Assembly: GCF_020880415.1 (NCBI RefSeq)
Contig: NZ_JAJIUJ010000020.1
Span: forward strand, 1-53,351
Direction of reading: 5' to 3'
Length of the DNA: 53,351 nucleotides
Source of the DNA: Xanthomonas euvesicatoria pv. euvesicatoria
Lineage (GTDB): Bacteria; Pseudomonadota; Gammaproteobacteria; Xanthomonadales; Xanthomonadaceae
Shown: in pieces, positions 1 to 53,351 of the stretch
How positions within the stretch are numbered: the stretch's first letter is position 1
Layout: the number at the start of each line of letters is the position of its first letter
Notes under the pieces: generated by a model
The model's input: only the letters and a program-made list of their open reading frames with translations
Databases searched by the model: none
What the model was told of the DNA's origin: nothing
Program-made: the position numbers and the translations under genes

Positions 1-111
1 ATCGCCAGTGACCTTGAGCGTCTCGCTCAACCAGAAGCCAGCCACTGCCAGCAGGGCCAGCCAAAACAGCGCCAGGCCGATGCGGCGGTTTGCGTTCAAT
101 TCAAGCGCCAT
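1..111 (-). CDS. MMPL/RND-like exporter, N-terminal fragment (runs off left edge)
   Basis: Only the first 37 codons are visible. They encode a short basic N-terminus (MALELNANRRIGLA) followed by one hydrophobic segment and a periplasm-facing start (LSETLKVTGD), the usual beginning of MMPL-family exporters. I chose the ATG at 111 because an AGGA lies 10 bases upstream; an in-frame ATG at 120 is only one base from that AGGA. The gene is on the same strand as, and downstream of, the LolA-like gene. In aryl-polyene clusters such a pair is thought to deliver the pigment lipid to the outer membrane. The family call rests on few residues plus context. Confidence 0.55.
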   Translation of the reverse strand, partial: MALELNANRRIGLALFWLALLAVAGFWLSETLKVTGD

Positions 112-249
112 GGCATGCATATCCTGCTGCAGCGGCCGAACGCCCGCCGGCCGCACGCGCGACATCGGTCGTTATTGGCAACGTGCGGGTTTCAGCTGCG
201 AAGGGTGTGATGTGTTTAGAGACGACCGGCGCAACCATCCCGCGCGCGG

Positions 250-897
250 TCACGCGCCCGAACCGTGGCAGAGCGCGGTCAGCGCGGCGGCATCGGTCAC
301 GCCGGCGGCCGCGCGCGCGGCACCGGCCAGCAGGGTGCGCTGCATGTCGCCCTTGGCGGGCACGCTTTCGATACACCGCAGTTCGTCGTTGCCTCCGTAC
401 AGGCGCAATTCGTGCACCTGCTTGGCCACGGCAGCGTCCTTGGGCTGCAGCGTCAGCTGCCAGGCCTGCGGCTGGCCCTGCCCACTGACGCGGTAGTGCT
501 GCTCCAGCAGCGCGCGGTCGCCGGACAGCAACGCGCCGAAGCCGGACTTCAAACCGGCCAGCTCGGGCACGCGGCTCAACGAGAAACGGCGTGGCGATTT
601 GCCTTCGCGTTCCAGCACGCCTTCGTCACCGGTCAGCGTGGTGGTTTCGTGGTACGGCGCACTGACCTCGCGCACCAGGGTCTGCGCGTCCGGGCGACGG
701 TAGTGTCCTTCCACGCGCAACGGCGTCTTCAGCAAGGCCGAGCCGCGCAATTCGACGAATTCGGTGCTGACCGGTGCGGGGTGCGCCAGGCGCTGCAGCA
801 CCTGCCCGACGTCCAGCGTCTCAGGCGGTGCGGCGCATAGCGGTGCGGCGCTGAACAGCAGTATCAGCATCCACGGCAGGGTGCGGCACATCGGCAT
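250..897 (-). CDS. LolA-like outer-membrane lipoprotein carrier homologue of the xanthomonadin cluster
   Basis: A 215-residue protein beginning MPMCRTLPWMLILLFSA and ending its signal peptide near PLCA. The mature part has alternating strands (VEGHYRRPDAQTLVREVSAP, then RVSGQGQPQAWQLTLQPKD) as in LolA/LolB-fold lipid carriers. The function inferred is periplasmic transfer of the pigment lipid between the inner and outer membranes, paired with the MMPL exporter downstream. The start at 897 has GGAA eight bases upstream; ATG at 891 is also possible. The start lies about 75 bases inside the 3' end of the upstream acyltransferase gene, an unusually long overlap. The family assignment is from fold-like pattern and context, not a diagnostic motif. 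Confidence 0.7.
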   Translation of the reverse strand: MPMCRTLPWMLILLFSAAPLCAAPPETLDVGQVLQRLAHPAPVSTEFVELRGSALLKTPLRVEGHYRRPDAQTLVREVSAPYHETTTLTGDEGVLEREGKSPRRFSLSRVPELAGLKSGFGALLSGDRALLEQHYRVSGQGQPQAWQLTLQPKDAAVAKQVHELRLYGGNDELRCIESVPAKGDMQRTLLAGAARAAAGVTDAAALTALCHGSGA

Positions 898-1795
898 GGT
901 GGGTGTTCCAGAAATCGTAGAAGTTGAACCAGTTGTACGGCGCGTAGCAGGTGTAATGTTCCAGCCTGGCAGCGTAATCGCGCATGAGTACCGCAAGCAC
1001 CGGGGCGCGCTGACGACGCGGCACGTCCAGGCCTTCGCTGAAGGTCTCGAACGCCAGCTCGTAGTGATTGCCGCCGTGATACAGGCCGAACGCCAGCACC
1101 ACCGGCACCTTGAGCGCCGCGGCGATCAACCACGGCGAGGTCGGGAACATCGCATTGCGGCCCAGGAACATCGCCGGCAGCGCCGGGTCGCCTTCGCGCG
1201 GACGATCGATCAGCAGCGCCACCAGCGCACCGGCATCGGTGGCTTCCTTGATCGCCATGACGATCGAGGTCGCATCCATGCCGGCATCGATGATGTTGGC
1301 GGCCAGCTGCGGGTTGAGCGCCCCCAGCAGGTCGGTCATGGCGCGGTTGTGCGCCTTGTCCAGCACCACCTTGACCTGCACGTCCGGGCGCTCGGTGGCC
1401 AGCACGCGCAGCGCATCGAAGCTGCCCAGGTGCGAGCCGAAGATCAGCACGCCGCGGCCACGGTCCATTTGCGTGTGCAGTTGATCCAGGCCGGTGATGT
1501 CCACGCGGAAGCGCTGCATCTGCCCGCACAGCATGTACACCCGGTCCAGGATGGTCGAGGCGAAGGTATGGATGTGCCGCGCCACATCGCGCAGCGTGGC
1601 CGGGCGGCCCAGCACCCGCGCCAGGTAGGCACGCGAGGCGGCACGCTCGGGGCCACGCACCAGCAGGAAGTACAGCGTGATCGGATACAGCAGCGCACGC
1701 CCCACCGCACGTCCGGCGTGCCGTGCAATGCCGCGAATCAGCCACAACGCAAAGCGCCCGCCACCTTCCGGACGCTGTTTCCAGTGCTTGCTCAT
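821..1795 (-). CDS. LpxL/HtrB-type acyltransferase of the xanthomonadin cluster
   Basis: A 324-residue protein with a basic N-terminus and one hydrophobic helix (LLYPITLYFLLV). The HX4D acyltransferase motif is visible as GSHLGSFD, followed by the long helical domain of lauroyl/myristoyl acyltransferases (GRNAMFPTSPWLIAAALKVP). It probably moves an acyl (aryl-polyene) chain from ACP to a membrane lipid on the cytoplasmic face. Its ATG overlaps the stop of the upstream dehydratase gene (ATGA at 1795-1792), implying translational coupling. Its 3' end overlaps the LolA-like gene by about 75 bases. Proteins of this class are typical of aryl-polyene clusters; the exact acceptor lipid is not visible from sequence. 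Confidence 0.82.
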   Translation of the reverse strand: MSKHWKQRPEGGGRFALWLIRGIARHAGRAVGRALLYPITLYFLLVRGPERAASRAYLARVLGRPATLRDVARHIHTFASTILDRVYMLCGQMQRFRVDITGLDQLHTQMDRGRGVLIFGSHLGSFDALRVLATERPDVQVKVVLDKAHNRAMTDLLGALNPQLAANIIDAGMDATSIVMAIKEATDAGALVALLIDRPREGDPALPAMFLGRNAMFPTSPWLIAAALKVPVVLAFGLYHGGNHYELAFETFSEGLDVPRRQRAPVLAVLMRDYAARLEHYTCYAPYNWFNFYDFWNTHHADVPHPAVDADTAVQRRTAMRRTA

Positions 1796-2079
1796 GCCGC
1801 CGCCTCGGCCACCAGTTCGCCGCTGACCAGCAACGCCTCGGCGCGCTGCACGCGGAAGCGCCAGCGCGGGCCATCGCCTTCCAGCGTGACCGACGCGGTC
1901 TGGCCGGGCAGCAAGGGTTGCACGAATTTCACCTGCGGCAGGCGCATGGCCGCGCGCGGACCATGCAGGGCTTCCACCGCCTGCAGCACATGGTCGAGCA
2001 CGACCACGCCAGGCACCACGGGACGGCCCGGGAAATGTCCGGGCAGGCAGGGATGATCATGCGGCACAACGAAATCCAT
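1792..2079 (-). CDS. Short hotdog-fold beta-hydroxyacyl-ACP dehydratase-like protein
   Basis: A 95-residue protein with the FabA/FabZ signature PGHFPGRPVVPGV (His15). It is the minimal hotdog length, shorter than FabZ (about 150 residues). The predicted role is dehydration of beta-hydroxyacyl-ACP intermediates during polyene extension. FabZ-type enzymes carry a catalytic Glu after this motif (LE); here the matching position reads LD (Asp29), so activity or mechanism may differ. The start chosen is ATG 2079, twelve bases after the stop of the PlsC-like gene, and the 3' end overlaps the acyltransferase start (ATGA). A non-catalytic or thioesterase-like hotdog role is possible. Confidence 0.75.
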   Translation of the reverse strand: MDFVVPHDHPCLPGHFPGRPVVPGVVVLDHVLQAVEALHGPRAAMRLPQVKFVQPLLPGQTASVTLEGDGPRWRFRVQRAEALLVSGELVAEAAA

Positions 2080-2090
2080 AAGCGCAGAAC

Positions 2091-2840
2091 TCAGATCCTG
2101 GGTTGAAGCATTGCAGCCACGGCCTTGTGTGCCTGCTCGGTCAATTGTTGGCGATCCGGCGCATCCGGCCCGGTCACCGCGATCGGCGCACCGATCCGCA
2201 CGCGGATGATGCCCGGCCTCACCCTGAACAGGCCATCGACCGGCAAGACCTTGCCGCAGCCATCCAGCGCCACCGGCACCACCTGCACGCCAGCATCGAT
2301 AGCGGCCTGCAGTAGCCCGGCCTTGAATGGCAATAATGCGCCGGTACGGCTGCGGGTGCCTTCGGGAAACAGACACAACTGTTTGCCCTCGCGCAGCAAT
2401 GCGGCCGCCTGGCGCCGCACCAGCGCCCCTGCCCTGCGGCTGTCGCGGTCCAAAAACAGCATGCCGGCGGCGCGCGCATACCAGTTCACGAACGGCACCT
2501 TGCGCATTTCTTCCTTGAGTAAAAAACGCAGCGGCACCGGCAAGGCATGGAACAGCGCGCAAATGTCGATGATCGACTGGTGGTTGCTCGCGAACAGATA
2601 GTTCTTGGACCAATCCACCCGCTCGCGCCCTTCCACGATGACGGTGGCGCCCGCACCGCGGAACAGCACCGGCGCCCACATCCAGCTGCCCATGCGCAGC
2701 AGGCGGTCGGCATCGCGCGTGATCGCCAGCGATGCCAATGCGTAGACGATGCCGCCAGCGGTAAAGGCCAGCGTGAACGCCAATTGCAACAGGTTGAACA
2801 CAGCCCACGCCAGGCGCGACGGCATCCTTGCCAACGGCAT
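2091..2840 (-). CDS. 1-acyl-sn-glycerol-3-phosphate acyltransferase-like (PlsC family)
   Basis: A 249-residue integral or peripheral inner-membrane protein. A hydrophobic N-terminal segment is followed by the PlsC motifs NHQSIID (HX4D) and FPEGTRSR, which bind and position the acyl acceptor. It is the second acyltransferase in this operon, consistent with assembly of the pigment on a glycerolipid-like backbone. I chose ATG 2840 because GGGGA lies about 11 bases upstream. A GTG at 2867 would add nine residues (MHIFGDKTK) with a weaker ribosome site. Activity on glycerol phosphate versus a special acceptor cannot be told from sequence. Confidence 0.85.
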   Translation of the reverse strand: MPLARMPSRLAWAVFNLLQLAFTLAFTAGGIVYALASLAITRDADRLLRMGSWMWAPVLFRGAGATVIVEGRERVDWSKNYLFASNHQSIIDICALFHALPVPLRFLLKEEMRKVPFVNWYARAAGMLFLDRDSRRAGALVRRQAAALLREGKQLCLFPEGTRSRTGALLPFKAGLLQAAIDAGVQVVPVALDGCGKVLPVDGLFRVRPGIIRVRIGAPIAVTGPDAPDRQQLTEQAHKAVAAMLQPRI

Positions 2841-2893
2841 TTTTGTCTTGTCCCCGAAAATATGCACGTCCGTCGCTGCCCCAGGCCACGCAC

Positions 2894-3640
2894 TCAGCGC
2901 AGCAGATCGCGCCAGAAATCCGGCCCAAGCCGCGCCATCTGACGCAAGAAGTCTGGCAGATTACGATAGGGGCGCTGTGGAAACCAGCGGCCACGCAATA
3001 GATATTCCCCAACGAAGAAGCCGCCAATCACCCCATAGGCGAGCAGATTGGCGAACAACGAGGCGCGCGCGTCGCTGATCGGCAACGGCGAGGCATGACC
3101 CAGCTGCGCGAGCACGCCGCTGGGCTCGGCGCACAGACCCAGCACCAGATTGGCCAGGGTCAGGCCGCACAGCAGCACTGCCCAGGCCAGCGTGAGGCGG
3201 CGCGTATAGCGGCGTTGTTCGGGCGTGATCAGCATGCCGGCCTGGCCGTACAGGCCCTCGACGATGCGCGTGATCAGCGGCGTGCGTCCGGCCCGCAGGC
3301 TGCGCCCGAAAAACCAGGCCACCCAACCGGTAAATACCACCGGCGGCGCCGCCAGCACCAACATCGCATACGGCGAATGCCACAGCGCGCCCAGCCCGGC
3401 AAGCAGCAACAGCGCCAACGCCCAGGCCCAGGGCCGACGCGCAACCATCGGCTCGATCAACACCATCAGCACCAGCAAACCACCGGCGATGACGGCCAAT
3501 TCCGGGCGGTGACTGGCATTGGCCCAATGCGCCAACGGCGAATACGCCACCGCCAGCAGAACGCCCAGCCCCAGCACCCACGCGGGTGCGTCGGGGGATG
3601 GCGCAGTTGGCAGATCAGACGGTCTTGTTGGCTTGGACAT
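2894..3640 (-). CDS. Polytopic membrane protein of the pigment cluster (COG4648-like)
   Basis: A 248-residue protein with several hydrophobic segments: VLGLGVLLAVAYSPLAHWA, LAVIAGGLLVLMVLIEPMV, WALALLLLAGLGALW, AMLVLAAPPVVFTGWVAWFF and WAVLLCGLTLANLVLGLCA. No catalytic motif is seen. It resembles the COG4648 membrane proteins found beside the ACP gene in aryl-polyene clusters, sometimes annotated loosely as ketosynthase-linked. Its ATG lies 26 bases inside the 3' end of the ACP gene, so the two are probably co-translated. It may anchor the synthase or handle the lipid product at the inner membrane, but that is inference from neighbours. Confidence 0.75.
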   Translation of the reverse strand: MSKPTRPSDLPTAPSPDAPAWVLGLGVLLAVAYSPLAHWANASHRPELAVIAGGLLVLMVLIEPMVARRPWAWALALLLLAGLGALWHSPYAMLVLAAPPVVFTGWVAWFFGRSLRAGRTPLITRIVEGLYGQAGMLITPEQRRYTRRLTLAWAVLLCGLTLANLVLGLCAEPSGVLAQLGHASPLPISDARASLFANLLAYGVIGGFFVGEYLLRGRWFPQRPYRNLPDFLRQMARLGPDFWRDLLR

Positions 3641-3884
3641 GCGCCGACAGTGCGCGCAGCGACGCGAAGATGCGACGGTTTTCGTCGTTGTCAGAGCGCA
3701 GCTGGAAGCCGTAGCGCTTGCTGATCGCCAGCGCCAGTTCCAGGGCGTCGATCGAGTCCAGCCCCAGCCCGGTATTGAACAGCGGCGCCTCCGGATCGAT
3801 GTCGGCGGGTTGGACGTCTTCCAGGTTCAGACTTTCGACCAGGAGTTCGGCCAGTTCACGTTCGGCAGCGGTTTGCGAGGACAT
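3615..3884 (-). CDS. xanC: Acyl carrier protein of xanthomonadin biosynthesis
   Basis: An 89-residue acidic helical protein with the 4'-phosphopantetheine attachment motif GLDSIDALEL (Ser44). It is the carrier on which the 3-hydroxybenzoyl starter and the growing polyene are held in the cytoplasm. The size is normal for a discrete ACP. ATG 3884 (MSSQTAAERE) gives the standard ACP N-terminus; a longer reading to 3962 adds a non-ACP extension and is rejected. It is the first gene of the leftward operon, with a divergent promoter region upstream. The symbol xanC follows the Xanthomonas campestris nomenclature as I know it. Confidence 0.88.
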   Translation of the reverse strand: MSSQTAAERELAELLVESLNLEDVQPADIDPEAPLFNTGLGLDSIDALELALAISKRYGFQLRSDNDENRRIFASLRALSAHVQANKTV

Positions 3885-4151
3885 CCAGGATTTCCACAGG
3901 TCAGGGTCGGGCAACAAGAGTGAGAACAAGCAGGAGCAGCGCGGACGAGCATCGGCATGCATGAGCGTCGCGCCGGGCCGTAGTGTACGTTGCCGCCGCT
4001 GCCAATCCGAGCATCTGCCGCGCGGCTGGCCGGTGCCTGCACGTGCTGCCGGTCGTTCTTCACATATGAATCGGCGGGCCGCAAGCTGGCCGGGCCGCCT
4101 GTCAGGCTATCATGACTGCATGACGCTCGCCCGCCGCAGGTTCGTTCCAGG
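3885..4151. promoter_or_regulatory. Divergent intergenic region between the ACP operon and the halogenase-xanB2 pair
   Basis: Both flanking transcription units start here, so promoters for the leftward pigment operon and for the rightward halogenase-xanB2 genes should lie in these 267 bases. An AT-richer patch, TTCACATATGAA at 4059-4070, and TATCAT at 4108-4113 are the most promoter-like elements. I cannot assign a well-spaced -35/-10 pair. No operator is recognised. Confidence 0.45.
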
Positions 4152-5534
4152 ATGACTTCCACCGCTGTTCGCCTTACCCCGACCGCCATGCCGGCAGCCG
4201 GGCCGGCTCCCGGACCGGAGTGTCCGGATGTCCTGATCGTCGGCGGCGGCCCGGCTGGCTGCACCGCGGCCATCGCACTTGCCGAGCTCGGTTGGTCCGT
4301 GACCCTGCTCGAGAAGGCGCAGCACCCGCGCTTTCATATCGGCGAGTCCTTGCTGCCGATGAACATGCCGATTCTTGAACGCCTTGGCGTGCTGCAAGAC
4401 GTGCGCGCCATCGGCGTGCTGAAGCGTGGGGCGGATTTTCCCAACGACAGCGGCGGCTACAACACGTTCCGTTTCTCCCACGCGCTCGATGCCAAAGCCG
4501 ATTTCGCCTTCCAGGTGCCACGTGCGCAATTCGACCACGTGCTGTTCCAGCGTGCGCGTGCGGTGGGCGTGGATGCACGCGAGCAGGTCTGCGTGGAGCA
4601 GGTCGCATTCGACGGCGAACAACCGGTGCTGCAGGCACGCACGGCAGACGGTGGCGTGCAGCAGTTCCGCCCGCGCTATCTGCTCGATGCCAGCGGCCGC
4701 GACACCTTTCTGGGCAACCGCCTCAAGCTCAAACGCGCCAATGCAACGCATCAGTCGGCCGCGGTGTTCAGCCATTTCCGCGGCGTGACGCGACGCCCGG
4801 GCGAGGATGCCGGCAACATCAGCATCTACCGGCATGCGCACGGCTGGATGTGGCTGATTCCGCTGCCGGACGACATCATGAGCGTGGGCGCGGTCTGCTA
4901 CCCGGAGTACATGAAGACCCGCAAGGGCGACAGCGAGGGCTTCTTGATGCGCACGCTGGCGCTCAATGCCGAGCTCAACGCGCGCATGCTCGGCGCCGAG
5001 CGCGTGGCGCCGGTGCATGCCACCGGCAATTACGCCTACGAATGCACGCGCATGGCCGGGCCGCGCTGGTTGATGCTGGGCGATGCCTATACTTTTGTCG
5101 ACCCGATGTTTTCCTCTGGCGTGTTCCTGGCCATGCACAGCGCCGAACGTGGCGCGGCGATGGTGGATGCGGCACTGCGCGTACCGCAGTCGGAGGCGAA
5201 ACTGCAGCGCGCCCTGCAGCGCGAACTGACGCGCGGTGTGGATGAATTCAAGTGGTTCATCTACCGCTTCACTTCGCCCACCATGCGCGCCTTGTTCGCG
5301 CACCCGCAAAACACCTGGCAGGTGGAACAGGCGGTGGTGGCAATGCTGGCCGGCGATGTCTTCGACGCCCCCAAAGTCCGCATCCGCCTGCGCGCCTTTC
5401 GCGCCCTGTACGCACTCACCACCTTGTCGATGATGCCGCGCGCCTGGCAGTCGTGGCGCCATCGCCGGCGTCAGGCCAAGCTCGGCTTCGACGGCGACAC
5501 CTTGCAATGCGACACGCAACAACGAGACGCTTAA
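4152..5534 (+). CDS. Flavin-dependent halogenase-like oxidoreductase of the xanthomonadin cluster
   Basis: A 460-residue FAD-binding protein. The Rossmann dinucleotide motif GGGPAGCTAA sits at residues 31-40. IGESLLP (64-69 region) and the halogenase signature GWMWLIP (231-237, matching GWxWxIP) follow, with a second FAD contact near GDAYTFVDPMFSSGV. Lys91 (GVLKRGADF) is a candidate for the catalytic lysine that forms the haloamine. Xanthomonadins are brominated, so this is the obvious candidate brominase, although it could be a related dehydrogenase. The start is ATG 4152; the first 24 residues precede the FAD domain. Its TAA overlaps the xanB2 ATG (TAATG), so the two are translationally coupled. 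Confidence 0.85.
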   Translation: MTSTAVRLTPTAMPAAGPAPGPECPDVLIVGGGPAGCTAAIALAELGWSVTLLEKAQHPRFHIGESLLPMNMPILERLGVLQDVRAIGVLKRGADFPNDSGGYNTFRFSHALDAKADFAFQVPRAQFDHVLFQRARAVGVDAREQVCVEQVAFDGEQPVLQARTADGGVQQFRPRYLLDASGRDTFLGNRLKLKRANATHQSAAVFSHFRGVTRRPGEDAGNISIYRHAHGWMWLIPLPDDIMSVGAVCYPEYMKTRKGDSEGFLMRTLALNAELNARMLGAERVAPVHATGNYAYECTRMAGPRWLMLGDAYTFVDPMFSSGVFLAMHSAERGAAMVDAALRVPQSEAKLQRALQRELTRGVDEFKWFIYRFTSPTMRALFAHPQNTWQVEQAVVAMLAGDVFDAPKVRIRLRAFRALYALTTLSMMPRAWQSWRHRRRQAKLGFDGDTLQCDTQQRDA

Positions 5535-6541
5535 TGACCGCTTCCCAGGCCCAGACAACGCACGCCGTGCGCCATCCCCGGCTGCAGGTCGACTATGTCG
5601 ACCAGACCGACCCTGCCGTGCTGCTGACCGACCCGCAGGTGCTGGCCGTGTTCGGCTTCGGCGATGCGGCGCCGCGCCTGCACGACCCGCGTTATCTGCG
5701 CGTGCCGCTGCAGCCATACCAGGCAAGCGTGCTGGAAGTGTGGCGCACCGATGCGCCGGTGAGCAGCGGCCGCGATGGCAACATCGCCTGGTCCAGCGAT
5801 GGGCACCTGCAGTTCGGCGTGATCGAGATCGACGAGCAGGATGTCGATATCGAAGAAGCCGCTGCCAGGGCATATGCGGAAATCACCGCCTTCGTCAGCA
5901 ACGGCCAGACGCCGCGGTTGCTGCGGATCTGGAATTACCTCGACGCCATCACCCTGGGCAGCGGCGATCGCGAACGTTACCGGCAGTTCTGCGTGGGCCG
6001 TGCACGCGGGTTGGGCGCATTCGACACCGCGCAGTTGCCGGCGGCCACCGCCGTGGGCCGTTGCGATGCCGAGCGCATCATCCAGATCTACTGGCTGGCC
6101 GCCACCAATGCCGGCACGCCGCTGGAAAACCCGCGCCAGGTCAGTGCCTACCACTACCCGCGCCAGTACGGCCCGCAGCCGCCCAGTTTCGCCCGTGCCA
6201 TGCTGCCACCGGCCGGCAGCGACATGCCGCTGCTGCTGTCAGGCACCGCTGCGGTGGTGGGCCACGCCTCGATGCACACCGGCCAATTGCTGGCGCAGCT
6301 GGAAGAAACCTTCGCCAACTTCGACGCCCTGCTTGGCGCCGCGCGTCAGCATGCACCGGCGTTACCGGCGCAGTTCGGCGCCGGCACCCGCCTGAAAGTC
6401 TATGTGCGCGAGCGCGACGACCTGCCCCGGGTTGCGCAGGCACTGGATGCCCGCTTCGGCGATGCGGTCCCGCGCCTGCTGCTGCACGCCGTGATCTGCC
6501 GCGATGAGCTGGCGGTGGAGATCGATGGGGTGCATGGGTGA
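5534..6541 (+). CDS. xanB2: Chorismatase (3-/4-hydroxybenzoate synthase) XanB2
   Basis: A 335-residue cytosolic protein of the FkbO/Hyg5 chorismatase family, older name pteridine-dependent deoxygenase-like. Recognisable family blocks are LRIWNYLDAI, RYRQFCVGRARGL, VSAYHYPRQYGPQPPSFARA and LLLSGTAAVVGHASMHTG. The established role in Xanthomonas is hydrolysis of chorismate to 3-hydroxybenzoate, the xanthomonadin starter, and 4-hydroxybenzoate, the ubiquinone precursor. The length matches the family. The ATG overlaps the halogenase stop, tying starter supply to the putative halogenase. It converges on the AMP ligase gene across a 305-base gap. Confidence 0.93.
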   Translation: MTASQAQTTHAVRHPRLQVDYVDQTDPAVLLTDPQVLAVFGFGDAAPRLHDPRYLRVPLQPYQASVLEVWRTDAPVSSGRDGNIAWSSDGHLQFGVIEIDEQDVDIEEAAARAYAEITAFVSNGQTPRLLRIWNYLDAITLGSGDRERYRQFCVGRARGLGAFDTAQLPAATAVGRCDAERIIQIYWLAATNAGTPLENPRQVSAYHYPRQYGPQPPSFARAMLPPAGSDMPLLLSGTAAVVGHASMHTGQLLAQLEETFANFDALLGAARQHAPALPAQFGAGTRLKVYVRERDDLPRVAQALDARFGDAVPRLLLHAVICRDELAVEIDGVHG

Positions 6542-6846
6542 TGCCACGTGCCGCGGAGGCCATCTGCGGCGATCGATCGAGCAGCGCCCACGGATGGCGC
6601 GATGCGGGCTGACCTGATGCGGGCATTCGTGCCGCGCATCTGTGACCCCGCATCGAAGGCGCCACACAGGTGCCGATGAACGCCGCCAACACCGCTGCGC
6701 TGACGACCAGCAAGGCGGCAACGCTCTGTGGCCTGCGTCGACCACGCCTGCCCGCGCGTTCTTCGCGCTGTGTCTGCGACCATTCATCGCCACGCTGACT
6801 GTCGCGTCCATGACGCCTGCTGCTGCGCGCACGTGGCAGGCCACGC
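6542..6846. other. Convergent intergenic gap between xanB2 and the AMP ligase gene
   Basis: I see no credible gene or T-tract terminator in these 305 bases. A minus-strand frame contains a hydrophobic stretch (ALLVVSAAVLAAFIGTC) but has no suitable start codon or ribosome site and reads through the neighbouring genes, so it is not called. Confidence 0.5.
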
Positions 6847-8190
6847 TCAGCCGTTGAGCAATCCCAGCACCACATCGCGCGGCAGCTTGCCGGTTTCGTT
6901 GCGTGGCAAGGCGGCGACCTTGCGCAGGCGGCGCGGCAGGAAGACCGGGTCCACGCTGACTCGGAGCGCGGCCAGCACCTGGGCTTCGTCGAGGGTGGGG
7001 GCAACCACCAGCGCGGCGATGCGGCCGACCGCCTGGCCGGGGTCGGGCGCGAGCTGCACGATGGTCCCGTCGATGACGCCGGGAATGGCGAGCAAGCGCC
7101 GGGTCAGATCGGCCAGCGATGCGCGCTTTCCGGCGATTTCCAGCAGGTCGGCCTGGCGGCCGCGCACCTGGAAGCGGCCGTCGTCGGCCACGTCCATCAT
7201 GTCGGCCAGCAGCACCGGCGTGGCCAGATGCGGCGCATGCACCAGGGTGCCTGCAGCCTGCGTTTCCAGGCGCACGCCGGGCAGAGGCGTCCACGCCGCT
7301 TCCAGCGCCGTACGGCGCACGGCGAACACGCAGGTTTCGGTGGAGCCGAACATCTCGCGCACCTCACCGCCGAAACGCGCTTCGGCGGCAGCGGCGATCT
7401 CCGGCGCCAGCGGCGCGGTGGCCGACACGATGCCGGCCAGCGGCGGCAGCGCCACGCCGGATTCGACCAACGCACGCAGATGCACCGGTGTGGTCACCAA
7501 GACACGCGGCGCGGGAATATCGGCCAGTGCACGTGCCACGTCATCCGGAAAGAACGGGCGCCCGGCGTGCACCGCCAGCGTGGTCACCATCGGCAGCAGC
7601 ACCGACAACTCCATGCCGTACATGTGCTGCGGCGGCACGGTGGCGACCACGTGCGGGACGGCATCGGTGTGCGTCCACAGACTTTGCAGCGCAACCAGAT
7701 CCTGGCGCGTGCTGGTCAAAAAACTGCCCCATGTCTTGGGATTGGGTTGCGGGCTGCCCGTGCTGCCGGAGGTGAAACCGATCGCCACCAGCGCATCGTC
7801 GGCCAGCTGCGGAATCGGGCCCTGAGCCTGCGGCAACTCGGCCGGCAGCTGCCAGTACCGCGGCGGCGCCAGCTCCAGCGTCAGGTCGCCCAGACAATAC
7901 GTATCGGCGTAACGCGCCTGCACTTCGCCCACGACTGCCGGCGCGCGCGAGGACGGCAGCAGCGAGACCTGCCCGCGCAGCGCACATGCATAGAACGCCA
8001 CCATGAAACGATAGCGGTCCTCGCACAGATTCACCGCATGGCGGCCCGCGGGCAGCTGCTGCGCCAGGCCGTGCACGTGCGCGATGAAGGTCGCCAGATC
8101 GACCGACTGCCCCGCGCGCCAGGCCAGCGGCCGGTCGGGCGCACCAACAGCCATCGGATGGGAAATAGCGGGGGCAGGCAGGCTGGACAT
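6847..8190 (-). CDS. xanA2: AMP-dependent ligase, probable 3-hydroxybenzoate:ACP ligase
   Basis: A 447-residue ANL-superfamily enzyme. The phosphate-binding loop GFTSGSTGSPQP, a mid-domain SATAPLAPEIAAAAEARFG and the acceptor region REMFGSTETCVFAVRR are visible. The C-terminal lid ends in LPRNETGKLPRD, with the conserved lysine of the adenylation domain. In Xanthomonas the gene at this place (XanA2) activates 3-hydroxybenzoate as the adenylate and loads it on the ACP (XanC). The in-frame TTG at 8208 precedes the chosen ATG 8190, which gives the normal N-terminus (MSSLPAPAIS). The ribosome site is weak. It shares the cluster with xanB2, the source of its substrate. Confidence 0.87.
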   Translation of the reverse strand: MSSLPAPAISHPMAVGAPDRPLAWRAGQSVDLATFIAHVHGLAQQLPAGRHAVNLCEDRYRFMVAFYACALRGQVSLLPSSRAPAVVGEVQARYADTYCLGDLTLELAPPRYWQLPAELPQAQGPIPQLADDALVAIGFTSGSTGSPQPNPKTWGSFLTSTRQDLVALQSLWTHTDAVPHVVATVPPQHMYGMELSVLLPMVTTLAVHAGRPFFPDDVARALADIPAPRVLVTTPVHLRALVESGVALPPLAGIVSATAPLAPEIAAAAEARFGGEVREMFGSTETCVFAVRRTALEAAWTPLPGVRLETQAAGTLVHAPHLATPVLLADMMDVADDGRFQVRGRQADLLEIAGKRASLADLTRRLLAIPGVIDGTIVQLAPDPGQAVGRIAALVVAPTLDEAQVLAALRVSVDPVFLPRRLRKVAALPRNETGKLPRDVVLGLLNG

Positions 8191-8771
8191 GGAAACCGAC
8201 GGTCGCAAAAGCGCGCTAGCTTGGCCGCCACCTGCGCCGCTGGCAAGTCAGGGGTTTTCCTCTGCGACGCGCGAAGTGGATCGCCGCCGGGGTGTGGCAT
8301 GCGGGTGGCCGGGCCAGTTGGTGTGCGACGCGCGCCTTGTGCGGCATGGCACATCATCGTCGCTGCACGCGGCAAGTCTTCACCAGTGCGTGGTTGCGCT
8401 GGGCAGTGCGATACGCCGACCGGCTGCAGGTGTGCAGGGCAGTCGTGCGGCGTCTCTGCCCAGTGCCTTTCATGCGAGATTTTCGTTGCGTTCGTTTGCG
8501 CGTGTGCCAGTTGAGCGCGTGGCGTTACCAGTGCCGTGGCGTTGAAGGATTCATTTGCGCTGTCGTGTCATGCAGCGCCGATGCCGCGCACCGCTCTCAT
8601 CTGCGAGTCCATGCTTGCGCAGCGCAGGCCCATGGTCGCGCCCGCTCATTGCGCGCTTACAGGTGCTACCGGGCGCTGCATGCAGCCACGCACGCATGAC
8701 CTGTGGCCCAAGCCTGCTGCGAAGGCGAACTGCTAGGCTTGCGCGCTCTCCTTTGCGTCCAGCCGTGTCCG
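8191..8771. other. Intergenic stretch between the AMP ligase and the peptidase gene
   Basis: These 581 bases separate two divergent genes and should hold both promoters. The short ORFs present lack ribosome sites and protein-like composition. No repeat, RNA gene or recognisable operator is seen. Confidence 0.5.
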
Positions 8772-11141
8772 ATGCCTAGATTGTTGCCGTTGATCCTTCT
8801 GCTGCTGGCCACCACTGCGCATGCGCAGGCTGCCGCCCCGCTCACCATCGAACAGGCGATGGCCGACCCGGACTGGATCGGGCCGGCGGTGGACCAGGCC
8901 TGGTGGCAATGGGACGGCAAACAGGTGCAATACCTGCTCAAGCGCGATGGCAGCCCGGTGCGCGACACCTATCGCCAGGGCACCGGCGGCGGCACCGCCG
9001 AGCGTGTGGCCGATACCGCGCGCGCCGGCCTGGATGCGGCAAACCCCAGTTACGATGCCACCCGCCAGCGCATGCTGTTCGCACGTAACGGCGACATCTT
9101 CCTGCGCGATCTGCGCACAGGTGCGCTGACCCAGCTGACCCGCAGCAACGAGACCGAATCGCGTCCGCAGTTCGCCAGCGACGGCGGTGCGATCTGGCGC
9201 GCGGGCAACAATTGGTACCACTGGCGCGCCGACGGCGGCACCGCGCAGGTGGCGGTGGTCAAGGCCGAGCGCGACCCCAACGCCGCTCCCAAGGCCGACG
9301 TGCTGCGCGAGCAGCAACTGGCGACGCTGGCCACCTTGCGCCGCGACAAGGAGCAACGCGACGCGCTGCGCACGCAGGAAGACGCCTGGCGCCGCGCCGA
9401 TGCCACGCGTGCGGCGGCGCCGGTGTATCTGGGCGATGAGGTGGAGATCGTCGACAGCGCGTTGTCGCCGGACGGCCGCCATCTGTTGGTGGTCACACAG
9501 GCCAAGAAGGCCGACGAAGGCCAGGCCGGCAAGATGCCCAGATACGTGACCGAATCCGGTTACGAAGAATTCCAGGAAGTGCGTACCCGTGTCGGCCGCA
9601 ACGCCCCGGCAGCGCATGCGCTGTGGCTGGTGGATGTTGGCGCGGGCACGGCCAGATCGCTGTCGTTCGACCCACTCCCCGGCATCGCCACCGACCCGCT
9701 GGCGGCCTTGCGCAAGGCCGCCAAGCGCGACCCCCTGAAGGGCAACCGCGCGGTGCGCGTGGAAAGCGATGGCGACGGCAGCGGGCCGGCCGTGCACTGG
9801 AGCGATGACGGCCGCAACGTAGCGGTGGAAATTCGCGCGGTGGACAACAAGGACCGCTGGATCGCCAGCGTGGACCTGGACAACGCCAGGCTGCAGCCGC
9901 GTCACCGTTTGAGCGATAGCGCGTGGATCAGCTGGGACTTCAACGATTTCGGCTGGCTGCCCGACAACCGTACGCTGTGGCTGCTGTCGGAAGAATCCGG
10001 CTATTCGCAGCTGTACACCGTGGAAGGCAACGGCAAACCGCGCCAGCGCACGCGCGGCAAGTGGGAAGTGTCGATGCCGGTGGCCAGCGCCGACGGCAGC
10101 GGCATGTTCTTCCTGTGCAACCAGAAATGGCCGGGCGATTACGAAGTCTGCAAGCTCGATCTGCGCAACGATCAGCTCACCGAGATCACGGCGTTGAACG
10201 GTGTGGAAGGTTTCAGCCTCTCGCCCAACGGGCAGCAGTTGCTGGTGCGTTACTCCGGCAGCTATCTGCCGACCCAACTGGCCGTGGTACCGGCCACAGG
10301 CGGTCAGGCCACCGTGCTCACCGATACCCGCACGGCAGCCTTCAAGGCGCAGCCGTGGATTGCGCCGCAGTACGTGCAAATCCCGTCCAAACACGGTGCC
10401 GGCACGGTCTGGGGCAAGTATTACGGCCCCAAGACGCCCGAGCCGGGCAAGCAGTATCCGATCGTGATGTTCGTGCACGGCGCCGGGTATCTGCAGAACG
10501 TCTCCGAGCGCTACACCCCGTATTTCCGCGAGCAGATGTTCCACAACCTGCTGGTGCAGCAGGGCTACATCGTGCTGGACCTGGACTATCGCGCCTCCGA
10601 AGGCTACGGCCGCGATTGGCGCACGGCGATCTATCGCAACATGGGCCACCCCGAGCTAGAAGATTATCTGGATGGCCTGGACTGGCTGGTCGCCACCAAG
10701 CAGGGCGATCGCGCACGCGCCGGCATCTATGGCGGCTCGTACGGCGGCTTCATGACCTACATGGCGCTGTTCCGCAGCCCTGGCACGTTCAAGGCCGGGG
10801 CGGCGCTGCGCCCGGTCGGCGACTGGATGCAGTACAACCACGAGTACACCTCCAACATCCTCAACACGCCCGAGCTCGATCCGGAGGCCTACAAGATCTC
10901 CTCGCCGATCAATTACGCCGAGGGCTTGCGCGACCACCTGCTGATCGCCCACGGCATGATCGACGACAACGTGTTCTTCAAGGATTCGGTGGACATGACG
11001 CAGAAGTTGATCGAGCTGCACAAGGACAACTGGCAGGTGGCGCCGTATCCGCTGGAGCGCCACGGCTTTACGCGCGCCGATTCGTGGCTGGACGAGTACA
11101 AGCGCATCCTCGAGCTGTTCAATGAGCAGGTGAAGCCGTAG
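8772..11141 (+). CDS. S9-family dipeptidyl peptidase (DPP IV-like), secreted
   Basis: A 789-residue serine peptidase. It has a clear signal peptide (LPLILLLLATTAHAQA), an N-terminal beta-propeller region (repeats such as SPDGRHLLVV and SDDGRNVAVE) and a C-terminal alpha/beta-hydrolase domain. The catalytic triad is visible: Ser656 in GGSYGGFM, Asp731/732 in GMIDDNVFF and His764 in ERHGFT. Such enzymes release dipeptides from N-termini, often after proline, in the periplasm or outside. ATG 8772 is chosen because it begins the signal peptide; the frame opens 23 codons earlier without one. It stands alone, and a link to the pigment genes is not suggested. Confidence 0.9.
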   Translation: MPRLLPLILLLLATTAHAQAAAPLTIEQAMADPDWIGPAVDQAWWQWDGKQVQYLLKRDGSPVRDTYRQGTGGGTAERVADTARAGLDAANPSYDATRQRMLFARNGDIFLRDLRTGALTQLTRSNETESRPQFASDGGAIWRAGNNWYHWRADGGTAQVAVVKAERDPNAAPKADVLREQQLATLATLRRDKEQRDALRTQEDAWRRADATRAAAPVYLGDEVEIVDSALSPDGRHLLVVTQAKKADEGQAGKMPRYVTESGYEEFQEVRTRVGRNAPAAHALWLVDVGAGTARSLSFDPLPGIATDPLAALRKAAKRDPLKGNRAVRVESDGDGSGPAVHWSDDGRNVAVEIRAVDNKDRWIASVDLDNARLQPRHRLSDSAWISWDFNDFGWLPDNRTLWLLSEESGYSQLYTVEGNGKPRQRTRGKWEVSMPVASADGSGMFFLCNQKWPGDYEVCKLDLRNDQLTEITALNGVEGFSLSPNGQQLLVRYSGSYLPTQLAVVPATGGQATVLTDTRTAAFKAQPWIAPQYVQIPSKHGAGTVWGKYYGPKTPEPGKQYPIVMFVHGAGYLQNVSERYTPYFREQMFHNLLVQQGYIVLDLDYRASEGYGRDWRTAIYRNMGHPELEDYLDGLDWLVATKQGDRARAGIYGGSYGGFMTYMALFRSPGTFKAGAALRPVGDWMQYNHEYTSNILNTPELDPEAYKISSPINYAEGLRDHLLIAHGMIDDNVFFKDSVDMTQKLIELHKDNWQVAPYPLERHGFTRADSWLDEYKRILELFNEQVKP

Positions 11142-11571
11142 AGCATGCCAGGTACTTCGAGGTGAGGGCGAAGCGTCCTGTGGCGCGTCGAGACAGGGCG
11201 TGCGCCTTGCCCACGGGTTGGCCGCCAGCGGCACGGAGCGGGCGTTGCGCGTCTTGCACGCAGATGCCGGGGTCAGGCCATCTCGCAGTCACGATGCGCC
11301 CTCACCACCCGCGCAGAACGTGACCGATCCGGCCATCCGCAGCGACGCTGCGATCAGGATCAACGACGCGGCACGTGCGCGGGCAAAACCAACACCGGCA
11401 TCTGGGTTGCTTCCCGCTCACCTGTTGCTACGCCAGTGGCTCTAAGCTTGGCGCAGGACCGGTAACGCGCCATCGCCGCACGCGTGCTGCTGCACCGGTC
11501 CGCCGCATGACCGGTGCGCCGCCGGCATGATGGCGCTTCCACTCACCACGGGCGCAGGGAAGGGAGACGCG
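11142..11571. other. Intergenic stretch after the peptidase gene
   Basis: These 430 bases contain no convincing gene, hairpin terminator or RNA. A strong ribosome site, GGGAAGGGAGA, sits just before the next gene's ATG at 11572. Confidence 0.5.
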
Positions 11572-12288
11572 ATGGGCCTGTGGGACCGTTTGTTTGGACG
11601 CAAGAGCACTGCGGCAAACACGCCGCGCACGGCACCGACGGCTGCGCCTGTCGCTGCCGCAGACGTGTCGGAGGCGGTGGCCGAGATCGATCCCGCACTG
11701 CAACCGGCGCTGAGCGCGTTTCAGCGCGGCGACCATGTGGCTGCCTACAACGCTGCGCAGACGCAGCGCCACCTTGGTGCCGATGCGCAGCGCCTGTGCG
11801 CGCTGTCGTTGAGCGCGCTGGACCGCTATCGCGAGGCCTACCCGTACTGGCTGGCGCTGTACGCGCTGGAGCCCACCGCACACAACGCACTGCAGCTGGC
11901 AACCACCTCGGTGATGTGCAACGAGATCGCCCAGGGCGAGCAGTGGTTGCTGACCTTCGACGATCTCAATGCACAGGAGCGGTCCACCTCGCCGGCGACC
12001 GCGCGTACCAGCTTCCTCACCGCGCTCACCCGCGCCGGCCACGGGGCGCACGCGCTGCCGCACCTGGAATGGCTGCGCGAGGCATACACTGGCATGTCCA
12101 TTACCGACAGCCATTTCCTGTACGTGCGCGGGCTGCCGTTTCTCGAAGCCTTTCTTGAGCGCAGCACGCCGCTGTTGCGCCAATGCCTGCCAGCCGACGC
12201 AGTGCCCGAGTGGTACGCGCACCTGCAACCTGCGCTGGATCCGCCCGGGCAGGCGATGGTGGCTGCCCACATCGCATCGCTACGATGA
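11572..12288 (+). CDS. Hypothetical protein with TPR-like helical pairs
   Basis: A 238-residue protein not recognised by name. After a basic N-terminus (MGLWDRLFGRK) and an Ala/Thr-rich linker, helices with small-residue spacing (LSALDRYREAYPYWLALYAL, then ALQLATTSVMCNEIAQGEQW) suggest degenerate TPR-like repeats. There is no signal peptide or membrane segment, so it is probably cytosolic. ATG 11572 is supported by AAGGGAG eight bases upstream. Its stop overlaps the next gene's start (ATGA at 12285-12288), so the two probably act together. The function is unknown. Confidence 0.7.
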   Translation: MGLWDRLFGRKSTAANTPRTAPTAAPVAAADVSEAVAEIDPALQPALSAFQRGDHVAAYNAAQTQRHLGADAQRLCALSLSALDRYREAYPYWLALYALEPTAHNALQLATTSVMCNEIAQGEQWLLTFDDLNAQERSTSPATARTSFLTALTRAGHGAHALPHLEWLREAYTGMSITDSHFLYVRGLPFLEAFLERSTPLLRQCLPADAVPEWYAHLQPALDPPGQAMVAAHIASLR

Positions 12289-12878
12289 GCGCCGTCCGGC
12301 CAGCATCGGCGCGCCAGCGCGGTGGCTTCGTCACTCCGCTGGCGTGGGTTTCCCTGTTGCTGGGGGCGGTCAGCGTGCTGGCCAATCTGATGCAGATCGC
12401 AATGATCGCAATGATCGCACTGGCGCCAGGTGCGGCATCGCTAGGGCTGCCCGAAGGCATCACCCTGCCCCCCTCCTGGCAATGGCTGATCAATCACGCG
12501 CTGTCGTTATCGGTCGCCGGCGTGGTGCTCTCGGCTGCGTTCTGCTGGTTGAGTTGGGCGCTGCTGCAGCGGCGCGAGTGGGCAAGGCGTGGCTGCGTGG
12601 CGGTGTTGCTGGTGACCGGCCTGCTCAATTTCGGCGGACTGGCGTTGATCGGGCCCTTGTTCGACGGCGTGCAGACGCTGCTGCCCGCCGATGTGCTGCA
12701 AAGCCCGGAGTGGCCGCAGATGCAGGCACGTTTGCAGGCCACACAACAAATGGCACTGGTCCTCACCGGCCTGGGTGCGCTGGCGATCGGCTGCGTCCAC
12801 GCAGCATTGGCATGGCGGCTGTGCACGCCCGCTGTCCGCGCGGAGTTTTCGCAAGCTGAGCGACTTGATAGCCGGTAA
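12285..12878 (+). CDS. Hypothetical four-helix membrane protein
   Basis: A 197-residue protein with four hydrophobic segments: VSLLLGAVSVLANLMQIAMI, LSLSVAGVVLSAAFCWLSWA, GCVAVLLVTGLLNFGGLALI and LVLTGLGALAIGCVHAALAW. A hydrophilic loop between segments three and four (LLPADVLQSPEWPQMQARLQ) probably faces the periplasm. The start overlaps the stop of the TPR-like gene, indicating coupling. No catalytic or transport signature is seen. It is likely a conserved Xanthomonas inner-membrane protein of unknown role. Confidence 0.75.
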   Translation: MSAVRPASARQRGGFVTPLAWVSLLLGAVSVLANLMQIAMIAMIALAPGAASLGLPEGITLPPSWQWLINHALSLSVAGVVLSAAFCWLSWALLQRREWARRGCVAVLLVTGLLNFGGLALIGPLFDGVQTLLPADVLQSPEWPQMQARLQATQQMALVLTGLGALAIGCVHAALAWRLCTPAVRAEFSQAERLDSR

Positions 12879-14180
<1,302 letters not shown>

Positions 14181-14735
14181 TCGAAACGCCGCCGTAAGGC
14201 GTGGCGTGCTGGCGGACGTCCACGCAGGCGGTGGCATTGGCGGGCACGTTACAGCGCGTCGCGATCAAGTGCGTTGCCTGCTGACGGCTCGATCCACTGC
14301 GCGTCATCGGTGCGCCAGGCTGCCTGGAGACAGCGGCCGCACAGGTGCGGATTGCGCGACGTGACGGCGCCCTGGTCCTTGGCAGAATGAAACTCGCCCA
14401 CCAGCGCCGGCTCGGCGGCGCGCATGGCAAGCGAGCGCAAACGCGACAATAGTGAATCGATAGATGAATACGCGCGCGGCCGGCCTATAAACTGAATGAG
14501 CAGCATGGCCTCGTACCGCCGTCGCAGCATGCTCTCTGCATCGCCGCACCCGACGATTGAGCGGGCATTTACGCTGCAACGCGGCATGCATTTGAGCTTG
14601 GCGCAAAGCGAACGCGTTGCCTGCGCGGGGTCTTGGAGTGGTGTCGCTACACGCCACGCGCCCTGCGCACACCGAAGGCACCTGCAGCATCGCTGTTAAC
14701 GCTGCAGCGCTTGCGCATAGTGGAAGGACACAAAT
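14181..14735. other. Intergenic stretch between hemF and the sX13-like RNA terminator
   Basis: These 555 bases hold no gene I can support. A minus-strand frame at 14249-14587 (112 codons, with the fragment PHLCGRCLQAAW) is the only candidate. It lacks a ribosome site and a family resemblance, so it is left uncalled. Confidence 0.5.
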
Positions 14736-14771
14736 AAAAAGCCCCGCAGACCAGGGGGAGGTCGGCGGGGC
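14732..14771 (-). terminator. Rho-independent terminator of the sX13-like RNA
   Basis: On the minus strand GCCCCGC (14771-14765 side) pairs with GCGGGGC, extended inward by GACC/GGTC, and the stem is followed by TTTTTATTT (14740-14732). The loop CTCCCCCT is also one of the three C-rich seeds, so the terminator doubles as a regulatory hairpin. It may also end transcripts reading through from polA. Confidence 0.85.
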
Positions 14772-14857
14772 CAGGGAACGGAAACTTGGGGAGGAGTTTC
14801 CGCTCCGAGATCTGCTCCAGGGGATGGGAGAGATCTACCGACAGGCGTTGCGCCCGT
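14736..14857 (-). ncRNA. sX13: Small regulatory RNA with three C-rich hairpin loops, probable sX13
   Basis: The minus strand folds into a short 5' stem (CGAC-GGGCG/CGCC-GTCG, 14859-14838) and three strong stem-loops. Stem one is AGATCT..AGATCT at 14108+700 = 14808-14836 with loop CATCCCCT. Stem two is GGAAACT/AGTTTCC at 14780-14801 with loop CCTCCCCA. Stem three is the terminator at 14741-14771 with loop CTCCCCCT. All three loops are C-rich and look like anti-Shine-Dalgarno seeds. It lies downstream of polA on the same strand. This fits sX13 of Xanthomonas, an Hfq-independent virulence regulator of about 115 nt. The 5' end (near 14857) is inferred from TTATAT at 14869-14864; no good -35 is visible. 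Confidence 0.75.
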
Positions 14858-14876
14858 CGAGGGATATAACAACATT

Positions 14877-14922
14877 TTCTACATTGATGGATCGTGAAGA
14901 TAACTGTTAAAAAAATGTAGAA
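14877..14922. repeat. Exact 9-bp inverted repeat upstream of the sX13-like promoter
   Basis: TTCTACATT at 14877-14885 and AATGTAGAA at 14914-14922 are exact reverse complements separated by 28 bases. They sit just upstream of the probable -10 of the small RNA, in the most AT-rich part of the window. The arms could be two half-sites for a regulator or a weak hairpin in the polA 3' region; there is no U-tract to make it a terminator. Confidence 0.6.
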
Positions 14923-15023
14923 TTTAGGGGGTATTCATTCCATTAACTCAGCTGAATTCACATTATGTTTGGAACGGATTATTGCTGATCTGCGTATTCA
15001 GCATATCGCAGCCATTCACCGCA

Positions 15024-17825
15024 TCAATGCGCTTGGTCCCAATTATCGCCAACGCCCGAATCCACCACCAACGGCACGCGTAATTCAGCTGCGCCCGCCA
15101 TGCGCGTGGTGACCTCGCTCAGTAGCGTATCGACGAAATCGATATCGGCTTCGAACACCAGTTCGTCGTGCACCTGCAAGATCATCTTCGCGCGTTGCGC
15201 GTGGTTGGCGATCCAGCCGTCCACGTTGACCATGGCGCGCTTGATGATATCTGCGGCGGTGCCCTGCATCGGCGCGTTGATGGCGGCGCGCTCGGCACCG
15301 GCACGCTGGCCCTGGCTGCCGGCATTGATGAAGTCCAGATAAAGCCGGCGCCCGAACACCGTTTCCACGTAGCCCTTGTCGCGCGCCTGCTGGCGGGTGG
15401 TTTCCATGAAGTCGCGCACGCCCGGGTAACGGCTGAAGTACAGCGCGATGTAGTCCTGCGCCTCGCCGCGGCCGATACCGAGCTGACGGGCCAGGCCGAA
15501 GGCGCTCATGCCGTACATCAGGCCGAAGTTGATGGCCTTGGCGGCGCGGCGCTCATCGCCGCTGACGGTGTCGATGGTGCGGCCGAACACTTCGGCGGCG
15601 GTGGCGCGGTGGACGTCGGCGCCGGATTCGAACGCGCCCACCAGTCCGGGGTCGCCGGACAGGTGCGCCATGATGCGCAGCTCGATCTGCGAATAGTCGC
15701 AGGCGATCAGCTTGCGTCCGGCCGGGGCGACGAAGGCGCGGCGGATGCGACGACCGTCTTCGGTGCGGATCGGGATGTTCTGCAGGTTCGGATCGGACGA
15801 GGACAGCCGCCCGGTGGCGGCGCCGGCCTGGTGGTAGCTGGTGTGCACGCGCCCGGACTGCGGGTGGACCATCTCCGGCAGCTTGTCGGTGTAGGTGCTG
15901 CGCAGCTTGGCCAGGCCACGGTATTCCAGGATGACCCGCGGCAGCTCGTGCTGGTCGGCGATGGCTTCCAGTGCTTCTTCGTTGGTCGAGGGCTGGCCCT
16001 TGGGCGTCTTGACCACGGCGGGGAGCTTGAGTTCGTCGAACAGCAAGGCCTGCAGCTGCTTGGGCGAATCCAGGTTGAAGCTGCGCCCGGCCAGCTCGGT
16101 GGCTTTCTGCTGGGCAGCGAGCATGCGCTTGGACAGGTCCGCACTCTGGCGGCGCAGTTCGGCCGCATCCACGCACACACCGTTGGCTTCGATGCGGGCC
16201 AGCACGTCCACCAGCGGCATTTCGATGTCGCGGTAGACGCGCTCCAGGTCCGGTTCGCTGGCCAGCCGGGGGCCGAGCACGCGATGCAGGCGCAAGGTGA
16301 TGTCGGCGTCCTCGGCGGCGTAGCGGGTGGCGTCTTCCAGGCTGATCTGGGCGAACGGGATCTGCTTGGCGCCCTTGCCGCAGACGTCTTCGTACTTGAC
16401 GGTGTCGTAGCCGAGATAGCGCTTGGCCAGGCTGTCCATGTCGTGGCGGGCACTGCCGGAATTGAGCACGAAGCTCTCCAGCAGGGTGTCGTCGGCATAG
16501 CCGGCCAGCGCCACGCCATGCCGGCGCATCACGTGCAGGTCGTACTTGCCGTGCTGGCCGAGCTTGCGCACGGCCGGGTCGGTGAGCAGTGGCGCCAGTT
16601 GCGCCAATGCCTGGGTGCGGTCGAGTTGGGCCGGCGCACCGGGGAAGTGATGACCGAACGGCAGGTACGCCGCCTGGCCGGGCTCGGCCGCCACGCTCAG
16701 GCCGATCAAATCGGCTTGCAGCGGGTCCAGGCTGTCGGTTTCGGTATCGAAGGCGAACTGCCCGGCGGCACGCAGCCGCGCGATCCAGCTGTCGAGCTGC
16801 TCCTGGGTCAGGATGGTCTCGTACTGGCCGGGCGCCGACAGCGACGGATCGAGATCCACCGCGGCGTTGACGGGGCCGGAGACGAAGCCGGTGCCGCGCG
16901 CGCGGCCAGGCTCGGTGCGCGCAGTGGCAGCAGCAGCGCCCAGCGCCACCGGCTCGGCCAGCAGGCCCGCCTGGGCGGCCGCACCACCGAGTTCGCGCAG
17001 CGCCTGGGTGAAGCCGTAGCGGGCGTACAGCACCGCCAGCGCCTCGGCGTTGGGCTCGCGCAGGTCCAGCGCGCGCGGGCCGCTGGCCAGGGTGACATCG
17101 GTCTTGATGGTCACCAGCTCACGGTTGAGCGGCAGGCGTGGCAATGCGGCGCGCAGGTTGTCGCCGATCTTGCCCTTGATCTTGTCGGCGTTGGCGATGA
17201 CGCCATCGAGCGAGTCGTATTCGGCCAGCCATTTGGCGGCGGTCTTGGGGCCGCACTTTTCCACGCCGGGCACGTTGTCGACGGTGTCGCCCATCAACGC
17301 CAGCAGGTCGACGATCTGATCGGGCCGCACGCCGAACTTGGCGATCACCGCCGCGTCCGAATCCATGCGGCTGCCGCTCATGGTGTTGACCAGTTCGATG
17401 CCCGGACGCACCAGCTGGGCGAAGTCCTTGTCGCCGGTGGAGATGGTGACCTGCAAGCCATCGGCGGCGCCCTGCAGCGCCAGCGTGCCGATCACATCGT
17501 CCGCTTCCACGCCATCGATGCGCAGGATGTCGATGCCCAACGCATGCACGATGTCGCACATCGGCTGCACCTGCGCGCGCAGGTCCTCGGGCATCGGGGG
17601 GCGGTTGGCCTTGTAGTCGGCATACAAGTCATCGCGAAATGTCTTGCCAGGCGCGTCCACCACGAACGCGACATAGGCCGGGCGCTCCTTCAAGGTGGCG
17701 CGCAGCATGTTGACCACGCCGAACAACGCACCGGTGGGCTCGCCCTGGGCATTGGTCAGCGGCGGAAGCGCGTGGAACGCGCGATACAGGTAACTGGACC
17801 CGTCGATCAGGACTAATCTGCTCAT
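15024..17825 (-). CDS. polA: DNA polymerase I
   Basis: A 933-residue protein with all three PolI domains. The N-terminal 5'-3' exonuclease has MSRLVLIDGSSYLYRAFHA and VEADDVIGTLA. The proofreading domain carries FAFDTETDSLDP (DxE, Exo I) and later motifs ending YAAEDADITLRL. The polymerase domain carries DYSQIELRIMAHLSGD (motif A), the O-helix region RRAAKAINFGLMYGMSAFG (motif B) and VHDELVFE (motif C). It acts in Okazaki-fragment maturation and repair in the cytoplasm. The length is normal. The gene is divergent from the lipoprotein gene by 76 bases. The sX13-like RNA lies downstream, a synteny reminiscent of polA-spf in E. coli. Confidence 0.97.
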   Translation of the reverse strand: MSRLVLIDGSSYLYRAFHALPPLTNAQGEPTGALFGVVNMLRATLKERPAYVAFVVDAPGKTFRDDLYADYKANRPPMPEDLRAQVQPMCDIVHALGIDILRIDGVEADDVIGTLALQGAADGLQVTISTGDKDFAQLVRPGIELVNTMSGSRMDSDAAVIAKFGVRPDQIVDLLALMGDTVDNVPGVEKCGPKTAAKWLAEYDSLDGVIANADKIKGKIGDNLRAALPRLPLNRELVTIKTDVTLASGPRALDLREPNAEALAVLYARYGFTQALRELGGAAAQAGLLAEPVALGAAAATARTEPGRARGTGFVSGPVNAAVDLDPSLSAPGQYETILTQEQLDSWIARLRAAGQFAFDTETDSLDPLQADLIGLSVAAEPGQAAYLPFGHHFPGAPAQLDRTQALAQLAPLLTDPAVRKLGQHGKYDLHVMRRHGVALAGYADDTLLESFVLNSGSARHDMDSLAKRYLGYDTVKYEDVCGKGAKQIPFAQISLEDATRYAAEDADITLRLHRVLGPRLASEPDLERVYRDIEMPLVDVLARIEANGVCVDAAELRRQSADLSKRMLAAQQKATELAGRSFNLDSPKQLQALLFDELKLPAVVKTPKGQPSTNEEALEAIADQHELPRVILEYRGLAKLRSTYTDKLPEMVHPQSGRVHTSYHQAGAATGRLSSSDPNLQNIPIRTEDGRRIRRAFVAPAGRKLIACDYSQIELRIMAHLSGDPGLVGAFESGADVHRATAAEVFGRTIDTVSGDERRAAKAINFGLMYGMSAFGLARQLGIGRGEAQDYIALYFSRYPGVRDFMETTRQQARDKGYVETVFGRRLYLDFINAGSQGQRAGAERAAINAPMQGTAADIIKRAMVNVDGWIANHAQRAKMILQVHDELVFEADIDFVDTLLSEVTTRMAGAAELRVPLVVDSGVGDNWDQAH

Positions 17826-17901
17826 CGGGCGATTCTACGCTGCACGCCCAGGGCACACCGCGCCAGCGCATACTGGCTGGCGATCAACACGGATAACGAC
17901 A

Positions 17902-18192
17902 ATGAACAAAGCACGTCTTTTGCTGCTGCCGTTACTGCTGCTCGGCGGCTGTGCCACCGGCGGCGGCGACCGCGCCGGTGGCGATATCCCGGCTGGCGCC
18001 GATGTCACCAGCAAGACCATGGGCAACGGCGACAAGGTCGACGAATACCGCGTCAACGGTCAGCTGGAGATGGTGCGGGTGACGCCGGCGCGCGGGGCGC
18101 CCTACTTCCTGTACGACCGCGACCATGACGGGCATACCGACGCGGAAAAGGACAAGGTCAACAAGGTGTATTGGCAGCTCTATAGCTGGTGA
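17902..18192 (+). CDS. DUF2782-type small lipoprotein
   Basis: A 96-residue protein with a lipoprotein signal peptide ending in the lipobox LGGC (Cys near residue 17). The short mature domain has DKVDEYRVNGQLEMVRVTP and PYFLYDRDHDGHT. It matches the DUF2782 pattern common next to polA in Xanthomonadaceae. The DRDHDGHTD stretch resembles a single calcium-binding-like loop, but that is not enough to claim binding. It is transcribed divergently from polA with a 76-base shared upstream region. The function is unknown. Confidence 0.85.
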   Translation: MNKARLLLLPLLLLGGCATGGGDRAGGDIPAGADVTSKTMGNGDKVDEYRVNGQLEMVRVTPARGAPYFLYDRDHDGHTDAEKDKVNKVYWQLYSW

Positions 18193-18547
18193 TTGGGGAG
18201 TTGGGATGCGGGATTCGTGGGGCATGCGTCGGGCGTTGAAACGCCCGGTGGCGTTGCGTTTTTGATCTGCGCTTCGTTGCCTTGACCGAATTCCCGCCGT
18301 GCCTGGAGATGTCCCCTTGCGCACAGCGTGCCGCACACCCGCGTGGTGTGCTTGCGGTAGCGCTGATGATGGGCTGCCGGCATGCAGCCGTGCCCGGCGC
18401 TCTTTCACACGATTGGGCGCTACTCAACCGTGTTCACGATTGCTGGGCGCACCGCTCAGGTGCCCTGCCTGTCCAGCGCAACCGCTGCTCGGCGTTCCCT
18501 GCCCGGCGGGACACCAGGTGCTCGGGTTTCTTGCCTGGCGATGCGGC
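18193..18547. other. Convergent gap between the lipoprotein gene and tssA
   Basis: Apart from the weak terminator-like hairpin at 18230-18263 I see nothing in these 355 bases. This is the left border of the T6SS cluster. No integrase, tRNA or direct repeat marks an insertion boundary. Confidence 0.5.
18230..18263 (+). terminator. Possible terminator after the DUF2782 lipoprotein gene
   Basis: CGGGCGT and ACGCCCG form a 7-bp stem with a TGAA loop (18230-18247), and a run of five T follows at 18259-18263. The 11-base gap between stem and T-run is longer than in a standard intrinsic terminator, so confidence is low. Confidence 0.35.
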
Positions 18548-19591
18548 TCAGGTTTCTTCGAGCGGGCCGGTGACGCGTTGCAGTTCGTCGATGCCGGCCG
18601 GGGCCAGCTCCTTCATCAGCGCCAGGAAATCGCAGCCGACCAGGCGTTGGGCGCGGCGCAGCAGCATCGGCACCGGGCTGGATGGTTCGTGCCGGGCGTA
18701 ATAGGCGCAGATCTCTTCCAGCCGCCGCTTCACATCCTCGGGGCCGGCGATCTCGTCGTTGCGGCGGGTGGCACTGGTTGCCGTGGCGGCGGCGTGGCCC
18801 TCGCCGGCAGCCTGCTCGCCGTCTTCGGTGACCGCAAGGACGCCCTGCCGCGCTTGCCAATGCGGCAGTACGAAGCGCTCCAGATCGCGCAGGTCGGTCA
18901 GCAGCGGCCGCAGGTCCGGCGCAGCGGTGCCGACGCGCTCGCTCAGCAGCGCATCGATCGCGCGCGCCTGCCGCAGCGCCTCGGCAATGGCCTGGGCGGA
19001 GGTGGCCAGCGTTTCCGGCACGCAGTCCTGGCAGCAGGCTTCGATTTCGGCCAGGCTGGGGCCGCTCTGGCCGTCGGGCAGCTTGATGCTGCCGTTGGCC
19101 ACGCGCAGATCGCGCAGGCTGAAGCGACCCAGCCGCGGTGACTGCACGAACGCGGTGGTGCGCAGCGCACCGAGCAGGCCCATCGGGTCGCTGAGGCCGA
19201 CCAGCGCATTGATGCGCGAGGTCGGGTCGTTGTCGTCGTCGGCATCCAGCTGCGGATGCACGCTGTCCCAATGACGCTCGAGCAGGCCGTGGATCAACGC
19301 CAACGCATCGGCCCAGCCCGGCAGGCCGCGCAGGCGCAACCAGGCGGCGCCGAGCTTGCCGGCCACGCGCAGGTCGCGGCTGCGCCGGCTCAGCTCCAGC
19401 GCCAGCGCCTGCACCTTGTCCCAGTCCGGTTCTTCGGCGGCGATGACGCTCTCGCCCAGCGAGCGCTCGGCGCGGGCCGACGATTCGCGCTCCAGGCGCA
19501 GGAATTCCGGGTCGTATTCCAGATCCGGTCCGGCCGGGGCGTCGTCGCCGAGCGGCGCCAGCAGGGTCTCCAGGGAACTGTCGTCTTGCAT
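18548..19591 (-). CDS. tssA: Type VI secretion protein TssA (ImpA N-terminal domain)
   Basis: A 347-residue protein with the ImpA/TssA N-terminal signature. LLAPLGDDAPAGPDLEYDPE opens the domain, followed by the EEPDWDKVQALALELSRRSR and DLRVAGKLGAAWLRLRGLPG blocks and a linker to a short helical C-terminal domain (PSSPVPMLLRRAQRLVGCDF). TssA sits at the baseplate and sheath end and guides tail assembly in the cytoplasm. The C-terminal domain is of the short type. ATG 19591 has GGAGG seven bases upstream. It is the last gene of the long leftward operon, 49 bases after the tpsA stop, separated from the other tss genes by the two-partner secretion genes. Confidence 0.9.
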   Translation of the reverse strand: MQDDSSLETLLAPLGDDAPAGPDLEYDPEFLRLERESSARAERSLGESVIAAEEPDWDKVQALALELSRRSRDLRVAGKLGAAWLRLRGLPGWADALALIHGLLERHWDSVHPQLDADDDNDPTSRINALVGLSDPMGLLGALRTTAFVQSPRLGRFSLRDLRVANGSIKLPDGQSGPSLAEIEACCQDCVPETLATSAQAIAEALRQARAIDALLSERVGTAAPDLRPLLTDLRDLERFVLPHWQARQGVLAVTEDGEQAAGEGHAAATATSATRRNDEIAGPEDVKRRLEEICAYYARHEPSSPVPMLLRRAQRLVGCDFLALMKELAPAGIDELQRVTGPLEET

Positions 19592-19640
19592 GGCACGGCC
19601 TCCATCGGGGAAGCCGCCGCGGTGGGCGGCGGCAGGCAGG

Positions 19641-22600
19641 TCACTCGGGATTGCAGACAGCATCCGGGTCGCCGGCGTCGCAGGCCGGCTGCTGGTCGTC
19701 GGGCAACCGCAGGCCGGGGCGGACCAGGCCGAAGGCGCGGTACGGGGTACCGCTGGCCGACAGGTCCACGAAGGCCACGGTGCGGCTGGCCGAACTCTGC
19801 GCACGGCCGGCAAACGCCGAGGCCGGCACATTGAAGCCGGAGCCGCCGGCCAGATCGAGCAGGCTGCCGTCGACCGTCGTGGCGTTGAAATACGCCGGCG
19901 GCGCGCCGATCGCCGCCACGGTCTGGGTGCCGGTGCCGATCACATAGATCGGGTTCTGCTGCGTACCGATCTGGCCGGTGGCGGCAAAGGTGCCGGTGCC
20001 GTTGCGCAGCGGCGCGCGGCCGTCCTGGAACAGATTGCCGCGGACCGACAGGAACATCGCGCTGTTGCCGGCATCCACGCTGTAGCTGCTGCCATTGGCC
20101 AGCACAAGCAGCAAATCGCCGCCGTTGGTGAAGCTGAACCCATTGCTGGCAACGAAGTCGCCCAGGCGTACGACACGGTTGTCGACGAAGCCGGCCGCAT
20201 CGCCCAGCACCACCGCGCCGCCTGCGCTACCGCTGAGCAGGCCGGCGGTGATCGAACTGCCGGCGCGCTGGCGGATGCCGGCAGCGGCCTGCAACCAGCT
20301 GGTGGCGCCGCTCAGCTGACCGCTCAGCTGCAGCTCGCCACCGCTGCGCAGGCGCAGCGAGGGGCCGCCGTCGACGCGGCCGCTGACCAGCAGCGAGCGA
20401 TTGCTGACCAGATCCAGGCCTTGCGCGCTGAAGTTGCCGAGCGCGTCGATGGCGTTGCCGCTGCCGGTGAGCGTGACCGCCCCGGCGGCATTGCCGCCGA
20501 GCTGACCGGCGCGCAGGTTGCCGGCGTTCTGGGTGATCGCCCCGCCGCTGCTCAAGGCCACGCTGGCGCCTTCAACGTCGTGACCGAGTACCACGCCGGT
20601 GCCGCCGCGCAGGGCGATGGCGTTGGCGCTGAGCGCGCCAGCGGTGGTGAGCTGGCCACCGGCCTGCAGACGCAGGGCATCGCTGGCTTGCGCAGTCGCC
20701 GCCAGGTCGTTGCGATCGACGATGGCGATGCTGCTGCCGCGCGCCTGCACCGTGCCCTGGAAATCGTTACCGGCCGCATCCAGCACGATCGCACCGGTGC
20801 CGGCATCGAGCACGCTGTTGCCCGCCACGGTCAGCGCGCCTTGCTGGGTAATGCCGGCAGCGGTGGCCGCAGGCACGGCGATCGCCTGGGCAACGATCGT
20901 GTTGGCCTGGGCCGTTGCTGCACTCCCGCTGCGTGCCACCAGCGCACCGCCGACGCGCCCCTGGCCCAGATCCAGGCCGGCACCGCTGGCGACATCCAGT
21001 GCATCGACCTCCAGATTGCCCAAGACCAGCGCATTGCGATCGCGCACGCTGGCCGCGCCGCCGCTCAGGCTCACCGCCGCCTGGAAATCGTTGTCGGCAT
21101 CGGTCAATGCAATGGCAGCGCCACTGCTGTTGATGCGGGTACTGCCGGTCACGGTCAACGCGCCGCTCTGGGTGACGGCGCCGCCATTGCTGGCCGCATC
21201 CAGATCGCCATTGACCAGGCCAACGCCCAGATTCAGCGCGCCGCTGTTACGGACCTGCAGGTTGCCGGTGTTGAGCGTGCCCAGGGTCAAGACATTGGCA
21301 TCGCGCACGCTGCTGGCCCCGCCGCTCAGGGTGAGCAGGCCCTGGAAGTCGTTGCCCGCCGCCTCCAGGGTGATGGCGCCGCTGCCGGCATCGACCGTGG
21401 TGTCGCCTGCGACGAGCAACGCGCCACCGGTCTGGGTGATGGCGGCGTTGGTGCTGTTCAAGCGCAGCGCGTTGCCTGCCGTGAGCGTGTTGCTCAGCGC
21501 GATGCCATTGGCGCCGGTCAGTTGCACCGTGCCACCGCGCAAGGCGCCGGCGGTGCGCAAGGTACCGCCGTTGGCTGTCAGCGTCAGCGCGCCGGTGCCG
21601 GTGTCGATCTGGCTGGCCGGCAGGTTCAAGTCGCCGCCGGCGACCAGCGAGATCGCCGCGTTGGCACCGCTGCGCACCGCAGCGATGCTGAGGTCGTTGC
21701 GATCCTGCACGGCGATGGCATTGCCGGTGAGCGCAACCGCGCCGACGAAGTCGTTGTTGGCATCGGTCAAGGCGATGTCGCCGCTCCCGGCATTCAAGCT
21801 GGATGCACCGCCGACCGACAAACCGCCGCTCTGGGTGATCGCTGCATTGCCGCTGGTGCCGTTCAACGCGCCACGCACCACCCCGTTACCGAGATTCAAT
21901 GCGCCACTGCTGTTGGCGGTGAGTGCATTGGTGGACAGCGTGCCGAAACTGAGCGCGTTGCCGGCGATCTGCACGTCGCCTGCCGTGAGATTGACCACGC
22001 CGTTGAAGGTGTTGCCCGCGGTATTGAGCGTGACGTTGCCACTGCCTGCATTGACGGTGGTGGTGGTGCCAACATCGAGTGCCGCGGCGGTCTGCGTGAT
22101 CGCGGTGTTGTTGCTGCTCAGCGACAGCGCGCCTGTGGTGGTGATGGTGTGGCCGATGGTGAGACCGTCGCGTGCGGACAGGGTGACGTTGCGGCCGCGC
22201 AAGTCGCCGCCGGTGCTCATGCTGCCGCCATTGGCGATCAGGGCAAGATCGGCGGTGCCGGTGTCCAGGTTCTGCGCGGAGAGGTTCAGTGCGCCGCCGG
22301 CGGTCAAGGCGATGGTGCCGTTGGCACCGGCGTTCAAGGCATTGATGGTGAGGTCGCCGCGATCGGCCACCGTGATGCCGGTGCCGGTGAGACGGATGCC
22401 GGCGCCAAAGCGGTTGCTGCCGTTGTTGAGCGCGACGCTGGCGCTACCGGCATCGACGGTGCTGGTGCCCACCACGTCGAGTGCGCCGGCGTTCTGCACG
22501 ATGGCGGCGTTGGTGCTGCGCAGGGCGAGCGTGTTGGCGGTGACGGTGTGGCCCAGGGTCAGGCCGTCGCGTCCGAACAGCGCCACGTTGTTGCCACCCA

Positions 22601-25600
22601 GCGCTGCGGCCGTACTCAGTGCGCCGCCGTTCGATGCCAGGGTCAGGTTGCTGTTGCCGACCGCGATAGCCTGCGACGGCAGGCTCAAGGTACCGCCGGC
22701 GGTCACTGCAACACTGCCGTTGCCGGTGCTGGTCAATGCGGCGAGGCTGAGGTTGTCGCCGTCGATCACGCCAATGCCGTTGCCGGTCAGGCTGACGCTG
22801 TTGAAGTTATTGCCGGCTTGCAACAACGAAATCGCACCGGTGCCCGCATCGACCGTGGTGGCGCCGCTGACCAGCAGTGCGCCGCCGCTTTGCGTAATGG
22901 CGGCATTGCTGCTGGCAAGCGACAACGTGCGCGCGGTGATGTTCTGGCCCAAGGCCAAGCCGCTGTTGGCGCGCAGGCTCACTTCGTCGCCAAGCAGTGC
23001 GGCAGACAGGCTCAGGCTGTTGGCGATCAGGTTGATATCACCGCTGCCGTTGTTCAGCGTGGTCCCCGGCAGGACCAGGTTGCCGCCGGCGGTCAGCGCG
23101 ATCGTGCCGCCGTTGTTGCTGGTCAACGCCGAGAGCGTGAGATCGTTGCTGTCGCGCACCGCGATGCCGGCCCCGGTCAGGCTCATGCTGCCCTGGAAGT
23201 CGTTGCTGCCGTCGATCAGCGCGATGGCGCCGCTGCCGGCATTGAGGGTGGTGGCGGCATCGACGATCAGTCCGCCGGCCTGGCCGATGGCGCCATTGCC
23301 GCTGCTCGCAGCAAGGGTGCCGGCAACGCGGCCGCTGCCCAGGTTCAATGCGCCGTTGCTGGTGGCGGTGAGGTTGGCGGTGTTCAGCGTGCCCAGCGTC
23401 AACGTGCTGCTGTCGCGGATCGACACCTCGTTGCCGGTCAGGCTCACTGCACCGCCGAAGTGATTGCCGGCACTGCCCAACGCGATCGCGCCGGAGCCGG
23501 TGTTGAAGCTGGAGGTCGAACCGATGCGCAAGGCGCCTGCGGTCTGGTTGATCGCGCTGTTGCTGGTGGACACCACCAAGGTGCTGCTGTCGATGCTGGT
23601 CGCCAACGTCAGTGCGTTGGCGCTGAACAGCGAGACCGCATTGCCGGCGAGATCGCCGCCCAATGTCAGCGTGCCGTTTTCTGCGCGCAGCGTCAGGTCA
23701 TCGCTGCTGGTCAATCCGCTGCCGGGCAGCGTGAGCGAGTTGCGTGCGGTGAGCGCGATGGTGCCGGCTCCACCGTTGTTGAGCGAGACCACGCTGAGAT
23801 CGTTCGCATCGACCACCGCGATATTGCGGCCGGTCAGTGCAAGGCCGTTCCTGAAGTCGTTATCGCGTGCGAGCGAAATGGCGCCGTTGCCGGCATCGAC
23901 GGTGGCAAGGCCGCCGACGTCGAGCACCCCTGCATTCTGGAAGATCGCGTTGGTGGTGGCAGTCAGGCCCAGGCTGCCACTGGCGGTGACGTTGTGATTG
24001 AGCACGATGCCATCGCGGCCGCTCAGGCTCACGTTGCCGCCATTCAAGCTGCCGTTCGTGCTCACTACGCCGCCATTGGCGATCAGGCTGAGCGCGCCGG
24101 TGCCGGTGGAAAGATTCTGCGTGGGCAGCGTGAGCGCGCCGCCGGCTGTCAGGGCGATGGCGCCATTGGTGCCGTTGCTGATCGAGGAGATGCGCAGATC
24201 GTCACGATCGACCACGCTGATGCCGGTACCGGTGAGGCTGACGCCGCTGCGGAAATCGTTGCTGCCGTCGGTCAGCGCGATGGCGCCGCTGCCGGCGTTG
24301 AGGGTGGCGCTGCCATCGACGATCAGCCCGCCGGCCTGGCCGATGGCGCCATTGCCGCTGCTCGCAGCAAGGGTGCCGGCAACGCGGCCGCTGCCCAGGT
24401 TCAATCCGCCGTTGCTGGTGGCAGTGAGGTTGCCGGTGTTGAGCGTGCCCAGCGTCAGCGCGCCGCTGTCGCTGATCGACACGCCGTTGCCGGTCAGGCT
24501 CACTGCGCCGCCGAAGTGATTGCCCGCGCTGCCCAGTGCCAGCGCACTGGTGCCGGCGTTGAAGCTGGAGGTCGAACCGATACGCAACGCGCCTGCGGTC
24601 TGGTTGATCGCGCCGTTGTTGGTGGACACCGACAAGGTGCTGCTGTCGATGCTGGTCGCCAGCGTGAGTGCGTTGGCGCTGAACAGTGACACCGCATTGC
24701 CGACCAGATTGCCGCCCAATGTGAGGGTGCCGCTGTCTGCGCGCAGCGTCAGGTTGTCGGTGCTGGTCAATCCGCTGGCAGGCAGCGTGAGCGAGTTGCC
24801 TGCCGTGAGTGCGATGGCGCCGGCGCCACCGTTGTTGAGCGAGACCACGCTGAGGTCGTTCGCATCGGCCACTGCGATATTGCGGCCGGTCAATGCAATG
24901 CCGTTCTTGAAGTCGTTATTGCGTGCGAGCGAAATGGCGCCGTTGCCGGCATTGACGGTGGCCAGCCCGCCAACGTCGAGCACGCCCGCGTTCTGAGTGA
25001 TTGCGGCGTTGGTGGCAGTCAGGCCCAGGATGCCGCCGGCGGTGACGGTGTGATTGAGCGCCACGCCATCGCGCGCGCTCAGGCTGACGTTGCCGCCGCT
25101 CAAGGTGCCGAGCGTACTCAAGGCACCGCCATTGGCGATCAGGCTGAGCGCGCCGGTGCCGGTGGAAAGATTCTGCGTGGGCAGCGTGAGCGCGCCGCCG
25201 GCTGTCAGGGCGATGGCGCCATTGGTGCCGTTGCTGATCGAGGCGACGCTTAGATCGTCGCGATCGACCACGCTGATGCCGGTGCCGGTGAGGCTGACGC
25301 TGCTGCGGAAATCGTTGCTGCCGTCGGTCAGCGCGATGGCGCCGTTGCCGGCGTTGAGGGTGGCGCTGCCATCGACGATCAGTCCGGCGCTCTGGCTGAT
25401 GGCGCCATTGCCACTGGTTGCATTCAGGGTGCCGCGGACGCTGCCACTGCCCAGGTTCAACGCACCATTGCCGGTGGCGGTGAGGCTGCCGGTATTCAGC
25501 GTACCCAGCGTCAGCGCGCCAGTGTCGGCGATGCGCGTGTCGCCGCCGGTCAGCGTCACCACGCCCTGGAAATCGTTGGTCGCTTCATCCAGTTCGATGG

Positions 25601-27824
25601 CGCCGGTTCCGGCATTGACGGTGCTGGTGCCGGTGGCGGTCACGCTGCCGGCGGCCTGGGTGATCGCGCTGTTGGTGGTGGTCAGTGCCAGCGTGCCGCT
25701 TGCAGTGACGTCATGCCCCAGAGTCATGCCGGCAGTGCCGGTGAGGTCCACGTTCGTGCCGGCCAACGCGGCGCGCGTGGTGAGGCTGCCGCCACTGGAA
25801 AGGGTGAGGTTGGCGCTGCCGGTGTTGATCGCCGTTGCCGGCAAGGTCAATGCACCGCTGGCACGCAGCGACAGCGCGCTGTTGTTGCCAAGATTCAGGG
25901 TGCCGATGGCCAGATTGCCGGCAGCGTTCAACGAGATACCGCGACCGGTGGCGCTGACCAGATCGCCAAAGGCGTTGCCGCTGTTGTTCAGGGTGATCGC
26001 ACCGGTGCCGGCAGTGAGGTTGCTGGTGCCGACGATGGTCAGGAAGTTACCGGCCGACTGGGTGATCGCGCCGTTGTTGCTGGTGGCGAGCAAGGCACCG
26101 CCCACCCGGCCGCTGCCCAGGTTCAACGCGCCGTTGCTGATGGCGGTGAGATCGTTGACGTTCACCGCACCCAGTGTCAGCGCGCCGCTGTCGCTGATGC
26201 GCGTGTTGCCGCCGGTCAGCGCCACCACGCCCTGGAAGTCGTTGCCTGCGCCATCCAGCGTGATGGCACCGGTTCCGGCATTGATGGTGCTGGTGCCGGT
26301 GGTGGCCACGCTGCCGGCGGTCTGGGTGATCGCGTTATTGGTGGCGGTCAACTTCAGCGTGCCGCTTGCCGTGACGTCATGCGCCAGCGCGATGCCGCCG
26401 CGACCGGTGAGGTCCACGTTCGTCCCGGCCAGCGTGGCGCGCGTGCTGAGGCTGCCGCCGCTGGACAGGGTGAGGTTGGCGCTGCCGGTGTTGATCGCCG
26501 TTGTCGGCAAGGTCAATGCGCCGGTGGCACTCAACGACAGCGCGCTGTTGCTGTCGAGGTTCAACGTGCCGATCGAGAGATTGCCTGCCGCGCTCACGGC
26601 AATGCCGTTGCCGCTGGCGCTGAACAGGCCACCGAAGGTGTTGCCGCCGTTGGTCAGCGAAAGCGCACTGCCGGACTGCAGGAATTGGCTGGTGCCCGTC
26701 ACCGCCAGCGCACCGGATTGGGACAACGCGACCGTGTTGGTCAGGCTGAGGTTGCCGCCTACATCCAGGTTGCCGAGGCCGCTGATCTTGTTGGCCCCGC
26801 TGAAGGTGGCACTGCCACCGATAAAGCCACCCAGGCTGCCGGCGGTGTAGATGCCGGTCTGTTGCACGCCGCGACCGGTGCTCAGGGTGATCGCCCCGGT
26901 GCCGGCATCGATGCTGCCGCCGCCGGCGACGTCGAAGCTGCCACCGCCGGAGGCGATGAGCGACACGCTGCCGTCGGGGCCATTGGACAGCGACGCCGCA
27001 CGAATGGTGCCGCTGTTGTTGATGAGTCGATCGAAGATGCCTTGCGCCGCGCGCGCCTGCAGCTGGATCGCGCCGCCTGGCGCGCTCAGGGTGCCGGAAT
27101 TGTCCACCGCTTCGGTCGCCAGACTCAGCTGCAGCGGCTTGTCGATCAGCACGCCGAAGCCGCCGCTTTCGAACGTCAGCGTGGCTGCGTCGGCACCGGC
27201 GAGCGTGATGTTGCCGGCGGTGGCGGTGATGGTGCCGCTGTTGGACGCCCGGCCGCCGATCAGCACGGCCGACCCGGCAGCGGCGTTGATGGTGCCGCTG
27301 TTGATGACCTGCGCCACGGTCGTGCCGCCGGCATCCAGGCTGTAGTCGCCGCTCATGAACTTGGACACGGTGGTGCCCAGCGTACTGACCACCAGGCCGC
27401 CGACATTGATGTTGGCGGTGTTGCCGATCAATACGCCGTTGCTGTTGAGCAGGAACACCTGCCCATTGGCGTTGATGTTGCCGTAGATCTGCGTCGGGTT
27501 GCCGCTCTGCACCAGGTTGAGCACCACCGAACTGGCGCTGGGCTGGTTGAAGATCATCGTCGCCGACGAGCCGATGTCGAACGCCGACCAGGTCAGCGCC
27601 ATGCGCGAGGAGGTCTGGTCGACGGTCCGGCTGCTGCCGTTGACGGCATTGATGGTGCCGGTGCCGCCGGCGATGCTGCCGCCGGTCGGCAGCTGGTTGG
27701 CCGCCACCTGGGCCAGGCCGCTGACCGGCATGGCCATCAGGGCGGCTGCCAGCGCAACGGCCAGCGGGCAGTGACGCAACGGGAGCGTGCGCGGCGAGGT
27801 CGCGGTATGGATGGTGGCGTGCAT
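19641..27824 (-). CDS. Filamentous haemagglutinin-like TpsA adhesin (two-partner secretion)
   Basis: A 2,727-residue exoprotein. A long signal peptide ends near SGLAQV. The TPS/haemagglutination-activity domain follows (GGTGTINAVNGSSRTVDQ, NINANGQVFLLNSNGVLIGN); the usual NPNG reads NSNG. The rest is a beta-helix of repeats such as ITLDGAGNDFQGVV and LTLGTLNTGNL, rich in Gly/Ala/Ser/Asn. It includes a 352-residue tandem duplication. The C-terminus has only two Cys, in CDAGDPDAVC near the end, recalling the disulfide anchor of HMW1-type adhesins. TpsB, encoded 11 bases upstream, should export it through the outer membrane. ATG 27824 has GAGGG eight bases before it. No toxin domain is seen. Confidence 0.9.
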   Translation of the reverse strand: MHATIHTATSPRTLPLRHCPLAVALAAALMAMPVSGLAQVAANQLPTGGSIAGGTGTINAVNGSSRTVDQTSSRMALTWSAFDIGSSATMIFNQPSASSVVLNLVQSGNPTQIYGNINANGQVFLLNSNGVLIGNTANINVGGLVVSTLGTTVSKFMSGDYSLDAGGTTVAQVINSGTINAAAGSAVLIGGRASNSGTITATAGNITLAGADAATLTFESGGFGVLIDKPLQLSLATEAVDNSGTLSAPGGAIQLQARAAQGIFDRLINNSGTIRAASLSNGPDGSVSLIASGGGSFDVAGGGSIDAGTGAITLSTGRGVQQTGIYTAGSLGGFIGGSATFSGANKISGLGNLDVGGNLSLTNTVALSQSGALAVTGTSQFLQSGSALSLTNGGNTFGGLFSASGNGIAVSAAGNLSIGTLNLDSNSALSLSATGALTLPTTAINTGSANLTLSSGGSLSTRATLAGTNVDLTGRGGIALAHDVTASGTLKLTATNNAITQTAGSVATTGTSTINAGTGAITLDGAGNDFQGVVALTGGNTRISDSGALTLGAVNVNDLTAISNGALNLGSGRVGGALLATSNNGAITQSAGNFLTIVGTSNLTAGTGAITLNNSGNAFGDLVSATGRGISLNAAGNLAIGTLNLGNNSALSLRASGALTLPATAINTGSANLTLSSGGSLTTRAALAGTNVDLTGTAGMTLGHDVTASGTLALTTTNSAITQAAGSVTATGTSTVNAGTGAIELDEATNDFQGVVTLTGGDTRIADTGALTLGTLNTGSLTATGNGALNLGSGSVRGTLNATSGNGAISQSAGLIVDGSATLNAGNGAIALTDGSNDFRSSVSLTGTGISVVDRDDLSVASISNGTNGAIALTAGGALTLPTQNLSTGTGALSLIANGGALSTLGTLSGGNVSLSARDGVALNHTVTAGGILGLTATNAAITQNAGVLDVGGLATVNAGNGAISLARNNDFKNGIALTGRNIAVADANDLSVVSLNNGGAGAIALTAGNSLTLPASGLTSTDNLTLRADSGTLTLGGNLVGNAVSLFSANALTLATSIDSSTLSVSTNNGAINQTAGALRIGSTSSFNAGTSALALGSAGNHFGGAVSLTGNGVSISDSGALTLGTLNTGNLTATSNGGLNLGSGRVAGTLAASSGNGAIGQAGGLIVDGSATLNAGSGAIALTDGSNDFRSGVSLTGTGISVVDRDDLRISSISNGTNGAIALTAGGALTLPTQNLSTGTGALSLIANGGVVSTNGSLNGGNVSLSGRDGIVLNHNVTASGSLGLTATTNAIFQNAGVLDVGGLATVDAGNGAISLARDNDFRNGLALTGRNIAVVDANDLSVVSLNNGGAGTIALTARNSLTLPGSGLTSSDDLTLRAENGTLTLGGDLAGNAVSLFSANALTLATSIDSSTLVVSTSNSAINQTAGALRIGSTSSFNTGSGAIALGSAGNHFGGAVSLTGNEVSIRDSSTLTLGTLNTANLTATSNGALNLGSGRVAGTLAASSGNGAIGQAGGLIVDAATTLNAGSGAIALIDGSNDFQGSMSLTGAGIAVRDSNDLTLSALTSNNGGTIALTAGGNLVLPGTTLNNGSGDINLIANSLSLSAALLGDEVSLRANSGLALGQNITARTLSLASSNAAITQSGGALLVSGATTVDAGTGAISLLQAGNNFNSVSLTGNGIGVIDGDNLSLAALTSTGNGSVAVTAGGTLSLPSQAIAVGNSNLTLASNGGALSTAAALGGNNVALFGRDGLTLGHTVTANTLALRSTNAAIVQNAGALDVVGTSTVDAGSASVALNNGSNRFGAGIRLTGTGITVADRGDLTINALNAGANGTIALTAGGALNLSAQNLDTGTADLALIANGGSMSTGGDLRGRNVTLSARDGLTIGHTITTTGALSLSSNNTAITQTAAALDVGTTTTVNAGSGNVTLNTAGNTFNGVVNLTAGDVQIAGNALSFGTLSTNALTANSSGALNLGNGVVRGALNGTSGNAAITQSGGLSVGGASSLNAGSGDIALTDANNDFVGAVALTGNAIAVQDRNDLSIAAVRSGANAAISLVAGGDLNLPASQIDTGTGALTLTANGGTLRTAGALRGGTVQLTGANGIALSNTLTAGNALRLNSTNAAITQTGGALLVAGDTTVDAGSGAITLEAAGNDFQGLLTLSGGASSVRDANVLTLGTLNTGNLQVRNSGALNLGVGLVNGDLDAASNGGAVTQSGALTVTGSTRINSSGAAIALTDADNDFQAAVSLSGGAASVRDRNALVLGNLEVDALDVASGAGLDLGQGRVGGALVARSGSAATAQANTIVAQAIAVPAATAAGITQQGALTVAGNSVLDAGTGAIVLDAAGNDFQGTVQARGSSIAIVDRNDLAATAQASDALRLQAGGQLTTAGALSANAIALRGGTGVVLGHDVEGASVALSSGGAITQNAGNLRAGQLGGNAAGAVTLTGSGNAIDALGNFSAQGLDLVSNRSLLVSGRVDGGPSLRLRSGGELQLSGQLSGATSWLQAAAGIRQRAGSSITAGLLSGSAGGAVVLGDAAGFVDNRVVRLGDFVASNGFSFTNGGDLLLVLANGSSYSVDAGNSAMFLSVRGNLFQDGRAPLRNGTGTFAATGQIGTQQNPIYVIGTGTQTVAAIGAPPAYFNATTVDGSLLDLAGGSGFNVPASAFAGRAQSSASRTVAFVDLSASGTPYRAFGLVRPGLRLPDDQQPACDAGDPDAVCNPE
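23210..25321. repeat. Tandem direct repeat of 1,056 bp inside tpsA (two copies plus a partial third)
   Basis: Matching landmarks recur exactly 1,056 bases apart. The GATGGCGCCATTGCCGCTGC stretch lies at 23286 and 24342, and GTGGGCAGCGTGAGCGCGCC at 24121 and 25177. This corresponds to 352 codons, so the frame is kept. Copies run about 23210-24265 and 24266-25321, and similarity fades into a partial third copy up to about 25400. By eye the copies are roughly 90% identical over long stretches, pointing to a fairly recent duplication. Confidence 0.85.
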
Positions 27825-27835
27825 GCGCAGATCCC

Positions 27836-29518
27836 TCAGAAAGTGAAGCCGAAACGCGTGTAGATGCGGGCGTCGTCGCGTCCGTCGGAGGCGTCGCGCG
27901 CACCGGTCGGAAGCGCGGCGCTGATGCGCCACTCGAAATTGGCGTACTGCGGCAAGCGGAAGGTCAGGCCCACGCCGGCGGCATCGAAACTGGCCGGCGC
28001 CAGGCGGCCATTGGCGGCGAACACGCGGGCGTGGTCGGCGAAGACATCCAGCTCCAGCAGCTCGCGCCAGGGCCGGCCATTGAACGGCGATGCGGCATCG
28101 GCAAAACCGGGGGCATCGATGTGGTATTCGAGCGCGGTGTAATACCCGCGGTCGCCCAATGCATCGGAGACCGGATAGGCGCGCACGCTGTCGGGCCCAC
28201 CGACAGCGAACTGCTCCATCGGGGTCAGCGTGTCGTCGCTGTATTGGCCGTTGAACTTGAAGTACAGCCGCTGCGTGCGGGTGAGGTATTGCAGGCGCGT
28301 GTAGGCCAGCCGCGCGATGGTGAAATAGCTGTCGCGACCGGGGCTGATCTGGTCCACCGGCGCCGAGCGGTCGCGCAAGGATTGCCGCACGCTCCCCTGC
28401 AGCAGATCCACACCGCGCCAGCGCAGGTCGGTGCGCCGCAACGACAGACCCAGTTCGGCGACATCGAACTGCTGGTCGGACAACTGCATGCCCAGCGCGC
28501 TGAGCTTGGATTGCTCGCGCAGATAGCGCGCCGAGCCCTGCAGCTGCAGCGTTTCGGTGTTGATGAATTTCCAGTCGGCGCCGGTGTAGACGATGGAGGT
28601 CGGCCCCTTCAGGCCAAGCCGGGCGAACACGCCGTTGCGCACTTCCAGTTCGCTGCGGCTGGCGCCGATCACCGCGCTTAGGCCGGACACGCTGCCGATC
28701 GGCAGGCCATAGGACAGCGCGCCGATCTGGCTCTGCCGCGGCGCCAGCGAATAGGCGTAGTTGGCGGCGAACACATCGCCCAGGCCAAGCGGGCTATTCC
28801 AGGTGATGCCGGCCTGGGCGCGATAACGGCCGGTCAGCTCGGTGCCGTAGTTGTTGCCGCCCAGGGTGATCACGTACGGGCGGGCGGCCTCGCTGGCGAC
28901 CAGCACCACGTCGGTCTCGCCTTCCTTCTGGCCTGGCTGCAGCACCGACGACACCGACACGCCCGGCAGATCGCGCGCATACAACAGCGCGGTGTCCACG
29001 TCCTGCTTGCGTAGCGGGCGGCCCTGCAGCTGGCGCAGCGGCGCCGACAACGCATTGCCGCGGTAGCGTGCGGCGCCCTGCACGCTGATCTGGCCGATGC
29101 GCCCTTCCAGCACGCGGATTTCGATCAGTTGGTCGGGGCCCGGCGTCTGCGCCGGCAGATAGGCCGTGCTGACGATGAAGCCGGCCTGCCGGTAGGCGCG
29201 GGTGACCGCATCGGCGACTGCCTGCAATTGATCGAAGCGCAATGCCACCACCGGCTGGCCCTGGGCCAGCTCGGCGAAGGCAGCGTCGGCCACGGCCTGC
29301 ATGCGGGCCGGGTCGATGCCGGCTTCCGGGTAGTGGCCCACATCGCGCACGCGAAAGCCGCGCACCTGCACGGTGACCGCCTCGGTCCGGTCCCTCATGG
29401 CCGGCACCGCCGCTGCCGACTGCGCAGCAGCCGTGGCATCGGTCGGCGACTGCGCCCACCCAGGTGCGGCCAGCAGTAGGCACGCGGACACCGCCGCGGC
29501 CAGACACGTCATACGCAT
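27836..29518 (-). CDS. TpsB outer-membrane transporter (ShlB/FhaC/HecB family)
   Basis: A 560-residue outer-membrane protein. A signal peptide (CLAAAVSACLLLAAPGWA) precedes a POTRA-like region (VRGFRVRDVGHYP to IEIRVLEGRIGQISVQ, then GRPLRKQDVDTALLYARDLP). A 16-strand barrel follows, with the family motif VRAYP (GGPDSVRAYPVSDALGDRG) and a terminal phenylalanine (IYTRFGFTF). It exports the TpsA encoded 11 bases downstream. ATG 29518 is chosen because it supplies an Arg in the signal n-region and has GGGGA upstream. ATG 29512 overlaps the preceding gene's stop as ATGA, so translation is coupled to a T6SS-operon gene. Confidence 0.9.
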   Translation of the reverse strand: MRMTCLAAAVSACLLLAAPGWAQSPTDATAAAQSAAAVPAMRDRTEAVTVQVRGFRVRDVGHYPEAGIDPARMQAVADAAFAELAQGQPVVALRFDQLQAVADAVTRAYRQAGFIVSTAYLPAQTPGPDQLIEIRVLEGRIGQISVQGAARYRGNALSAPLRQLQGRPLRKQDVDTALLYARDLPGVSVSSVLQPGQKEGETDVVLVASEAARPYVITLGGNNYGTELTGRYRAQAGITWNSPLGLGDVFAANYAYSLAPRQSQIGALSYGLPIGSVSGLSAVIGASRSELEVRNGVFARLGLKGPTSIVYTGADWKFINTETLQLQGSARYLREQSKLSALGMQLSDQQFDVAELGLSLRRTDLRWRGVDLLQGSVRQSLRDRSAPVDQISPGRDSYFTIARLAYTRLQYLTRTQRLYFKFNGQYSDDTLTPMEQFAVGGPDSVRAYPVSDALGDRGYYTALEYHIDAPGFADAASPFNGRPWRELLELDVFADHARVFAANGRLAPASFDAAGVGLTFRLPQYANFEWRISAALPTGARDASDGRDDARIYTRFGFTF

Positions 29519-29970
29519 ACGTCCATTTCCCCTGAGACCATCCGGTGTTGCGCATGGCCGACGTGTCCCGCTGCACACGCAGGCGCCACGGCGGCGACTG
29601 CACGGCGATCGGCGTGTCTGACCTCGCCCCTTGCTGAACGTCGATCAAACCCCGACGTACATTTATGCAATGTTAGCAAGATTATTGCGATGAGCATCAC
29701 GATTATGAAGACCGCTGCCACCTGACTGCGCAGTTTGCGTGCGACCGGATGCGCCGACAGCGGGCCCGGCCGGGCATCAGGCGAACTCGGCAAGGCGTTG
29801 CGCAGGGTCACCCCCTGGGTCTGGCGGGCGGCGTCCAGTACGCGCCGACGGCGTGCGCGGTACTGCTCGCGGTCGAGTTGGCCCTGCTGATGCGCCAACG
29901 CCAGCGCCTGCAGCTGCGCATTGGCCGGGTGCGCAGCGGCAGCGGTGGGCGACGGCGGGGCGGCGCTCAC
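29509..29970 (-). CDS. Small single-TM protein with SHOCT-like N-terminal helix
   Basis: A 153-residue protein of unknown function starting at GTG 29970, whose GTGA overlaps the ppkA stop. A Pro/Ala-rich start leads into QLQALALAHQQGQLDREQYR, an SHOCT-like helix of the kind that mediates oligomerisation. One transmembrane segment follows (VAAVFIIVMLIAIILLTL), then a basic Arg-rich tail. The 3' end overlaps the tpsB start by about 10 bases. It therefore physically joins the T6SS kinase gene and the two-partner secretion genes in one coupled transcript. The tail beyond the TM has shadow-like composition, so the true C-terminus could be less meaningful than its length suggests. Confidence 0.7.
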   Translation of the reverse strand: MSAAPPSPTAAAAHPANAQLQALALAHQQGQLDREQYRARRRRVLDAARQTQGVTLRNALPSSPDARPGPLSAHPVARKLRSQVAAVFIIVMLIAIILLTLHKCTSGFDRRSARGEVRHADRRAVAAVAPACAAGHVGHAQHRMVSGEMDVCV

Positions 29971-32900
29971 GGCAGCTCCCGCAGCACGCGCAGGCCCACG
30001 TCCGGTTGCGCCGAGCCGTTGTCGGCACGGCTGGCCTGCACCGTGCAATCGGACCAGTAGCTGGAAAAACTTCCGCCGCGCGCCTGCACGCCTGTTCCGG
30101 TCGATACCCATTCCCAGACATTGCCGGTGAGATTGATCAGGCCCCAGGGATTGGCATCGCGCCCGCGTGCCGACACCGGTGCGCGCGCGGCATCGCCGGC
30201 ACTGGCGTTGGGCGGCACGCAATTGCTGTCTTCGGCCTGCCGCCAGTTGCTGGCCGCCTGCGCGGCATGCAGCCACTCGGCATCGCTGGGCAGGCGGTAC
30301 CGCCAGCCGCCGCTGCCGATGGTGAGCCAGCGCAGATAGGCGCGCGCCAGGGTCAGGCTGATATTGCGCACCGGCGCGCGCGCCAGCTCCGGGGTGGCGG
30401 CGGCCTGGGCGGTACAGCGGCCGGTGGCCTGGCAGAACAGGTTGAAATCGGCCACCGCCACTTCGCCGCGCGACAACGCGTACGGCTTGCCGCCGGCGAT
30501 GGCCGGGATCACCACCAGCATCGGCCCGCGGGTCTGCCCGAGTGTGTCGAAGCACGCCGCGGCACGCCCGGCCAGGCCGGCGCAGGGATCCGGGCCGGTG
30601 GGCACCGGCGGCAGGCTGTCGGCATCGTCCGCGTTGGCGGGCAATGCCGCAGCGGCGGGGTCGCGCGCAGTCGTTGGGGTGGCGGCGGGCTTGGCAGCGG
30701 ATTTGCCGCGCGCCGGTCTTGCGCCGGCGGCCGGCGCAGCTGTCTCGGTGGCGCCGCCCGGCGACACGCTGGCGTCGGCCGGCGCATCGGCGGCGGGCGC
30801 GCGTTGCAGACGGGCCGACAACGAGCCTTCCGGCAATTGGCCGGCCGCCTTCATCTGCGCCTCCAATTGCGCCAGCGCGGTGGCGTCGGTGCGATAGAGC
30901 GTTTGCAGGCGCCCGGCGAGTTGCTGGCGTTCGCCGGGCGCCAGCGTGCCCGCGGTCATCACTGCGGCGGCCACCGCATAACGGGTTTGCGCGCTGCGCA
31001 GTTCGTCGCGCTGGCCGAGCGTCTGCAGCCCTTGCCTCAGCAGGTCGGCCGCCTGGGCGTATCGCCCGTGTGCGAACGCATCGCCGGCGGTGTTGCGATA
31101 CACCTGCGAGAGCAGTTGCGGGCCTTCGCTGCGCAACAACGGATGGTCCGGTTGCAGGGTGCGGATGCGCGCCAGCGCATCGCGGGTCTTGCCCAGATCG
31201 TTGGCGGCGGCGGCGCGGCGCAGCGACTCGATCCGCGCGGCCAGTTCGGACTCGGCGCTTTCGCGCGCCAACGCTTGTTCGAGCTGGTGCTCCAGCGTCT
31301 GCAGGCGTGTGCGCTGGGCCAGCAGGCTGGCCGATTGCGGGGCCACGCCCAGGCCGACATCCACCAGCGCCTGCGCGCCAGCCAGCTGTGCGGGGTCGCT
31401 TTGTGCGGCAACCGCCGTGCTGATGGCCTCGGCCAGCGCGCTGCCCTGGCTGCTGCGCTCGGCCACCGGCAGTGCGGCCAGTGCGGCGTCGATACGCGCG
31501 CGCCAGGCCGGGTCGGTGCTGGGGTTGGCCAGATCGGCAGCCAGTGCCTTGCGCGCGCTGTCGGCATCGCGCGGCGCGGCGGCAACCGGCGTGCGTTTGG
31601 CTTGCTGCTCGGCCACGCCGACCTCGGCGCTGCGCAACTGCAAGCGCAACGAGTCCGGAAACGCTGCGCGCGCCTGTTCTACTTCGGTCCGCGCGGTGGT
31701 GAGTTGCCCGGCCGCCACCGCCTGCGCGATGGCCGCGTCCAGGCGTACTTCCAGTGCGGAATGGCGCAGCAGGCTGCTGCCCGGATCGATGCGGCGCACC
31801 TGGTCGAGCGTGGCCAGTGCGTTGTCGGGCTGGGTGCGGAACAACAGCCCGGCATCGAGCTGGCGATTGAGCGTGGTGTCGAGCGCGTTGAGGCGTTGGT
31901 TCTTTTCGCGCTCGATGGCCTGGCGACGCGCATCCAGCGCGGGCGAATACAGTCGCAGCCGGTCGCGCAAGGCGAACACCTGCAACGCGCCGCGGTAATC
32001 GTCGCGGCTGTTGGCCGGATTCCACAGCGCGTCCAGGCGGCGCAGCAGGAAATCTTCGATAAGGTCGCTGCGGTCCATCAGCACGCGCCGGCGGTCGTCT
32101 GCGCTCAGGCTGGACAGCGCCTGCATGACCTGGGTTTCGTCGCGGTACTGCTGCGGGTCCTGCGCACCGAAGCGTGCGATGACCTCATCCAGATGGCGCT
32201 GATGCAGATAACGCGATGCGCCCCACCCGCCCACGCCGACCAGCGCGAGCGCGGTGGCGCCATAGCCGATCAACGGCAGCGCGCGCTCGCGCAGCGGCAC
32301 CTGGCGCAGGCCGTCGAGCAGTTGGTCCACGCGCGTGAGCCGTTGCGCAGCCGGGAATGCCACGGCCGCGCACAACGTGGCGTACTGGCGACGGGTCAGG
32401 CCCGGCACCGGCGGCGGGCGGCGGCCTTCGCGCAGCGCCACTTCGGCACTGAGTTTGTCGAATGGGTGCTTGCCGGTCAGCAATTCGAAACACACGCAGC
32501 CCAGCGCGTACAGATCGTCGGCCGGAGTGGGCGCCTGTCCGCGGATCATTTCCAGGCTGGCATAGGCCGGCGTCAATGCACCCAGCGTGGCCGCATCGAA
32601 CACGGTCTGTTCACCGGCGACATCGGCCGCATGCTTGCCGGCGCGTGCGATGCCGAAATCGAACACCTTGGCCACGCCATCGCGGGTGACCATGACGTTG
32701 CCGGGCTTGAAATCCGAATGCACGATGCCGGCCGCGTGCGCGCGCATCAGGGCCCGGCCCATGCCCTCGATCAGCGGCCAGGCCTGCTTGAGCGGCATGC
32801 CATTGTAGGCCTGCTCGCGGATCAGCGTTTTCAGGTCGCAACCGTCGATGTATTCCATGGTCATGAAGACCAGGGTGCGATCCTTGTCGAAGTCGTACAC

Positions 32901-33662
32901 GCGCACGATGTTGTCGTGGGCCAGCTTCTGCGAGCGGCGCGCTTCGCGCTGCAGGGCGACCAGTGCGTCGGGATGGCGGCGGAACTCGTCGCTGAGCACT
33001 TTGACCGCCAGCCACGGGTCGCGGTCGCGTGCTTCCACCTTGCGTTCGTCGCGGGCCAGATACACCACCCCCATGCCGCCGCGGCCAAGTTCGCGTTCGA
33101 GCTGGAAGCGGCCCTTGAGCAGGCTGCCGACACCGGCATGATCGCCACCGGCGGCTTCGGCCAGGTGCTGCCAGCTGGACAGGCTGGCGGTACCGGCCGT
33201 GCCGGTGCCGGTGCCGGTCTGCGTGCCGAGGTGGGTGGGCGTGCCCAGCCCCAGGCTGGTGAGGCTGGGCGCATCGCCGGGCAGGGGCTGCGCCGGTTGC
33301 ACGCGGGTGATGTCGTCTTCGACCATGCGCGCCGGGCCGGGTCGTGGCATCACCACGGTGGCATCGTCGTCGACCATCGTTGGCGTGGGTGTTGGCTGCT
33401 GCGTTGGCGTTGGCGACGGGGCAGGCGCAGGCGCAATCGCACGATCGCGCAACGCATCCAGCCGGCTCACCAGCGTGGTCACGGTGGCATCGTCGAGCAG
33501 GTGCTGGCGTTGCAGCGTCCACAGCGTTTCCACCCCGGCACGGTATTCGGCCTCCGGTACCGCGGCGCGCTTGCCCAGCGCGGCCAGGACGGCATTGAGG
33601 TCGAGCGCGCCGCGGCGCATGGCGGTGACCAGTTCGGTCACGGTGGCGGTGTCTTCGTGCAT
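29967..33662 (-). CDS. ppkA: T6SS-associated Ser/Thr kinase with sulfatase-modifying-factor domain (PpkA-like)
   Basis: A 1,231-residue protein. The N-terminal segment ends in a Pro/Thr-rich linker (residues 76-180). The kinase domain (about 185-440) has the loop GRGGMGVVYLA, Lys221 (AVKVL), catalytic Asp317 in HSDFKPGN and Asp335 in DFGIARAG. Serine replaces the usual Arg before the catalytic Asp, a non-RD kinase. One TM follows (LIGYGATALALVGVGGW), then a long periplasmic helical region and a C-terminal FGE-sulfatase-like domain (YRLPSDAEWLHAA, NLTGNVWEWVSTG, GLRVLRELP). PpkA proteins phosphorylate the FHA protein to trigger T6SS assembly. ATG 33662 is four bases after pppA's stop. Confidence 0.9.
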   Translation of the reverse strand: MHEDTATVTELVTAMRRGALDLNAVLAALGKRAAVPEAEYRAGVETLWTLQRQHLLDDATVTTLVSRLDALRDRAIAPAPAPSPTPTQQPTPTPTMVDDDATVVMPRPGPARMVEDDITRVQPAQPLPGDAPSLTSLGLGTPTHLGTQTGTGTGTAGTASLSSWQHLAEAAGGDHAGVGSLLKGRFQLERELGRGGMGVVYLARDERKVEARDRDPWLAVKVLSDEFRRHPDALVALQREARRSQKLAHDNIVRVYDFDKDRTLVFMTMEYIDGCDLKTLIREQAYNGMPLKQAWPLIEGMGRALMRAHAAGIVHSDFKPGNVMVTRDGVAKVFDFGIARAGKHAADVAGEQTVFDAATLGALTPAYASLEMIRGQAPTPADDLYALGCVCFELLTGKHPFDKLSAEVALREGRRPPPVPGLTRRQYATLCAAVAFPAAQRLTRVDQLLDGLRQVPLRERALPLIGYGATALALVGVGGWGASRYLHQRHLDEVIARFGAQDPQQYRDETQVMQALSSLSADDRRRVLMDRSDLIEDFLLRRLDALWNPANSRDDYRGALQVFALRDRLRLYSPALDARRQAIEREKNQRLNALDTTLNRQLDAGLLFRTQPDNALATLDQVRRIDPGSSLLRHSALEVRLDAAIAQAVAAGQLTTARTEVEQARAAFPDSLRLQLRSAEVGVAEQQAKRTPVAAAPRDADSARKALAADLANPSTDPAWRARIDAALAALPVAERSSQGSALAEAISTAVAAQSDPAQLAGAQALVDVGLGVAPQSASLLAQRTRLQTLEHQLEQALARESAESELAARIESLRRAAAANDLGKTRDALARIRTLQPDHPLLRSEGPQLLSQVYRNTAGDAFAHGRYAQAADLLRQGLQTLGQRDELRSAQTRYAVAAAVMTAGTLAPGERQQLAGRLQTLYRTDATALAQLEAQMKAAGQLPEGSLSARLQRAPAADAPADASVSPGGATETAAPAAGARPARGKSAAKPAATPTTARDPAAAALPANADDADSLPPVPTGPDPCAGLAGRAAACFDTLGQTRGPMLVVIPAIAGGKPYALSRGEVAVADFNLFCQATGRCTAQAAATPELARAPVRNISLTLARAYLRWLTIGSGGWRYRLPSDAEWLHAAQAASNWRQAEDSNCVPPNASAGDAARAPVSARGRDANPWGLINLTGNVWEWVSTGTGVQARGGSFSSYWSDCTVQASRADNGSAQPDVGLRVLRELP

Positions 33663-33666
33663 GCAC

Positions 33667-34383
33667 TTACTCCTGCAGGCGGACGACGACGGCGGTGACG
33701 TTGTCGCGTGCCGCCCTCCCCATCGCCAATTCGAACAGACGCGCCAGCAGCGCGCGTGGATCGCCGAAGCGATGGCATTCGGCATCCAGCTCCGGGTCCG
33801 GGATTTCCTTGTTGATGCCGTCGCTGCACAGCAGAAACTGCGTGCCCGGCAGGCTCGGCGTCAGCACCCAATCGACGAACAGCGGCTCTTGCGCACCCAC
33901 CGCGCGCGTGAGCACGCCGGCCGCCGCGGCGCTGGCGTGTGCGCTGCCGAACTGGGTGACATCGTCGCGCACGCCGTGCACGTGGTCGCGGGTGAGCTGG
34001 CGCAGCGGGCCGCCATGCTGCGCGTAGATGCGGCTGTCGCCGACCCAGCCGCACAGCATGAAATCCGGGTCGTGCACCAGCACCACCACGGTGGTGGCGA
34101 TCATGTCCACGCGGCGCTCGCGCGCAACCTGCAGCAGCTCGCGATTGATCTGCGCCAGGGTGTCGTCGATGGCATCCAGGAAATCGCACAGGTCGGCCGG
34201 GCGCACCAATGCGCTCAGCCGCTGCACCAGCAGCTGGCTGGCGTAATCGCCGGCGCTGTGGCCACCCAGGCCATCGGCCACCACCCAGAGGCCGGCGTCT
34301 TCGCGCAGCAGCAAGGCATCTTCGTTGAGCCGGCGCACCTTGCCGGTTTCGGTGTGCCCAGCCGATTGGTAGGGCGCGCTCAT
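33667..34383 (-). CDS. pppA: PP2C-type protein phosphatase (PppA), T6SS regulator
   Basis: A 238-residue PP2C phosphatase. Metal-binding motifs are visible: NEDALL (Glu21/Asp22), VVADGLGGHSAGD (Asp38), CGWVGDSRIYA, LLCSDGINKEI and ARDNVTAVVV. It should dephosphorylate the PpkA target and reset T6SS assembly in the cytoplasm. ATG 34383 overlaps the tagF stop (ATGA), and ppkA follows four bases later, giving a coupled kinase-phosphatase pair. The length is typical for bacterial PppA/Stp. Confidence 0.93.
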   Translation of the reverse strand: MSAPYQSAGHTETGKVRRLNEDALLLREDAGLWVVADGLGGHSAGDYASQLLVQRLSALVRPADLCDFLDAIDDTLAQINRELLQVARERRVDMIATTVVVLVHDPDFMLCGWVGDSRIYAQHGGPLRQLTRDHVHGVRDDVTQFGSAHASAAAAGVLTRAVGAQEPLFVDWVLTPSLPGTQFLLCSDGINKEIPDPELDAECHRFGDPRALLARLFELAMGRAARDNVTAVVVRLQE

Positions 34384-34955
34384 CGGGTCACCTCGGTGAT
34401 GTCCTGCTCGGCCAGCAACCACTCCAGATACATCTGGGCGGTGGGCAGCCCGTCGATCGATTGCGCGGCCGCGCCCAACCGCCACCACAGCGATTGGCCG
34501 GGCGCCGGTACATGCGTGCTGGAAGGCGCGGCCGGCACGCCGAGCGCGCGCAGCGCGGCATCGAATCCGGCCGCATCGGTGCGTGCGCGCAAGCTGCGGC
34601 CCAGGCACGCAGCCACCGCGCCGAACCATGCCGCCGACGGCAGGCACAGGTGCGGCAACGGCATTGCCACGGTCAGCGGAAAACAGCGCCCCAGGCGGTC
34701 TTCGCCCGGGCCGAGCAGGCCGGCCCAGGCCTGCGCGCCGCACACGCCCGGCCCCAACGCAAACGCGCGCAGGCCGCTGTTGCGATACGCGCCAGGCCAG
34801 TGCTGCCCGAGTTGCTGGCGCGCCGTGTCCAGGCAGTTGGCGAACTGCAGGTCCCACGGCTGCACGAAGCTGGCCGGCAGGCGCCGCTGCACGAAGTCGC
34901 CCACGCCGGGCAACTTGCCGTGGAAACCGAGTGGTTCGTGCGCCGGCATGCTCAT
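34380..34955 (-). CDS. tagF: T6SS-associated protein TagF
   Basis: A 191-residue protein of the TagF (COG3913) family, opening with GFHGKLPGVGDFVQRRLP, the family's characteristic GKLPxxGDF block, and continuing with LGPGEDRLGRCFPLTVAMPL. TagF is a post-translational negative regulator of T6SS; in some species it is fused to PppA, and here the two are separate but ATGA-coupled. ATG 34955 overlaps the tssM stop. It is cytosolic, with no signal or membrane segment. The family assignment is firm from the N-terminal motif and gene order. Confidence 0.92.
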   Translation of the reverse strand: MSMPAHEPLGFHGKLPGVGDFVQRRLPASFVQPWDLQFANCLDTARQQLGQHWPGAYRNSGLRAFALGPGVCGAQAWAGLLGPGEDRLGRCFPLTVAMPLPHLCLPSAAWFGAVAACLGRSLRARTDAAGFDAALRALGVPAAPSSTHVPAPGQSLWWRLGAAAQSIDGLPTAQMYLEWLLAEQDITEVTR

Positions 34956-37900
34956 CGGCCGCACGCGAAGTGCTGGACGTCGCTGTCCAGAAACGGGTGG
35001 CGCAGGTTGCCGGCACGCAGCGGCACCTGCACGTCGTGGCCGCCAAGCGCGAAGCGGGCGACAAAGCGCAGGTCCGACGGGTTTTCCAGGTGCCCGGCCT
35101 GCAGCGCGCGGAACAGCGCCCAATCGCCCTGGTAGTCCAGCGTACCCAGCGCCACGCCATCGGCGCCGAAGGCGGCGATGGACACATGCCCCGGCACCGG
35201 GCCGGGCCAGATCATCGGCATGCTTTGCGCAGCGCCGGGCTGGTAGTCGTAGCGCTGGCCTTCGATATCCAGCGTCAGCCGGGTCACGCCTTCGCCCAAC
35301 GTGGGCGCCAGCACGGTAAAGCCGATCTGCGGCGTGGGCCCGCCGCGAAAATATTTCTGCCGGATCCGCTGCGCCAGTTGCAGTTGCACCGGCAGACCGG
35401 GCGCGCCGGTGACCGCGTCCGGGCCATCCTTCCAGCGCCATTGCGGGGACTGGGTGTCCAGCAGCGGTTTGACGGTGCCGGTATACAGCGCATCCAGACG
35501 GCCGCCGCTACCGAACAACTCGCCGAAATTCTGCAGCGGGATCTCCACCTGCGCCTGCGGATCGAACGGGTAGCGGCCGCGCACGAAATCCGTGCACACC
35601 TCGCCCACCGATTGCCTGACCTGCGCATCCAGCGCGGCGCGTGCGCCCTGGGTCATCAAGGTGGCGCTGCTGCCGGCCAGGCTCTGCAGCCAGTCGGTCA
35701 CCGGCGGCGGCAGTTGCGCCATTTCCTGCCGGGCCAATGCCAGTTGCGCGTTGGCCGCCGCGGCATCGCCGCCGCCCTGGGAAATCACCAGCAATTGCCT
35801 GCCGAGCTGATCGAGCACGCTCAGCAGATGGTCCAGCGGCGTGCTGCCCGGGGCGCCGGCGGCCAAGGCGTTGAGTGCCAGAAAATGCTCGCTGATCGCC
35901 GCACCCGGTGCCGGCGCTGCAGCTGCGCCACCCTCGGCGGGCGTGGCCAGCGCGGCGCTCATCGCCGCCCCGCCGGGGAGTTTGGCCGCGGCGGCAGTCG
36001 CCTTGGTGCCTGCCGAGTTGGCGGCAGCTGCCAGCGCGCGCTGCGCGGGGTCTACCGGTGGTGCGCGGTCCATTGCCTGGGTGTGCTCGCCGACCACGCC
36101 CAGCAGCAGCCGCAGTGGCGAACTGGGCCCGGCCAGCTTGGCGGCAGTGGCGCTGGCACCGGCCAGATCGGCCGACGGGCGCAGTTGCAGATCGGCCAGC
36201 AACGCATCCCAGTAACGGATGTAATCGGCCGTGTAGCGCTGTCCCACTTCGCGCACCAGCGTGGCCTTGGCGGACGCGTCCAGCGCCGCACCGCCGAAGA
36301 CCCAATCGTCGCGGCCGAAGCGTTCCACCGCCTGGCCGATGCCATCGCGTTGCAACGCGGCGAATACCGGCTGGGTGTAGAGCGCCGGCACCGGGGTGGA
36401 CAACGCCGTGCCACTGCGGCGCACGAAGGTGTCGGCCAGCAGGCCCAGCGCTTTATCCAGCCGCAACGGCGTGCCGTCCGGCGGGGTCAGCAACAGGTTG
36501 CCGTAGATCAGTGTCGATAGGTTGGCCGCGCGCAGGCTGGCGCGCGCCTGGGCGATGCGCTGGTTGTCCAGCGACAGCGCGCGCGCGCGCGTGGGCGACT
36601 CCAGCACGGCCTGCAGATGCGCACCCAGCGCCTGCTGCAATGCCGGCTCGCGCGGGAACAATTTTACCGCTTCGATGGCGGCCAGTGCGCTGAGTTGCGC
36701 CGGGTCCAGATGCTGCGGCTGGCCCAGCATCAGATAGCCCTTGAGCGTGTAGTACAGCGCCTGCGGTGCCTGTGCGTTATCGACCAGACCGGTGCGCAGG
36801 CGCACCGCCAAGGCCGGCAACAAGGTGGCGTTGAGCTGACGCAGGTAGCCGGCCTGCACTTGCTCGCCCACCGCCTGGCCCTGGAACAACCCCATGCGCA
36901 ACGACCACGGCGCGCCGGCGTGATACTGCTGCGCCACCTTCACCACCGCCTGCGTCGCATCGGCTTGCTGCAGGGTGCGCGCGACGTACTCGGGCATGCC
37001 GGTGGCGGCATTGGGATCGGGCACTGCCGGCCGCGCGTCCAGCGCAGCGCGTACCTGATGCAGGTACGCACGGTTGCCCACGTAGCTGAGCCCCAACCCG
37101 GCCAGCACTGCGCCGGTCAGCAGCGCCACACCCGCGTACGCGGCGGCCTGCAACCACGCCCTGCGGCGCTGCCGGGTGGGCGGGGTATTGGCCAGGCCGG
37201 ATTCGCGCAGCACCACCTCGCGCAGCAGCCGCTCGACGAAAAAGGTGCGCCGTTGCGCGCCCGGCGCCTGCACGCGCGCTTCTTCCAGGCCGAAGGTGCG
37301 CGCCACCGCGCCCATCATGCGGTCGATCGGCGTGCCGTCCTGCGTGCCGGAGGTGAAGTACACCCCGCGCAGCAACGGTGCCGGGCCATACGCATTGCCG
37401 GCGAAGGTGCCTTCGACGAATTGCCGCGCACGCTCGCCGAGTGCGGCAACCTGTTGCGGAAACGACAGGATTGCCGCACGCCGCAGACGGTCGCGTTCCA
37501 GGTGCAGGCGTTCGAACAGGCGCGCGCTCAGCTGCTGCTGCAGCACGCCGAACTCGTCGGCGAACCTGCGCGCCGCCTGCCCGTCCAGGGTCTGCGCCAG
37601 CGCAAACGTCATGCCCCACACCTGGTTGCGCTGCGCCGGCGTCAGATCGTCGAAGAACTCGCCAAAGCCGCCGATCAGATCGCACTTGGTGAAGATCAGA
37701 TACACCGGCACGCTGGCCTGCAACTGCTCGGCCAGTTCGTCCAGGCGGCGGCGGATCGCCTGCATGTGGGTGTCGCGCTCGGCATCGTCGAGCAGCAACA
37801 GGTCCGACATGCTCATCGTCACCAACACGCCGTTGAGCGGGCGGCGCGGGCGATAGCGTCGCAACAGGCGCAGGAAATCGCGCCACGCGCCGGCATCCAC

Positions 37901-38482
37901 CGCCTGGTCCGAATCCTGCGTGGTATAGCGCCCGGCGGTGTCCAGCAACACCGCTTCGTCGGTGAACCACCATTCGCAATCGCGGGTGCCGCCGACGCCG
38001 CGCAACGCCGCATCGCCCATGCGCGCAGCCAGCGGAAACTGCAGGCCCGAATGCTGCAGCAAGGTGCTCTTGCCCGAACCGGGCGGGCCGATCAGCGCAT
38101 ACCACGGCAGCGTGTACAGATCGGCGCCGCCGCGCCGCTTGCGTAGCAACTGGATCGCCTGCTGGAAGCGCGCCTGCAGCTGCGCGCGTTCCTGCCCGCT
38201 GCGCAGCTCACGGTCGTCGTCGCGACCCGGCGCCGCCAGCGCGCTGGACAAGGTCGCCGCACGTGCCTGCGTGCGCCAGCGGCGCAGCGCCAGCACGCCC
38301 ACCCACGCCACCACCAGCAACACGATCGCCAGCAGCCGCGCCGCCACGCTGCTCAGCGGGCTCCAGCCGGCCAGCGCCACATACGGCCCACCCACCCACA
38401 GCAGCACCGACAGCAGGCACAGCGCCAGCAGGCCAACCACTACCGTTGCGCTCAGCTTGGACAACAGCGTCTTCATCGTCAT
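34952..38482 (-). CDS. tssM: Type VI secretion membrane-complex protein TssM (IcmF)
   Basis: A 1,176-residue inner-membrane protein. It has two N-terminal TM segments (VVVGLLALCLLSVLLWV and VAARLLAIVLLVVAWVGVLA) and a cytoplasmic NTPase-like domain with Walker A GPPGSGKST (Lys138). A third TM follows (AAAYAGVALLTGAVLAGLGL), then a large periplasmic part ending in a C-terminal beta domain. TssM forms the envelope-spanning complex with TssL and TssJ. The length is normal. ATG 38482 overlaps the tssL stop (ATGA), and its own stop overlaps tagF. The intact Walker A is not universal in the family. No tssJ is visible in the window. Confidence 0.96.
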   Translation of the reverse strand: MTMKTLLSKLSATVVVGLLALCLLSVLLWVGGPYVALAGWSPLSSVAARLLAIVLLVVAWVGVLALRRWRTQARAATLSSALAAPGRDDDRELRSGQERAQLQARFQQAIQLLRKRRGGADLYTLPWYALIGPPGSGKSTLLQHSGLQFPLAARMGDAALRGVGGTRDCEWWFTDEAVLLDTAGRYTTQDSDQAVDAGAWRDFLRLLRRYRPRRPLNGVLVTMSMSDLLLLDDAERDTHMQAIRRRLDELAEQLQASVPVYLIFTKCDLIGGFGEFFDDLTPAQRNQVWGMTFALAQTLDGQAARRFADEFGVLQQQLSARLFERLHLERDRLRRAAILSFPQQVAALGERARQFVEGTFAGNAYGPAPLLRGVYFTSGTQDGTPIDRMMGAVARTFGLEEARVQAPGAQRRTFFVERLLREVVLRESGLANTPPTRQRRRAWLQAAAYAGVALLTGAVLAGLGLSYVGNRAYLHQVRAALDARPAVPDPNAATGMPEYVARTLQQADATQAVVKVAQQYHAGAPWSLRMGLFQGQAVGEQVQAGYLRQLNATLLPALAVRLRTGLVDNAQAPQALYYTLKGYLMLGQPQHLDPAQLSALAAIEAVKLFPREPALQQALGAHLQAVLESPTRARALSLDNQRIAQARASLRAANLSTLIYGNLLLTPPDGTPLRLDKALGLLADTFVRRSGTALSTPVPALYTQPVFAALQRDGIGQAVERFGRDDWVFGGAALDASAKATLVREVGQRYTADYIRYWDALLADLQLRPSADLAGASATAAKLAGPSSPLRLLLGVVGEHTQAMDRAPPVDPAQRALAAAANSAGTKATAAAAKLPGGAAMSAALATPAEGGAAAAPAPGAAISEHFLALNALAAGAPGSTPLDHLLSVLDQLGRQLLVISQGGGDAAAANAQLALARQEMAQLPPPVTDWLQSLAGSSATLMTQGARAALDAQVRQSVGEVCTDFVRGRYPFDPQAQVEIPLQNFGELFGSGGRLDALYTGTVKPLLDTQSPQWRWKDGPDAVTGAPGLPVQLQLAQRIRQKYFRGGPTPQIGFTVLAPTLGEGVTRLTLDIEGQRYDYQPGAAQSMPMIWPGPVPGHVSIAAFGADGVALGTLDYQGDWALFRALQAGHLENPSDLRFVARFALGGHDVQVPLRAGNLRHPFLDSDVQHFACGR

Positions 38483-39735
38483 TCCCCAGGCTGGAACAGG
38501 ATCTCCACGCGGCGATTGCGCGCGCGGTTGGCCGGCAATTGCACTGGCCGTGCGATCGGTTGCGAATCGCCAGCGCCGATGGCGTCCACCCGCCCCGGCG
38601 TACTCAGCTGCGCCTGCAACACCTGCGCAAGCGCCTGCGCACGTGCGGCCGACAAGGCGTAGTTGTCCTGGAAGCGCAGCGAGCGCACCGGCACGTCGTC
38701 GGTGTGCCCGACCACGATCACCCGCCCCGGCAATTGCTCGATGGCCGCTGCAATCTGCGCGATCAAGCCGCGCTGCTGCGGCTCCACCTCCACCCCGCCG
38801 GAGGCGAACATCGCCGCGCTGCTCAGGCGCACGCGCGTCTGCCCGTCGGCCTGTTCGTCCACGCGCAGCAGGCCGGCGCGTTCCTGCGCGGAGAGCAACT
38901 GCTTGAGCCGCACCGGCGGCGGCACGGGCGCAGCGTCCGGTGGCGTGGCCGGCGCAATGCCCCATTGGGCAGCCTGCGCACTGATCGGTGCGGACAGGCT
39001 GTTCAAACGCGCCTGCAACCACACGAACGTCACCACCACCACGCTCACCCCCAGCAACGCAGCCGCCCACACCGGCAGATAACGGCCCAGCCGGCGGCGG
39101 TCTTCCACCCCGCGCCAACGCGGGGCCAGGCTGTCCGGCGCCGGGCCGCGCGCCGCACGGATGCGGCGATAGACATCGTCCTGGATGGCCGCCAGCGTCA
39201 CCATGCCGCCGGACTCGATCTGGTAGCGGCCGACAAACCCCAGCGCCAGGCACAGGTACATCAGCTCGATCAAGTCCAGATGCCGTGGCACATCGGCGCA
39301 CAAGCGCTCCAGGATCTGGAAGAACTTGGCGCCGCCGTACGATTCGCTGTGGAAGGTCACCAGCAAGGTCTTCTGCGACCAGCCGCTGCGCTCGCCCCAC
39401 GGCGCATTGAGCACCGCTTCGTCCAGCAGCGCGCACAACACGTAGCGCGCGGCGGTGACCGCCTCCACCGGCGCGCCGCCATCGCGTGCACGTTGTTCGA
39501 AGCGGCGCACCTGCGCCATCACCTGCTCGCGCAGGCGGGCCACATCGGGCGATTGCGCGCTGTGGCGCAACTGCACCGCCAACAGCAGCAGCGGCGTGGC
39601 GGCCTGCACCAACGGGTTGACGCTGCGGCCCAGCAGTTCGCTGATGTCGGTATCTTCGCTGGGCACGCCGCCGCCCTCTGCGGCCGGCAGCGGTGCGGCG
39701 TAGGCAGGCGCCAGATCGGCAACAGGTCGGCTCAT
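38479..39735 (-). CDS. tssL: TssL (DotU) with C-terminal OmpA-type peptidoglycan-binding domain
   Basis: A 418-residue inner-membrane protein. The cytoplasmic DotU domain has NPLVQAATPLLLLAVQLRHS and YVLCALLDEAVLNAPWGE. One TM follows (VWAAALLGVSVVVVTFVWL), then a periplasmic OmpA-like domain with VVGHTDDVPVRS, NYALSAARAQALAQ and NRRVEILF. This evolved TssL anchors the membrane complex to peptidoglycan by itself, so a separate TagL is not needed. ATG 39735 is two bases after the tssK stop. The length fits TssL-OmpA fusions. Confidence 0.95.
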   Translation of the reverse strand: MSRPVADLAPAYAAPLPAAEGGGVPSEDTDISELLGRSVNPLVQAATPLLLLAVQLRHSAQSPDVARLREQVMAQVRRFEQRARDGGAPVEAVTAARYVLCALLDEAVLNAPWGERSGWSQKTLLVTFHSESYGGAKFFQILERLCADVPRHLDLIELMYLCLALGFVGRYQIESGGMVTLAAIQDDVYRRIRAARGPAPDSLAPRWRGVEDRRRLGRYLPVWAAALLGVSVVVVTFVWLQARLNSLSAPISAQAAQWGIAPATPPDAAPVPPPVRLKQLLSAQERAGLLRVDEQADGQTRVRLSSAAMFASGGVEVEPQQRGLIAQIAAAIEQLPGRVIVVGHTDDVPVRSLRFQDNYALSAARAQALAQVLQAQLSTPGRVDAIGAGDSQPIARPVQLPANRARNRRVEILFQPGE

Positions 39736-39737
39736 GC

Positions 39738-41072
39738 TCAGCTCCGGATCGCCCACAGTTGCAGGTCCAGCCCGGCGAATTCGCTGCCGAAGTGGAATGC
39801 GATACCGCCGGAGGTCTTCAGCGTTCGCCACAACGCTGCGCTCTTGTCGAATTCGAAATACAGATAGCCGGCGTGATACGGAATCTGTCGCGGCGCCACC
39901 GGCATGGGCGTGGCCACGATGCCGGGCAACTGCAGATTGACCAGATCGCGAATCTGCTCCACCGGCCCGATCTTGGCGTGCGCGGGCAATTGCCGGCGCA
40001 ACTCTTCGCTGGGCATGTCGGCCTTGGCCGCGAGCACGAACGCCGCGCTGTCGAGCAGGCCCGGGTCCGGCACCATCGCCACCCACACGCCGAACTTGCG
40101 CGCCTGGATCGGCAGCGGCGTGGCGGTCTGTTCCAGCACTGCGCTCAGGCTGCTGCGCAGGGCGCCGATCACTGGCTCGAAACTGTCCTGCTGCGATTCG
40201 TGCCGATAGGCGGGCCATGCAGGGGGGCGCTTGCCGGCAGCGGTGAACGTGCTCAATTCGCCGGCCAGCGCCACCAGGGCGCGGAACAGCTCTTCCGGAT
40301 GCGCCAATGGCGCGGCGGCCCAATGCGCCATCTGCGGCTGCCAACGGTTGACCAGCTGTAGCAACAGAAAGTCTGCGATATCGGCAGCACCGCCGCGATC
40401 GGTCAGCGTCACGCGCGATGCCAGCGCTTCACCGCGCTGATGCAACAGGCCGAGCAGCTCGGTGAGAAACGTGGTCAAGCGCGGCGCCGCCTGGCACACC
40501 ATCGCGCTGGGAATGAAATGCGGGTCCAGCACCACCTGGCGGTCGGCGCGCGTCTCGATGATGCGCGCCACCGCGATGCGGTCCAGCCCTTCCAACGGCT
40601 GCGAGTGCGGCAGCAACCGCGTGCTCAACCCGCCGACTTCCATCAACACCGCTTCGCTGGTGCTACCGGAGGCGTCGTTGCTCTCGGTCTCGCGCACGCG
40701 GTAGCGAAACAGCTGATCGGCCGGCGATTCCGGGCGCCCCAGTTCGGGTTGCGCCGGCACCCGCAGCGGCACGGTGAGATAGACGATCTGGTCGCGGCAA
40801 GTGGGCTCGACCTCCAGCGCCACCGGCAGCGGGTCGTCGCAAGGCATGGCGAAGGGCGTGCCATCGGCGAACACGCCACGCGCACGCCGCAGGCCCAGCT
40901 TGCCGACCGCCAGCAGATCGGTCTCCCATTCCAGCTCGCTCACGCCCCAGGCATGGGGCCGCAACCGCGCCGCACGCAGGTCGACGTAGCGCTCCAGGTA
41001 GCGCTCCTGCTGCTGCAGATGCTGCGGGCGCAGGAACAGCCCTTCGCTCCACACGACCTTGTTGTTCTGCAT
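39738..41072 (-). CDS. tssK: Type VI secretion baseplate protein TssK
   Basis: A 444-residue protein of the TssK (ImpJ/VasE) family. Family landmarks are KVVWSEGLFLRPQHLQQQER at the N-terminus, RPHAWGVSELEWE, and the C-terminal LYFEFDKSAALWRTL. TssK is the trimeric baseplate adaptor that docks on the TssL-TssM membrane complex. ATG 41072 is fixed by the conserved N-terminus. It is the first gene of the long operon, with a 502-base upstream region containing one copy of the shared 17-bp motif. TssF and TssG, its usual baseplate partners, are not in the window. Confidence 0.96.
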   Translation of the reverse strand: MQNNKVVWSEGLFLRPQHLQQQERYLERYVDLRAARLRPHAWGVSELEWETDLLAVGKLGLRRARGVFADGTPFAMPCDDPLPVALEVEPTCRDQIVYLTVPLRVPAQPELGRPESPADQLFRYRVRETESNDASGSTSEAVLMEVGGLSTRLLPHSQPLEGLDRIAVARIIETRADRQVVLDPHFIPSAMVCQAAPRLTTFLTELLGLLHQRGEALASRVTLTDRGGAADIADFLLLQLVNRWQPQMAHWAAAPLAHPEELFRALVALAGELSTFTAAGKRPPAWPAYRHESQQDSFEPVIGALRSSLSAVLEQTATPLPIQARKFGVWVAMVPDPGLLDSAAFVLAAKADMPSEELRRQLPAHAKIGPVEQIRDLVNLQLPGIVATPMPVAPRQIPYHAGYLYFEFDKSAALWRTLKTSGGIAFHFGSEFAGLDLQLWAIRS

Positions 41073-41574
41073 GATCCACCCGCTGAGAAAAAGGTCGGCC
41101 ACCGATGCAGCGCACAGGCGTCCACACCGCGTTGCATGCGACTGCCAGGCATGCCTGCAGGAACGCCTGCGCGCTGCGTTGTCGGGTGCATTGAGCTGCG
41201 TTGCACGCGGCACGCCCGGCGGTCATTGCCGACGCAAGCGCCGCACCGCCGATGCGTGTCGGTGGAGCGATTCTGCGGCGCACCCAAGGTGGTCACCCGT
41301 CAAAACGTCTCAGGCGCCGTGCCCTGTCGGACAGGCACCAACGCCTGCGCCGCTGCCGTCAGCCGGTCACGTTGCGGTCATTGGGCGAGACGTTGGGCTG
41401 TGGGGCGCTGGCCGTGAGAGCAGGCCTGCGGTGTCGATGCGGCAGGCGCATCGTGGAGCGGCCAACAAGACCTCGCGAGTCGTCTGGGCGGCCTGGATGG
41501 TGCGTAGGCACCCGCCTGGCGATTGCGCGGAGACGGGTTGGCCGATCTCCATCGGCATGTTGCCACCCACCTTC
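41073..41574. other. Upstream region of the tssK operon, 3' flank of the aldo/keto reductase gene
   Basis: These 502 bases contain the motif at 41297-41313 and no gene I can support. The region is both the downstream flank of the inserted reductase gene and the upstream region of the long T6SS operon, and its promoter presumably lies here. Confidence 0.55.
41297..41313 (-). promoter_or_regulatory. Shared T6SS-cluster motif, copy A (upstream of tssK)
   Basis: On the coding strand the core reads CTGAGACGTTTTGACGG and continues GTGACC, identical at that extension to copy B upstream of the PAAR gene. It lies about 225 bases upstream of the tssK ATG. It is the least conserved copy in the central bases (TTTTGAC versus AATTGTC). 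A role as a transcription signal is inferred from recurrence and position. Confidence 0.55.
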
Positions 41575-42465
41575 CTATTGAGCGCCACTGGCCTCGGCAG
41601 CGATGCCATCGAGCGTTGCGACCTGCTCGGCCGACAGGCTCAGCTCGGCGGATGCGAAGTTCTCGCGCAGGTGCGGCACCGACGATGTTCCCGCGATGAC
41701 CAGGATGTTGGGCGAGCGCTGCAGCAGCCATGCAAGTGCAACCTGCTTCGGCGTCGCGCCTACCTGCCTGGCAACGCCCGACAGCAGCTCCGACTGCAGG
41801 GGCGAAAAGCCGCCGAGCGGAAAGAACGGAACATAGGCCACACCCTGTTGCGCGAGCATCTCGATGAAGGCGTCGTCGTCGCGCTTGACCAGGTTGTACT
41901 GGTTTTGAACGCAGACGATGCTGGCCAGTGTTTGCGCTTGTTCGAACTGTCGCGCAGTGACGTTGCTCAAGCCGATGTGGCGTACGAGGCCCTCGCGTTG
42001 CAGCTCGGCCAGGCACGCGACCGGTTCGGCGATCGAACGCTCGTCGGTGTCCATTGCCGTGCCCAGCCTCACGTTGACCACGTCCAGTGTCTCCAGGCCG
42101 AGGCTCTGCAGGTTTTCATGCACCTGCCGCCTCAGGCTTGCAGGCGACACATCGATATTCCACGAAGCATCGGGGCCACGGCTGAAACCGATCTTGGTCA
42201 CGATGACCAGATCGCTGCGATAGGGATGCAGTGCTTCGCGGATGAGTGCGTTGGACACATCGGGGCCGTAGAACTGCGCGGTGTCGATGTGGTTGGCGCC
42301 CAGGGCGATTGCTTCGCGCAACACCGACAAGGCCGATGCCTTGTCGCGCGGAGGTCCCCAGACATGCGGTCCGGGTAACTGCATGGTTCCGTAACCCATC
42401 CGATTGATGGCAAGGGTGGTGCCGGGCAGGGTCAATGTGCCGCCAAGGGGCTTGCCGCTGTTCAT
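41575..42465 (-). CDS. Aldo/keto reductase
   Basis: A 296-residue cytosolic NADPH-dependent oxidoreductase of the AKR superfamily. The tetrad residues Asp61 and Tyr66 (NHIDTAQFYGPD) and Lys91 (VIVTKIGFS) are visible. So are RHIGLSNVTARQFEQAQ and the cofactor-binding ending SPNILVIAGTSSVPHLREN. It resembles the group of AKRs controlled by divergent LysR regulators; the substrate is unknown. ATG 42465 has AAGGA seven bases upstream. It sits with the divergent LysR gene between tssK and tagH and has no evident T6SS role, so it looks like an insertion. Confidence 0.93.
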   Translation of the reverse strand: MNSGKPLGGTLTLPGTTLAINRMGYGTMQLPGPHVWGPPRDKASALSVLREAIALGANHIDTAQFYGPDVSNALIREALHPYRSDLVIVTKIGFSRGPDASWNIDVSPASLRRQVHENLQSLGLETLDVVNVRLGTAMDTDERSIAEPVACLAELQREGLVRHIGLSNVTARQFEQAQTLASIVCVQNQYNLVKRDDDAFIEMLAQQGVAYVPFFPLGGFSPLQSELLSGVARQVGATPKQVALAWLLQRSPNILVIAGTSSVPHLRENFASAELSLSAEQVATLDGIAAEASGAQ

Positions 42466-42693
42466 GGGAATCCTTTTGGTGTGTATCCGGGTGATGTGCC
42501 AAACCGCCGCGTGTGTTGGGACACGCCGAGATTGCGACGGGATCTTTCGCGTGGCTTGAAGAAGCAAGAAGCAACGCGGGACGTGCGCTGCGGCGACTAC
42601 GTGGCCGCTGCCGCGGCGCAAGGGAACTGTACGTAGGCCACCCTTGTGCGACAATCCGGCACAAAGCGGACGGGCCGTACGGATTGCCGAACA
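42466..42693. promoter_or_regulatory. Divergent AKR-LysR intergenic region
   Basis: This 228-base gap separates the two divergent genes and is the expected binding site for the LysR protein. LysR boxes (T-N11-A) are too loose for me to assign one. No strong inverted repeat is evident by eye. Confidence 0.45.
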
Positions 42694-43596
42694 ATGAGCG
42701 GTCACCTGGCAGACATGGAGGCTTTCGTGCGCGTGGCGCGCGCGGGAGGGTTTCGAGAAGCCGCCAAGAGCGCGGGTGTGAGCGCATCGACCTATAGCGA
42801 TGCGATCAAGCGAATGGAGGCATCGCTCGGCGTGCGGCTGTTCAACCGCACCACACGCAGCGTGGTGCTCACCGATGCAGGCAATGCGTTGTTGGCACGC
42901 ATCGCGCCCGCCTTGCTGGAACTGGAGAACGCCAGGGAGGTGGTCAGCGCCTTTCGTGATACGCCGACCGGCACGCTGCGGCTGAACGTGCCGGTCAGTG
43001 CCGCGCGCCTGGTGCTGCCGAGGATCCTGCCGGCGTTTATGGCGGCGTACCCGGACATCACGCTGGAGATCCTGACCGAAGAAAGTTTTGTCGACGTGAT
43101 CGCCGCACGCTGCGACGCCGGTATCCGCTATGGCGAACGGCTGCAGCAGGACATGGTGGCCATCCCGATCGGCCCGCGCGTGCAACGCATCGCAACGGCG
43201 GCTGCGCCAGGCTACCTGGACCGGCGCGGACGCCCCACCCACCCGCGGGAACTCGTTGCCCACGACTGCATCCGCGGGCGCTTCCCAAGCGGCGTCATTG
43301 CAGAGTGGGAGTTCGAGCGCGACGGTGAAGTGGTCACCATCGTTCCGCAGGGGCAATTGCTGGTGGAGATCGGCGGCGGGATCGAGCTGGCGATCCAGGC
43401 GGCGATCGCCGGAAGCGGCATCCTGCATCTGTTCGAACAATGGCTGCAGCCGCAGTTCGACGCAGGTGCGCTTGAACCCATCCTGCGCCCGTGGTGGCAG
43501 CCATTCCAGGGCCCGTACCTGTACTACCCCAATCGCACCCTCACACCGCCGGCGCTGCGCGCCTTCATCGAGTTCGTCAAGACTCTGCCTGACTAG
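42694..43596 (+). CDS. LysR-family transcriptional regulator
   Basis: A 300-residue regulator. The N-terminal winged helix-turn-helix (residues 5-65) has MEAFVRVARAGGFREAAKSA, SASTYSDAIKRMEASLGVRL and FNRTTRSVVLTDAG. A C-terminal effector domain follows (GTLRLNVPVSAARLVLPRIL, DAGIRYGERL). It belongs to the CrgA-like group by appearance and probably controls the divergent aldo/keto reductase in response to an unknown ligand. I chose ATG 42694; ATG 42715 (MEAFV) is an alternative. It is one of only two plus-strand genes in the T6SS region, the other being at the right edge. Confidence 0.92.
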   Translation: MSGHLADMEAFVRVARAGGFREAAKSAGVSASTYSDAIKRMEASLGVRLFNRTTRSVVLTDAGNALLARIAPALLELENAREVVSAFRDTPTGTLRLNVPVSAARLVLPRILPAFMAAYPDITLEILTEESFVDVIAARCDAGIRYGERLQQDMVAIPIGPRVQRIATAAAPGYLDRRGRPTHPRELVAHDCIRGRFPSGVIAEWEFERDGEVVTIVPQGQLLVEIGGGIELAIQAAIAGSGILHLFEQWLQPQFDAGALEPILRPWWQPFQGPYLYYPNRTLTPPALRAFIEFVKTLPD

Positions 43597-43654
43597 CGCG
43601 CTGGCAACGCCGCCGGTGTGCCCGTGCAGACGGCACGCGATTGGATGAAGCGTT

Positions 43655-44986
43655 CTAGATCCCGCGCCCCGCCGGCTGCCGCCGTGCCGATTTCAGGCGC
43701 GCCAGTTGCGCTTCGTAGGCACGCGCGAACTCATCGCCGAACAGGCGACGGAAGCATTCGTCCGGGTCGCTGCGTAGCTGCTCGAAGTTGTCGCGGTAAC
43801 GCTCCCAGTAACGCCCCTTGCCACCGAAACTCAGGCGCTTGCCGCCGGCGTCGGCTTCCTGCTCCAGGCGGTCCGGGCTGAAGTGGAACAGCATGGCGTC
43901 GAAGGCTGCGCGCATGCCGGCCAGCATCGCCATCTGATGGCAGCGGATATCGTCGAAGGCATCTTCGAACGCTGGCACGCCGGACAGAAACGACGCGCTT
44001 GGCGGTGCGAGCAACTTCTGCAGCGCATCTTCGGCGGTGGCGGCGAACTTGAGCGGATTGTTCTCCGAGCGCTGGATCACCGTGACCGGCAGCCGGAAGG
44101 TGTTCTTGATCTCCGCGCGTGCACGCAGCACGTCCATGACGCCGTCGACCACGATGGCGAAGATGCGATCCAGCTCCGGCGGCACCGTCGTTGCCGCCGA
44201 TGCTGCGGCTGCAACCGGCGCCGCCGGCGACGTGAATGGCGAAACCACCGGCGCGGCCATGGGCGATACCGCAGGCAATGGCGCGGGTGGCGCAAAATCG
44301 CCAAGCGTCATGTCCCAGTTTTCCGGCAAGGTGGCACGTGCATCGGGACTGGCCGGCGGACGGAAATGGTCGTGGCGGGCGTTGCTCTGATTCCACGCGC
44401 TGGGGCTGGCATCGCGCGCCGGCGCAGGCAACGGGTCGAGCAGGCGCAACGGATCCAGCTCGCGGGATGCGCCGCTCAGCAGCAATTCGTCCAACACTGC
44501 GTCCACCGCAGGCCGCGCCGCAGGCGGCGTGCCGAACTCCAGCAGCTCGAAGCCCGCTGTGGCGGAGGGGGCACGCAGCGTCGACGGCGGTGGCGCAACC
44601 TGGGTGCGGTCGTCCATCGCATCTGGCAGCGGGTCGAACACCGGTGTTGCCGGCGATGCTGCGGCCAGCGATTGCACCTGCACCTGGATCTCGAAGCTGT
44701 CCAGCTGCAGGCGGTCGCCATCGCTGAGCGCGGACGGGTCCGCACGCGTCAGCGCAGTGCCGTTGAGCGACATGCCGTTGGTGCTGCGGTCTTCGATGAA
44801 ATACATCCCGTTGAGGAAGCGCACCACCGCATGCGTGCGCGAGACACCGGGCGCGGCCAGGACCCAATCGCTTTCGTCGGAGCGGCCGATGCTGCCGCCG
44901 GTGCCGGCAAAGCGCTTCTGCGCGCTGGCGCCGAACTGCGCGGCCTGCGCGCCGCTGACGGTGAGGATCAACTGCGAACTGGACAC
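43655..44986 (-). CDS. tagH: FHA-domain T6SS scaffold protein (TagH/Fha)
   Basis: A 443-residue cytosolic protein. The N-terminal FHA domain (about residues 30-105) has GGSIGRSDESDWVLAAPGVS, RTHAVVRF and STNGMSLNG, the phosphothreonine-binding loops. A Pro/Ala-rich linker of about 200 residues leads to the T6SS-specific C-terminal domain (FRLPVTVIQRSENNPLKFAA, and RLSFGGKGRYWERYRDNFEQ). It is the expected target of PpkA and partner of PppA. Its upstream region carries the diverged copy D of the shared motif. It is separated from the tssK operon by the AKR/LysR pair. Confidence 0.93.
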   Translation of the reverse strand: MSSSQLILTVSGAQAAQFGASAQKRFAGTGGSIGRSDESDWVLAAPGVSRTHAVVRFLNGMYFIEDRSTNGMSLNGTALTRADPSALSDGDRLQLDSFEIQVQVQSLAAASPATPVFDPLPDAMDDRTQVAPPPSTLRAPSATAGFELLEFGTPPAARPAVDAVLDELLLSGASRELDPLRLLDPLPAPARDASPSAWNQSNARHDHFRPPASPDARATLPENWDMTLGDFAPPAPLPAVSPMAAPVVSPFTSPAAPVAAAASAATTVPPELDRIFAIVVDGVMDVLRARAEIKNTFRLPVTVIQRSENNPLKFAATAEDALQKLLAPPSASFLSGVPAFEDAFDDIRCHQMAMLAGMRAAFDAMLFHFSPDRLEQEADAGGKRLSFGGKGRYWERYRDNFEQLRSDPDECFRRLFGDEFARAYEAQLARLKSARRQPAGRGI

Positions 44987-45305
44987 GCCATGGACTCCTG
45001 CATACGGTGATCGGAAGGTGCGACTGGCATGCGTGTATGTCGGCAGAAAACGCTGCGTGCGTCATTGCCGGTGGAGGGCATGCGGCAAACGGATATCGCC
45101 TGCGCTGGAGCACAGTCGCAAATGCTGATCGCCGTGCGCCCCCGCGCTGTCGGTTCGGCACCAAGGCTTCTTCTGGTGCTGCAGCTTGGCGTGTGTGCCG
45201 CATCCAACCATGCTTTGGAACACCAGCTGCGTCTCGCGCAGTTGGCGCCGATGCCGTGCCCACGATGTGCCGCGCGCGGATCGCCACTCCGACAATTAGT
45301 CAACT
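44987..45305. other. Upstream region of tagH
   Basis: These 319 bases contain the motif copy D at 45289-45305 near their right end and no gene. They separate tagH from the vgrG-coupled small gene. The tagH promoter is expected here. Confidence 0.5.
45289..45305 (-). promoter_or_regulatory. Shared T6SS-cluster motif, copy D (upstream of tagH)
   Basis: The coding strand reads AGTTGACTAATTGTCGG. The right part AATTGTCGG is identical to copy B, and GAC three bases to its left is kept, while the CTGA end has diverged. It ends one base before the stop codon of the upstream gene and lies about 300 bases from the tagH ATG. Confidence 0.45.
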
Positions 45306-45854
45306 TCATGGCGCCCCCACACTGGTCAGCAACTCCATGGCATGCGCTGCATAGCCGCTGCGCCGCGCCTCCAGCTGCGCCGGCTCACGCGCGGCCAGCA
45401 AGGTGATGGCCGCGGCCACCGCGCGCGCCGTGAGATGGTCGGCCGGCGGCACCGGCGTGGTCTGTTGCGGCGGCGCCAGGCTGCCGCCGGACCAGGCCAC
45501 TGCCGCAGCCAGCCACGCGCCCAGCGAGACATAATCGCCGGCATGCGCAAATGCCTGCGCGGCGCGACGATGCGCCTCGCTGGGCTCGCGCACCCACTTC
45601 TCGGCCAGTGCCGCGCCGGCGCGGTCTTCCTCGTCCAGGGTTTCGCCGCGCACGCATTGGCACAGCCAGGCCACCGCGTAGCGCTTGGGCAGCAGGCGCG
45701 CGAGCAGCTTGATGGCATCTTCGCCATGACCGCTGGCCAGCAGCGCGCTGACCGCCGCCTGCGGCGTGATCGGCGTACTAAGCTGTGCGCAGGCCGGCGC
45801 AGACAGCTGCATCTGCGCACAGGCCTGCGCCAGCGAGAGCGTGGGCGCGCTCAT
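45306..45854 (-). CDS. Small helical protein coupled to vgrG, function unknown
   Basis: A 182-residue helical protein not recognised with certainty. It may belong to a family of uncharacterised T6SS-linked proteins (DUF6931-like). Features visible are ALLASGHGEDAIKLLARLLP, KRYAVAWLCQCVRG and a C-terminal helix AAAITLLAAREPAQLEARRS. There is no signal peptide or membrane segment. Its ATG overlaps the vgrG stop (ATGA), so it is made with VgrG. That position often holds an adaptor, chaperone or effector. Absence of any toxin motif favours an accessory or adaptor role. Confidence 0.75.
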   Translation of the reverse strand: MSAPTLSLAQACAQMQLSAPACAQLSTPITPQAAVSALLASGHGEDAIKLLARLLPKRYAVAWLCQCVRGETLDEEDRAGAALAEKWVREPSEAHRRAAQAFAHAGDYVSLGAWLAAAVAWSGGSLAPPQQTTPVPPADHLTARAVAAAITLLAAREPAQLEARRSGYAAHAMELLTSVGAP

Positions 45855-47818
45855 CCGATCATGATCAGGCCGCCGCCGACCTGCACCAAGGCGTCGGCCT
45901 TGATGCTGACCAGCGGGCCCTTGAGCGTGGCCGAGGCACCGGCTTCGGCGCTGAGCATGCCGCCGGAGGTCAGTTTGAGCGTGGCATCGCCAGCCACCTC
46001 GGTGGCCGGCGATTTGGCCTGCAGCTGTGCATTGGCCAACAGCTTGATGGCGGTGGAGGTGATCTTGGCCTCCGAGCTGGCATCGACCAGGATCTTGATG
46101 CCGCTCAACACGATCTCGCCGTTGTGTTTCATCACCAGCCGCGCGCTGCCGGTCACCAACTCGATCTCTTCGCCGGCTTTCAGCAGCAGCTTCTTGCCGA
46201 CCTCCACGCTGTCGTTGTTGTCGATCCGCGCACGACGGTCGTGCTTGACCGCCAGGACCCGATCGTTGTCGATGGTACTGGTGTGGTCGTGCTGCACCTC
46301 TTCGCGCAAATCGCGCTGCGCGCGCAGGTAGAGTTCTTCCGCGCCGGCCTTGTCGTCGAAACGCAACTCGTTGAAATCGGCAGCGCCGCCCAGCAGGCTG
46401 CGGCTGCGCACGCCGCTTTGGGTCTTGTTATCGGGCAAGGAAAACGGCGGCGCATGGTCGCCGTTGTAGACGCTGCCCACGATCAACGGGCGGTCCGGGT
46501 CGCCTTCCAGAAAGCTCACCACCACTTCCTGCCCCACGCGCGGCAGGCTCATTGCGCCCCAGCCCTTGCCCGCCCACATCGAAGCCACACGCACCCAGCA
46601 CGACGGCGCGGCATGCGGGCGTGCCGCAGTGGCCCAGTGAAAGGTCACCTGCACGCGGCCATGCGCATCCACCGCAATGTCCTCGTCGGTGTCGCCGGTC
46701 ACCACCGCCGTCTGCAGGCCGGCAATGGTTGGCGTTGCGGTGCGTTGCAGGCTACGGAACGGCAGCCGGCTTTCCATCACCTGCACGCTGCTGGAAAACG
46801 GCGGCTCGCCGCTGCCGTGTTCGGGCGCGGCCAGCGTGGTGTGCGCCGACAGCACCAGATATTCCTGATTGAGTTCGGCGCGCGGGAACCCGCGCAAGCG
46901 AAACAAGGCACCGACCATCAGGCCGCAGGCATTGGTGGTGGCTGCATGGCTGGCGCGCTGCACGTTGTGCGCCTCGGTGCGCACCTGCATGTAGCGACGA
47001 CCGTCGGCCTGCACGGTATGCGCGCCGGGGTAGTCGAAGGCGATCAGACCATCGACGGTGTGCAACTGTTCGCCGCCGGCATCGGCATCGGCGGCCAGCG
47101 ATGCACGCGGCTGCAGCGGGTCGTAGTCGGTGCTGCCATGCTGGCTGGAATGCACGCCGCGCGCACTGCGCCAATGGCTCACCACCGAGCGCATCAGGCG
47201 CCGGTCATCGGTTCCCGGCGGCACATAGGGCAGGCTGTCCACGCCGTTTTTCGTTGCATGCGCACCCAGTGCATCGGCCAGCACCAACGTATGCGCACTG
47301 CGGGTGTGGGTGAAGTAGTAGTAGATGCCTTCGCGTTCCAGCAGCCGGCTGATGAAGCTGAAATCGTCCTCGCGGTATTGCACGCAGTAGGTGCGCTTGG
47401 CGTACTGCGCGCTCAACTGCTGCTGCACATCGCCGTAGCCGATCTCGCCCAGCACGCTGGTGACGATCTCCGGCACGCTCATGTCCTGATAGATGCGGCA
47501 ATCGCGGCGCTGGGTCAGCAGCCATGGTTTGGGCACCACCTGCAGTTCAAGCACGGCGTAATCGAGCGCATCGACCACGGCGTAGCCGTTGTGCGCGCAA
47601 CTGGCCACCATGCCGTGATACCAGCGCTGTTCGCCCTCGCCATCGGCCAGCTGCACCGCCACTGGCGTGCCAAGCAGATCACGCAGGTTGGGCTGCAGTT
47701 CGGTGCACAACGCATCGATGCGGTAGTCGAACAGCTGCCCCAACGCTTCGCTGGCCTGCATGCGATGCAGCAGCAGGCGCTCGCCAAGGTCGGAGTGCAG
47801 CGTGATGGTGCGCGGCAT
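45851..47818 (-). CDS. vgrG: Type VI secretion spike protein VgrG (TssI)
   Basis: A 655-residue spike protein. The gp27-like N-terminal part has LFDYRIDALCTE, CVQYREDDFSFISRLLEREG and IYYYFTH. The OB-fold and gp5-like part has WVRVASMWAGKGWGAMSLPR, VGQEVVVSFLEGDPDRPLIV and GSVYNGDHAPPFSL. A beta-helix needle closes the protein (VEVGKKLLLKAGEEIELVTG, ending GGGLIMIG). There is no C-terminal effector extension, so cargo must be separate. ATG 47818 is chosen over ATG 47830 because GTGGA lies seven bases upstream. Motif copy C lies about 140 bases upstream. Confidence 0.96.
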   Translation of the reverse strand: MPRTITLHSDLGERLLLHRMQASEALGQLFDYRIDALCTELQPNLRDLLGTPVAVQLADGEGEQRWYHGMVASCAHNGYAVVDALDYAVLELQVVPKPWLLTQRRDCRIYQDMSVPEIVTSVLGEIGYGDVQQQLSAQYAKRTYCVQYREDDFSFISRLLEREGIYYYFTHTRSAHTLVLADALGAHATKNGVDSLPYVPPGTDDRRLMRSVVSHWRSARGVHSSQHGSTDYDPLQPRASLAADADAGGEQLHTVDGLIAFDYPGAHTVQADGRRYMQVRTEAHNVQRASHAATTNACGLMVGALFRLRGFPRAELNQEYLVLSAHTTLAAPEHGSGEPPFSSSVQVMESRLPFRSLQRTATPTIAGLQTAVVTGDTDEDIAVDAHGRVQVTFHWATAARPHAAPSCWVRVASMWAGKGWGAMSLPRVGQEVVVSFLEGDPDRPLIVGSVYNGDHAPPFSLPDNKTQSGVRSRSLLGGAADFNELRFDDKAGAEELYLRAQRDLREEVQHDHTSTIDNDRVLAVKHDRRARIDNNDSVEVGKKLLLKAGEEIELVTGSARLVMKHNGEIVLSGIKILVDASSEAKITSTAIKLLANAQLQAKSPATEVAGDATLKLTSGGMLSAEAGASATLKGPLVSIKADALVQVGGGLIMIG

Positions 47819-47954
47819 CGAAGCATCCACAGGTGATGGGGCAACGCACGTTGCGCTGACCGACGGCGCCGCGTTGCGCCCGCGCGTGCAACGTCAGGCG
47901 GCTAAAGGCACGGCAACTGTCACGCGCATGCTCACATGCGTGCGTGCAGCAAAG

Positions 47955-47971
47955 CCGACATTTCGTCTCAG
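47955..47971 (-). promoter_or_regulatory. Shared T6SS-cluster motif, copy C (upstream of vgrG)
   Basis: The coding strand reads CTGAGACGAAATGTCGG, differing from copy B at one base. It overlaps the stop codon (47968-47970) of the TPR-methyltransferase gene and lies 137 bases upstream of the vgrG ATG. Its conservation cannot be explained by the coding sequence of the upstream gene alone, because an unrelated gene end carries copy B. Confidence 0.6.
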
Positions 47972-49299
47972 GCTGGCCCAGGCGTGCGCGCGGTCACGAC
48001 CCAGCCGTGCACCGGCTGGCCACGTTCGCTGCGCAGCACGTCCAGTTCCAACGCGATCGGCTGCAAACCGGCGCCTTGCAATGCGGCGCGCACGTGCGCA
48101 TGGCTGTGCCGATAGCGCCCGCTGGCATCGAGTTCGACCCGGTCGTCCGGCTCGTCCAGCGCTTCGACCGTGAAACCCAGCACGCCCCCTGGCGTGAGCG
48201 CGCCGGCAGCGGCAGCGAGCACCGGCTGCAGCGCGCCGAAGTACACCAAGGTGTCGGCCGAGCCGATCACATCCCACTGCGCGTGCTGCGCGTGCAGGTA
48301 TGCGGTGAGTTCGGCGACCTCCAGCCGATCGTAGCCACCGCGTTGGCGTGCCTTGGCGACCATGCCAGGCGACAGGTCCACGCCCACCAGTTGATGTGCA
48401 TACGGGCGCCACAGCGGCGCACACAGCCCGGTGCCGCAGCCGGCATCGAGCATGCGCAGGCCCGCATGCGGTGGCGCAAGGCAGGCCGCCAGTGCCTTGG
48501 TCAGCCGTTGCGGCGCGCGGTACTCCAGGTGATGCAGCAACTGTTCGTCGAAACTGTCGGCAAAGCCATCGAACAGTTCACGCACATAGGTATCGCCGGC
48601 ACGCGGCGGCGGTTCGGCGCCGCCACAGGCCGCCAGCATATGCGTTGCCACCGGGTTGCCCGGCTCAAGCGTGAGCCAGTCGCGATACACCGTTTGCGCC
48701 TGCGCATGCTCGCCCAACAGGTAGAGCCCGGTGCCCAGCGCCTCGCGGGCGTGCAGGTGGTCCGGTGCCAGCGTGCAGGCCTGCTGCAGGCACTGCACCG
48801 ATTGCTGCAGATGCTCGGCGGCCTGCGCGTTGTTGCGCAGGAACAGGCCGAGCAGGTAATGCGCATGCGCGGACTGCGGATAGGTGTGCAACAGCGCCGC
48901 GTAGGTGACGAAGGCTTCTTCGCTGCGCCGCTGCGCTTCCAGCACCGCTGCCAGATTCGCCAGCGCGTCGGCATGTGCAGGCGCCAGCGCCAGTGCGCGG
49001 CGATAGCAGTGTTCGGCATCGCGCAGGCGGCCGCATTCGCGGTGCACGTTGCCCAGGTTGTTGCAGGCATCCGGTTGCGCGGGCGCCAGCGTCAACGCCT
49101 GGGTGATGGAGGCCACCGCCGCGGCGCTGTTGCCGCGCTGATGCAACAGGATGCCCTGGTAATGCAGCGCGTCGGCGTGCGCGGGCTGATCGTCCAGCAG
49201 CTGCGTGTACAGCTGCGCGGCATGTTCGAGTTGGCCACTGCGGTGCGCGGCGATCGCCTGCTGCAGTGGCTCGGTAAGTGGCTGTGGCGCAGTTTGCAT
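47968..49299 (-). CDS. TPR-repeat protein fused to a SAM-dependent methyltransferase
   Basis: A 443-residue two-part protein. Residues 10-245 are TPR repeats (ADALHYQGILLHQRGNSAAA, PDACNNLGNVHRECGRLRDA, AHADALANLAAVLEAQRRSE). Residues 283-443 form a class I methyltransferase with the SAM-binding motif MLDAGCGTG and the acidic end VGVDLSPGM. It probably methylates a small molecule or protein recruited by the TPRs; the substrate is unknown. ATG 49299 has GGAG nine bases upstream. It lies between the PAAR and vgrG genes on their strand, so a role in T6SS spike or effector handling is plausible but unproven. TPR-methyltransferase fusions also occur outside T6SS. Confidence 0.87.
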   Translation of the reverse strand: MQTAPQPLTEPLQQAIAAHRSGQLEHAAQLYTQLLDDQPAHADALHYQGILLHQRGNSAAAVASITQALTLAPAQPDACNNLGNVHRECGRLRDAEHCYRRALALAPAHADALANLAAVLEAQRRSEEAFVTYAALLHTYPQSAHAHYLLGLFLRNNAQAAEHLQQSVQCLQQACTLAPDHLHAREALGTGLYLLGEHAQAQTVYRDWLTLEPGNPVATHMLAACGGAEPPPRAGDTYVRELFDGFADSFDEQLLHHLEYRAPQRLTKALAACLAPPHAGLRMLDAGCGTGLCAPLWRPYAHQLVGVDLSPGMVAKARQRGGYDRLEVAELTAYLHAQHAQWDVIGSADTLVYFGALQPVLAAAAGALTPGGVLGFTVEALDEPDDRVELDASGRYRHSHAHVRAALQGAGLQPIALELDVLRSERGQPVHGWVVTARTPGPA

Positions 49300-49534
49300 G
49301 AGCTTCTCCAAGGACACGGCAACCGGTGGTGCGGGTACGAATGTGAGCGCGGAATGGCAGGGCGTCATGTCTGCAACGAGCCGCCAACAGCACGACCGTG
49401 GTGCCGATGCGCCGGGGCGGCCACCGCCTGGCATCGCCGCGGGCGCCGGCAGGCTTGAGTACCGGCGCATGCGCGCCACGGGCAGACAACTGGCGGCGGC
49501 CTGCCACCGGCCACCAGCCGCCGCCACGCAGTAC

Positions 49535-49822
49535 TCACCCGATCAACACGGTGAAGCAGCCCAGGGTGATCACCCCGCCATGCGCGGTGCTGTCGCCCAG
49601 TCGCGCGGCAGGCTGACCTGCGATCAACACGGTCGGTGCGCCGGCCACGATGCTGTCCGGCGGGCCGACGCATACGGCCATGTCGCCCCGCCGCGCCGCC
49701 GGCAGGCCGCCGATCAATACCGTTGGCGCGCCGGGGCTGACGATCGGCCCGCCCACATGCGGCACCACCCCGGTCACCATGGGGCAGACATGCAAATCGG
49801 TCAGGCGCGCAGCAGGTTGCAT
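49535..49822 (-). CDS. PAAR-domain spike-tip protein
   Basis: A 95-residue protein that is a bare PAAR domain with the repeated pattern PAARLTDLHVCPMV, GAPTVLIGGLPAARRGDMAV, GAPTVLIAGQPAARLGDSTA and HGGVITLGCFTVLIG. His and Cys residues (HVCP, CVGP, HGG, GCF) could form the zinc site at the tip. It caps the VgrG trimer. ATG 49822 begins just before the PAAR motif. There is no effector domain attached, matching the effector-free VgrG. Motif copy B lies 58 bases upstream. Confidence 0.95.
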   Translation of the reverse strand: MQPAARLTDLHVCPMVTGVVPHVGGPIVSPGAPTVLIGGLPAARRGDMAVCVGPPDSIVAGAPTVLIAGQPAARLGDSTAHGGVITLGCFTVLIG

Positions 49823-49879
49823 CGGCACGCTTCGGTCGTTGCCATGCACGGCACTATCCCGCCAGGCCGCAGCGGTCAC

Positions 49880-49896
49880 CCGACAATTCGTCTCAG
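49880..49896 (-). promoter_or_regulatory. Shared T6SS-cluster motif, copy B (upstream of the PAAR gene)
   Basis: The coding strand reads CTGAGACGAATTGTCGG followed by GTGACC. It overlaps the stop codon of the kinase gene (49893-49895) and lies 58 bases before the PAAR ATG, the closest of the four copies. About 22 bases further on is GATAGT, a possible -10 element, which would give a 5' leader of some 25 bases. Confidence 0.6.
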
Positions 49897-52394
49897 CGCT
49901 GCGCCACCGAGGTGGTGGTCTGTGCCTCGCTGGTATCCACCGGCGGCGTCGCCAACGCCAGGGTCTGGCGCGCCGCGCGCAGGGGCTGGTCTGCATTGCC
50001 GAAAATGCCGGTAAGAATCTGCAATGCCTGCTGCGCGTGGTCGCGCGCGGCCACGGTCTGGCCCAGCCTGCGCTCGGCTTCGGACATGCCGCGCAGGATC
50101 TCGGCCGTTTGCGGATGCGCGCGCCCCAGCACACGCTCCGAGGCAGCAAGCGCGGCGCGCTGTTCGGCCAGCGATGCTTCCACCTGGCCGTCGTCCAGCA
50201 GCCAGAACGCATGGTTGCTGCGATAGGCGATGGTGGCCGGTGCATCGTTGCCGAAGGCCGCGCGTGCGCGCTCCAGCGTCCTGCGGTAGTACGGCCCGGC
50301 TTCGGCCAGCTTGCCCTGCTGGCGCAACGCGCCGGCCAGGTTGCCTTCGACCATCAAGGTGTCGGCGGCACTCTCGCCATACAACGCGCGTGCGACCTGC
50401 AGCAGCGGGACGAGTTCGGCTTCGGCACCGGCAAAGTCGCGCTGCATCAGCAGGAACACTGCCAGGCTGTTGCGCATCGACACCACCAATGGATGCTCGG
50501 GCCCGTGCATGGCCATGCGCTCGCGCAACAGGCTGCGCTGCAAGGCGATCGCCGGTACCAGCTGGCCGTTATCGGCCAGCATGGCGGCGTAGCTGTTGCC
50601 GGCGTCGATACGCTGGTCCGCGCTGCTGGAGGCATTGGCCAGCGCGGCGACATAGGCATGCCGGCTCTCTGCCAACGCATCGCGCATGCGGCCCTGTTCG
50701 CGCAGGGCCCACGCCAACCAGGCACGCAGCTCGTTGCCCATGGCCTGCTGTTGCGCATCGCCGCGTGCTGCCTGCGCAATGCCCTGGCGCAAGACGCGCT
50801 CGGCATCGCCTGGTTTGCCGTCGCCAGTGAGCGCCTGGCCCAGCATGGACGTGGCCTTCAAGGCCGGCAGGCTGCCCGCACCGGCAGTCTGCTGCGCCAG
50901 GGTCTGTGCGATGCGCAGATGCTCCACGGCCTGCGCAAAATTGGCCAGCGCAATGAGCGTGCGGCCCAGCGTCAGTTCCACCTGGGTGCGCGCATCGGGC
51001 TGGTCGGCCAGTTCGCGCGCCGCACGCTGCGAGGCCTGCTGCAGCACGCGCAGCATCAGGGTCTTGTCCAGGTCGCGCGCCACGCCAGGGTCCACGCTGG
51101 ACAACACCGAACTCATGAAATCGCCGGTGACCTGCGCACGTTGCGCATCGCGCGCGGCCTGCTGCAGCGACCACAGCGTGGCCCCCAGCCCGGCGACCAC
51201 GGCAACCGCAGCGAGGCCGGCGGCGGCGACGCCGCTGCGATGGCGCTGGGTGAACTTGCGCAGCCGCAGCCAGCGGCTCGCCTGCAGGGCGCGCGGCGGG
51301 TAGCCGTCCAGCCAGCGATGCAGATCGTCCAGCAATGCGGACACCGATGCGTAGCGCGCGCCCGGCTGCGGCTCCAGCGCGCGCAATACGATCGCATCCA
51401 GCCCGTCGCGCAGGTGCTCGTGTAGTTTCTGGTAGGTGGTCGCGCGCGCCGCGCAGATGCGTGCACGCGCATCGGCCGGCACTGTTGCCAGCCGCTGCGA
51501 CGGCGGCTGCGGCACCCCGTCGCGCCCGGCCACCGGCGCCAGCCCGCAACTCAATTCGTAGAACATCGCTCCCAAGGCATAGATATCGCTGCGTGCATCC
51601 ACATCCGGCGCGCCGCGTGCCTGCTCCGGGCTCATGTAACCCGGCGTGCCGCGATCGTGCGCGTAGGTCATCCCCGGGTTGGTCGCATCGATGGCGATGC
51701 CGAAGTCGATCACCCCTGGCATCGGCCGCCCGTCGATCTCGCTGACCAGTACGTTGCTGGGTTTGAGATCGCGATGGATCACGCCCTTCTGATGCGCGTG
51801 CTGGACCGCCTCGCTGACACGCAGCATCACCAACACGCGCGCATGCAGCGACAGGCGGTGTTGGTCGCACCACCAGGTGATCGGCTCGCCGCGCAGGTAT
51901 TCCATCACCAGGTACGGCTGGCCGTGGGCATCGGTGCCCACGTCGTGGATCTGCGCGATCGCCGGGTGCACCATCTGCGCCAGCAGCCGGCACTCGAATT
52001 CGAACAGTGCACGGCCCTGCGCATCCAGCGCATCGGCGGCCACCAGCTTGATCGCCACCTCGCGCTCGTACGCGCCATCGGCACGGTGGCCCAGATACAC
52101 CTGGCCCATGCCGCCGGCGCCGATCAGGCGATCGATCGCCCAGGCACCGAAGCGCGTGCCGGCCGGCAGTTCCGGTAACGGCGCACGCAATGCGGCGGCG
52201 GCCTGTTTCAACGGCGCCCGCACGCGCAAGGTGGCCTGCGATTCCACTGCCAGCATCGCCAGCAATTGGTCGCGCACGCTGGCGTCGTCGCCGGCCTGCG
52301 CGCGCGCAAATGCCTCGCGCTCGGCGGCAGGCAACTGGCAGGCCTGATGAAACAAGGCTTCCAGACGTTGCCACGCGGTGGCGGCCAGGCTCAC
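49893..52394 (-). CDS. pknS: Transmembrane Ser/Thr kinase with periplasmic TPRs, partner of the ECF sigma factor
   Basis: An 833-residue protein starting at GTG 52394, whose GTGA overlaps the sigma factor's stop. The cytoplasmic kinase domain (about 85-360) has GAGGMGQVYLG, Lys116 (VAIKLV), Asp209 in HRDLKPSN, Asp230 in DFGIAI and GTPGYMSPEQA. One TM follows (VAAAGLAAVAVVAGLGATLW). The outer part is a row of TPR-like repeats (ALKATSMLGQALTGDGKPGD, TLMVEGNLAGALRQQGKLAE), a likely sensor. In the X. citri group the kinase PknS activates the ECF factor EcfK and the T6SS; this pair matches in order, coupling and domains. The symbol is by that analogy. Confidence 0.9.
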   Translation of the reverse strand: MSLAATAWQRLEALFHQACQLPAAEREAFARAQAGDDASVRDQLLAMLAVESQATLRVRAPLKQAAAALRAPLPELPAGTRFGAWAIDRLIGAGGMGQVYLGHRADGAYEREVAIKLVAADALDAQGRALFEFECRLLAQMVHPAIAQIHDVGTDAHGQPYLVMEYLRGEPITWWCDQHRLSLHARVLVMLRVSEAVQHAHQKGVIHRDLKPSNVLVSEIDGRPMPGVIDFGIAIDATNPGMTYAHDRGTPGYMSPEQARGAPDVDARSDIYALGAMFYELSCGLAPVAGRDGVPQPPSQRLATVPADARARICAARATTYQKLHEHLRDGLDAIVLRALEPQPGARYASVSALLDDLHRWLDGYPPRALQASRWLRLRKFTQRHRSGVAAAGLAAVAVVAGLGATLWSLQQAARDAQRAQVTGDFMSSVLSSVDPGVARDLDKTLMLRVLQQASQRAARELADQPDARTQVELTLGRTLIALANFAQAVEHLRIAQTLAQQTAGAGSLPALKATSMLGQALTGDGKPGDAERVLRQGIAQAARGDAQQQAMGNELRAWLAWALREQGRMRDALAESRHAYVAALANASSSADQRIDAGNSYAAMLADNGQLVPAIALQRSLLRERMAMHGPEHPLVVSMRNSLAVFLLMQRDFAGAEAELVPLLQVARALYGESAADTLMVEGNLAGALRQQGKLAEAGPYYRRTLERARAAFGNDAPATIAYRSNHAFWLLDDGQVEASLAEQRAALAASERVLGRAHPQTAEILRGMSEAERRLGQTVAARDHAQQALQILTGIFGNADQPLRAARQTLALATPPVDTSEAQTTTSVAQR

Positions 52395-52930
52395 AGCTGC
52401 GCCGCCAGCCACACCCTGGCAAAGCGCAGATCGCGCTCCAGCGTCGGCACCGACACCTCCAGCTGTTCGGCGGCCTCGGCCACGCTGAAGCCCACCAGCT
52501 CGGTCAATGCGAATGCACGGGCCTTGCGCTCGTCCACCTGGGCCAGCTTGTCGAAGGCATCGGCCACCAGCATCAATGCCTCCGGCCGTGCGGCGCCGTC
52601 GGACAGGCTGAGGGTCAGCGTCACCGCCTGCCCCAACCGTTTGGCGCTGGCCTGCTGGCGCGCCAGATCCACCAACAGGTGGCGCATCTGCAGCGCAGCC
52701 ACCGAATAGAAGTGCGCCCGCGAACGAAAACCCTGCTGGCCCTGTTCCAGCCGCATCCAAGCCTCGTGCACCAGCTCGGTCGCCTGCAAGCCAGCGCGCC
52801 CGTCGCGACGCAGCTCGCGCATGGCGGTGGCGCGCAACACGTCATAGACCTGGCGCGCCAAGGCGTCGCCCGCGCCGGGTTCGTCGCGCTGCCAGGCCTG
52901 CAATAACTCGGTGATCGGCAGCTCGGACAT
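52391..52930 (-). CDS. ecfK: ECF sigma factor of the kinase-linked (ECF43) type
   Basis: A 179-residue sigma factor. Region 2 spans about residues 20-95 (LQATELVHEAWMRLEQ, RSRAHFYSVAALQMRHLLVD) and region 4 about 125-178 (LTELVGFSVAEAAEQLEVSV, PTLERDLRFARVWL). In most ECF factors region 2.2 has a DAED-like acidic motif that binds the polymerase beta-prime subunit; here it reads QATE with Thr51. In this group phosphorylation of that threonine by a partner kinase supplies the missing charge. The kinase gene follows with a GTGA overlap. It likely directs T6SS genes; its own upstream region lacks the shared motif. The symbol is by analogy with X. citri. Confidence 0.9.
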   Translation of the reverse strand: MSELPITELLQAWQRDEPGAGDALARQVYDVLRATAMRELRRDGRAGLQATELVHEAWMRLEQGQQGFRSRAHFYSVAALQMRHLLVDLARQQASAKRLGQAVTLTLSLSDGAARPEALMLVADAFDKLAQVDERKARAFALTELVGFSVAEAAEQLEVSVPTLERDLRFARVWLAAQL

Positions 52931-53279
52931 CCAAGCCCATCTCGCCTGCGTGGACACGCAGTATCCCGCATTGGCACCGACGCGGAACACGCCACCGGTA
53001 ATCATTCGGCCCCAATCACCGTGCCCCGACAGCGCGGAGCAGCCCAGGCAGGTAGCGAGGGTGCCGCCGGCAGCCGGGTCCGCCTCAGGTACGCCCAGCC
53101 TGTCCCCGGCAGGGCGCGGCCCCAGGACGCGGCGGTCTCGGATCGCGGCGGCTGCATGGGCAGGCACGGGCCTGGTGCCGGTCGTGCGTGCCCGCCGCCA
53201 CGTCATCGGCAGCCAACGCGTCACTGCCACGTCATACGACGCCGCTAGCCTACGCCCCTGCAATCGGCCGGAGGTCGGG
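52931..53279. promoter_or_regulatory. Divergent region between the ECF/kinase operon and the right-edge sigma-like gene
   Basis: These 349 bases carry the promoter for the sigma-kinase operon on the minus strand and one for the plus-strand gene at the edge. I see no copy of the 17-bp shared motif and no clear -35/-10 pair. No other gene is supported. Confidence 0.45.
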
Positions 53280-53351
53280 GTGTCGGCACATCCAAAGCGC
53301 GCCTGGGCACGTCTGTTCACCGAGCATGGCCCGGTGCTGCGTGGCTTCTTC
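53280..53351 (+). CDS. N-terminal fragment of a possible second ECF-type sigma factor (runs off right edge)
   Basis: Twenty-four codons from GTG 53280 read VSAHPKRAWARLFTEHGPVL then RGFF, and GGAGG lies six bases upstream. The pattern LFxEHGxxLRxFF is how many FecI-like ECF factors begin (region 2.1). A second, plus-strand regulatory gene therefore appears to start here, divergent from the ecfK-like gene. The fragment is short, so the family call is tentative. Confidence 0.45.
   Translation, partial: MSAHPKRAWARLFTEHGPVLRGFF

What the first reader, a model, noticed from the sequence alone, without database searches (positions are those of the whole stretch)
41297..49896. A 17-bp motif recurs at four intergenic sites of the T6SS cluster
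Reading the coding (minus) strand upstream of four transcription units, I find CTGAGACGTTTTGACGG (41297-41313, before tssK), AGTTGACTAATTGTCGG (45289-45305, before tagH), CTGAGACGAAATGTCGG (47955-47971, before vgrG) and CTGAGACGAATTGTCGG (49880-49896, before PAAR). Copies A and B also share GTGACC just downstream. Copies B and C overlap stop codons of unrelated genes, so coding constraint does not explain the match. In all four, an A at 23 and a T at 27 bases past TGTCGG/TGACGG coincide, hinting at a distant second element. I infer a regulon signal, perhaps the promoter or an accessory site read by the ECF sigma factor encoded at the right end, or an operator for another regulator. It is absent upstream of that sigma gene. 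I do not know of a described motif of this form.
Basis: partly seen in the sequence, partly recalled or inferred. Interest (0 to 1): 0.85.

Follow-up and report, generated by a model that had tools for sequence, protein, structure and literature searches.

The report
Shared promoter code for T6SS operons
[quoted passage not shown] it is likely the promoter read by the kinase-controlled sigma factor EcfK or its relatives, and would let one predict from sequence which genes are switched on together with this weapon.

Summary
The element is 19 bp, YTGAGACG-AWW-TGWCGGST, then 20 bp, then A-N3-T. The genome holds two further strong copies, before tssB (main T6SS operon) and before a small secreted protein; the strict 17-mer occurs 5 times, 0 in the reversed control, 0.02 expected. 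The site stands before tssB in 24 fetched genomes of four genera, vgrG in 23, tssK in 21; 35 of 36 hits among 84,980 species genomes are Xanthomonadales. In Xanthomonas it follows ecfK, even where no T6SS was found (12 of 12 against 1 of 7). Outside, the 11 T6SS-site genomes tested all carry a strong PF07638 (ECF43-like) sigma factor, absent from 17 motif-free congeners, though mostly not beside the T6SS. Most likely it is the promoter of the EcfK/ECF43 regulon (0.6). A separate activator at about -42 is the main rival, because the block reaches further upstream than an ordinary ECF -35.

The parts
41295..41313 (-). site A, 19-bp upstream block CTGAGACGTTTTGACGGGT, before tssK
   Evidence: site before tssK in 21 genomes
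41270..41275 (-). predicted -10 of site A (CAGAAT), A and T at the conserved spacing
   Evidence: start point itself predicted
39738..41072 (-). tssK (T6SS_VasE), ATG at 41072, about 190 nt after the predicted start point
47953..47971 (-). site C, 19-bp block CTGAGACGAAATGTCGGCT, before vgrG; its TGA is the stop of the TPR-methyltransferase ORF
   Evidence: site before vgrG in 23 genomes
47928..47933 (-). predicted -10 of site C (GAGCAT)
45851..47818 (-). vgrG, ATG at 47818
49878..49896 (-). site D, 19-bp block CTGAGACGAATTGTCGGGT, before PAAR; its TGA is the stop of pknS
49853..49858 (-). predicted -10 of site D (GATAGT)
49535..49822 (-). PAAR protein, ATG at 49822, about 24 nt after the predicted start point
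49893..52760 (-). pknS ORF (Ser/Thr kinase with TPR repeats); true start probably further in
52391..52930 (-). ecfK (PF07638 ECF sigma factor, 179 aa, QATE in region 2.2 as reported for X. citri EcfK); no motif copy found before it
   Evidence: PMC13147305 passages

Best explanation
The motif is likely the promoter signature of the EcfK (ECF43-type sigma factor) regulon: a 19-bp block predicted to lie at about -50 to -32 plus an A-N3-T element predicted to be the -10. Shown: the element, its nearly fixed spacing, its position before tssB, vgrG, tssK and PAAR over four genera, and its co-occurrence with ecfK or another strong PF07638 sigma factor. From the literature (X. citri, abstract and passages of PMC13147305): PknS phosphorylates EcfK and active EcfK induces the T6SS genes. 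Inferred: phosphorylated EcfK would bring RNA polymerase to these sites and start the operons together; the GG at offset 15-16 would be the -35 core at -35/-34 and the A-N3-T the -10; the TGAGAC half further upstream would be either an extended -35 or the seat of a partner protein. In genera without a linked ecfK another ECF43-type factor would read the same sites in trans.
For: Specificity: 52 strict matches in 24 of 35 genus genomes, 0 in the reversed control (2 of the 52, G001 and G003, lie in an interval where they are not promoters). 84,980 species genomes: 36 stretches, 31 Xanthomonas, 3 Luteimonas, 1 Luteibacter, 1 Bradyrhizobium (records near the window's genome may be left out by the tool); the 3 Luteimonas hits stand before tssB, the Luteibacter stretch has sites before vgrG, tssK and PAAR, the Bradyrhizobium hit is beside no T6SS gene searched for. 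Footprint: tssB site in 24 genomes, vgrG 23, tssK 21, PAAR at least 18, block and A/T kept while flanks and spacer letters diverge. Not a general T6SS box: no site within 1.5 kb of tssC in the sister T6SS of G282 (TssC 79% identical) or in four clusters at 68-69%. EcfK link: regulon-type sites in 28 of 28 ecfK-bearing Xanthomonas against 1 of 7; among those with no T6SS cluster found beside ecfK 12 of 12. Outside: PF07638 at 114 bits or more in 11 of 11 T6SS-site genomes tested, at most 35.2 bits in 20 motif-free ones, 17 of them congeners. T at the -12 place is rare (8 of 49 aligned), unlike a housekeeping -10 (recalled). A scan for sigma-70 promoters over 40900-50100 finds 0, with 1.0 expected.
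Against: In g7 (4 genomes), G062 and G415 the T6SS cluster has the motif but no PF07638 gene; their unlinked factors are 35-44% identical to EcfK, and the second factors of g7 (three looked at) gave no EcfK alignment at 1e-6. No site lies in the five 14-20 kb stretches read round such factors; in G062 the nearest is 17 kb away. Genomes with an EcfK 58-60% identical (G245, G256) have no site within 2 mismatches, and ECF relatives are common in the family without the motif. G005 keeps one intact site without ecfK, and G002 a decayed one (24.5 bits) beside an ecfK fragment. The block reaches about -50, beyond the usual ECF -35 (recalled). No start point, binding or mutant data for these sites were available. 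Genomes share ancestry, so the counts and the p values overstate independence; the sites were classed as regulon-type or noise by me.
Confidence: 0.6

Rival explanations
1. The 19-bp block is the binding site of an unidentified activator centred at about -42 (class II position) that recruits another sigma factor to the A-N3-T -10; EcfK would act upstream of, or beside, this activator.
For: Block of 19 bp with two strongly conserved halves about 10 bp apart (TGAGAC; GNCGG) suits a dimeric DNA-binding protein; centre near -42 if T43 is -7; A and T at -11 and -7 are the most conserved bases of housekeeping -10 elements (recalled); motif present in T6SS clusters without ecfK; G005.
Against: T at -12 in only 8 of 49; a strong PF07638 factor in each of the 11 T6SS-site genomes tested outside the genus group; apart from EcfK no transcription-factor domain found in the cluster proteins scanned (not every ORF was scanned); among Xanthomonas without ecfK only G005 keeps an intact site.
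Confidence: 0.25
2. Both: an ECF43 promoter (GGST -35 plus A-N3-T -10) with an adjacent activator or alpha-CTD half site TGAGAC that is needed as well, giving AND logic.
For: GG at offset 15-16 falls at -35/-34, the ECF -35 place (recalled), leaving TGAGAC at about -49 to -44 unexplained by a two-domain sigma factor. In the window the second half with the A/T pair occurs only at sites A, C and D, each time with TGAGAC.
Against: No second regulator identified; the same co-occurrence of the halves fits one protein reading the whole block.
Confidence: 0.12
3. Chance or conserved DNA unrelated to transcription.
For: Site B is chance, and two near-match families recur without being promoters.
Against: 0.02 expected against 5 found; same operons in four genera.
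Confidence: 0.03

Closest known systems
EcfK/PknS pathway of Xanthomonas citri (ECF43; PMC13147305 and PMC6653060, abstract and passages seen)
   Same: Same sigma-kinase pair beside the same kind of T6SS cluster, QATE in sigma region 2.2; active EcfK induces the T6SS genes there
   Different: No promoter sequence in the passages seen; the motif, its -10 partner, the extra target genes and its presence in clusters without ecfK are not described in them
ECF41 promoter TGTCACA-n16-CGTC (PMC3426412, passages seen)
   Same: Bipartite ECF promoter whose upstream part begins TGTC, like the second half TGWCGGST here
   Different: Here a TGAGAC half is added upstream, the second element is A-N3-T, not CGTC, and begins about 20 bp after the block rather than 16
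Activator-dependent (class II) promoters with a box at about -42 (recalled)
   Same: Length and position of the block, A and T of the -10
   Different: T at -12 rare; no candidate activator found

Membership tests
Promoter of an ECF43 sigma factor (EcfK regulon) | Target operons carry a shared bipartite element | tested here: met
Promoter of an ECF43 sigma factor (EcfK regulon) | Element present only where the sigma factor is present | tested here: inconclusive
   28 of 28 against 1 of 7 in the genus, 11 of 11 outside by PF07638; but G005, the decayed G002 site, and outside the genus the factor is mostly not an EcfK ortholog
Promoter of an ECF43 sigma factor (EcfK regulon) | Transcription from the site depends on the sigma factor | not testable with these tools
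   T6SS induction by EcfK is reported for X. citri (PMC13147305 passages), not mapped to sites in the passages seen
Promoter of an ECF43 sigma factor (EcfK regulon) | Autoregulation of the sigma gene (common, not universal; recalled) | tested here: not met
   none before ecfK in this genome; in G014 and G031 a site stands before a gene directly upstream of ecfK
ECF41-type promoter | TGTCACA, 16 +/- 1 bp, CGTC | tested here: not met
   TGWCGGST, and no conserved CGTC at that spacing in 58 divergent sites; consensus from PMC3426412
Housekeeping sigma-70 promoter | TTGACA/TATAAT-like hexamers | tested here: not met
   0 found in 40900-50100, 1.0 expected; T at -12 in 8 of 49
Class II activator site | A DNA-binding protein that binds the block | not testable with these tools
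   no candidate among the cluster proteins scanned

The most novel reading that the evidence does not exclude
One 43-bp promoter architecture has stayed fixed on a T6SS while the ECF43 sigma factor that reads it was exchanged between non-orthologous members (linked EcfK in Xanthomonas and G506; unlinked ECF43-like factors in other genera). In Xanthomonas that lost the T6SS, EcfK/PknS survives as a free-standing switch for a small regulon of secreted and patatin-like phospholipase proteins.
Probability: 0.3. Interest if true: 0.75.

Novelty: new variant of a known kind. Interest (0 to 1): 0.58.

Why it matters
EcfK/PknS is a studied case of a sigma factor switched on by a eukaryotic-type kinase, yet no promoter for it appears in the papers searched. 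A motif with almost no background lets anyone list the likely regulon in any Xanthomonadales genome, find candidate targets outside the T6SS, and ask which protein reads a block longer than a normal ECF -35. It also shows where regulator and regulon have come apart: T6SS without ecfK, and ecfK without T6SS.

Tried and rejected
Site B (tagH): rejected by divergence in G027 and by absence from the other clusters scanned. Loose pattern with one mismatch: at control level. Near-matches at the 3' end of a MobA-like gene and between clp-like and aceA-like genes: recurrent but in convergent or opposite context, treated as noise (gene names by eye from the translations, no family search). EcfK ortholog in every motif genome: not so. 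Motif as a general ECF43 box: not so, since genomes with an EcfK at 58-60% lack it. Motif as a general T6SS box: not so. Transcription factor inside the cluster: none besides EcfK among the proteins scanned. RNA element: Rfam finds only sX13 at 14735-14849. My notebook calls the EcfK-type cluster i3***; by passages of PMC9048695 it is more likely the one called i3*, so the report avoids these labels; the notebook also gives 39.5 bits as the highest motif-free PF07638 score, which belongs to a second hit in G062; the right figure is 35.2 (G008).

Counts and rows set aside: the matrix was built from 43 site sequences after dropping those with a run of six A. One search is partly biased for the A/T pair, because some loci came from patterns that contain it, and it required GAGAC; rests, whose pattern lacks the pair. 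In the 28-of-28 count G009 (ecfK in two frames) counts as bearing ecfK, G002 (fragments) as lacking it; the listing was cut after G029, and G030 and G032-G034 were read, G031. T6SS absence in the 12 genomes rests on the stretches fetched round ecfK (at G010 and G029 the contig ends near ecfK), on the missing tssB-type site and, for those drawn, on TssC; G030 keeps tssB and its site. Of the 7 genomes without ecfK, TssC was looked for in G005, G008, G018 and G026 only. In one search G540 and G542 match G415 and G213 in scores and positions and were not counted twice; G541 (X. bonasiae) was counted outside the genus group because its sites match those of g7, its group not being told. The Bradyrhizobium genome (G539, best 30.2 bits) and the isolated matches G041, G112, G115, G342 were not counted as T6SS-site genomes.
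Full report
Observation. In the whole own genome (5.31 Mb, 121 contigs) the strict pattern YTGAGACGWNWTGWCGG has 5 matches and the reversed control 0; 0.02 would be expected from base composition. A looser pattern with one mismatch is at control level (12 against 13).

Copy B fails. It shares GAC and TTGTCGG with the consensus but differs at 4 of 7 positions of TGAGACG, falls below the matrix threshold, and in G027, 92.8% identical over 181 bp, 7 of the 13 differences fall into its 17 bp; in the other relatives the alignment ends before it. In the same test the vgrG site C is kept with 0 or 1 changes in the relatives whose alignment covers it.

Element. Numbering the first base as offset 0, the conserved block runs from 0 to 18, YTGAGACG-AWW-TGWCGGST, followed by A at 39 and T at 43. 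On 32 distinct sites found without using the A/T, A and T are each present in 30. Of 58 sites whose downstream sequences are less than 60% alike, 42 have A-N3-T at exactly this spacing and 9 one base nearer (2 of them both, so 49 in all); the next best offset has 5. C14 and G15 are invariant there; GAGAC is too, but the scan required it. T at the -12 place is found in 8 of the 49. In the window, a search for the second half with the A/T pair alone gives exactly A, C and D. If T43 is -7, the block spans about -50 to -32. Predicted start points precede the start codons of tssK, vgrG, PAAR and tssB by about 190, 100, 24 and 190 nt.

Distribution. In the genus, 24 of 35 genomes hold 52 strict matches, with none in the control. 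A matrix scan of stretches round ecfK finds sites before tssB, vgrG, tssK and PAAR. With the relatives fetched later, tssB sites were seen in 24 genomes, vgrG in 23, tssK in 21 and PAAR in at least 18. Outside the genus, pattern scans of 297 family and 299 order genomes (overlapping sets) add G164, G272, G213, G300 (g7), G062 and G506 (g29) and G415 (g91) as T6SS-site genomes; isolated matches in G041, G112, G115 and G342 were not followed up. A scan of 84,980 species genomes gives 36 stretches: 31 Xanthomonas, 3 Luteimonas, 1 Luteibacter rhizovicinus, 1 Bradyrhizobium. The Luteimonas hits stand before tssB; the Bradyrhizobium one has none of the marker genes beside it. The sister T6SS with TssC 79% identical (read in G282 and, cut short by the contig, in G008; also present in this genome on C70) and four clusters at 68-69% have no such site near tssC.

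Which regulator. EcfK of the window is a PF07638 ECF factor with QATE in region 2.2, as reported for X. citri EcfK (PMC13147305, passages). In the genus 28 of 35 genomes bear ecfK (27 without a frame break, though the match is partial in G029; G009 in two frames). Regulon-type sites within two mismatches occur in 28 of 28 of these and in 1 of the 7 others (G005); G002, with ecfK fragments, keeps a decayed site of 24.5 bits that is not counted. By the strict pattern the figures are 22 of 28 and 0 of 7, leaving out G001 and G003, whose strict match is not a promoter. Twelve of the 28 show no T6SS cluster in the stretches fetched beside ecfK but keep ecfK and all or part of pknS; in three whose surroundings were listed no T6SS core gene is seen. 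All 12 still have sites, before genes such as the small secreted protein, a patatin-like phospholipase (PF01734 in G023 and G029) and other short proteins. This ties the motif to ecfK rather than to the T6SS as such.

Outside the genus the picture is more complex. G506 has an EcfK at 60% and a PknS inside its cluster. The g7 clusters keep a PknS at 56-57% without an adjacent ecfK; in G062 and G415 neither was found in the cluster stretches read, and none of these six genomes has a PF07638 hit there. Yet PF07638 is found elsewhere or in the cluster at 114 bits or more in all 11 T6SS-site genomes tested (7, 4 more), and at no more than 35.2 bits in 20 motif-free genomes (13 of g91, 4 of g7, 3 Xanthomonas). 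The unlinked factors are 35-44% identical to EcfK where they align; those of g7 and G062 share most of its sigma-4 recognition helix. On the other side, G245 and G256 have an EcfK at 58-60% and no site within two mismatches, ECF relatives are common in the family without the motif, and no site stands in the five stretches read round unlinked factors. So an ECF43-like factor looks necessary but not sufficient.

Mechanism. The literature seen shows for X. citri that PknS phosphorylates EcfK and that active EcfK induces the T6SS genes (PMC13147305, abstract and passages). I take the motif as the promoter of this regulon. The GG at offsets 15-16 falls at -35/-34, where ECF factors read the GG of their -35 (recalled), and a TGTC-type -35 is known for ECF41 (PMC3426412, passages). 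Unexplained is the TGAGAC half at about -49 to -44, out of reach of a two-domain sigma factor as far as I know: an extended -35, or a partner. Hence the activator rivals are kept at 0.25 and 0.12.

Print. No description of this motif or of an ECF43 promoter was seen in the listings and passages of the library searched (with passages). The 2018 paper on EcfK, the 2020 paper on EcfP and the 2021 ECF re-classification are not held, so a motif published there would have been missed.

Noticed in passing
G001, G003, G004, G009, G010, G016, G020-G023, G029, G030: Xanthomonas genomes that keep ecfK and all or part of pknS while no complete T6SS cluster was found beside them; a passage of PMC9048695 mentions a like remnant in X. 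arboricola.
   Followed up: partly
L165:10-1047, L178:1750-2787: Patatin-like phospholipases (PF01734) behind a motif copy in G023 and G029, where no T6SS was found beside ecfK.
   Followed up: partly
L152:1232-3501, L154:1088-2034: In G031 and G014 a motif copy stands before a gene that lies directly upstream of ecfK (674 aa with DnaJ-C11-like and fascin-like matches at or below the Pfam cut-off; 217 aa without match), a possible indirect autoregulation.
   Followed up: no
L218, L221, L224, L228: g7 T6SS clusters keep a PknS at 56-57% identity but no adjacent ecfK: an orphan kinase.
   Followed up: partly
L179, L097, L100: ecfK is a fragment in G002, beside a decayed site resembling the PAAR one, and lies in two frames in G009.
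   Followed up: no
upstream of tssB and secreted-protein sites, e.g. L017, L041: A second recurrent stretch like ATCACGCATCG some 10-20 bases upstream of many tssB and secreted-protein sites in Xanthomonas, seen by eye.
   Followed up: no
window 41072-41263, 47818-47921; L039 tssB leader: Predicted 5' leaders of 100-190 nt before tssK, vgrG and tssB.
   Followed up: no
G000:C70:47166-48728: A second T6SS with TssC 79% identical in the same genome; no motif match listed on that contig.
   Followed up: partly
window 14735-14849: sX13 sRNA (RF02232, 140 bits).
   Followed up: no
window 29967-33785: Kinase with a C-terminal FGE-sulfatase domain beside a PP2C phosphatase, a T6SS PpkA/PppA-like pair.
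   Followed up: no
window 41575-43440: An aldo/keto reductase-like ORF between the FHA gene and tssK.
   Followed up: no
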